Source: a virus. From it: a DNA stretch of 29,744 nucleotides. Each line of letters begins with the position of its first letter. The first letter of the stretch is position 1. This document shows, one piece after another, positions 1 to 29,744 of the stretch. The stretch lies in IMG/VR virus record IMGVR_UViG_3300047461_000284, positions 1 to 29,744 of that record. One strand, 5' to 3'. The position numbers were made by a program, and so were the translations under genes. The notes under the pieces are model-generated. The model ran no database searches. It worked only from the letters and a program-made list of their open reading frames with translations, and had not been told where the DNA came from.

Positions 1-404
1 CTCACTGCTATGCGATCACCCATCAGCCCCGTCCCCAGTCCGATACATCCCTGAACATCAGTGGGAAAATTTGCGACATGTATCAAAATGTGTGTCCTTC
101 CTTCGACTTCTTTGACATGCCATGTCTCACCAAATCGGGGCGACTCTCTCCACCCCATGTCATAACTACCAGTTGGAATACAAGAGACGTTCGGCTTATT
201 GTTTAACCAAGGTCGCTCGATTGAATAAAATTTTTCGCCGTCCACCTCGATGACACCGAGGGTGCCTTGCGGGTGGTAGCAGAATCTTTTAAGAACTAGC
301 TCTTTCACTGTCTCTACCTTTTTGTTTTTTCTTGCCGAAGATTCGGTCATAGCCTGCATCAAACTTTTTCCGATCGACTGGACGAGGGTTGTCACCTTTT
401 CCAT
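1..404 (-). CDS. DUF5675-like phage protein, 3' end outside the window
   Basis: The reading frame starts at the complement of 402-404 and runs leftward off the window, so the C-terminus is missing. The visible 134 residues contain GTLGVIEVDGEKFYSIERPW, then NVSCIPTGSYD, then FGETWHV and GRTHILIHVAN, ending near DVQGCIGLG. This order of blocks is what I know from the DUF5675 family of phage proteins, whose biochemical role is not established. The start at 404 has an AGAGAGA ribosome site. A second ATG at 350 is possible and would drop an 18-residue N-terminus (MEKVTTLVQS...). It lies last visible in the leftward late cluster, behind the small basic proteins. Family assignment fairly sure, function unknown. 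Confidence 0.75.
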   Translation of the reverse strand, partial: MEKVTTLVQSIGKSLMQAMTESSARKNKKVETVKELVLKRFCYHPQGTLGVIEVDGEKFYSIERPWLNNKPNVSCIPTGSYDMGWRESPRFGETWHVKEVEGRTHILIHVANFPTDVQGCIGLGTGLMGDRIAV

Positions 405-440
405 AAATAGTCTCTCTGTGATTTTTAATTTTGCCGCCCA

Positions 441-695
441 TTACTTTCGATGCCTCGCTGTCTTCTTCGCTATCTTTTTAGGCTGTGCGCTATGCTGTTT
501 ACCTTTCTTCGTATCAGCCCGCTTCTTTCGCGATGTCGCGGAGTATTCCTTCGTACTAAGGGCTTCCCTAGCCTTCTTGGGTAAATAGCGCTCTCCTGTC
601 GCTTTAGAGCCTTGTGTGCTGTTCTTACCCGACTTCGTGCCCCACTTTTCCTTGGTCCACTTCTTGAGGCTTTTCTGAGATTTTTTAAGAGCCAT
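441..695 (-). CDS. Small lysine-rich basic protein (84 aa)
   Basis: Very basic protein, with Lys and Arg making up about a third of 84 residues. Recognisable blocks are KKWTKEKWGTKSGKNS, GERYLPKKAREALS and GKQHSAQPKKIAKKTARHR. I recall near-identical proteins from marine phages, bacteria and large algal viruses, but no function is known to me. No membrane segment or enzyme motif is visible. Its ATG overlaps the TAA of the preceding 61-residue gene (TAATG), so the two are translationally coupled. The charge would suit binding to nucleic acid, which is inference only. Confidence 0.75.
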   Translation of the reverse strand: MALKKSQKSLKKWTKEKWGTKSGKNSTQGSKATGERYLPKKAREALSTKEYSATSRKKRADTKKGKQHSAQPKKIAKKTARHRK

Positions 696-880
696 TAGTC
701 TCGGTAACCTCCGCCTGCCGCTTTATATTCCTTCGCTAACATTTGAGCTTTCCGCGCAGACCACTGACCTGCCTTGCCACCCTTCGAACCTGCTTTGATC
801 TTGCTGAAGAGACGCTTCCGCATCGCAGGCTTCGTGTAGTTCCCTGCTTTATTAACGGTGGACTTCTTCTTGGCAGGCAT
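695..880 (-). CDS. Small basic protein, DUF5872-like (61 aa)
   Basis: Basic 61-residue protein. Its C-terminal part reads GSKGGKAGQWSARKAQMLAKEYKAAGGGY, a block I associate, from memory and without certainty about the number, with the DUF5872 family found in phages and aquatic bacteria. No function is assigned. Stop and start codons overlap on both sides: its ATG overlaps the TAA of the 38-residue gene upstream, and its TAA overlaps the ATG of the 84-residue gene downstream. The three therefore form one tightly coupled block. Confidence 0.75.
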   Translation of the reverse strand: MPAKKKSTVNKAGNYTKPAMRKRLFSKIKAGSKGGKAGQWSARKAQMLAKEYKAAGGGYRD

Positions 881-996
881 TACTTCTTAGCCTTCTTCTT
901 GGTAACGACTTTCTTACCAGTCTTTTTCGCCGCCGCTTTCGCTTGAGCCATTCCTTTCTTTGTATATGAGTACTTCTTACCGTTAACCATTGGCAT
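880..996 (-). CDS. Tiny basic protein (38 aa)
   Basis: A 38-residue frame starting MPMVNGKKYSYTKKGMAQA and ending in a run of Lys and Ala (VVTKKKAKK). Start is supported by AGAGGTGA seven bases before the ATG. The TAA overlaps the next ATG by one base. Similar tiny proteins with the opening GKKYxYTKKG are common in marine phage genomes, and their role is unknown. Its length, the ribosome site and the TAATG overlap with a recognisable gene make it more likely real than chance. Confidence 0.7.
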   Translation of the reverse strand: MPMVNGKKYSYTKKGMAQAKAAAKKTGKKVVTKKKAKK

Positions 997-1009
997 AGCT
1001 ATTCACCTC

Positions 1010-1300
1010 TCACCACTTTGATTTATTTGCCCAATAAGCCGCAGACATCTTGCCCTTGGCTATGTTTTTAGCGTGACGCGCCTTAAAGCTCGCCCGCTTC
1101 TTCTTCATCTTGTCGGATTCCCCCTTCTTGGGTTTACCCGCAGTTTTGGCACCTTGCTCTCCAAAACGGATTGTCTTGACCTTATCGCCCTCTTTCGCCA
1201 CAACCACATGCGACTTCTTCGGGTGGTTTGGAGTGCGTTTCGGTTTGTTGTAACCACTTACGCCCGCCCTAGCGAGACGAGAATCTTTCTTAGTAGCCAT
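1010..1300 (-). CDS. Small basic protein, DUF6321-like (96 aa)
   Basis: Basic 96-residue protein. Blocks visible are RLARAGVSGYNKPKRTPNHP at residues 8-27, VVVAKEGDKVKTIRFGEQG near 32-50, and KMKKKRASFKARHAKNIAKG followed by KMSAAYWANKSKW at the C-terminus. I recall this arrangement as the DUF6321-type family, widespread in phages and in some large DNA viruses. The near-invariant TIRFGxQG and SFKARH stretches suggest a defined fold, not just a charged tail. The ribosome site (AGAGAGG) is somewhat far, about 13 bases, from the ATG. It is the first of four consecutive small basic genes. Confidence 0.75.
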   Translation of the reverse strand: MATKKDSRLARAGVSGYNKPKRTPNHPKKSHVVVAKEGDKVKTIRFGEQGAKTAGKPKKGESDKMKKKRASFKARHAKNIAKGKMSAAYWANKSKW

Positions 1301-1575
1301 TTCAAATAAAACCTCTCTATATTTTCTGAGGAGGTACTCTCAGAAGCACCGCCCCCCCTATTTGTGAATACATGTTTTTCAAAACAGGTACTCTCATATT
1401 CATCCACCCCCCAAAACTGCTGATACTTACTGCCTAGTCCCCCATGGCACCACACCATCGAGCCGCCCAAAACCTTCCATATCGCATCCCTCCCCCTACC
1501 TTTTTATTACATCCGCGATACCTGCCCTGAACCCTCTATATGGCATGGAATCGTGTAGAGGATACTATTCCTTAC
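1301..1575. other. Intergenic stretch with hairpins and a direct repeat
   Basis: No convincing gene. A perfect 7-bp inverted repeat, TTCTGAG at 1324-1330 and CTCAGAA at 1339-1345, and a second one, TGTTTT/AAAACA at 1373-1386, are separated by GC-rich sequence. The decamer GGTACTCTCA occurs twice, at 1333-1342 and 1387-1396. The minus-strand frame across 1258-1470 has no good ribosome site and overlaps the start of the 96-residue gene, so I do not call it. The structures lie between the small terminase and the basic genes and could be an mRNA processing or attenuation region. Confidence 0.5.
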
Positions 1576-2028
1576 TTAATGTAAGTCTTTGTTATCCTTG
1601 AAGATATCCGAATCAAAGGCAGGCTCATCAGGCTCTTCTAGGTCTAAATCAGCCAAAAAGGCACCACCAAACTGGGTGATCTCCTTCTGCTCTGGGGCAA
1701 AGCCGCCCACAACCTTAATCAGTAGCTCTAATGCCCTAACACGAGTTCCTGACTGATCGGCACCCATGCTTTCCTTTTCTAATTGGCTTACATAACGAGC
1801 CAGTTTGTCCTCACCATCACTCATGATTTTGTTCCTCTCAGCCTCTATAGCCGTCTTTACACTAATATTTTCTAACAATCGGAATGCCTGAACGTTTGGG
1901 TGTGCATACCCTGCGAGGTGTGCTGATCTGGTTGCATTGCCTGTTGCTACATACTCTGTGACGAATCGAAGCTGTCTCATGTTCAGGGCTTTGTTATCCC
2001 CTACTGGTGTATTGCTCTCTACTGTCAT
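1576..2028 (-). CDS. terS: Terminase small subunit
   Basis: DNA-packaging subunit that recognises phage DNA and delivers it to the large terminase ATPase. The N-terminal half has the usual small-terminase pattern MRQLRFVTEYVATGNATRSA, HLAGYA, then VQAFRLLENISVKTAI, corresponding to the helix-turn-helix of the Terminase_2 type family. The C-terminal part is acidic (LADLDLEEPDEPAFDSD), typical of the portion that contacts the large subunit. Length of 150 residues fits the family. A clear ribosome site, GGGAGA, precedes the ATG. The large subunit is not in the window and would be expected further left on the same strand. Confidence 0.88.
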   Translation of the reverse strand: MTVESNTPVGDNKALNMRQLRFVTEYVATGNATRSAHLAGYAHPNVQAFRLLENISVKTAIEAERNKIMSDGEDKLARYVSQLEKESMGADQSGTRVRALELLIKVVGGFAPEQKEITQFGGAFLADLDLEEPDEPAFDSDIFKDNKDLH

Positions 2029-2084
2029 TGTTTACTTCTCCCTATGGGGATCGGGTATTGGGGGGTTTTGGTTTTTTCCCCGCC

Positions 2085-2369
2085 CTAGAAAAAATTCTTC
2101 CCGATGATCGTTGCCATTACGCTGACTGCAATCCACACCACGCGCTCTGCAATACGGCTTTTAGACTCAGCCTTAGCCATGTCTTTTTCGATAGTGCGTT
2201 GATTGGTTTCTAACTGGTCGAGCCGTAACTCGTGACGGTCTAAGCGCTTATGGCTACTGATGAGCCTTTCCTCGATAGCCTTGAGGTCGGATAAGGTTTT
2301 GGTCACCTCGTCCAGTTTGGCTTCGAGGCGATCGAATCGTTTGTCTATGTCCAATGTCAGGTCGCTCAT
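2085..2369 (-). CDS. Coiled-coil protein with C-terminal membrane segment (94 aa)
   Basis: Residues 1-75 are a heptad-rich coiled coil (RFDRLEAKLDEVTKTLSDL, then RLDRHELRLDQLE). A single hydrophobic helix near the C-terminus follows (IAERVVWIAVSVMATIIG). The layout is like XhlA-type lysis or holin-associated proteins, and it lies just upstream of the terminase gene, a common place for lysis genes. The similarity is only of layout, so a spanin-like or virion role cannot be excluded. No Shine-Dalgarno sequence is visible before the ATG. It is the first gene of the leftward unit, so a very short leader is possible. Confidence 0.65.
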   Translation of the reverse strand: MSDLTLDIDKRFDRLEAKLDEVTKTLSDLKAIEERLISSHKRLDRHELRLDQLETNQRTIEKDMAKAESKSRIAERVVWIAVSVMATIIGKNFF

Positions 2370-2423
2370 CGTAAGTGGTTAATTTGTATGTAATTTTCCC
2401 CCTTGATCATATCAAATTTACAT

Positions 2424-2506
2424 CCATAGGTCTAAATATTTTGCACCTATAGATAAAAATCGCTTGACATGGATATCCTCTAAAGATTATTCTGTCGTCC
2501 ATAGGT
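2424..2506. repeat. CCATAGGT repeats in the divergent control region
   Basis: CCATAGGT occurs at 2424-2431 and 2499-2506, and its inverted core ACCTAT at 2445-2450, so ATAGGT and ACCTAT form a 6-bp inverted repeat with 13 bases between. The copies flank the promoter at 2464-2493. They may be regulator sites, separate from or overlapping the TCTRTAGA-like octamers. Confidence 0.35.
2446..2493 (+). promoter_or_regulatory. Promoter of the ncRNA/ribozyme operon with two operator-like octamers
   Basis: TTGACA at 2464-2469 is a perfect -35 box. TATTCT at 2488-2493 fits a -10 box with an 18-base spacer. The octamer TCTAAAGA (2479-2486) lies in the spacer and CCTATAGA (2446-2453) upstream. Both resemble the TCTRTAGA octamers at the two other strong promoters in the window. 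Transcription would start near 2500 and read through the structured RNA into the plus-strand operon. Confidence 0.6.
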
Positions 2507-2811
2507 TCAATGAACCACGGTTACGAGGTCTCCGATATGACCTGCCACCCTTCGGGGTGAACACGAAAGCTACGGCGAGTAGTGGTCTTTAAAGCACAGT
2601 GTGAAATTGCCGATCAGGGAGTACAGGTGGCGAGAGTAAGGTGCGAGTTGGGACAGAGCCCCTGCCGCTCTTCAAAGGTGCGAGGTTGGAGATAGTGAAA
2701 GCCAGACTGCGGTCTGAGCGAGTAGCGAGCCTCCTGCAAGGAACGCAATCAATCTACCGACTGGGTGGGCAACCTACCTAGGAAAGCTACGGCGAGTACA
2801 GCCCAGTCGAG

Positions 2812-2854
2812 TTGATTTGATAGAGCCACCGCTTCTGGTGGTTCTACAAAATCA
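2812..2854 (+). promoter_or_regulatory. Two-part hairpin with a competing upstream partner
   Basis: UUGAUUU (2812-2818) pairs with AAAUCAA (2848-2854), and inside it UAGAGCCACC (2821-2830) pairs with GGUGGUUCUA (2837-2846). The same UUGAUU can instead pair with AAUCAA at 2747-2752, closing the last domain of the structured RNA. The choice between the two helices is made about 10 nt before the first ribosome site of the operon. Confidence 0.45.
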
Positions 2855-2860
2855 ATTCAG

Positions 2861-2872
2861 TCCTGAGGAGGG
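2861..2872 (+). promoter_or_regulatory. Shine-Dalgarno hairpin 0 (GAGG loop)
   Basis: CCT-GAGG-AGG with a flanking U-G pair. The ribosome site lies in the loop and 3' strand, four bases before the ATG at 2877. Same element as at eight further genes, here with the weakest outer pair. Confidence 0.5.
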
Positions 2873-2876
2873 CACC

Positions 2877-3050
2877 ATGGAAATACAAGTAGAAGTTAAA
2901 TCTATATACGGTCAAGAGAAGATCTACCCACTCTGCCTTACTGGCGAGACATTCGCTCAGATAGCAGGCACCAAAACACTGACGACTGAGACCATCGCAC
3001 TGGCTAAACGCCTTGGTTATCAATTCATCGTCAAGCCGCGGGAGATCTGA
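2877..3050 (+). CDS. Conserved small phage protein (57 aa)
   Basis: Starts MEIQVEVKSIYGQEKIYPLC and has TKTLTTETIALAKRLGYQF in its second half. Short proteins with the I-x-V-K-x-x-Y-G-x-E-x-I-Y-P opening are familiar from proteobacterial phages, with no known role. I chose the ATG at 2877 because the structured GAGGAGG ribosome site precedes it. An in-frame start at 2817 would lie inside the RNA hairpin. First gene of the ribozyme operon. The next gene follows after two bases. Confidence 0.8.
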   Translation: MEIQVEVKSIYGQEKIYPLCLTGETFAQIAGTKTLTTETIALAKRLGYQFIVKPREI

Positions 3051-3052
3051 TC

Positions 3053-3271
3053 ATGACTTTGACTCTCGAAATACTTAACGACATAGCCGATGAGGCTCAG
3101 TGGACATTTGAAGGCGCTGAGGAAATCGGCACTAGCGACGTTAGCTGTGTGATTAATAGCGTATTGAGACAGCACGGCTTACCTACAGATGACCTTAGCG
3201 ATATATGGCGCGACCTGTGCCGCAACGCTGTCAATGAGGGCATCTGGCGTAACTCACCTGATGAGGACTAG
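3053..3271 (+). CDS. Small acidic protein (72 aa)
   Basis: Unrecognised 72-residue acidic protein with no membrane segment. It starts two bases after the previous stop with an ordinary GGAG site, so it is probably coupled to it. Its last codons (Pro-Asp-Glu-Asp-stop, CCT GAT GAG GAC TAG) are also the CUGAUGAG core and stem II of the first hammerhead ribozyme. The C-terminal residues are thus dictated by the RNA, and a terminating ribosome would cover the ribozyme core. Confidence 0.75.
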   Translation: MTLTLEILNDIADEAQWTFEGAEEIGTSDVSCVINSVLRQHGLPTDDLSDIWRDLCRNAVNEGIWRNSPDED

Positions 3272-3308
3272 CGGGGGCTAGTCGAAACACCCTGCGGGGT
3301 GTCGTGAG
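3253..3308 (+). ncRNA. Hammerhead ribozyme 1 (type I)
   Basis: Stem I CUCAC (3253-3257) pairs with GUGAG (3304-3308). Core CUGAUGA is at 3258-3264. Stem II is G3265-C3283 with ACUAG/CUAGU and one bulged base. GAAA is at 3284-3287, and stem III is CACCC-UGCG-GGGUG. The triplet GUC ends at 3303, so cleavage is predicted between 3303 and 3304, 36 nt before the ATG at 3340. The 5' part, including the core and stem II up to the stop codon, is translated as the end of the preceding gene. Confidence 0.9.
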
Positions 3309-3322
3309 ACCCACTAACTAAA

Positions 3323-3336
3323 TACCTGAGGAGGTA
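3323..3336 (+). promoter_or_regulatory. Shine-Dalgarno hairpin 1
   Basis: TACCT-GAGG-AGGTA, five pairs, directly before the ATG at 3340. After cleavage it would be the only structure in the 36-nt leader. Confidence 0.55.
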
Positions 3337-3339
3337 GTT

Positions 3340-4218
3340 ATGAGTAAGTTTGAAGATATTTTTCAGTCTGTGACTGATCGCATTATCGATGGGCTAGAGA
3401 ACGCTGAAGATTGGCGTAAGCCTTGGAAGTCATTGTTCGATGGCACTGTACCCCACAACGCATCAACAGGCAGAGCCTACAACGGCGTTAACTTCCTGAA
3501 CCTGTCATGGGCATCCAGAAAATGGGGTGCCACTGGTTGGGTTACCTACAAGCAGGCTACAGCGCTTGGCGGTAAGGTTCCCAGTAACAAGGCAGACAAC
3601 GGCGGCTGTGAGTACGTTTGGTTCATGAGCCGCAACACTTACAAGGATAAAGAGACTGGTGAAGATAAGCTTGGATTCATTAACAAATGTTTCCCAGTTT
3701 GGAACGTCAACCAGATCGAATGGGCAGAGGGTTCAAAGCCTTACAAAGAATACACCCCACCAGTGTCTGGTGCGGGTGCAGTCAATGTACTGGCAGAGAG
3801 CCTAGATGTTGATCTCCACTACGGTGGTGACACTGCCTGCTTTATCCCTTCACTTGATCAAGTTCGTATGCCGTCCGCTGACGCATTCAAGACTGCTGAG
3901 GATCACGACGCCACACTGGCTCACGAGTTGATCCACTGGACTGGTCATTCATCACGACTCAATCGCAAGATCCTGAACAGCAAAGGCGGTGAAGCCTACG
4001 CATTCGAGGAGCTTGTAGCTGAGTTAGGTGCCGCGTTTGCGGGTGCTTTACTGGGTATCCCTTATGAGGGGCTACAGCATGAGAAGTACATCGCAGGTTG
4101 GCTCAAGGCTTTGAAGTCAGACCCTAAGCATATTGTTAAGGCGGCGGCTCAAGCTTCTAAGGCTGTTACCTATCTACAAGACAATGGCTCTTTTGAGGTG
4201 TTGTCTAAGGTGGCATGA
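3340..4218 (+). CDS. ardC: ArdC-like antirestriction protein with zincin domain
   Basis: ArdC-type protein of 292 residues. The N-terminal half (FEDIFQSVTDRIIDGLE, then WRKPW, NASTGRAYNGVNFLNLSWA) is the ssDNA-binding ArdC_N/DUF1738 domain. The C-terminal half is a metallopeptidase-like domain with H195-E196-x-x-H199 in LAHELIHWTGH and a downstream acidic FEELVAEL (Glu 223/224) as likely third zinc ligand. In plasmids ArdC protects incoming single-stranded DNA from restriction. In a phage it would be an early anti-defence protein acting in the host cytoplasm. It is the only gene of the ribozyme operon whose family is clear, and it has its own ribozyme and structured ribosome site upstream. 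Family assignment is firm. Protease activity is inferred from the motif. Confidence 0.92.
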   Translation: MSKFEDIFQSVTDRIIDGLENAEDWRKPWKSLFDGTVPHNASTGRAYNGVNFLNLSWASRKWGATGWVTYKQATALGGKVPSNKADNGGCEYVWFMSRNTYKDKETGEDKLGFINKCFPVWNVNQIEWAEGSKPYKEYTPPVSGAGAVNVLAESLDVDLHYGGDTACFIPSLDQVRMPSADAFKTAEDHDATLAHELIHWTGHSSRLNRKILNSKGGEAYAFEELVAELGAAFAGALLGIPYEGLQHEKYIAGWLKALKSDPKHIVKAAAQASKAVTYLQDNGSFEVLSKVA

Positions 4219-4221
4219 GAT

Positions 4222-4248
4222 GGGGGGTGTGGGATTTTTCCCGCCCCC
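4222..4248 (+). terminator. GC-rich hairpin with T-rich tail after ardC
   Basis: GGGGG (4222-4226) pairs with CCCCC (4244-4248) and GGG (4231-4233) with CCC (4240-4242), around a T5 loop. TGAAATTTTT follows. It could be a weak terminator or attenuator between ardC and ribozyme 2, or an RNA-protecting 3' stem. A similar sequence lies at 2059-2100. Confidence 0.35.
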
Positions 4249-4257
4249 TGAAATTTT

Positions 4258-4316
4258 TCTAGCTGATGAGTACTGGGTGGTACCCAGTCGAAACACTGGT
4301 TCGCCAGTGTCCTAGA
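4258..4316 (+). ncRNA. Hammerhead ribozyme 2 (type I)
   Basis: Stem I UCUAG (4258-4262) pairs with CUAGA (4312-4316). CUGAUGA starts at 4263. Stem II is ACUGGG/CCCAGU with the same one-base bulge next to the first pair as in ribozyme 1. GAAA is followed by stem III CACUGG-UUCG-CCAGUG. GUC ends at 4311, with predicted cleavage at 4311/4312, 30 nt before the ATG at 4342. All three helices differ in sequence from ribozyme 1 yet pair fully. Confidence 0.9.
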
Positions 4317-4322
4317 TAACTA

Positions 4323-4336
4323 ATCCTGAGGAGGAT
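4323..4336 (+). promoter_or_regulatory. Shine-Dalgarno hairpin 2
   Basis: ATCCT-GAGG-AGGAT. Both outer pairs are inverted relative to hairpin 1 (U-A and A-U exchanged), a compensatory change. Confidence 0.55.
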
Positions 4337-4341
4337 CTATC

Positions 4342-4749
4342 ATGGCTACATTGCAACAGCAAAACATACACCCTGTACTGTCCCTTACTTGGGATTTATT
4401 GACAGACCCTGTGATCAACCCTACACGCAAAGCGAGACTGCGTCAGGATGCACGGCGCTATCAATACAGCGACACCTTAGCCTCTCGCGAAGAACTCAAG
4501 AGCAACCTCGACTACTACGAAACCTCTGACGGCTTTGTCTATATCGTGAATTTCTCAAGAGACTGCGACAACTGCGAGCGCCAATGGTTGAGCAAAATAC
4601 CTGCACACGTTACGGCGTACGAATTACACGTCAAGCAACTGCATGCAGGCGCTGAGGGGCTCACTTACTGCGACCTAGTCTCTGAGGCTACAGCGCGTAA
4701 GTTTGAGCCTTCATTTCGTGATCGTAACGCAGAGCGTGGCGGGTACTAA
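4342..4749 (+). CDS. Hypothetical protein (135 aa)
   Basis: Unrecognised soluble protein of 135 residues. The first 50 residues look helical (NPTRKARLRQDARRYQYSDT). A mixed section contains NFSRDCDNCERQW with one CxxC pair (Cys-Asp-Asn-Cys), too little for a zinc site by itself. The end is charged (FRDRNAERGGY). It is a stand-alone cistron with ribozymes on both sides, so it is predicted to end up as a monocistronic mRNA. Confidence 0.75.
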   Translation: MATLQQQNIHPVLSLTWDLLTDPVINPTRKARLRQDARRYQYSDTLASREELKSNLDYYETSDGFVYIVNFSRDCDNCERQWLSKIPAHVTAYELHVKQLHAGAEGLTYCDLVSEATARKFEPSFRDRNAERGGY

Positions 4750-4761
4750 CTTTATACTAAC

Positions 4762-4818
4762 TCCAACTGATGAGACCAGTTAGTTACTGGTCGAAACACC
4801 CCTAGCGGGTGTCTTGGA
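4762..4818 (+). ncRNA. Hammerhead ribozyme 3 (type I)
   Basis: Stem I UCCAA (4762-4766) pairs with UUGGA (4814-4818). CUGAUGA is at 4767-4773. Stem II is ACCAGU/ACUGGU with the G-C closing pair and no bulge. GAAA is followed by stem III CACCC/GGGUG with a five-base loop. GUC is at 4811-4813, and cleavage is predicted at 4813/4814, 33 nt before the ATG at 4847. Confidence 0.92.
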
Positions 4819-4828
4819 AAACTACTTA

Positions 4829-4840
4829 CCCTGAGGAGGG
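4829..4840 (+). promoter_or_regulatory. Shine-Dalgarno hairpin 3
   Basis: CCCT-GAGG-AGGG. The outer pair is C-G here instead of A-U or U-A, which supports the helix. Confidence 0.5.
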
Positions 4841-4846
4841 CTAACT

Positions 4847-5086
4847 ATGGATTTTGATATCTATGAAGCTTACGAAGATTTTGGTGAATTCACTGTAACG
4901 ATAGACGCCGAGTACAACCGAGCCGATGTGTGGCTAGGCGACCACTGCGTCAACCTAGAGTACGTCGCGGCAGGCATTCACAACGGCAACCCAGAAGAGG
5001 ATGTAATTACTGAGGCTGTTTGGGATACCAGTAAACATCTCGCGAAGAGAATGGAGGACTGGGCTTACAGCACTGACCTGTACTAA
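4847..5086 (+). CDS. Acidic hypothetical protein (79 aa)
   Basis: Strongly acidic protein of 79 residues (MDFDIYEAYEDFGEFTVTID opening). No recognised family, no membrane segment. Size and charge resemble early host-takeover or DNA-mimic proteins, but that is only a comparison of composition. Single cistron between ribozymes 3 and 4. Its TAA is one base before stem I of ribozyme 4. Confidence 0.75.
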   Translation: MDFDIYEAYEDFGEFTVTIDAEYNRADVWLGDHCVNLEYVAAGIHNGNPEEDVITEAVWDTSKHLAKRMEDWAYSTDLY

Positions 5087-5087
5087 T

Positions 5088-5144
5088 TCCAACTGACGAG
5101 ACCAGTTAGTTACTGGTCGAAACACCCCTCGTGGGTGTCTTGGA
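5088..5144 (+). ncRNA. Hammerhead ribozyme 4 (type I)
   Basis: Stem I UCCAA (5088-5092) pairs with UUGGA (5140-5144). The core is CUGACGA, so position 7 is C instead of U, which the hammerhead consensus CUGANGA allows. Stem II is ACCAGU/ACUGGU. Stem III is CACCC/GGGUG with a five-base loop. GUC is at 5137-5139, and cleavage is predicted at 5139/5140, 32 nt before the ATG at 5172. Nearly a duplicate of ribozyme 3. Confidence 0.9.
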
Positions 5145-5153
5145 AAACTATAA

Positions 5154-5167
5154 AACCTGAGGAGGTT
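5154..5167 (+). promoter_or_regulatory. Shine-Dalgarno hairpin 4
   Basis: AACCT-GAGG-AGGTT, five pairs, upstream of the ATG at 5172. Confidence 0.55.
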
Positions 5168-5171
5168 AATC

Positions 5172-5714
5172 ATGAGCAATTCCAAATTCCGCCTTGATGG
5201 CGATGCTGTCGCTCTACTCAAAGAGTGCAACGAACTGGCTTGGCGTTTGTCGGGTCGTGTAGAGGAACTGATAGCTGACCTGCATGGCTCTGGTGTAGCC
5301 AGTAGCACACGTCGGGAACTGGTGGTTCTGGAAGAGTACCTGAACAAGGTAATCAACCAGTCCACTGAGACCCTCGATGCTGATCGCGACCTAGACGATG
5401 AGTGCGTTTACGCAGTCTGCCCTAACCCTACCAACATCAGCGGTTACGGCGTCAAAGTAGACAAACTACTGCCTAGCAACTGGGAGATTGTCCAAATCTA
5501 CCCTGACGAGATCTACATTCGAGGTCACAACCAGTGCGTCACAGATACACAGCGTGAGTTCGAACACTATGTTCAGCCGCGCCTAGCGTCAGGCTTGATC
5601 CATTCTAAATTGTTAACCGCTGAACAGACTGAAGACTTCGTCCAAGATCAGCGTGAAAACTTACAGGATGGTTGGGCTGATGCTAACGATGAGCGGTACG
5701 CACTGCCCTACTAA
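5172..5714 (+). CDS. Hypothetical protein (180 aa)
   Basis: Unrecognised soluble protein of 180 residues. The first 70 residues are probably helical (FRLDGDAVALLKECNELAW; RRELVVLEEYLNKVI). The middle contains GYGVKVDKLLPSNWEIVQIYP followed by DEIYIRGHNQCV, which looks like beta strands, and the C-terminus is acidic. The second largest protein of the operon after ArdC. Its TAA directly abuts stem I of ribozyme 5. Confidence 0.8.
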   Translation: MSNSKFRLDGDAVALLKECNELAWRLSGRVEELIADLHGSGVASSTRRELVVLEEYLNKVINQSTETLDADRDLDDECVYAVCPNPTNISGYGVKVDKLLPSNWEIVQIYPDEIYIRGHNQCVTDTQREFEHYVQPRLASGLIHSKLLTAEQTEDFVQDQRENLQDGWADANDERYALPY

Positions 5715-5774
5715 ATCCAACTGATGAGTCCAGATGGTGACTGGACGAAACACCCTTTCGAGGGTGTCTTGGAT
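5715..5774 (+). ncRNA. Hammerhead ribozyme 5 (type I)
   Basis: Stem I AUCCAA (5715-5720) pairs with UUGGAU (5769-5774), six pairs. CUGAUGA is at 5721-5727. Stem II is UCCAG/CUGGA with the G-C closing pair. Stem III is CACCCU-UUCG-AGGGUG. GUC is at 5766-5768, and cleavage is predicted at 5768/5769, 29 nt before the ATG at 5798, the shortest leader of the set. Confidence 0.92.
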
Positions 5775-5778
5775 AACC

Positions 5779-5796
5779 AAAACCTGAGGAGGTTTT
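5779..5796 (+). promoter_or_regulatory. Shine-Dalgarno hairpin 5
   Basis: AAAACCT-GAGG-AGGTTTT, seven pairs, the longest copy, ending just before the ATG at 5798. Confidence 0.6.
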
Positions 5797-5797
5797 T

Positions 5798-6094
5798 ATG
5801 TATCAACTAGCAAAACTTGATGGGGATCGTATCCCCTGTTATCGGGGCTTTGTGCGATATGTATCTTTGCGACGAATGGGTGACTTCAGCAGTCTGAACC
5901 ACTCTAAGTTCAAAGACGACATCAGCTTTATTGTATACCGCAACTATGCAGACAGAGAGCGTGATGTAGCACTTGGCATCTACACAACCAAAGACGGCAA
6001 TCTGGTTCAGGACAAGCGTCGAACCGCACTACGCAAGATTTGGGAAGTCATGGATCGGGAGGTGAAATATGCCCCTACCTACGCCCCCCTTTGA
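5798..6094 (+). CDS. Hypothetical protein (98 aa)
   Basis: Unrecognised basic protein of 98 residues, with no motif. Starts after the longest of the ribosome-site hairpins. Its 3' end overlaps the next gene by 26 bases, with an ordinary GGGAGGTG site for that gene inside it, so the two are probably translated together from one self-cut mRNA. Confidence 0.75.
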   Translation: MYQLAKLDGDRIPCYRGFVRYVSLRRMGDFSSLNHSKFKDDISFIVYRNYADRERDVALGIYTTKDGNLVQDKRRTALRKIWEVMDREVKYAPTYAPL

Positions 6095-6284
6095 TATCAA
6101 CACCATGCTCCACCGCAAGGTGAAGTACGTCCTCCAGAAACCTGATGACCTACACGACGCCCTGCTTGAGATTGTTACGCAGGGCAGGTCGGACTGGGAC
6201 TTGCAGGAGTGGGAGGCACTGGTTGCCGATATCGAATCTTCCGACCTAACAGTCGGTGAATACATCAAGCCTTATAGAACCTGA
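6069..6284 (+). CDS. Hypothetical protein (71 aa)
   Basis: Unrecognised acidic protein of 71 residues (FDINTMLHRKVKYVLQKPDD near the start). The ATG is preceded by GGGAGGTGAAAT inside the upstream gene. Its TGA lies within the Shine-Dalgarno hairpin of the following gene. No ribozyme separates it from that gene, the only place where the hairpin is used between cistrons without one. Confidence 0.7.
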   Translation: MPLPTPPFDINTMLHRKVKYVLQKPDDLHDALLEIVTQGRSDWDLQEWEALVADIESSDLTVGEYIKPYRT

Positions 6285-6290
6285 GGAGGT
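6279..6290 (+). promoter_or_regulatory. Shine-Dalgarno hairpin 6, without ribozyme
   Basis: ACCT-GAGG-AGGT before the ATG at 6296. It contains the stop codon of the upstream gene (6282-6284), and only this internal copy lacks a hammerhead in front. Confidence 0.5.
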
Positions 6291-6295
6291 GCAAC

Positions 6296-6535
6296 ATGGC
6301 TTATTACATTAGCACGATAGACCCAGTTGATGGGTCAGTAGCGCCAATCGCAAGAGTGGTGAAGCGATTGGGTGATGCAAAGCATACGGCGGACGGTCAG
6401 GTGTATGCGGTATTCAAAAACCGCAGAGACTTCACCGAGAAGTGGCGCTACAAAACCTACGAGTCACAGGGTGGGAAGCTAAAGCCCGTGACCAGACATG
6501 ACATACCGAAACAAATCGGTGGTCTGTTCTTCTAG
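6296..6535 (+). CDS. Hypothetical basic protein (79 aa)
   Basis: Unrecognised 79-residue basic protein (ISTIDPVDGSVAPIARVVKR near the start; GGKLKPVTRHDIPKQIGGLFF at the end). No motif. Its last codons, TTC TTC TAG, supply the 5' strand of stem I of ribozyme 6, so the stop codon itself is base-paired in the folded ribozyme. Confidence 0.75.
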   Translation: MAYYISTIDPVDGSVAPIARVVKRLGDAKHTADGQVYAVFKNRRDFTEKWRYKTYESQGGKLKPVTRHDIPKQIGGLFF

Positions 6536-6589
6536 CTGACGAGCGCTGAGTGGTTCTCAGCCGAAACGCACCTTCGGGTGCGTCCTAGA
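6531..6589 (+). ncRNA. Hammerhead ribozyme 6 (type I)
   Basis: Stem I UCUAG (6531-6535) pairs with CUAGA (6585-6589). The core is CUGACGA at 6536-6542. Stem II is GCUGAG/CUCAGC plus the G-C closing pair and a one-base bulge as in ribozymes 1 and 2. Stem III is CGCACC-UUCG-GGUGCG. GUC is at 6582-6584, and cleavage is predicted at 6584/6585, 30 nt before the ATG at 6615. The stop codon of the upstream gene is in stem I. Confidence 0.9.
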
Positions 6590-6597
6590 TAACCAAT

Positions 6598-6611
6598 ATC
6601 CTGAGGAGGAT
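6598..6611 (+). promoter_or_regulatory. Shine-Dalgarno hairpin 7
   Basis: ATCCT-GAGG-AGGAT before the ATG at 6615, the same inverted outer pairs as hairpin 2. Confidence 0.55.
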
Positions 6612-6614
6612 TTT

Positions 6615-6950
6615 ATGAGTTTATATTTAGTAAAAAGTGAAGTACACGATGGCGGGCATGAATACCATGACAAGTTTATTCTGCTAGCAAGTAGCGGCGG
6701 AATATCGCTCGAACTACCTCAAAACATCGATGCAATTTTGACGGCATGGGAATTTGGATTAACTGTCAAACATGTTGAAGAGTCAGGTGATGAGGTTTGG
6801 TCTGGCTGTCGGGTGGTTTATTGCAACACCTGCGGAACCATATCAAATGACCACTACGACGTCGTTAAAAAATACCTGAACGTGATTAATCTTGAGTACA
6901 TTTTAGACGATGTCGAATATGGCGATGAGCGTGATCAGGAGGTGGCGTAA
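6615..6950 (+). CDS. Hypothetical protein (111 aa)
   Basis: Unrecognised acidic protein of 111 residues. It has one CxxC pair (YCNTCGTISNDH) that could bind a metal with other residues, but no complete zinc finger. The C-terminus is acidic (DDVEYGDERDQEV). First of three genes predicted to share one self-cut mRNA. Its TAA overlaps the ATG of the next gene (TAATG). Confidence 0.75.
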   Translation: MSLYLVKSEVHDGGHEYHDKFILLASSGGISLELPQNIDAILTAWEFGLTVKHVEESGDEVWSGCRVVYCNTCGTISNDHYDVVKKYLNVINLEYILDDVEYGDERDQEVA

Positions 6951-7117
6951 TGAATAACCCATTTGCAGATATCGCCCAGTGGGAGCGCTACTGGGACATG
7001 AGCGACCTTGAACGTGTTCGTGAAGACGAACGTGAAAAAGGTAGAAAAGAAGCGATCGAACAGAAATGGGCTGATCGCTTTAAACACGGCATTCAAGACG
7101 AATGTGACCAATACTAG
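6950..7117 (+). CDS. Small charged helical protein (55 aa)
   Basis: A 55-residue frame beginning MNNPFADIAQWERYWDMSDL and rich in Arg, Glu and Lys through the middle (ERVREDEREKGRKEAIEQKW), so probably one long helix. GATCAGGAGGTG before the ATG is a strong ribosome site, and the start overlaps the previous stop. Family unknown. Confidence 0.7.
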   Translation: MNNPFADIAQWERYWDMSDLERVREDEREKGRKEAIEQKWADRFKHGIQDECDQY

Positions 7118-7125
7118 GAGGTGCT

Positions 7126-7314
7126 ATGCCTATCTATCAAGTAACAACCAAAGAGGTCTGTATCAACACCTACGAGGTGGCGGCTAGATCCAAGGAAGAT
7201 GCTATCAGCTCTTATTATGAGCAGTTTAACTCGCGGCAAATAAAAAGCGTTAGCAGTGATGAGAGTGTTATTTCAACACTAGAAGTATTTCCAACTGATG
7301 AGTTGTCGAGGTAG
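7126..7314 (+). CDS. Hypothetical protein (62 aa)
   Basis: A 62-residue protein starting MPIYQVTTKEVCINTYEVAA followed by RSKEDAISSYYEQF. This pattern, a strand, then a V/A-x-A-x-S-x-x-E-A helix, resembles small DpnD/PcfM-type phage proteins whose function is unknown. The similarity is weak. Its last codons, CCA ACT GAT GAG through TAG, form stem I, the core and stem II of ribozyme 7. It follows an AGGAGGTG site eight bases after the previous gene. Confidence 0.7.
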   Translation: MPIYQVTTKEVCINTYEVAARSKEDAISSYYEQFNSRQIKSVSSDESVISTLEVFPTDELSR

Positions 7315-7382
7315 TCCCTCGATCGAAAGTCTAAGTACACAATAGGTAATTTTTTTTACCCTTTGTGTACTGGGCTCTTGGA
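7290..7382 (+). ncRNA. Hammerhead ribozyme 7, long stem III variant
   Basis: Stem I UCCAA (7290-7294) pairs with UUGGA (7378-7382). CUGAUGA is at 7295-7301. Stem II is UCGAGG/CCUCGA with an asymmetric internal loop near the core. GAAA is at 7325-7328. Stem III is much longer than in the other copies: GUCUA/UGGGC with G-U pairs, one bulged A, GUACACAA/UUGUGUAC, then an inner GGUAA/UUACC hairpin. The triplet is CUC (7375-7377) instead of GUC. Predicted cleavage at 7377/7378 is 31 nt before the ATG at 7409. The stop codon of the upstream gene lies in stem II loop. Confidence 0.82.
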
Positions 7383-7390
7383 TAACTAAA

Positions 7391-7406
7391 AAACCTGAGG
7401 AGGTTT
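7391..7406 (+). promoter_or_regulatory. Shine-Dalgarno hairpin 8
   Basis: AAACCT-GAGG-AGGTTT, six pairs, two bases before the ATG at 7409. Confidence 0.58.
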
Positions 7407-7408
7407 AT

Positions 7409-7876
7409 ATGTCAAACAATGCAATTTTTTTGCGTAGCAACAAGCTTAGAAATATTGGCGGGCGAACCATCGTCCTGTTCTATCACGGCTATGACTATGA
7501 AGTATCTGCCCTCAGAAGAGAAAAGCTGTATGGCAGTGAGGCTCGGTACGAGCGCATAGTCAATCAGCGTGAGGACAAAGCCATGGCACTGAGCGAAAAG
7601 CATGGTGTTGTGGACGGTGCTGTTCTAGCCAACAACTGGACAGACATCGACACGATGGGTGGTACGCCTGTCTATGAAGTAACTGGATACGACTATCGCC
7701 TGACCGAAAACCCTGCAAAAAAGGTTGTCGGTTTCGTGCGTCGTGATGGTTACCAGTACTGCTACATACCCTTCAAGGAAGCACCAGAGTCTTGGAAGCA
7801 AGAGTACCCGAGACCTGAGGAGGGTTATGTACAGAGCAAGCCCTGTACCTCGGGTACGGTAAGGAGTCTAGCATGA
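7409..7876 (+). CDS. Hypothetical protein (155 aa)
   Basis: Unrecognised protein of 155 residues with repeated aromatic strand-like stretches (VLFYHGYDYEV, VYEVTGYDYRL, FVRRDGYQYCYIPF), suggesting a beta-rich fold. The last 23 codons coincide with a strong RNA structure and a further CCTGAGGAGG sequence (7814-7823), so this C-terminus may be shaped by RNA constraints. The TGA overlaps the ATG of the zinc-ribbon gene that follows. Confidence 0.75.
   Translation: MSNNAIFLRSNKLRNIGGRTIVLFYHGYDYEVSALRREKLYGSEARYERIVNQREDKAMALSEKHGVVDGAVLANNWTDIDTMGGTPVYEVTGYDYRLTENPAKKVVGFVRRDGYQYCYIPFKEAPESWKQEYPRPEEGYVQSKPCTSGTVRSLA
7805..7857 (+). promoter_or_regulatory. Nested RNA structure containing a further SD-hairpin sequence
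   Basis: TACCCGAG (7805-7812) pairs with CTCGGGTA further on (to 7857), enclosing CCT-GAGG-AGG at 7814-7823 and an inner hairpin GTACAG/CTGTAC. The ribosome-site-like element is followed by ATG at 7827, which opens an 11-codon frame different from the host gene. It may regulate the next gene at 7873, or be a relic of a former cistron boundary. Confidence 0.4.
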
Positions 7877-8058
7877 GTTGGCTCTACGTTTGTTACGACT
7901 GTGACTACAAGCACAAGTCGATGGATGAGTTCGCCCCACAGAAATGCTCCGACTGGGAACCGTACGGTGACCAAAAGGTAGAGCGGGTCAGTTATGAATT
8001 GACCTGTCCGCAGTGTGGCGGCGATTCAATTGAGGAAGATTTTTTTCCACCAGAATAA
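7873..8058 (+). CDS. Zinc-ribbon-like small protein (61 aa)
   Basis: A 61-residue protein with YVCYDCDYKH at the N-terminus, and TCPQCGGDSIEED near the C-terminus. The two CxxC pairs (residues 7-10 and about 45-48) are spaced like a zinc ribbon, so a structural zinc site is likely. Such proteins in phages often bind nucleic acid or host enzymes, but no target can be named. Start overlaps the previous stop, with TAAGGAG as ribosome site. Confidence 0.75.
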   Translation: MSWLYVCYDCDYKHKSMDEFAPQKCSDWEPYGDQKVERVSYELTCPQCGGDSIEEDFFPPE

Positions 8059-8065
8059 CCTCAAG

Positions 8066-8132
8066 GTGGGGAGTTCTCCCCTTTTAGCGACAGCGGATTG
8101 TCGCTCTCTTTTCGCCATGGATGGCTTCTTTT
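8066..8132 (+). terminator. Three tandem hairpins, each followed by T-rich sequence
   Basis: GGGGA-GTTC-TCCCC (8068-8081) followed by TTTT; AGCGACA/TGTCGCT (8086-8105) followed by CTCTTTT; GCCAT/ATGGC (8114-8125) followed by TTCTTTT. They fill the 88-base gap between two genes of the same direction. The first looks most like an intrinsic terminator. As a set they could reduce or stop read-through into the last three genes, or mark 3' ends. Confidence 0.45.
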
Positions 8133-8146
8133 AAAAAGGAGTCACA

Positions 8147-8512
8147 ATGAGAATATTTGATAAATACTTGCAGGATATGGGGTTACCAGATACCCGAACG
8201 TATGACATAGCTAAGGCACTAGATCAGCTACATTCAGCTATCTGTCAGCTTGATAAAGACAACCAGTTGAAGTTTGGATTCTATATGCCTGAGGCTGTCG
8301 AGTGTGCTGTGCAGTACGCGCAACACGAAGAGTTAAACGAAGATCTGTGGGGTGGTAAGAAACCCACATGGCAACAGGACTTAGCTAGAGCCGATGAGGG
8401 AATGCAGGTAATCTTTGTTCCCGATTTTGACCTCGAAGAACCAGAGCCTGAGAAGCCCAAGCCTAAAGGGCACAAGGTCGTAAAGATGGAGGACTACAGA
8501 GATGATGACTGA
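8147..8512 (+). CDS. Hypothetical protein (121 aa)
   Basis: Unrecognised protein of 121 residues. The first 60 residues are helical (TYDIAKALDQLHSAICQLDK). After residue 90 comes a charged, proline-rich linker (LEEPEPEKPKPKGHK) and an acidic tail (MEDYRDDD). AAAGGAG lies well placed before the ATG. The stop overlaps the next small membrane gene. Confidence 0.75.
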   Translation: MRIFDKYLQDMGLPDTRTYDIAKALDQLHSAICQLDKDNQLKFGFYMPEAVECAVQYAQHEELNEDLWGGKKPTWQQDLARADEGMQVIFVPDFDLEEPEPEKPKPKGHKVVKMEDYRDDD

Positions 8513-8603
8513 TATACAAACTAGCGGAATGATTCTCTTGGCGGTCTGCATAATTTACGCCCTGATGTCTATTGTCACGGAGCGGTACGATGAAGACGAA
8601 TGA
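8505..8603 (+). CDS. Small membrane protein (32 aa)
   Basis: A 32-residue frame: MTDIQTSG, a hydrophobic helix MILLAVCIIYALMSIV (about residues 9-24), then a charged tail TERYDEDE. The start is inside the last codons of the preceding gene, with GGAGG about 12 bases upstream. Its end overlaps the start of the HTH gene. The shape fits a single-pass inner membrane protein of unknown role. A holin-type role is possible but nothing shows it. Confidence 0.55.
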   Translation: MTDIQTSGMILLAVCIIYALMSIVTERYDEDE

Positions 8604-8790
8604 AGAGTTCAGGAAGTTACTTGTTAAAAACAATCTGAATCTGCGAGAAATCGCAGTGATGATTGATACGCCGTATGAAACTGTCAGGAACTGGCACAGA
8701 TCACCTGACGCTAAGGGGTATCGCTTGATGCCCCATTACGCTTATCTCGCTGTGAAATTGAGTATCGAACAAAAATCTGGCGAGGAATGA
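8590..8790 (+). CDS. Small helix-turn-helix protein (66 aa)
   Basis: A 66-residue protein, start chosen at 8590 (MKTNEEFRKLLVKNNLNLRE) because GGAG lies eight bases before it; an in-frame ATG at 8572 is less well placed. NLREIAVMIDTPYETVRNWHR has the alternation of an HTH motif with the second helix at TPYETVRNW, as in short Cro/XRE-like regulators. It is the last gene of the plus-strand operon and overlaps the opposing nuclease gene by 80 bases, so transcription of one may oppose the other. Confidence 0.7.
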   Translation: MKTNEEFRKLLVKNNLNLREIAVMIDTPYETVRNWHRSPDAKGYRLMPHYAYLAVKLSIEQKSGEE

Positions 8791-9166
8791 GAAACACCCA
8801 CTTTGAATACCTGTCTGTAGTGCCAGTAATGCAGACAGGGTTCATCCTTTCACTCAAGATACAATCCAGTATCCCTTCCTTGGTAAACCAAAACTCCCCA
8901 TCCCCTAAATCGAAGAACCAATAGTCAGCCTCAGATACAGAAAGAGCGCTTGGCTTCCTATGAAAATACTCCACAACAACGTTGCCAGTCTCCATAGACA
9001 TCGGGTCGTATTTGACCTCAATTGTCTTGCCAATCTCTGGAATTTTGATGTCGAACTCAGGGTGGTTGCCAGAAGCCCTCTCAGACCTCGGGAATGCCCG
9101 TTTAAGACGCTTTAAGAGGGACTCCTCAATACTCCCACCCTTTTCGAGATCTTCCTTAAAACCCAC
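8711..9166 (-). CDS. Putative PD-(D/E)XK nuclease (151 aa)
   Basis: A 151-residue protein with EESLLKRLKRAFPRSER, then ASGNHPEFDIKIPEIGKTIEVKYDP: an acidic residue in EFDI followed by E-V-K on the next strand is the core of PD-(D/E)XK nucleases. The rest (ADYWFFDLGDGEFWF) also suits this fold. Start is a GTG overlapping the preceding stop. It is the last gene of the leftward replication operon, and its 3' end overlaps the convergent HTH gene by 80 bases. Substrate unknown, perhaps Holliday junctions or host DNA. Confidence 0.65.
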   Translation of the reverse strand: MGFKEDLEKGGSIEESLLKRLKRAFPRSERASGNHPEFDIKIPEIGKTIEVKYDPMSMETGNVVVEYFHRKPSALSVSEADYWFFDLGDGEFWFTKEGILDCILSERMNPVCITGTTDRYSKWVFLIPRQIFVRYSISQRDKRNGASSDTP

Positions 9167-9434
9167 GTTTAATCCACATTGCCTTAACGCCGTTCATCAC
9201 CAAATCTTTGGTGTGTTTTGGGTAGGCATTCTTGGGTATGGAATTTATAGCTTTCCTTCTCTCTTCCCTGCTTTTTAACTCTATGATCCTACTGGGTAAG
9301 TAGTAAGGAAGAGTAGCCTTGGCTAGATCGTGAAACTCTGGTTTCAGTTCCCTCTCTAGGTATTCCACGCATTGGGGGTAATATATTTTTTCCGCCGATT
9401 TTTCGACGGCTTTTCTAAGTTGAATTGGTTGCAC
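9156..9434 (-). CDS. Hypothetical protein (about 92 aa)
   Basis: Unrecognised basic protein. I chose the GTG at 9434 because TGGAGG lies seven bases before it. A GTG at 9455 would add seven residues without a ribosome site. Residues read QPIQLRKAVEKSAEKIYYPQ and later ELKSREERRKAINSIPK, helical and charged. It overlaps the upstream resolvase-like gene by 20 bases and the downstream nuclease gene by 11, so all three are likely cotranslated. Confidence 0.65.
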   Translation of the reverse strand: MQPIQLRKAVEKSAEKIYYPQCVEYLERELKPEFHDLAKATLPYYLPSRIIELKSREERRKAINSIPKNAYPKHTKDLVMNGVKAMWIKRGF

Positions 9435-9834
9435 CTCGAACCTCCAGTAAGTCACGCATGATCATGATCCCTGTACTGAGTTCCGTGGTGATTGTGTCCA
9501 TACCGTTGACACCAACGTACTGATCGCCTGCTATTGCTTTCAGTGGGAAGACACACCTAATCGGCTGTCGGTCGTACTTGTAAATCAGGATGGGGGTGTA
9601 CCCTTCCGTCGCTGACTCACAAGCCTGATCCCACCACTCGGTTTTATGCCAGTTACCCTTGGCATATCGCTTCGCTTCAATCATCAAGTTGTGAAAGACA
9701 ATGTCTCCATGACCTTTGTCTTGGTACTGCTCTAGGTTGCGCTTGAGATGGTCGGCACAACTGCCGAACTCATCCTTGAAGAGTGCTATTAACTCTCTCT
9801 CAAACGCATGACCTTTGGCACGTCCGTTAATCAC
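9415..9834 (-). CDS. Holliday junction resolvase-like PD-(D/E)XK nuclease (139 aa)
   Basis: Starts at a GTG inside the end of the DUF3310 gene (GAGG site seven bases before). The N-terminal GRAKGHAFERELIALFKDEF, then RNLEQYQDKGHGDIVFHNLM and IEAKRYAKG is the pattern of phage Holliday junction resolvases of the PD-(D/E)XK fold: conserved Glu in FERE, Asp in GDI and E-x-K in IEAK. WWDQACESA and TPILIYKYDRQPIRCVFPL follow as in that family. It would resolve branched DNA before packaging. Confident in the fold, fairly so in the role. Confidence 0.78.
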   Translation of the reverse strand: MINGRAKGHAFERELIALFKDEFGSCADHLKRNLEQYQDKGHGDIVFHNLMIEAKRYAKGNWHKTEWWDQACESATEGYTPILIYKYDRQPIRCVFPLKAIAGDQYVGVNGMDTITTELSTGIMIMRDLLEVRGATNST

Positions 9835-10180
9835 GCTGTGCCTCGATTAACCACTGCAAATAAACCTTGGCTTTCTCAAGGCTTTGCGTCTTGCCATTAG
9901 GGTGTGTCTCGTAACGCCACACATACTTTTGGACATTACCTTTCAGATAACCCTTGAACTGCTCGTCATCCATTGAAGAGCGGATCGCTGAGATACATTC
10001 CACAGCGTTGGGTGACTTCTTGTAATGCTCGGGTTGTGTTACTGCATTCCATTCAGCAGGTGTTGCATCATCCAAACTTCTCTGCGACGAGTTCTTTTGT
10101 TCGTTCAAGGAGTTCAAACTGGGTGCCATATCGGCTTTCGAACGCCCGTTTGAATGGGTGTCTAGCGGTGTATATTTCAT
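9827..10180 (-). CDS. DUF3310 protein (117 aa)
   Basis: The conserved part starts near residue 46: VTQPEHYKKSPNAVECISAI, then FKGYLKGNVQKYVWRYE and KAKVYLQWLIEAQ, the DUF3310 (SaV-like) pattern found next to phage replication genes; some are described as nucleotide kinase-like, but activity is not settled. The start at 10180 has GGAGGTG ideally placed. The first 38 residues are read from the same DNA as the end of the Ref-like gene in another frame (113-base overlap) and show no family similarity. Confidence 0.8.
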   Translation of the reverse strand: MKYTPLDTHSNGRSKADMAPSLNSLNEQKNSSQRSLDDATPAEWNAVTQPEHYKKSPNAVECISAIRSSMDDEQFKGYLKGNVQKYVWRYETHPNGKTQSLEKAKVYLQWLIEAQRD

Positions 10181-10376
10181 TGTCTTCACCTCCACGGTGA
10201 TGTCTGTAACAAAGTGGTATGGTCTTTAAGTGCGCGTCGGGTTTCGTTTTCCCATCTATGTGGTGAACCTCGGCGGGCGTATAGACCCCGTGATGTAACT
10301 TGCATACGACACATCCAATCTGTGTAATCTTGTCCATCCATGCTTTCTCTTCCGTGTTGGGCGTTCTGCCCTTCAT
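10068..10376 (-). CDS. Ref-like RecA-dependent nuclease (102 aa)
   Basis: Contains IGCVVCKLHHGVYTPAEVHH followed by HLKTIPLCYRHHRGG and a C-terminal FESRYGTQFELLERTKELV. This CxxC...HH...CxxHH order is that of the Ref family of recombination-enhancement nucleases, first known from phage P1, which cut DNA within RecA filaments. The ATG at 10376 overlaps the TGA of the gene before it (ATGA), which makes it a better choice than the GTG at 10430. It shares 113 bases with DUF3310 in a different frame. Family call good, dependence on RecA only from the family. Confidence 0.8.
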   Translation of the reverse strand: MKGRTPNTEEKAWMDKITQIGCVVCKLHHGVYTPAEVHHIDGKTKPDAHLKTIPLCYRHHRGGEDNEIYTARHPFKRAFESRYGTQFELLERTKELVAEKFG

Positions 10377-10711
10377 GAAATTCCGTAGGTGCGGCGCTCT
10401 GCTCGCTCTGATGCAAGCTTCGACTGCCACGTTTTAAATTCGACTTCAGCCGCCATAAGATTTGCCTTAGCTGACGACAGTTTCCCCTTGGCTACGCCCT
10501 TCCTGATTCGGGCATCGAATACAGTCTCGTCTTCATCAGCGTATCGCTCTTGCGCGGCATTGGTTTTATGACCCCTTGCCTCAGCTTGAACCTTGGCAAT
10601 AGCCACAAGTTTTTTCTCTTCAGCTTCCGCCCTAGCAACAGCTAGTTCAGCGCCCGCAACTTCTGCACCCGCGATACGAATCGCTTCAGCAAAACCTTCT
10701 TCCTCATACAT
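10373..10711 (-). CDS. Coiled-coil phage protein (112 aa)
   Basis: Almost entirely helical and charged (GAELAVARAEAEEKKLVAIA; KLSSAKANLMAAEVEFKTWQ; ending KLASERAERRTYGIS). Similar 110-residue proteins sit between replication genes in many proteobacterial phages, with no function known to me. I chose the ATG at 10711, which has AAGGAG eight bases before it and follows the helicase stop directly. A start at 10816 would lie inside the helicase gene. Confidence 0.72.
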   Translation of the reverse strand: MYEEEGFAEAIRIAGAEVAGAELAVARAEAEEKKLVAIAKVQAEARGHKTNAAQERYADEDETVFDARIRKGVAKGKLSSAKANLMAAEVEFKTWQSKLASERAERRTYGIS

Positions 10712-10712
10712 A

Positions 10713-12545
10713 TCAGGTCTCCTTTGTGTAGTTGATGTAGTGACGGGCTCGCCCATTCCGTCTGTCCCTGTACTGGCAGGTATCCAGATCGAACTCAAAT
10801 CCAACTCTTCCTTCATACATTCCGTTCCTGTTCTTTAGGATTTCGAGATAGGTGTCCCATTGATTGGTGTACTTTTCGTCAGGCTCTTCGCCGAGCATTT
10901 CAGCCTGCTCGATGTGTTCTTTTTTCTTCTTGTTCTTCCACACCGAAATAAATCCATCAGCCAAGTCGGTGATAGATCCTGAACCTTTAACGTCGTATTT
11001 ATTTGGGGCGGAATACTCTGACTCACCCTTCCTGACGTGCGTCACTAGGAATATAGTGACGGGGAAAGACAGCTTGAAGTTGACCAGTCTTTCTATGAAT
11101 CGTTGCTGACCTTCGTAGTCATCCTGTCTCACCATATTAGTAAGAGAATCGATGACGAAGACATTGATGCCGTAACGTCGGTACGCATACTCAAAGCAGT
11201 TCATCAGGTCTTCAGGTTTTGGTGTCAGCTTATCGACAAACAACCAAAGATTCGGAGCCATCCATTCCAGTAGCTTGTCTCTGTATGGCTTGGGTGGATT
11301 GGCACTGCCTCCCGCCTGTCGGAGCATACGTCCCATGGTTGCCTTGGGAGTCATCTCCATAGACGCGATGAGAACCTTCTGCTCTTGCTCTACGGCGTTG
11401 AGACATAGCTGATTAAGCCACATGGATTTACCGTGACCATTGATACCCGCAACACCCCACATCTCTTGGGGACGGAAGCGGATATCTTCTTCATCTAGTT
11501 TTGCCCAACCACTGGCAAAGCCCTGCTCATTGTTGGTTCTGTTATCGAAGTAGTCATCGATCTCAGCCTCAAAATCTAGAACAGATCTGAGGGTCTCTGG
11601 GTCTTGCCATCGAGCCTCTTCATAAGCGCAGTTGAGCATCCACTTGGCTTGCTCATATCCCTCTTTCTGAAGTAAGTCATTGATATCTTTAACAGGTAGA
11701 TTCGCTCGGTAACATCTGTCGCCCAAACGATTCATTATTTCTGCGGCGGCAAGTTCACCCTGCTCATCCATATCAGTAGCAATAATGATCTCTTCGAATC
11801 GAGACAGATTTTCGTACTCGTGAGCAATCCACTTGGTTTGCTTCGCACCTTTACCGCCACCCATGGGTACGCTAAGTGCGGGATAGCCTAGTTCAGTACA
11901 GGCAATCGCATCCCATTCACCCTCAGTAATCCAAACCCTGCGGCAGTCCGTGGGCATGGTGTGCCATCCATATAGGATTGGCTTGAGATCTTTTTGAGTA
12001 GACGGGTTACCGTCGTGATCGACTGGCTTGGTCTTTAGGAATACTTCCTTACCCTTGGGATCGTAGTAGGTGAAGACAACGTCCTTACCTCCACGTCCAT
12101 CAGTCTCATATATCTTGTGGCGAAAACAGACCTCACCCACATCCTTGAACCCTCTGGACTCCATGTGTTTGTGAAGTGCATTACTTGCGACTTGAGGAGG
12201 TGGTTTGGGTTTGGTGTAGGTCTTTTTTTCCGCCGCCGCAATTTTTTTGGCGGGTTGTACGTCACGGATAGAGTATCGCTTTTTCGCCCAGTCCATTGCC
12301 TCAGTCAGACTGAGACCCTCGTGGTATTGAATGAGGTCGAGAAGATCACCCCCATCACCCGTAGCAAAATCCATCCACTTCCCTGCCTGATCACCATTGA
12401 GATAAACAGACATGGATCTACCCCTTTCACCTTGGATAGACCCTACCTTGTAGCATCCAGATTCAACTCGCCCATCTGGAAATAATTCATGGCACACCGA
12501 TGTGGTGTGACGAGCCAGTTCTTGGCTCAGTTCCTTTACATTCAT
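10713..12545 (-). CDS. Phage primase-helicase (Twinkle/T7 gp4 type)
   Basis: Replicative protein of 610 residues with an N-terminal primase-like half and a C-terminal DnaB/RecA-type helicase. The N-terminus (MSVYLNGDQAGKWMDFATGD) resembles the CHC2 zinc domain fold but without its cysteines. A Toprim domain follows, with VWITEGEWDAIA (Glu near 208) and IIATDMDEQGE (near 258). The helicase half has the Walker A GINGHGKS (near 370), SMEMTP after it, a Walker B VFVIDSL (near 465) and a sensor-like FLVTHVRK (near 500). It would unwind the fork and perhaps prime DNA. It starts with an ATGA overlap on the upstream replication gene. Confidence 0.9.
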   Translation of the reverse strand: MNVKELSQELARHTTSVCHELFPDGRVESGCYKVGSIQGERGRSMSVYLNGDQAGKWMDFATGDGGDLLDLIQYHEGLSLTEAMDWAKKRYSIRDVQPAKKIAAAEKKTYTKPKPPPQVASNALHKHMESRGFKDVGEVCFRHKIYETDGRGGKDVVFTYYDPKGKEVFLKTKPVDHDGNPSTQKDLKPILYGWHTMPTDCRRVWITEGEWDAIACTELGYPALSVPMGGGKGAKQTKWIAHEYENLSRFEEIIIATDMDEQGELAAAEIMNRLGDRCYRANLPVKDINDLLQKEGYEQAKWMLNCAYEEARWQDPETLRSVLDFEAEIDDYFDNRTNNEQGFASGWAKLDEEDIRFRPQEMWGVAGINGHGKSMWLNQLCLNAVEQEQKVLIASMEMTPKATMGRMLRQAGGSANPPKPYRDKLLEWMAPNLWLFVDKLTPKPEDLMNCFEYAYRRYGINVFVIDSLTNMVRQDDYEGQQRFIERLVNFKLSFPVTIFLVTHVRKGESEYSAPNKYDVKGSGSITDLADGFISVWKNKKKKEHIEQAEMLGEEPDEKYTNQWDTYLEILKNRNGMYEGRVGFEFDLDTCQYRDRRNGRARHYINYTKET

Positions 12546-13252
12546 TTGACAGCCCCCAGTAGATCGTCATGTCTTGTACTTTTCTTGAAGCACTGGAGTC
12601 CCTGCCAGTCTGGTTGCCCTACTCTTTGCCAACCTCTCGATATAGCGAAATCAACTACGCCATCCATATCGAACTTCGCCTTAACCATCACTTCAAAGTC
12701 ATGTGTCTGACGAGTGACTGTTGCCTTGGCTACTTTGCGGTTTGAGTTCCCCCCAACCTTGTAGTCCCACCACTTCTCCCAACTTCTTTTTGACACCCCG
12801 TTAGGGCAAGAAGAAAGGAGGTCGTCTTTCCAATGGTTTTCTTTAGTAATAGTCTTTCTTTGTGGCGGATTACCCGTAGACGGTTTAACCGCAGACGGAA
12901 AATCAGCCTCGGTGGAATCGGGGAACTGGTTGCGTGTATCGGTAACCATCCAATCGAAACCACCAAACTGTCCATTAGCACCACGGCAAGCTACTTTTTT
13001 TAGATAGCCGCCAATCTCTAGGCACTTTGTTATGGACTGCATTTTTGTTTTGCCGACACTGAACACTTTGCAGAGTTGAGCCTGCGTTACTTGCCAGTCA
13101 TCGACATGAGATAACAGATAAACGAGAACACCGAGAGCTTCAGGGGTGATCCCGTCCTCTCTTGCTTCTGATGCAGACACCCCGCCGCGTAGAAGTACAT
13201 TAGGTAGCTTCGTATAGTGCGTTTTTTTCGATACTGCGGGGCGGTAGATCAT
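12542..13252 (-). CDS. Replication initiation protein with winged helix (O-like, 236 aa)
   Basis: First gene of the leftward operon. N-terminal TKLPNVLLRGGVSASEARED is followed by a winged-helix-like region (ALGVLVYLLSHVDDWQVTQA, then LCKVFSVGKTKMQSITKCLE, and GYLKKV), as in phage O/DnaD-like or helicase-loader proteins. The C-terminus has another helical block ending TRHDDLLGAVK. With the helicase directly behind it (ATGA overlap) a role in origin recognition or helicase loading is likely. No clear ribosome site is seen in the leader of about 30 bases. Repeats for an origin were not seen inside the gene. Confidence 0.7.
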   Translation of the reverse strand: MIYRPAVSKKTHYTKLPNVLLRGGVSASEAREDGITPEALGVLVYLLSHVDDWQVTQAQLCKVFSVGKTKMQSITKCLEIGGYLKKVACRGANGQFGGFDWMVTDTRNQFPDSTEADFPSAVKPSTGNPPQRKTITKENHWKDDLLSSCPNGVSKRSWEKWWDYKVGGNSNRKVAKATVTRQTHDFEVMVKAKFDMDGVVDFAISRGWQRVGQPDWQGLQCFKKSTRHDDLLGAVK

Positions 13253-13275
13253 TCGATAAGCGTGTCCATGTATTA

Positions 13276-13318
13276 GCTATAGATGCAAAATATAATCTGT
13301 AGACATAAATTATGTCAA
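13276..13318 (-). promoter_or_regulatory. Leftward replication promoter with two operator-like octamers
   Basis: On the minus strand, TTGACA (complement of 13313-13318) and TATATT (complement of 13289-13294) with an 18-base spacer. TCTGTAGA at 13296-13303 (plus-strand reading) lies inside the spacer, and GCTATAGA at 13276-13283 lies near the start point. Transcription would begin roughly 30 bases before the O-like gene. A TATAAT at 13291-13296 on the plus strand may serve the divergent regulator gene but lacks a good -35 box. Confidence 0.65.
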
Positions 13319-13407
13319 GCGCTGTGACAAAAGAGTCGAATTTCAACTTATGGATAGACAAGGGAAACTTAGTGGTGTACTTTTCGCGAATGAACAAGGA
13401 GGTGTAC

Positions 13408-13815
13408 ATGGATAAGCATGAACGCGCTGTAATAATTAATGGACATTTAGACAAACGCGGCATCAAGGAATGGGGACGTGCAAGTTTGATCGTTCAAGAA
13501 GTCGGTTGCAGTCAGGCAACTGCTCACGGTTGGCTACAAGGCTCTTTACCACAAGACCCAAAAACCATGCTCAAATTCTGCGATGTATTCGAGATGGATA
13601 TGCGGAATTGGATTGATGGCTCTGAGCCACAAAATGAGCCAGAGATAGATGCTGAGAAGCTTATGAACACCATTATTGCGGTCGAAGAGTTCCGCATTGC
13701 TACAGATGCAACACTCACACCGAAACAATACGCCCGCTCTGTCGCGTTTTTATACCGACTCAACGAAGATGAGAACGTTCTTCAACCTCTAGCTAAGATC
13801 ATGTCTTCCGTATAG
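13408..13815 (+). CDS. HTH transcriptional regulator, probable phage repressor (135 aa)
   Basis: Start chosen at 13408 because AAGGAGGTG stands right before it; an earlier in-frame ATG (13312) overlaps the leftward promoter. Residues 25-46 (ASLIVQEVGCSQATAHGWLQ) form a helix-turn-helix, followed by MLKFCDVFEMDMRNWIDG as in XRE/CI-type domains. The C-terminal 60 residues are helical (TLTPKQYARSVAFLYRL) and there is no S24 peptidase, so RecA-triggered self-cleavage is not expected. Position between the leftward and rightward early promoters is that of a lysogeny repressor. The octamers at the promoters are its natural candidate sites. Confidence 0.75.
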   Translation: MDKHERAVIINGHLDKRGIKEWGRASLIVQEVGCSQATAHGWLQGSLPQDPKTMLKFCDVFEMDMRNWIDGSEPQNEPEIDAEKLMNTIIAVEEFRIATDATLTPKQYARSVAFLYRLNEDENVLQPLAKIMSSV

Positions 13816-13896
13816 GCTAAAAATGCCTGCCAATTAAAGGGCGCATAAAACAAAAAAGTCCTTATCAATAATGGAGAGTTTTAAGGGGGCTCAGCA

Positions 13897-14076
13897 GTGC
13901 AGGAGTTAAAGCAAGATCTAGAAATTTTTAAAGCCATCATGAACCACATTGATCCCGAAAATAAAATCTACAATCGCCGCAAGGTGATTAAAAAAGTCAA
14001 AGAAATGGCAGGTAAGCACAGTAACTGCCTTATTTCTAAGGTGTATAACGAGTTCAAATCTACACGCCTAGAATAA
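13897..14076 (+). CDS. Small basic protein with GTG start (59 aa)
   Basis: The frame starts at GTG 13897 after AAGGGGGC and reads VQELKQDLEIFKAIMNHIDP, then RRKVIKKVKEMAGKHSN and VYNEFKSTRLE. Basic, helical, no known family. It lies between the repressor and the rightward early promoter, the usual place of small lysogeny-control genes. Coding is supported by the ribosome site and the regular lack of stops, but not by similarity. Confidence 0.5.
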   Translation: MQELKQDLEIFKAIMNHIDPENKIYNRRKVIKKVKEMAGKHSNCLISKVYNEFKSTRLE

Positions 14077-14082
14077 TCTTCA

Positions 14083-14121
14083 TCTGTAAGTGTTGAAATT
14101 TTATATCTGTAGATATATATT
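14083..14121 (+). promoter_or_regulatory. Early rightward promoter with two operator-like octamers
   Basis: TTGAAA (14093-14098), a 17-base spacer and TATATT (14116-14121). TCTGTAGA (14106-14113) lies in the spacer and TCTGTAAG (14083-14090) just upstream of the -35 box. Start would be near 14127, giving a leader of about 24 nt. Confidence 0.68.
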
Positions 14122-14123
14122 GA

Positions 14124-14149
14124 TCGAAGCTACTACAAAGGAGCTTCGA
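14124..14149 (+). promoter_or_regulatory. Leader hairpin with ribosome site in loop, CsrA-site-like
   Basis: TCGAAGCT (14124-14131) and AGCTTCGA (14142-14149) form an 8-bp stem. If the transcript starts at 14127, AAGCU/AGCUU still remains. The loop is ACUACAAAGG, so the Shine-Dalgarno AAAGGAG sits in loop and 3' stem. UACAAAGGA is close to the CsrA consensus UACARGGA, with one extra A. One base follows before the ATG at 14151. Confidence 0.55.
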
Positions 14150-14150
14150 C

Positions 14151-14780
14151 ATGGATATGCTTACGAAAGCCCAAATATGGGCAACGCTATCTGAAATTAA
14201 TGTAAAACCACACTGTACTGAGACTGAGGTAATTGACGACCTCGTACTCAAGTATCTGCCGTGGATGAAAGCCCATGAAATTATGATGGGCGTCTATCCC
14301 GAGTACTCGTGGAATTTCACCGAAGATCATCAAGGTAGAGAGTGTCATTACTTTGATGACGGCAGTGCGGAAGTTAGATGCCGCATGACCATCGGTGAAC
14401 ACACCAACATCACTGCCCTACCAATACATCGGAACGGCAAGCCCATCTCTAGTCCTTCAGCAATGGACGTGAATACCGCCAAGCAACGTTGCCGTGTTAA
14501 GGCAATGGCTGAGTTCGGCTTGGGTTATTCAATGTGGCTCAACGAAGAAGAGAAGAAACCTGAGCCCAAGGAAGAACCAGTAGAAGAAGAGACTATTGAT
14601 GAATCAGAACTGGTCACTGCGCTCTGGAATAAAACCAAGATTGAGCAAACCAAATCATTCGGCGATGCCCAGAAACTGTATGCCCGTTACCAGAAGGGTC
14701 TACAGAATCGTGGGTGGACTGACGACTCTGGTCGTTGGGAAGCACTCTGTAAGAAGAACAACTGGAGGGCTACCAAATGA
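14151..14780 (+). CDS. DUF1071/Sak3-type single-strand annealing protein
   Basis: Phage recombinase of 209 residues. KYLPWMKAHEIMMGVYPEYS (residues 34-53), GSAEVRCRMTIGEHTNITAL near 71-90 and MDVNTAKQRCRVKAMAEFGLG near 104-124 are the DUF1071 (Sak3-like) signature, a Rad52-like annealing family. An acidic linker (EPKEEPVEEETIDE) leads to a small C-terminal helical domain. The exonuclease gene follows with a 4-base overlap, the usual SynExo pair: the exonuclease makes 3' single strands and this protein anneals them. First gene of the early rightward operon. Confidence 0.85.
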   Translation: MDMLTKAQIWATLSEINVKPHCTETEVIDDLVLKYLPWMKAHEIMMGVYPEYSWNFTEDHQGRECHYFDDGSAEVRCRMTIGEHTNITALPIHRNGKPISSPSAMDVNTAKQRCRVKAMAEFGLGYSMWLNEEEKKPEPKEEPVEEETIDESELVTALWNKTKIEQTKSFGDAQKLYARYQKGLQNRGWTDDSGRWEALCKKNNWRATK

Positions 14781-15802
14781 GTCTAGCTGTCCAAGGTTCC
14801 CCCGAATGGCATAAAGCCCGTGCAGGCAAAATCAAAGCCTCTGTGTGTGCCGCCCTAGAAGGTAAGCACAAGTATATGAAAGCCGCTGATCTGGTGCGCC
14901 AAGAAGTACGCGCACTGGCAGGGGCTGAGTCAGAGTTCAAGATGGTGCCTGCTGTTGCTCACGGTCAAATGATGGAAGATACCGCTCGTATCTTCTTAGA
15001 GAAGCAGAAAGGCTACACAGTTGAAGAAACGGGTTTGGTGATACATCCAGACCATGACTGGTTAGCGGCGTCTCCCGACGGCTTGGTGGGGCTTGAGGGC
15101 TGTATAGAAATCAAGTGCCCTTATCCTCAGTACACCAAGCAACCTTACTCTGTCTTTGACAAGGCGAAGAGTGTCTACCTCTGGCAGGTTTACTTGCAGA
15201 TGGAAGTACTCGACGTCGATTGGTGTGACTTCATTTGCTATCTGGCAAAGAACGAAACCCATGAGCCTCAGTTCACGATTGAAAGAGTCAACCGTAAGGA
15301 AGACTTTCTTACCGAAACAATCAGCAGAAAGTACTGCCCTCACCCTGTTAAGGGAACGATCAGTCGTTTAGATCTTTTCCGTATGTGGTGGGAACACATT
15401 CAGGCTGAGTTCAATGACCCTGTCAGCAAGAAGATTCATTGCGACCCCATTGAAGCAGAGTCTGCTGACGTGGTGACTGACGATGATGATCTGAACAAGC
15501 TAACCAAGATTCAGAACCGCATCGTTCAGGTCAAAGACCGTATCTCAGATGAACTAGAGATCTTAGATGTGCTGACAGAGAACGCGACACAGCTAAAGAA
15601 AGACATTGCTGATCGCTATGACGCCAGTGTGTCAAACGGTAAGACCACCGTGAAAATTATCACCAAGACCCCACCGATCGACTTCAAGAAAGCCTTTGAA
15701 TTTTTGGGCGGTGAGGACGCAATTTTAAACCGTGACGAAAGCATGGATTCTTTTCGAAGAACCACTGGCGGACGTCAAGTAACCATCCTACATGGAGAAT
15801 AA
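14777..15802 (+). CDS. YqaJ/lambda-type recombination exonuclease
   Basis: Recombination exonuclease of 341 residues. GSPEWHKARAGKIKAS at residues 7-22 is the N-terminal YqaJ block. The catalytic PD-(D/E)XK residues are visible as Glu67 (GQMMEDTAR), Asp101 (AASPDG) and Glu111/Lys113 (IEIKCP). The family digests one strand of duplex ends processively. After residue 230 a coiled section and a C-terminal domain (TVKIITKTPPIDFKKAFEFL) extend beyond the usual length and may bind the annealing protein. It overlaps that gene by ATGA. Confidence 0.9.
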   Translation: MSLAVQGSPEWHKARAGKIKASVCAALEGKHKYMKAADLVRQEVRALAGAESEFKMVPAVAHGQMMEDTARIFLEKQKGYTVEETGLVIHPDHDWLAASPDGLVGLEGCIEIKCPYPQYTKQPYSVFDKAKSVYLWQVYLQMEVLDVDWCDFICYLAKNETHEPQFTIERVNRKEDFLTETISRKYCPHPVKGTISRLDLFRMWWEHIQAEFNDPVSKKIHCDPIEAESADVVTDDDDLNKLTKIQNRIVQVKDRISDELEILDVLTENATQLKKDIADRYDASVSNGKTTVKIITKTPPIDFKKAFEFLGGEDAILNRDESMDSFRRTTGGRQVTILHGE

Positions 15803-15804
15803 AT

Positions 15805-16170
15805 ATGAAGACCCCAACAGCGTTTGAAAGTTTGAAAGCAGGTAAGGGACGCCTGTACCCAATGGATAAAGAAAAGCGAATCCAAGAATGGAACCGCTTG
15901 AAGCAGTACGACTGGGCTACTAAGAGTCATGTGCCCAAGTTTGAAGGCTACATCAAGATTAATGAGGACGTGATTGCAGAGATGCAACAGGCACTCGACG
16001 CCCAAGGTGGTGAGTTCCGATACAACCTCAAGGTCTGCGAGCAACTCGGTGACGACGGCGAAATCAAGCAGTTCAATATCGATTACTGGGTTCCAACTAA
16101 ACCTGCGAAATCCGCACCGAAAGCATCAGCGCCTGTTGATGATTTCTTGGATGACGATATGCCGTTCTAA
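15805..16170 (+). CDS. Probable ssDNA-binding protein with SSB-type acidic tail (121 aa)
   Basis: 121 residues: N-terminal helical part (MKTPTAFESLKAGKGRLYPM, then RIQEWNRLKQYDWATKSH), a strand-rich middle (EFRYNLKVCEQLGDDGEIKQ; FNIDYWVPTK), a linker with Lys, Ala and Pro, and a C-terminus DDFLDDDMPF. That last part has the D-D-x-P-F form of the tail by which SSB proteins hold partner enzymes. The core is not a textbook OB fold by eye. Beside the annealing protein and exonuclease, a role as recombination-linked ssDNA-binding protein is likely. Confidence 0.6.
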   Translation: MKTPTAFESLKAGKGRLYPMDKEKRIQEWNRLKQYDWATKSHVPKFEGYIKINEDVIAEMQQALDAQGGEFRYNLKVCEQLGDDGEIKQFNIDYWVPTKPAKSAPKASAPVDDFLDDDMPF

Positions 16171-16179
16171 GGAGAACTT

Positions 16180-16569
16180 ATGCCGCTAAGAATCACCCGC
16201 GCTGTCGATACAGTGCTATTTGGCGGTTGGGATCTTGACCCTTCTGATTTAGAGGGGTCATGCGACCACCGCATTTGGGTGAGGAGGGTTAGGGACACCG
16301 ACACACATCAGGATGCGCTCGTAAATATCGAGACTCCTGAGGGTGTAGTCGAAGAGATCATCACAGAAGACGAGCCGATACAGCTAGAGAAAGGCGTGAT
16401 CTTACAGATGGTCGGGGTACAGCAGTATCACCTCAAGCCCGAAAAGTACTGCAAACACTGTGGTCGAGGAGACCATTTTAATCCGAGATATATCCCTCAG
16501 GCGCGGCTAGCAGTAGATGCCCCTAGGAATTACCAAGTCATCAGACACGATGCGAGGAAAAAGAAATGA
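16180..16569 (+). CDS. CsrA-like protein with two insertions (129 aa)
   Basis: Both ends match the translational regulator CsrA/RsmA: PLRITRAVDTVLFG at residues 2-15 against LILTRRVGETLMIG, and QARLAVDAPRNYQVIR at 107-122 against QVRIGVNAPKEVSVHR. Arg122 falls at the position of the RNA-binding Arg44 of CsrA, and Thr6-Arg7 at Thr5-Arg6. A section EKGVILQMVGVQ (about 69-80) fits the next strand. About 50 residues are inserted after the first strand, and some 26, with CKHC at 91-94 as possible zinc ligand, before the third. It could bind GGA-containing hairpins and block ribosome sites. Seen by eye only, so moderate confidence. Confidence 0.55.
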   Translation: MPLRITRAVDTVLFGGWDLDPSDLEGSCDHRIWVRRVRDTDTHQDALVNIETPEGVVEEIITEDEPIQLEKGVILQMVGVQQYHLKPEKYCKHCGRGDHFNPRYIPQARLAVDAPRNYQVIRHDARKKK

Positions 16570-16820
16570 ATACAGAGCCAAACCGAGTAATCAATATCGA
16601 CGGCAAGAACTACGATGCCGAAGCCTTATCAAAAACCTGCATTGAAAAACTCAATGCGGTACAGACCACTCGTCAGGCGTTAAGCCTGCTTGGGTCATTG
16701 ATCAATCACGCCCAGTACGGGTTAGAGGTTGATCTGAAGGAAGCTATAAAACTTCTACCAGAGCCACTGCCTGAAGCCCCCTCCTCCTCTCAGGCAGAAG
16801 ATTCGGAAGAAGAAGCCTAG
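16566..16820 (+). CDS. DUF6447-like small protein (84 aa)
   Basis: 84 residues starting with RVINIDGKNYDAEALSKTCI, the opening I associate with DUF6447-type phage proteins (INGKEYDxDxLS). Then a helical part (TRQALSLLGSLINHAQYGLE) and an acidic tail rich in Glu and Ser. No known activity. ATG overlaps the stop of the CsrA-like gene by four bases. Last gene of the early rightward operon. Confidence 0.65.
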   Translation: MNTEPNRVINIDGKNYDAEALSKTCIEKLNAVQTTRQALSLLGSLINHAQYGLEVDLKEAIKLLPEPLPEAPSSSQAEDSEEEA

Positions 16821-16876
16821 GGCTCCTCCTCACAGGCGTGGCTCACCTGCCCTAGAAAACGAGCCACTGATTTTTT
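16817..16876 (+). terminator. Terminator with an interlocking upstream stem
   Basis: GTGGCTC (16838-16844) pairs with GAGCCAC (16861-16867), followed by TGATTTTTT: a plausible intrinsic terminator after the early operon. CTAGGGC (16817-16823) and GCCCTAG (16849-16855) form another stem that interlocks with it, as a pseudoknot or an alternative fold. Confidence 0.5.
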
Positions 16877-16880
16877 CCAT

Positions 16881-16911
16881 CTATCAGTGATACGATTCCT
16901 TTCGCTGATAG
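16881..16911 (+). promoter_or_regulatory. Inverted repeat before the integrase
   Basis: CTATCAG (16881-16887) and CTGATAG (16905-16911), 17 bases apart, lie directly upstream of the integrase leader. It could be an operator or an mRNA stem. A promoter is not clear; TACGAT between the arms is the only weak -10 candidate. Confidence 0.35.
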
Positions 16912-16921
16912 GTGTTTCGAC

Positions 16922-16945
16922 ATGGAAATGGAGAGAGACCAATGA
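16922..16945 (+). CDS. Possible leader minicistron of the integrase (7 aa)
   Basis: ATG GAA ATG GAG AGA GAC CAA TGA encodes MEMERDQ, and its TGA overlaps the integrase ATG (ATGA). Its codons contain the integrase ribosome site GGAGAGAG. A translated leader could couple or repress integrase synthesis. Short enough to be chance. Confidence 0.25.
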   Translation: MEMERDQ

Positions 16946-17865
16946 GTATGACGTTTAAAGAAGTTGCTGAAGCGTACTTGGAGATGCCTAGCGCGAAGTT
17001 CAGTGAGAAGGTCGATATGACCCGAATACTGACTGAGAAGCTTATCGCCGAGTTTGGCGATACGGATATGAGGGAGTTCGAGCGTAAAGCGATCATCCTC
17101 AAATACCAAGCCAAGTTGAAGACGCAACAAAAGAAGCGTGGCGGTGAGGGATTTATATCCACGGGAACCCAGAACACCTACCTTGCGGTACTCAGAGCGA
17201 TCATTCGATTTGCTCATGATGACTTAGAGGTGATTGATCGGGTGCCCAAGATAACGCTCTATCAGAAGAACAAGCGCGAGTTTTATTTCGAGCCTGAACA
17301 GATGATCGAGTTGTGTCGGCGGTTAGATCCCCTCAGAGCCAACATGGTGAAGTTTTCCTGCAACACGGGACTACGCGCCAGTAACGTGAGACTGCTGAAG
17401 TGGGATCAGTTATCTGATGACTACAAGTGGCTTTCACTGTCTGGCTCGATCACGAAGAACGGAGAGCAGAACCAGATACCTTTGAACGCTGAGGCTCGAA
17501 AGATCCTTGGTGAGATGAGGGCACACTGCTTCTACATGCAAGATCGGTATCCGTATTTGGGTAAGCTTGAGTATGTGTTTGTTAAGGAAAGTCACAGACG
17601 GGTGGCGAACGGTAAGCCGTTCCATAAGACATCGATCTGTAACGAGTCTTGGCAGAAAGCAGTGGCGATGGCGGGACTTCCCAAGGGGACGTGCTTCCAT
17701 CATTGCCGACATACATTTGCCTCTTGGCACATGATGGCAGGCACGAGTGAAACGGCACTACAGCAGTTGGGTGGATGGCGCAGTGAGAGTTCGATGAAGC
17801 GGTACACGCATTTATCGCAAGCGCACAAAGCTAAAGCTGTCAAAGCCCTAGATGGGATGTACTAG
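16942..17865 (+). CDS. int: Tyrosine-family integrase
   Basis: Site-specific recombinase that inserts and excises the phage at the tRNA-Ser site next to it. The start at 16942 has GGAGAGAG nearby, giving 307 residues, a little shorter than lambda Int. The N-terminal third is a SAM-like core-binding domain (TFKEVAEAYLEMPSAKF). The catalytic domain has Arg145 in NTGLRASN, His253-x-x-Arg256 in FHHCRHTFASW, Trp279 in LGGWRSES and the nucleophile Tyr288 in KRYTHLS. No separate arm-binding domain of the lambda kind is obvious, although repeats that look like arm sites flank the att core. No excisionase gene was recognised. Confidence 0.93.
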   Translation: MSMTFKEVAEAYLEMPSAKFSEKVDMTRILTEKLIAEFGDTDMREFERKAIILKYQAKLKTQQKKRGGEGFISTGTQNTYLAVLRAIIRFAHDDLEVIDRVPKITLYQKNKREFYFEPEQMIELCRRLDPLRANMVKFSCNTGLRASNVRLLKWDQLSDDYKWLSLSGSITKNGEQNQIPLNAEARKILGEMRAHCFYMQDRYPYLGKLEYVFVKESHRRVANGKPFHKTSICNESWQKAVAMAGLPKGTCFHHCRHTFASWHMMAGTSETALQQLGGWRSESSMKRYTHLSQAHKAKAVKALDGMY

Positions 17866-18093
17866 GGAAACGTGCTGTTTTAAGGGTGGAAACGTGTACT
17901 CGTTTCCTAACTAAAACAAGGGAAAAGAAACGAATCTTTTAGGGCACTTGTAACTAATTGATTTTATTAGGAAAAAAGAAGGTGTGGCGGAGAAGGAGGG
18001 ATTCGAACCCTCGACTCTGTTTTTTGGATTTCCTTATAAATCAATAACTTACGAAACACTTATCAGCACTAAGTTTGCTCTAAAAAGGAAACG
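17866..18093. repeat. GAAACG repeats around the attachment site
   Basis: GGAAACGTG occurs at 17866-17874 and 17888-17896, its inverted CGTTTCC at 17901-17907, GAAACG at 17927-17932 and GGAAACG at 18087-18093, with ACGAAAC at 18051-18057. They lie on both sides of the tRNA fragment, as arm-type integrase sites would. The stretch holds no gene apart from this. Confidence 0.5.
17985..18014 (-). other. attP core: 3' end of a tRNA-Ser gene
   Basis: On the minus strand this reads as a T arm (GAGGG-TTCGAAT-CCCTC), the 3' acceptor strand CTTCTCC, discriminator G and CCA. Discriminator G and acceptor sequence fit tRNA-Ser. The rest of a tRNA (anticodon, D arm) is missing, so it is a fragment, not a gene. 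Beside a tyrosine integrase it is the expected identity segment by which the phage restores the host tRNA after integration. Confidence 0.8.
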
Positions 18094-18127
18094 TTCTTCC
18101 CGATATTACTACAAAGGAAGGGTTCTT

Positions 18128-18307
18128 ATGAGCGAGAAAGACTTGAAAAAGATGATCGACAGTGTCGATAAGTTTGCTGACGATCAGTTAGCTAGAGTTA
18201 AAAGTTCGAAGACGTTAACGTGGCTCAATTCACACAGTTTTAGAAACTGGCAGGTGATTGGTGCGATTGTAGCGTTAGTGATTCTAACCAATACAACTGG
18301 TGCATAA
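18128..18307 (+). CDS. Small membrane protein beside attP (59 aa)
   Basis: Starts MSEKDLKKMIDSVDKFADDQ, a charged helical part, and ends with a hydrophobic helix (WQVIGAIVALVILTNTTGA). The ATG at 18128 has AAAGGAAGGG before it. The longer frame that begins within the tRNA fragment is spurious. A tail-anchored inner membrane protein expressed from between integrase and the late genes, possibly a lysogenic conversion or lysis protein. No family recognised. Confidence 0.6.
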   Translation: MSEKDLKKMIDSVDKFADDQLARVKSSKTLTWLNSHSFRNWQVIGAIVALVILTNTTGA

Positions 18308-18356
18308 CCCGCATCAAAATAAAGCATTTCCCCTAGTAGTCTGTAGTGCTTAGAAT

Positions 18357-18391
18357 GCCTCCTTCAATTCACTTGTCGGAGGCTTTTTTTT
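18357..18391 (+). terminator. Intrinsic terminator
   Basis: GCCTCC (18357-18362) and GGAGGC (18378-18383) followed by eight T. A good rho-independent terminator for plus-strand transcripts from the integrase side, protecting the convergent late genes. Confidence 0.75.
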
Positions 18392-18392
18392 C

Positions 18393-18464
18393 GTGGTTAT
18401 CGTTTGTATCTTAGTTGTGTTCGGTTTGGCTTGTGTCGGTCTTCAAGACCTGAGAAAGAGATAA
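18393..18464 (+). CDS. Doubtful hydrophobic peptide (23 aa)
   Basis: A GTG-started frame of 23 residues (VIVCILVVFGLACVGLQDLR) with one membrane helix and a basic end fills the gap between the terminator and the end of the giant gene. The only ribosome site, GGAGG, lies within the terminator stem, so translation is doubtful. Confidence 0.2.
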   Translation: MVIVCILVVFGLACVGLQDLRKR

Positions 18465-21400
18465 TTATCTCCCCTTCTCAGCCTTGCGGTAAGCCTTGTT
18501 GAATATATCAAAGATCATGTTTTCGTTAGCCTCAAGCTCATCCAACATATCTCTCTTCTTCTGCTCACCGTTTAGCTGACCTGAGTAATCTTGTTTCTCA
18601 ATAAGTTTTCGCGACTTGCCGATAGATTTCAGATCTTTATTGGCTATCTGCCAAAACCCCTTACCATTATACTTTGGCTCTAGAAGCGGAAGGAACGACT
18701 GGTACTCGGTCTGCAATAACTTGACCTCTTTCATGTCCTTAGCTTCTTTGAAGCGCTGAACAATCTTTCTTGTCTCTTCCCAATTAGCGTAGAACTCAAA
18801 TCGGTCTTCATAATCTGAGGGTGACTCAAAGAAACTACCCACGATTGGTAGGTCTTGATTGCGGAACTCTTCATCAGCAAGACCTCTACTTACAACGTCA
18901 GTCGTCTGACTCACGAACCGTCCAACACCACCCAAGAAGTACTCATAGATGTACTGCATCTTGTCTGGGTTCAAGGCAATGTAGCCATCCTCATACTTAT
19001 CACCACCTGTCAGGTCGTTCAGGAACTGAGCGGGAACACTGAACATCTTGTCTGTTGATCGACGCTCGTTATATGCCGCTGATCGCTCAATGAAGAGAGG
19101 GTTCTGCTCGATATAAATATCACTGCCAAAGAAGTTCTTATTAGCCATCAGATCAAGGTGAAGCTCTAGCAAATCTGGATAGAAGCCTCGTGCCGCATCC
19201 TCCCACGAATCACCTGATGATGGTGCAACTGGCACAAAGTTAAGTAGGAAGTTTTCCCAGAGGTTAAGTCCTGCCTCTTTAAAGTCCTTTGTACCCATTG
19301 CCACTTCGGTTGATAGGCGACCAATGTTGGTAAAGAAGTTGTAGCCATAAGGTGCCTGTAACGCAAAGCCCTCGTCTGGCGAATACATAAACAATAGGGC
19401 ACGGTTCTTAGCGTGTTCTGGTAGGTCTGCGTACTTCAACTCTTCATCATCATCCTCTTCTGAGGTCAGGATGTTAAACAGTGTGATCGCACTACCAAGA
19501 GCAACCAATCCCAAAGCAGTTTTCCTTGCTCCCGTTGTTCTCTTGTCACCTTTACTCCCATCATCCTGCAAAGTCTGTAGGAAGTTCATGTTACCCTGTA
19601 CAGCGGCGTTGAAGAACAGGTACCCCGCACCTACTACCGCCGAATCCTCACCCTTACGATTAAAGTTTACAGTCGAGTCTTTTGTTAGCGTAGCCGCTGT
19701 ATCTTTCGGCACACCTATCTTTCTTGCCTCAACATAGAGCGCGAATCGTATGCTGTTCTCCATGGTGACGTTGAAGTCCTCAACAACTTTACCAATGGCT
19801 TTCAGCGCATCGCGAGTGTATCCACGCTTGAGTTTATTCTTGAGGATGCGAAGTTGCTCATCGGCATCCCGCACCAACATCATGCCTGTCGGTGCGCCAA
19901 CCTCAACATATTCTTTGACATAGGTGTCGTACTCGTTGCCATCACGCATAGGCTTGCCACGGTAGTGACGCCAAAGCGATCTCATCGCGGGGAAGTAACC
20001 CTGTGCCGTTTTGCTAACAAGGTTTTGCCCGAGAACACGACTACCCTTCTTATCCATCTCACCTATGGCATACATCATGCCCGTCGCCACATCACGCATC
20101 GGGTTCACAAGACCCCATGTTGGGTTGTAGTTGATTAGCATGTTTCGTCTGAAGGTCTGGAATCGAGTAGCCAGTGTCAGCACCTTGCCCATGCTTTCAT
20201 TAGCACGAGACAGCATCGGAACACTCATGTTCTGTAGCGCGTGGTTTAGCTTGTCACTAGCAAACTCAATGAAGAAGGTCTGACCATCTCTCTTCACCTC
20301 AACGTATCTGGGGTCACCGTTAGGGCGTATATCCAGAGACATCTCTCTAAGGTCTTGAGGTGTTAACTCATCCGACTCCTTCATAGGACGGAACTTGGTA
20401 TTGTAGATGGTGTAGCTGTCGCTGTTACCTAACTCACTGAGAAGATCTAATAAGGTGTTGGCGTATTCATTTTTTCTCGCCCGAATAAGTTTTTTCTGGA
20501 CATCCTCAAATGATGTAAGCAGTGGGCTGAATGGCAATGTCTTACGACCTCTCGCCTTCATGCTCTCCTTACCTACAACTGAGAAGCCACGCGACCTAGC
20601 ATCACGCACATAAGTCTCACCGTCATCCTGTGCGGCAAATCCTTTTAGCGGAACATAGAATCTAAAGCGCTCTTCCCAGTCAGCACGGGTATCTTCATCA
20701 AGCAATCCTGATGTCACCATGCGCTCACGGTACTCATCGAGCATGTCGTAAACCTTTGATGCAATGCGCTCAAGGTCAGCTTGAGTACCCTCTTGTTCTG
20801 CCGTTCTCAAAACTTTGGCGGCTTCTATATAAGTCATACCAGAGCCAGTGTCTTGGAATGCTAGGGGTAGCTCATCGTATTCCTTGAGCTTCGCTTCTAG
20901 GTTTGCAATCTGCACGGAGTGATCAACGTCAATCTCTTCTTTGAGCTTCTTAATCTGATTCTCAACACGCTGAATATTACGGGCTCTCTGATCCTTAACC
21001 TTTTCTGCAATCGCATCGTTACGCTCTGCCGCATGTTTAGCGATAAGATAAATGTCTACCGCCTCAACAGTGTAGCCAAGCTCTGCTATCAGATCGCCAA
21101 TCGGGTCTATGTGACGCTCATGGAAATCATCAATATCATTCTGGACACGTCCATGTGAAAGGTTCTCCTGATCTCTTGGAGATATAGCCGCAGGTAAGCG
21201 ACCCATCTCAAGATACTCTGCCGCCTGCTCTTCAAAGTCCTGAAGAACTGCATAGCGATCTACCAAGCTTGCGTAGATCTTCTTATCCCTAAGGCGTCTA
21301 GCAAGATCGGCTTGTGAATCTATTTCATCGTTGTAAGAGAACTTGTTAGTTGATGGGGTGCCATCATCTAGCTTGTTCAACTCTTTGTTCATCTGCTTCT

Positions 21401-24400
21401 TCTTGATGAACGCGAAGTCTTCTACGTCAGCGTACTCAGCATCCTTAACAATGACCAAGTTACCTACCTGAATCGCTTCACTGAAACTTTCCACAGGTTG
21501 CTGTTTCTCTAGGTCGTAGTAGAAAGAATGACGCTCTGGGTTCATTGATACCTGAGTCCACTCTGGATCATTAATAAACTTTTTAAAGTCAGCGCGATTA
21601 TCTTCATGAGTTAACGCTGTACCGTCTTCTTTCTGCCCTACATAATCACCTTCCATTGTGGCGATGGTGTTCTTGTCTGCACCCAGAGCAATCTTGACTG
21701 CTCCCTTTTCTGGTACAGCGAACAAGCCATTTTTAAGTCGAATGGTTGGGTAGTAACCAAGACGCTTACCTGCTGAACCTGCTTTAGCGTTAGGTCTAGA
21801 TGCGTGAACAGTAACTATGTCTGCTCGCTCATCTTTGGTTAGCGTTTTACTATTGTATGAAGGGATGTCTAAGCGAGAGCCGTAACGTACACCATGCTCT
21901 AAAACGTCCGCTTTCCAGTACGTTTCTTTGGTTGGTGTATTAGGCTTCTCCCTATTTGTTTTCTTCAGAGCATTAATGAACTTTTCTTCTGATGGTAGTT
22001 CAGGAACCATGTCTGCTGTCATAGGTGCAACAAAGCGACCCTGATCTTCAAAGACCTGATTAAGTTCTTCTGCTGTTATATCTCTATCTATACGAGACTG
22101 TACCGCATCCTTCATTGTTTGATTGATTCGGTTTTGTTCGGGGCGGATTCTTTCTTCCCCGCCTCGCTGAATTTTTACAGCGTCGTCATAGCTGTCTGTT
22201 ACAACACCGTCTACCCTAGAATACTGTCCAAAGTACTCTGGGCTGTGTCGCATAAACACAACGTCTGGCTCACCGTTCTTATACATGGCGAACGTCTTCT
22301 TATCCCAGTCGTCTGGAGCAAACTCGTCATTCCACTTAACGCGAGCTACCGCCTCAAAACCGAGATCCTGATATATAGAAGGTAAGACTGTGTCAAAGGC
22401 ATCAAGATACTTAGCGCCTTCTTGTACAGCTAGAGAACCTAATGCGTATGTAACGTTTGGATTTGTACCTTCGTTAAATAAGGAAACAATTTCGTTGCCA
22501 TCCTTGAGCGCCAAACCTGCCGTCCCGTCATCGGTGACATACATGGTCATGCCTTGATAATCTGACTCAGGGTAAACGTACACCGACGCACCAAAGCGAG
22601 AAGACTCTTTAGCCGCTTTGATTTTATCGCTAAAGTATTTTGCCGTTTCTGGTGTACTTTCTAACTCTAGAACCGTTCGTGAATAGCTGTCTACTGATGC
22701 TAGATCCTGAGCTACTGATGGTTCTAGATCTCGCTTGTATGCATTAAGCGCTTGACCGTCTAGGTCAACTTGAGCATATCCACTAGGTCTTGCTCTGAAG
22801 CGTCTGGGTAGATCGGCTTGAGTTCTTCCACCTTCTCCCTGAACTCCTTCGGAACCACGAAGCCTGTTGTAGGTTGCGATCCTTCTTCGCTGTCCGCTGA
22901 TATCGGTTGAGTCGTAGTCAGTAGCTCTTTCAGGAGCATATTCTCTTTCAACTGCCTTTCTTTCAGCGTTAGATTCGACGAGGGCGTCGAGCTTTTGTCT
23001 GTCAACTTGTTCTGCTTCATACCAAGGAGATCCTTTATCGTAGTCGGTAACCTTAAAACCTTTAGGTATTACACCGTTCTTAGACTTTTTAACTTCTTTT
23101 AAGAAGTCGCCAAATTGTTTAGTGCTAAACTTGTAAACATCACCGTTAGACTTTGAGTATAGTATGTACGGGTTTGCATCCTCATCTCTAGCATAGATAG
23201 CACCAAACCTATAAAGGTCACCCTTACCTTCTGGAGCGCCTAAGAAAGCATAAGGGCTATCTTCACCCTTAGCATCTTTCTCAAGACCCTGCATTGTCGG
23301 GTGAGCAACTATCTGCCCTGAATTTAATACCCAACTTTCCCAGTGATAGCGACCAACAGAAGCATCTTGCTCTCTGCCTAGCCCTTTATATAGGTCTGTA
23401 ATTTTTGTTTGAAGAGCATTCTCCAAAGCTTCATATCTTGCTAGTCCATGAAAGCCACTAAACTCATCAGCAATGTCATCATAAATTAACTTGCCGTAAC
23501 GCCCAGAATCCCACATAGAGTTAAGCTGTATGCGGTCTAAGATAACCACGTCATCTCTACCCATCATCAGCATCATGAAAGAGAATACTTTGTTGTCTAT
23601 TCCAGAGCCCTGCACTTGAGCTTGGAACTGACGGCGTACCTCAAAAGACGGAATGCTTGAATCTGCTAGCGTGTTATGTAGGTTTTGAAGCTTAGATACA
23701 CCGTCAACCTGTTCGCTCATCTTCATTAGAAGCGGAAAGAAATCATTGGCATTCGAGGTTGCGCTCTTACCAAAGGATCCCTCGGGTATAGCGGTCTTAA
23801 CTTCAGCTATCCATTTATCTTTGTCATTAGCGTCGATGGTTCCATCTAGAGTTTTCTGAATCAGATCCTGAGTCATCTCAGTACCTGTTACAAGATCAAC
23901 GTATGCCGCCTCTTGAGAGCTAGCAGTTAGTCTTCTAGACAGCAATCCCCACAACAATAACTTAGCTGTTGTATTAGGAGTTGCAACGCCATTAGCGTAT
24001 AGCTCACCCATTCTTTTAGCAGTATCTAAGCCATTCTTGGCGGCTAGTCTTTGCTCTGTAGTTAACTGAGAGTGACGGTCAACCCATCCATCCATGTTAT
24101 TGAACAGATTGATCAGCGCGTATGGGGGCGCTAGATGGGTATTCTGACCTGTAAGAGATCTTTCGAATGCTCGCCACGCATCAGGGCTTGCTAGCGCATC
24201 AGGATTGTTTTTGATGATCTCGTCAAGCTTGGCAATGTTTGCTTCAGCGTTCTTGGCATTAAGCTTCTTAACGGGAACTTGCTTCTTATCCGAAACATCT
24301 CCCTTGGAATCTTCTAATAAATACTCTGCGCCTTTCTTAATGAAGCCCATATCATCAAGATCAGAAAGGTCTTCATCAGTTAAGCCAGTATCGTCGTCTA

Positions 24401-27400
24401 TATCACCAAGCTCTTGCTCTACTAACTTGGCTTCTTGTTCTTGTTCGATCTCGTTTAGGATGTCTTGTTGAATAAACTTGTCGCCATTCATGACAACTAA
24501 GTCTTCTGCCTCTACATCTTTATCAAGCAATTGTTCTTTAAGATTTTCAAATTGGTTGTCTTCTAGACGCTTAAACTTCTTACGAAGAGTTTTCTCTGTA
24601 GCACCCTCTTTGTCAGCAATAAACGACCACGCATCAGTGACAGTGTCTTTGCTTACTATAGGATCTAATGGGGTGTTGTATGATTTTTCTCCCGCCTCAA
24701 TTAATTTTGCGCGGTGATCCACGATAGCTTGTATCGCATCATTCTTGGTTTCGCCTAGATACTCGATCTTACGATCTAGCGACTCTAACTCTGTAGGGTC
24801 GCCAACCTCTGCGGCATAGTCATCGTAATAAACTCGGTATCTGTCACCATCAGGGAAGGAAACAATGTACTCCCCTGTGTCTTCGTAGTTTTCAGCCTTC
24901 TTGAATCGTGGCTTTTTGCTGTGCGGTTTGAGGATTACTTCTGTGCGTGGCTCTTGATCTACGACAGATTCTTGTACATCTGATCGTTCAGGTTCCCCAC
25001 TCTCGTCTTGCTCCGCTCTTTCCACTGGCGTATCGGCTCGTTCTTGGACAATGCTTCCTTCGCCATCTGATCCAGTTGATTCAGGTTGTACGACCTGCTC
25101 GCCTCTGGGCTCGGGCGGTGCCCGAACTTGTCCTGATATGCCAGAAGGTTGGGAGGTTTCTTGGGTGACTGGACTACTCGACTGTTCATCTTGTACCTCT
25201 GCTTGTGCAGTCTGTAAGTTATTGTCTCTTATACCTTTTATGTAATTATACGCTTTTGGAGCGAACTCTTGTAGCTGTTTCGGGTTGCTGTGAAATAGCG
25301 CTCCAAGCTGTGCAAATACTTCTTGTCTGTAGCGATCGCTTACTTTGTCGTTAGCCAACTCGGCATCATTAATATCATCTTGTAGATCGTTGAACGGATA
25401 GTCGAAGCGATTACCCACTGGGGTGCCCTTCTCCCAGTTATCAAAGATCTCGGTCATGATATCGCCCATCACTACCGAAGGCTCTTTGGCGTCCTCGTCT
25501 ACACGAATGCCTAGTTGGTCGTCAGCATCTGACAAGCCATAGGCGTAGTCCGCCGCATGGTAAACCTCATGGGTCATCGTCCACGCAAGCTCACTCAGAT
25601 CGTCTGGGTTAGACATAGAGCCAATGATTAGCTTGTCGTTGATCGATATGCCGCGTGACTTAAATCCTGTTAAGGCGGGGGCATCTACCTCAGTATCAGT
25701 GTGTACAAATACACCCGATACAGCGTCAACAAATTTAGTAGGCACACCGTTGGCGGACAGATCAGCCATAACACCGCCAACTGTATTGGTAACGTCGCCT
25801 GCTTTGGTTCCATACGCCTCTTCAACTGTTGGAAGACTCTTGCCTTTAGGCTTGTCGTTGGTTCCTATCTTGAGTGTTTCGTTTCTATCAAAGACTCGGT
25901 CAATGTCGTCTTGATCAATTGGCTCAACCACAACATCAGTATTGTTTGGGTCTAGGGCTTCAGGAGTTTGCGAGACTCTTGATACCTCTAAAAGTTGATC
26001 CTGTATAGGGGTAGACGCATCCGTTAAATCGCCATCCCATTTATGTTCATGACCATATTCCCTTGTACCCTGTGGAACTTCTCTGCTTGTTACAGCAGGG
26101 GTCTCTACCACAGGCTCAACAGCTTCAGTAGCCTCTGTAACAGGCTCCTGAGCGGGCGTAGCGTCTTCTGTATAGGTGATATTAACGTCGTCACCCTCAC
26201 CAAGGACTACGCTTAACTTGGTGGGGTCATAATTTTCCCCGAACTGATTTTTTAGCTGTTCAGTCGCTTGATCAATATTCTTTTGCTGTACGTCATTAGC
26301 AACCAACTCAGGAGTAATGACATCAGTGGTCTGCCCTTCTGAGTTAACAATTCTTATGGAGTTTGGATCTCGATACTTGTTGTATGTATCAGCGATGTAC
26401 TGTCGAACATCTGCGTCTTCTGGAGTAACGTCCCGAAGGTTATCCATATCGGGTCTGTTATTTTGATATCCACCTTGCAACGCTTTAGCTGTTGATGATG
26501 CCGTGCCAATAGTCGTGCCACCGATCGTACCCTGCACAAAGCTATTAAGCAGTTGACTTTGCTTTTGTGAGTTACTGATGTAATCGAAGTACTCGCGCTG
26601 ATCATTCTCACTAAAGTTGTTATTGACGTAAGAGATGGTGTTGTCTTCGATGATGTATTGAAGCGCTTCCGTAGCACCCTCTAAACCACCGACTTGAAAT
26701 ACATCTTTAAGGAATGCGCCAACCCACGGTTCATTAACACCGTCCTGAATGAACTCAATAACTTCGTCACGTTGATTCTTGGGAATCATGTCGCCGAGAA
26801 CCTTGAATGCAGGCAGAGCGTTCAGGGCTGACTGTGCTGTCCCAGAGGATAGTGAGATAAACGGAGCCTCAACACCTGTATCCTCTAATGTCTGAGCAAA
26901 CTGATTGCCCGACATTGTTCCTGTGCCATATAAAAATGCACCTGCTGTTCCACCTTTCACAGAGAGTTGTTTGGTCTTAGCCTTTACAAATTGATCTTTG
27001 ACGGCTCCTGCAATCTGATCAGCCTGAGCTTGATCCATACCCCGATCTAGAAGTTCTTTTCTACCCTGCTCAACATACTTATCTGCAAGCTTTTCGATTG
27101 ATTCTTTAGCGCCTTTTTTAACTACAGCAGAACCAAGTCCACCTGTTGCAACCATACCTGCTAGATCTGGAATTAAGGTGCCTAAAGTGTGGGAAGCATA
27201 AGCACCGAAATCAGCAACACTATCCACATCTTCGATCTTCATTACGTCGCCTTGGAACTGCTCTGCCTCTGCCATTTTCTTCTGGTAGTAAGCCATTCCA
27301 TCTTCGACCCATTCCTCTTGACCTGTTGCAGAGCCTACAAGTGCTTTGAGTCCGCCACCCATAGCTTGGGTCTGTCTAACGCCCTGTTCAAGACCACGTT

Positions 27401-27617
27401 GGAAGTTGCTGTTTGGGTCGATAGGTTGGTCGCGTACAGGTGTGTAAGTGCCTGATAGAGGGTCAGTGTTATCAGCGGATGTAGAGTCCGTGATAGGATC
27501 TGGGTTTAGTGCGGGATCTGATGTTTCTTTGGGCGACTCTAGTTCTTCTACTTCTTTACCGTAGACCTCGTCATAATAGGCTTTTTCAGAATAAAGCTTT
27601 ACCGAATTAAGCGGCAT
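18465..27617 (-). CDS. Giant polyvalent internal virion protein (3050 aa)
   Basis: At 3050 residues this is by far the largest protein and the last of three internal virion protein genes, in the place of T7 gp16. Such proteins are thought to be ejected with the DNA and carry several enzyme domains (polyvalent proteins). Visible parts: hydrophobic N-terminal region (GTLIPDLAGMVATGGLGSAV, near 145-165); acidic linkers; a zincin motif THEVYHAADY (HEVYH near 683-687); a block YLDAFDTVLPSIYQDLGFEA with WNDEF (near 1700-1790) shared with polyvalent-associated domains; and an LPD38-like region NYNPTWGLVNPMRDVATG (near 2500). A hydrophobic stretch (LGLVALGSAITLFNIL, near 2706) precedes the C-terminal helices. 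Start has AAGAGG. Functions beyond the motifs are inferred. Confidence 0.85.
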   Translation of the reverse strand: MPLNSVKLYSEKAYYDEVYGKEVEELESPKETSDPALNPDPITDSTSADNTDPLSGTYTPVRDQPIDPNSNFQRGLEQGVRQTQAMGGGLKALVGSATGQEEWVEDGMAYYQKKMAEAEQFQGDVMKIEDVDSVADFGAYASHTLGTLIPDLAGMVATGGLGSAVVKKGAKESIEKLADKYVEQGRKELLDRGMDQAQADQIAGAVKDQFVKAKTKQLSVKGGTAGAFLYGTGTMSGNQFAQTLEDTGVEAPFISLSSGTAQSALNALPAFKVLGDMIPKNQRDEVIEFIQDGVNEPWVGAFLKDVFQVGGLEGATEALQYIIEDNTISYVNNNFSENDQREYFDYISNSQKQSQLLNSFVQGTIGGTTIGTASSTAKALQGGYQNNRPDMDNLRDVTPEDADVRQYIADTYNKYRDPNSIRIVNSEGQTTDVITPELVANDVQQKNIDQATEQLKNQFGENYDPTKLSVVLGEGDDVNITYTEDATPAQEPVTEATEAVEPVVETPAVTSREVPQGTREYGHEHKWDGDLTDASTPIQDQLLEVSRVSQTPEALDPNNTDVVVEPIDQDDIDRVFDRNETLKIGTNDKPKGKSLPTVEEAYGTKAGDVTNTVGGVMADLSANGVPTKFVDAVSGVFVHTDTEVDAPALTGFKSRGISINDKLIIGSMSNPDDLSELAWTMTHEVYHAADYAYGLSDADDQLGIRVDEDAKEPSVVMGDIMTEIFDNWEKGTPVGNRFDYPFNDLQDDINDAELANDKVSDRYRQEVFAQLGALFHSNPKQLQEFAPKAYNYIKGIRDNNLQTAQAEVQDEQSSSPVTQETSQPSGISGQVRAPPEPRGEQVVQPESTGSDGEGSIVQERADTPVERAEQDESGEPERSDVQESVVDQEPRTEVILKPHSKKPRFKKAENYEDTGEYIVSFPDGDRYRVYYDDYAAEVGDPTELESLDRKIEYLGETKNDAIQAIVDHRAKLIEAGEKSYNTPLDPIVSKDTVTDAWSFIADKEGATEKTLRKKFKRLEDNQFENLKEQLLDKDVEAEDLVVMNGDKFIQQDILNEIEQEQEAKLVEQELGDIDDDTGLTDEDLSDLDDMGFIKKGAEYLLEDSKGDVSDKKQVPVKKLNAKNAEANIAKLDEIIKNNPDALASPDAWRAFERSLTGQNTHLAPPYALINLFNNMDGWVDRHSQLTTEQRLAAKNGLDTAKRMGELYANGVATPNTTAKLLLWGLLSRRLTASSQEAAYVDLVTGTEMTQDLIQKTLDGTIDANDKDKWIAEVKTAIPEGSFGKSATSNANDFFPLLMKMSEQVDGVSKLQNLHNTLADSSIPSFEVRRQFQAQVQGSGIDNKVFSFMMLMMGRDDVVILDRIQLNSMWDSGRYGKLIYDDIADEFSGFHGLARYEALENALQTKITDLYKGLGREQDASVGRYHWESWVLNSGQIVAHPTMQGLEKDAKGEDSPYAFLGAPEGKGDLYRFGAIYARDEDANPYILYSKSNGDVYKFSTKQFGDFLKEVKKSKNGVIPKGFKVTDYDKGSPWYEAEQVDRQKLDALVESNAERKAVEREYAPERATDYDSTDISGQRRRIATYNRLRGSEGVQGEGGRTQADLPRRFRARPSGYAQVDLDGQALNAYKRDLEPSVAQDLASVDSYSRTVLELESTPETAKYFSDKIKAAKESSRFGASVYVYPESDYQGMTMYVTDDGTAGLALKDGNEIVSLFNEGTNPNVTYALGSLAVQEGAKYLDAFDTVLPSIYQDLGFEAVARVKWNDEFAPDDWDKKTFAMYKNGEPDVVFMRHSPEYFGQYSRVDGVVTDSYDDAVKIQRGGEERIRPEQNRINQTMKDAVQSRIDRDITAEELNQVFEDQGRFVAPMTADMVPELPSEEKFINALKKTNREKPNTPTKETYWKADVLEHGVRYGSRLDIPSYNSKTLTKDERADIVTVHASRPNAKAGSAGKRLGYYPTIRLKNGLFAVPEKGAVKIALGADKNTIATMEGDYVGQKEDGTALTHEDNRADFKKFINDPEWTQVSMNPERHSFYYDLEKQQPVESFSEAIQVGNLVIVKDAEYADVEDFAFIKKKQMNKELNKLDDGTPSTNKFSYNDEIDSQADLARRLRDKKIYASLVDRYAVLQDFEEQAAEYLEMGRLPAAISPRDQENLSHGRVQNDIDDFHERHIDPIGDLIAELGYTVEAVDIYLIAKHAAERNDAIAEKVKDQRARNIQRVENQIKKLKEEIDVDHSVQIANLEAKLKEYDELPLAFQDTGSGMTYIEAAKVLRTAEQEGTQADLERIASKVYDMLDEYRERMVTSGLLDEDTRADWEERFRFYVPLKGFAAQDDGETYVRDARSRGFSVVGKESMKARGRKTLPFSPLLTSFEDVQKKLIRARKNEYANTLLDLLSELGNSDSYTIYNTKFRPMKESDELTPQDLREMSLDIRPNGDPRYVEVKRDGQTFFIEFASDKLNHALQNMSVPMLSRANESMGKVLTLATRFQTFRRNMLINYNPTWGLVNPMRDVATGMMYAIGEMDKKGSRVLGQNLVSKTAQGYFPAMRSLWRHYRGKPMRDGNEYDTYVKEYVEVGAPTGMMLVRDADEQLRILKNKLKRGYTRDALKAIGKVVEDFNVTMENSIRFALYVEARKIGVPKDTAATLTKDSTVNFNRKGEDSAVVGAGYLFFNAAVQGNMNFLQTLQDDGSKGDKRTTGARKTALGLVALGSAITLFNILTSEEDDDEELKYADLPEHAKNRALLFMYSPDEGFALQAPYGYNFFTNIGRLSTEVAMGTKDFKEAGLNLWENFLLNFVPVAPSSGDSWEDAARGFYPDLLELHLDLMANKNFFGSDIYIEQNPLFIERSAAYNERRSTDKMFSVPAQFLNDLTGGDKYEDGYIALNPDKMQYIYEYFLGGVGRFVSQTTDVVSRGLADEEFRNQDLPIVGSFFESPSDYEDRFEFYANWEETRKIVQRFKEAKDMKEVKLLQTEYQSFLPLLEPKYNGKGFWQIANKDLKSIGKSRKLIEKQDYSGQLNGEQKKRDMLDELEANENMIFDIFNKAYRKAEKGR

Positions 27618-27631
27618 TAATTAGCCTCTTA

Positions 27632-29140
27632 TTAAATAAATTTAAGTTGTTGTAGCGCCGCGATCAGACCTTTTTCGTCTGAAATGGTCCCGTCGTCGTT
27701 GTAGTAACCCTGAAGAATCGATACGTTTTGCGGAGTCCACTGACCCTTAACAACGCCGCCTAAGTTTGTCTTAAACCCATTAGGCATTGGCATGTTGTTT
27801 AGCGCCTGAGATGTCTCTTGGAACCACTCGCTAACGCGAACATTATCCTGCGTCTTGTTCTTTGGACCATAAAGGATTTCGTGCTCTATCCTTCTGCGAT
27901 TCTCGTCAGTCTCTGCGTAACCAAGCCTCTCTGATACGGTGGCATTTTCTGCGTTAGGCATAAACATTAAAGATTTTGGATCAGCACCGCTTTGTATGCC
28001 TTGACGAACCTCTTCCAATCGGCGATCTACTGCGGCATTAAATTTATCAACACCACTGTCACCTTTATTGTCCCCGAATAACGTCTTAACCCTTGCCTGC
28101 TTCGCGTGTTCTTTGAGTACAGGCGTCACAGATCGAATCATGTGTGCAGTGCCTGCCGTACCTTGCATAGCCTCATCAAATGTAAGGCTGAGGGGCTGAT
28201 TGCTTTTATTGCTTCGGTTGGACGTAAGCGGCGGAAAATATGGGTAAACATCGCCAGTTTCTTGGTTTTCCACCATAACGTACATAGTTCCACCAAACTG
28301 CTGTCCATCGTATGAGCCAACCTCATGAAGACCTTGACTCACGACCTTGTGCTTGCCGTCTTTCATCCAGTCAGGAGCGTTAACGAACGTATCATCTAGG
28401 GTTCTTCCTACTGCCGCAGATTTACCGACCCCCAACATATCATCAAATGCCCCAACAACCTCTGGAGTCATTTCAGGGTCACTACCGTCGGAAAGGTTTT
28501 GTACGAAGTTCTGAATAGTTACCATGCTATCTTCGGTAGCAGGGTTCAGGATAAAGCCGAGATCAAAACGTCCACCACCCGTAAGGGCTTCGACATCTTG
28601 TTGATATTGCGCGAGATCCGACTCGCCGAGAGGACCGTTATTTGATCGGTTGCTTATTGCATAAAGCCTGTTAAGGATTGCCGCGTTTTGGTACTCAGTC
28701 CTATTTGCTCGTGATACGGCTGTTGCCTCTTCTGTTGAGGCTATATCTGCTTCTGCCTTATCAATTTCTGCTTGCTTTTCCTTAGACACTAAAGAGTTCG
28801 GGTCGAGAAGCGCTTTAGCCTCTAAATTCGCAGTATCAGCTTTGGTGCCTGCGGTTTGTGCATTTAGCTGTGAGATCTGTGCATTCAGTGCTGACAAAGC
28901 CGCCGAAGATTCAGCGCTTTGTCTCTTGTAGTCCAGATCCTGCGTTCTGTAATCTTGCGTGTTTTGCTCTTGGGTCTTCTGAAAATCAAGAGTGTCTTGT
29001 CTGTACTGCTCATCTAAAGCCTGCTTCTCTTTAGTGTTTTCGAACATGTCTTCTTTTAATCGACGACCCTTTACGCCCTCCATAAGACCAAAGCCCTGCT
29101 GAAAACCCTGTGCGAATCCGCCGTATGTGTTCAAAGCCAT
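27632..29140 (-). CDS. Internal virion protein, gp15-like (502 aa)
   Basis: 502 residues beginning MALNTYGGFAQGFQQGFGLM, then a long charged and Gln-rich coiled coil to about residue 170 (LDFQKTQEQNTQDYRTQDLD; SALNAQISQLNAQTAGTKAD), then a mixed domain without known motifs. Its place between a 197-residue Ala/Gly-rich protein and the giant protein mirrors T7 gp14-gp15-gp16. T7 gp15 is longer (747). It probably forms part of the channel through which DNA is ejected. Assignment is by order and composition, not by clear sequence similarity. Confidence 0.7.
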   Translation of the reverse strand: MALNTYGGFAQGFQQGFGLMEGVKGRRLKEDMFENTKEKQALDEQYRQDTLDFQKTQEQNTQDYRTQDLDYKRQSAESSAALSALNAQISQLNAQTAGTKADTANLEAKALLDPNSLVSKEKQAEIDKAEADIASTEEATAVSRANRTEYQNAAILNRLYAISNRSNNGPLGESDLAQYQQDVEALTGGGRFDLGFILNPATEDSMVTIQNFVQNLSDGSDPEMTPEVVGAFDDMLGVGKSAAVGRTLDDTFVNAPDWMKDGKHKVVSQGLHEVGSYDGQQFGGTMYVMVENQETGDVYPYFPPLTSNRSNKSNQPLSLTFDEAMQGTAGTAHMIRSVTPVLKEHAKQARVKTLFGDNKGDSGVDKFNAAVDRRLEEVRQGIQSGADPKSLMFMPNAENATVSERLGYAETDENRRRIEHEILYGPKNKTQDNVRVSEWFQETSQALNNMPMPNGFKTNLGGVVKGQWTPQNVSILQGYYNDDGTISDEKGLIAALQQLKFI

Positions 29141-29149
29141 AACGAATAC

Positions 29150-29743
29150 CTAGTCGAATAATTTGTTTAATAAGAAAGCGACACCTAAGCCAATTGCTAT
29201 AGGAGTTGCCATCGTGGCTAGCTGTGCCATAGCTCCGCCACCTTGAACCGCAGTGGTTCCTGCCTTAACCGCAGTTAATGCTTCTCCCGCTACGGGGACA
29301 GCCTCGGCTACTGGAGTCGCATTAGCTAAAGCTCCTACGGTCTGACTGCTTTGCATGGCTAGTTGCTCTGCGGCAACTCCATCAATAATTCCTGCGGCTT
29401 GATTCATTGAGCTAATTGCCGCGTCACCTACCAAAGTTTCGCCACCAACTGGTGTGAATTGAACGCCTCCAGTCAACGACTGGCTAGCTGTACCGTAACC
29501 CTGTAAAGCTGTGTTTATCGATTCTACGCCTGCGGTAGCCGCCTCAGATGAAGCCATCATTTTGTTTGCGCCGATCATTCCACCGACACCTGCGGCTGTA
29601 CCGTAAGTAGCGTTTTTCTGCTGTTGTTCTGCGGTCTCAAGAGCAAGTCGTTGCTGATTCTCAACAGACTCCGCCCTGCTTACGGCTGACATTCCTCTAT
29701 TTGCGAGATCTCGAAGACCTCTACCAACTGCTAACATTGTCAT
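29150..29743 (-). CDS. Internal virion protein, gp14-like, start at the window edge
   Basis: The first visible ATG gives 197 residues, near the 196 of T7 gp14, but the upstream sequence is outside the window, so the start is not certain. Composition is Ala, Gly and Gln rich, with a helical N-terminus (AESVENQQRLALETAEQQQK), a Gly/Ala stretch (TAAGVGGMIGANKMM), and a C-terminal hydrophobic helix (ATPIAIGLGVAFLLNKLF). This fits a small membrane-active ejection protein. Eight bases separate it from the 502-residue gene. Confidence 0.68.
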   Translation of the reverse strand: MTMLAVGRGLRDLANRGMSAVSRAESVENQQRLALETAEQQQKNATYGTAAGVGGMIGANKMMASSEAATAGVESINTALQGYGTASQSLTGGVQFTPVGGETLVGDAAISSMNQAAGIIDGVAAEQLAMQSSQTVGALANATPVAEAVPVAGEALTAVKAGTTAVQGGGAMAQLATMATPIAIGLGVAFLLNKLFD

Positions 29744-29744
29744 G

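Follow-up and report, generated by a model that had tools for sequence, protein, structure and literature searches.

Background

What purpose would be served by a series of self-cleaving ribozymes placed between the genes of a single phage operon? Reviews treat what hammerheads do in bacteria and phages as an open question (PMC6155905, PMC10085705), and a 2011 study (Perreault et al., PMC3088659) reported clustered prophage hammerheads, their cleavage in vivo and the idea that they process transcripts. The question is raised here by positions 1 to 29,744 of IMG/VR virus record IMGVR_UViG_3300047461_000284, a stretch of 29,744 nucleotides hereafter referred to as the window. On its + strand, between 3253 and 7382, type I hammerhead ribozymes (HHRs) occupy seven intercistronic gaps, one in each, and all seven are complete. 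An array of this length, constant in geometry and with genes that are unrelated, opens the processing hypothesis to direct testing, with statistics beyond those of the earlier small clusters, and a standard natural expression unit, if true, would answer what phage hammerheads are for.

Methods

Both strands of the window were scanned with a descriptor, and a covariance model (R2) was built from viral HHRs with the window left out. Raw pattern scans of viral contigs are expected to carry chance hits; the statistics given below are confined to model- or descriptor-confirmed loci and to scans in which stem I was fixed. In one set used for covariation analysis (A3), the DNA pattern fixed stem I and the core only.

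Results and discussion

Organisation of the array

The seven HHRs, with the predicted cleavage sites, the new 5' ends and the distances from cut to next start codon, are as follows.

3253..3308, +: HHR1, type I; stem I CUCAC/GUGAG; cleavage after C3303 (5' end 3304), 36 nt before the ArdC gene 3340-4218; overlaps the 3' end of ORF 3053-3271; loop II GGG pairs with tail CCC
4258..4316, +: HHR2, type I; stem I UCUAG/CUAGA; cleavage after C4311 (5' end 4312), 30 nt before ORF 4342-4749
4762..4818, +: HHR3, type I; stem I UCCAA/UUGGA; cleavage after C4813 (5' end 4814), 33 nt before ORF 4847-5086; pseudoknot UAGUU/AACUA
5087..5145, +: HHR4, type I; stem I UCCAA/UUGGA; cleavage after C5139 (5' end 5140), 32 nt before ORF 5172-5714; first nucleotide immediately 3' of stop codon 5084-5086
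5715..5774, +: HHR5, type I; stem I UCCAA/UUGGA; cleavage after C5768 (5' end 5769), 29 nt before ORF 5798-6094; first nucleotide immediately 3' of stop codon 5712-5714; pseudoknot UGGU/ACCA
6531..6589, +: HHR6, type I; stem I UCUAG/CUAGA, containing the stop codon UAG of ORF 6296-6535; cleavage after C6584 (5' end 6585), 30 nt before ORF 6615-6950; pseudoknot UGGUU/AACCA
7290..7382, +: HHR7, type I; stem I UCCAA/UUGGA; cleavage after C7377 (5' end 7378), 31 nt before ORF 7409-7876; encloses the stop of ORF 7126-7314; stem III unusually long; pseudoknot UAGU/ACUA

The original prediction, which had placed seven HHRs with these stem I types, proved correct to the base by descriptor and by R2, and its cleavage sites, 29-36 nt ahead of a start codon, are exactly those derived here; it did not include the pseudoknot of loop II with the tail, the hairpin at the ribosome-binding site or the close approach of the HHRs to the upstream stop codon, at almost no distance. 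The descriptor matched the seven HHRs and nothing else in the window, while 100 Markov shuffles gave four matches in total, or about 0.04 per window. R2 recovered 7/7 with E-values from 7.6e-13 to 1.6e-4, the next best match having an E-value of 0.17. With the Rfam hammerhead type I model (RF00163), which had been proposed as a check, HHR5 (at 5715) is the sole member above the gathering threshold (36.7 against 34), HHR3 (at 4761) scores 26.9, below it, and the other five were not found in the window at E<=1. RF00163 fits this group of HHRs poorly, since other models score all seven, and current Rfam annotation overlooks most members of such arrays.

The genes and the candidate end of the transcription unit are the following.

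3340..4218, +: ArdC-like anti-restriction protein, 292 aa (PF08401 and PF18818, phrog_7245), between HHR1 and HHR2
4342..7876, +: small cistrons between and after HHR2-HHR7 (4342-4749, 4847-5086, 5172-5714, 5798-6094, 6069-6284, 6296-6535, 6615-6950, 6950-7117, 7126-7314, 7409-7876)
8086..8105, +: terminator-like hairpin downstream of the final gene in the array, a consensus match only

Promoters and intrinsic terminators between the HHRs were considered and rejected, promoter-like sites inside the array being at chance level and its intercistronic gaps containing no + strand terminator-like site. It is plausible that the array is carried on one transcript, of which the hairpin at 8086..8105 is a possible end.

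Catalytic core, stems and pseudoknot

In all window HHRs three helices surround the core with stem I open, as defines type I, and the core (CUGANGA ... GAAA ... UH) is unmutated in 7/7. It is perfect in 96/115 distinct relatives, most of the remainder being known variants or misaligned, and natural core changes preserve the C3-G8 pair as U3-A8, a variant class that is active according to Perreault 2011 (PMC3088659). All three stems covary in the relatives, and the compensatory stem changes claimed earlier were recovered both in set A2 (97.5% of cells paired; covariation 0.746 vs 0.179) and in A3, where stems II and III are paired in 97-98% of cells with a covariation score of 0.477 vs 0.159 when shuffled. 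As stems II and III of A3 still pair, the conservation of the helices is not a pure sampling effect.

Fast cleavage by type I hammerheads requires a tertiary contact between loop II and stem I. Here, loop II pairs with the 3' tail just past stem I to form a pseudoknot that covaries in relatives: 63/94 support it against 23 (maximum 34) after permutation, and 109/132 against 55.5 (maximum 71) in a second, stem-I-selected set, with permutations that preserve column make-up and not relatedness. The window pseudoknots have 4-5 Watson-Crick base pairs in five HHRs, three G-C pairs in HHR1 and a set including one G-U in HHR2. The leader might alternatively pair, after cleavage, with the 3' strand of stem I in a 5' hairpin (UUGG-auaa-CCAA). 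HHR5 would permit this, the CUAG class and the AAAACUA leaders would not, and the idea was rejected because it is with loop II that the letters of the leader covary.

Nearest-neighbour folding with ±60 nt of context, a calculation that ignores the pseudoknot and co-transcriptional folding, gives stem I a probability of just 0-48%. Ribosomes ending translation of the upstream gene would sit on stem I and could slow folding.

Placement rule across viral loci

A search of viral contigs for the same layout, suggested by the original prediction, gathered 264 distinct HHRs from 136 unrelated loci, with up to nine per locus (L045 and L279), in the shared order of stop codon, HHR, about 30 nt and start codon. 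A Shine-Dalgarno sequence, a start codon and an ORF lie 12-58 nt past the cut (quartiles 27, 30 and 35 nt) in 233/262 distinct HHRs, compared with 9.7% of random positions, and in 123/132 of the set chosen on stem I and core alone. All neighbouring pairs (114/114) are on one strand. These statistics, from 264 distinct HHRs, lend good support to the proposal that intercistronic self-cutting frees successive mRNAs.

The stop codon of the upstream ORF is equally well placed, abutting or overlapping the HHR (within -40..+25 in 229/241, vs 23% at random), and the upstream product would be hairpin-ended. HHRs might thus serve to give the upstream gene a stable 3' end and not the downstream gene a leader; however, the downstream start is spaced just as regularly as the upstream stop, and this reading is regarded as very unlikely. 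A 3'-end role and a leader role are compatible, and the former is included in the best explanation.

The 233 downstream genes represent 146 unrelated families, so that the element is tied to position and not to gene. Such uniformity speaks against gene-specific control and hence against cleavage as a regulatory off-switch, or a ligand- or salt-controlled switch, that lowers expression of flanking genes in some condition. Salt-dependent control has been suggested for halovirus variants that precede a start codon (Perreault 2011, PMC3088659), but in the present set a short tetraloop closes stem III in most members, conserved inserts resembling aptamers are lacking and the complete ribosome-binding site remains in the downstream leader after the predicted cut; a switch is accordingly given little likelihood.

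Gene content between HHRs varies freely among relatives, and unrelated loci share the architecture while their genes differ. One relative, L124, lacks exactly one [HHR + gene] unit present in L123, L122 and the window; its stop-to-start gap measures 96 vs 431 nt, and the junction falls within the HHR region. The HHRs could therefore be mainly homology blocks or cassette boundaries, repeats of about 60 nt allowing clean gene gain and loss by recombination, with cleavage secondary. Recombination requires identity, whereas the stems change by compensatory substitution, which preserves catalysis and not sequence; neither the pseudoknot nor a start codon spaced at 30 nt would be expected from such a role. 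It is considered unlikely, though with some small weight as the main role.

Genes bracketed by HHRs, together with the ligation of which HHRs are capable in principle, also bring to mind excision and religation into circular or spliced RNAs. The stem I arms of neighbours often differ (HHR1/2, 2/3, 5/6, 6/7), so the ends would not match, and spliced or circular products were sought and none found by Perreault 2011 (PMC3088659); the probability of this outcome is taken to be minimal.

Outside these loci, a scan of genome_contigs (a prophage survey) with the HHR+CTGAGGAGG pattern gave 36 matches, none a convincing HHR, and class-wide prophage searches of 754 genomes, each scoring just about 15 candidates, found nothing. 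Records carrying ArdC relatives had no match to model R1. Isolated phages gave no nucleotide match to the window array, the L279 array, the L204 array or the giant gene; in Curvibacter phage P26059A, which has no HHR, a single gene is matched by L045.

Ribosome-binding-site hairpin

In the window's clade, the ribosome-binding site forms the loop of a covarying hairpin, with the Shine-Dalgarno GAGG as tetraloop.

3323..3336, +: ACCU-GAGG-AGGU, in the leader of ArdC
4324..4337, +: AUCCU-GAGG-AGGAU
4829..4840, +: CCCU-GAGG-AGGG
5155..5168, +: AACCU-GAGG-AGGUU
5780..5796, +: AAACCU-GAGG-AGGUUU
6599..6612, +: AUCCU-GAGG-AGGAU
7391..7406, +: AAACCU-GAGG-AGGUUU

The hairpin is ruled out as a universal part of the module by its presence in 46/132 of the stem-I-selected set and its occurrence at genes without an HHR (47/124, a few of which have missed HHRs).

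Proposed function and comparison with known systems

The array is probably a self-processing operon, in which one transcript would be cut co-transcriptionally into short mRNAs with fixed 5'-OH leaders, as a natural counterpart of the synthetic insulator RiboJ. A single transcript would span 3.2-8.1 kb, and each intercistronic HHR, held together by the pseudoknot from loop II to the nucleotides just 3' of stem I, would cut after C17 on emerging from the polymerase. The downstream cistron, or a group of two or three, would become an mRNA that begins with a 5'-OH and has a constant leader some 30 nt long; in the window's phage clade a short hairpin in this leader would display the Shine-Dalgarno GAGG as its tetraloop. 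The upstream mRNA would terminate in the hairpin of stem III, followed by a single-nucleotide tail with a 2',3'-cyclic phosphate, an end that 3' exonucleases attack poorly. The benefit would probably be uniform, context-independent translation and a longer life for each accessory or early gene regardless of its neighbour, and with expression independent of the neighbouring gene, cassettes could be swapped. What the sequences show directly are the ribozymes with their conservation, the pseudoknot, the rule of placement and the covariation of the hairpin; cleavage in infected cells, the single transcript and the gain in stability and translation are inferred, the independent stability and translation of each cistron being what established RNA biology and the example of RiboJ (PMC6206723, PMC7536230) would lead one to expect. 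Whether many uncultivated phages share such a standard unit (stop, fast hammerhead, a leader some 30 nt long whose Shine-Dalgarno often forms a hairpin loop, and gene, in up to nine repeats), turning a polycistronic transcript into insulated single-gene mRNAs with genes exchangeable as ribozyme-bounded cassettes, is put at slightly less than an even chance.

The original prediction had taken a serial array that frees mRNAs to be undescribed, which does not hold, as clustered prophage HHRs and the processing idea are already in PMC3088659. There, as here, several close HHRs flank individual genes or short gene blocks of phage operons, the genes concerned vary, an anti-restriction gene lies beside an HHR (ardA there, ardC here), the stem II loop forms a pseudoknot on the stem I side, U3-A8 and A6a core variants occur and processing into single-gene mRNAs was proposed. 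The tandem sets tested in PMC3088659 were small, that of Agrobacterium being a triple, and types I, II and III occur there, whereas a single operon of the window has seven HHRs, all type I (L045 and L279 have nine each). The order stop, HHR, 30 nt, start is quantified here, and the window's clade has a covarying Shine-Dalgarno hairpin of which PMC3088659, where the term Shine-Dalgarno does not occur, makes no mention. What is new here is the length of the array, the quantified placement rule and the Shine-Dalgarno hairpin. With Hammerhead_1 (Rfam RF00163), the HHRs share the core, the three stems and the cleavage site.

RiboJ, a hammerhead and hairpin in a leader, cleaves to 84-94% in E. coli except for one failed variant (PMC7536230) and raises protein 2-10x and mRNA about 2x (PMC6206723). 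Like RiboJ, each unit of the window array has a hammerhead in the 5' leader followed by a hairpin near the ribosome-binding site and a start codon, and its predicted self-removal would leave a leader independent of upstream sequence, a likeness of function that implies no common descent. RiboJ is man-made from the sTRSV ribozyme and used once per transcript, its 23-nt hairpin being said to stabilise ribozyme folding, while the window array is of natural origin, repeats the element between cistrons and makes the Shine-Dalgarno itself the loop of the hairpin; the comparison suggests that nature built RiboJ-like insulation. Intercistronic cuts and terminal hairpins that give each segment its own stability are also features of selective RNA processing and stabilisation operons in Clostridium, for which the abstract of PMC4423207 describes intergenic processing sites with stabilising stem-loops, not as ribozymes; in the window the cut would be encoded in the RNA itself.

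Identification of the hammerhead ribozymes

Seven complete type I hammerhead ribozymes (HHR1 to HHR7, numbered 5' to 3') were identified on the + strand between 3253 and 7382, each starting at or close to the stop codon of the upstream gene.

HHR1, + strand: overlaps the upstream stop; leads the ArdC gene (3340-4218)
HHR2, + strand, 4258-4316: begins 39 nt after the upstream stop
HHR3, + strand: begins 12 nt after the upstream stop
HHR4, + strand: begins directly after the upstream stop
HHR5, + strand: begins directly after the upstream stop
HHR6, + strand: overlaps the upstream stop
HHR7, + strand: overlaps the upstream stop

A descriptor requiring the core CUGANGA...GAAA...UH and three helices, scanned on both strands, matched exactly these seven in the window and gave four matches in total in 100 shuffles. 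R2, an independent covariance model trained on 48 viral hammerheads other than those of the window, recovered 7/7 with E-values of 7.6e-13 to 1.6e-4. Both searches confirm the seven ribozymes of the original prediction, whose cleavage positions and start-codon distances were reproduced exactly on re-computation; the check that it had proposed with the Rfam hammerhead model (RF00163) held for one ribozyme, the other six not scoring above threshold.

Placement between genes

Three viral-contig scans, a protein-based scan for ArdC relatives and model searches provided a collection of 264 distinct hammerheads, in which the layout expected in related phages was found as a rule of stop codon, hammerhead, about 30 nt and start codon. 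Cut sites in the window lie 29-36 nt 5' of the next start codon. Among the relatives, an upstream ORF stop occurs at -40 to +25 in 229/241 ribozymes (random 23%), and a Shine-Dalgarno sequence, start codon and ORF follow 12-58 nt after the cut in 233/262 (random 9.7%); in a set chosen by stem I and core letters only, the figure is 123/132. Adjacent ribozymes are co-oriented in 114/114 cases, with a median spacing of 572 nt. Non-redundant loci carry at least two ribozymes in 60 of 136 cases, at least three in 24 and nine in two; the nine-membered arrays (L279:6692-10865 and L045:8911-13431) belong to unrelated viral contigs and have almost one gene per ribozyme, and two L279 ribozymes (8822 and 10092) are identical in sequence. 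The 233 downstream genes fall into 146 families; most are small and of unknown function, and ArdC, RusA or replication genes appear now and then. The hammerhead is thus tied to the intercistronic position and not to the gene.

Conservation of the fold and the core

The stems are paired in 97.5-98% of alignment cells and covariation far exceeds that of shuffles (stems II and III lay outside the DNA search pattern in one of the two tests), bearing out the prediction that compensatory changes reflect selection on the fold. Loop II forms a pseudoknot with the nucleotides immediately 3' of stem I, both sides changing together (UAGUU/AACUA, UGGU/ACCA, UGGCU/AGCCA, UUGGC/GCCAA; 63/94 against 23 permuted, and 109/132 against 55.5 permuted in a second set). 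Such pseudoknots accelerate cleavage (Perreault et al. 2011, PMC3088659). Core variants in the arrays largely match those of the same report: U3-A8 replacing C3-G8, and cores with an extra A behind A6, the latter described there as slow. UUGAUAA/UUGACAA cores (L127:10904, L132:3039, L096:7839 and 6653, L133:1374) retain the C3-G8 tertiary pair as U3-A8, or U-G in L133; others carry U4C or the A insertion after A6.

The Shine-Dalgarno hairpin

All seven cuts in the window are followed by a hairpin with the Shine-Dalgarno GAGG as its tetraloop (for example ACCU-GAGG-AGGU, AUCCU-GAGG-AGGAU and CCCU-GAGG-AGGG). Of 57 distinct leaders, 52 form a Watson-Crick pair outside the invariant CC/GG, with four pair types represented (G-C, A-U, U-A, C-G); contiguous complementarity is 1.65 against 0.49 permuted (maximum 0.91 in 2000 permutations). 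The L279 leader AAUCU-GAGG-AGAUU has U-A for C-G within the stem, weakening the Shine-Dalgarno sequence and keeping the hairpin. The hairpin as such occurs at 52/58 hammerhead-led genes against 47/124 other genes of the same regions and is a broader leader style of the array region. Its occurrence in 46/132 of the stem-I-selected set led to its rejection as a universal part of the hammerhead unit, and it is a clade feature instead. Three more CCUGAGGAGG leaders (2861-2872, 6278-6289, 7812-7823) precede genes lacking a hammerhead.

Evolution of the arrays

The order of ribozymes and genes is preserved among close relatives; more distant ones carry different genes between the ribozymes, and some gene families occur both with and without a preceding hammerhead. 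One contig (L124) lacks a hammerhead-plus-gene unit found in L123, L122 and the window, the junction lying in the hammerhead region; L124:11577-11674 against L123:3909-4341 marks a precise loss (or gain) of the unit. This pattern fits ribozyme-bounded cassettes. In the gap separating HHR2 from the stop codon of the ArdC gene, a strong G/C-rich hairpin at 4222-4250 (GGGGGUGUGGG AUUUUU CCCGCCCCC) is possibly a partial terminator or a remnant; relatives have a 51-aa gene in its place.

Proposed processing and relation to earlier work

Most likely, the ribozymes cut themselves co-transcriptionally and would split one transcript into short mRNAs; structure, conservation and geometry were observed, and cleavage in cells, a single transcript and effects on stability and translation are inferred. 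No promoter or terminator signals above chance were found inside the array. Each downstream product would have a 5'-OH and a clean leader, and each upstream product would carry a 2',3'-cyclic phosphate after its terminal stem III hairpin. RNase E prefers a 5'-monophosphate, so that a 5'-OH would slow one decay route. Synthetic RiboJ, a hammerhead and hairpin in a leader, is cleaved to about 84-94% in E. coli, one failed variant excepted (PMC7536230). With it, protein yield rises two- to tenfold and the transcript level about twofold (PMC6206723). RiboJ is a precedent and not proof.

The central claim of the original prediction, a serial array that frees successive mRNAs, is not new, since prophage clusters of hammerheads that bracket single genes or gene blocks, and likewise the processing idea, were published by Perreault et al. 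2011 (PMC3088659). That study demonstrated in vitro activity for three tandem arrangements; activity in E. coli was shown for one, which adjoins ardA. In the window HHR1 leads ardC. Later reviews treat the role as open (PMC6155905, PMC10085705). Judged against the open-licence literature, the additions are the array length (seven here, nine elsewhere), the placement rule quantified over 264 hammerheads and the covarying Shine-Dalgarno hairpin.

Other features of the record

The window, a virus record of 29,744 bases in IMG/VR, also encodes a terminase small subunit, RusA, a Sak-like annealing protein, a primase-helicase, a YqaJ nuclease and an integrase. A single 3050-aa ORF (18465-27617, - strand), nearly one third of the record, had no match in a nucleotide search of the phage collection. 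Just 3' of the integrase gene (16912-17865), positions 17985-18013 (+) correspond in reverse complement to the 3' end of a tRNA, with T arm, acceptor and CCA; Rfam gave a weak tmRNA/plastid match there and ARAGORN no full tRNA. The segment resembles an attP site and therefore points to a temperate phage in the free, not integrated, arrangement.
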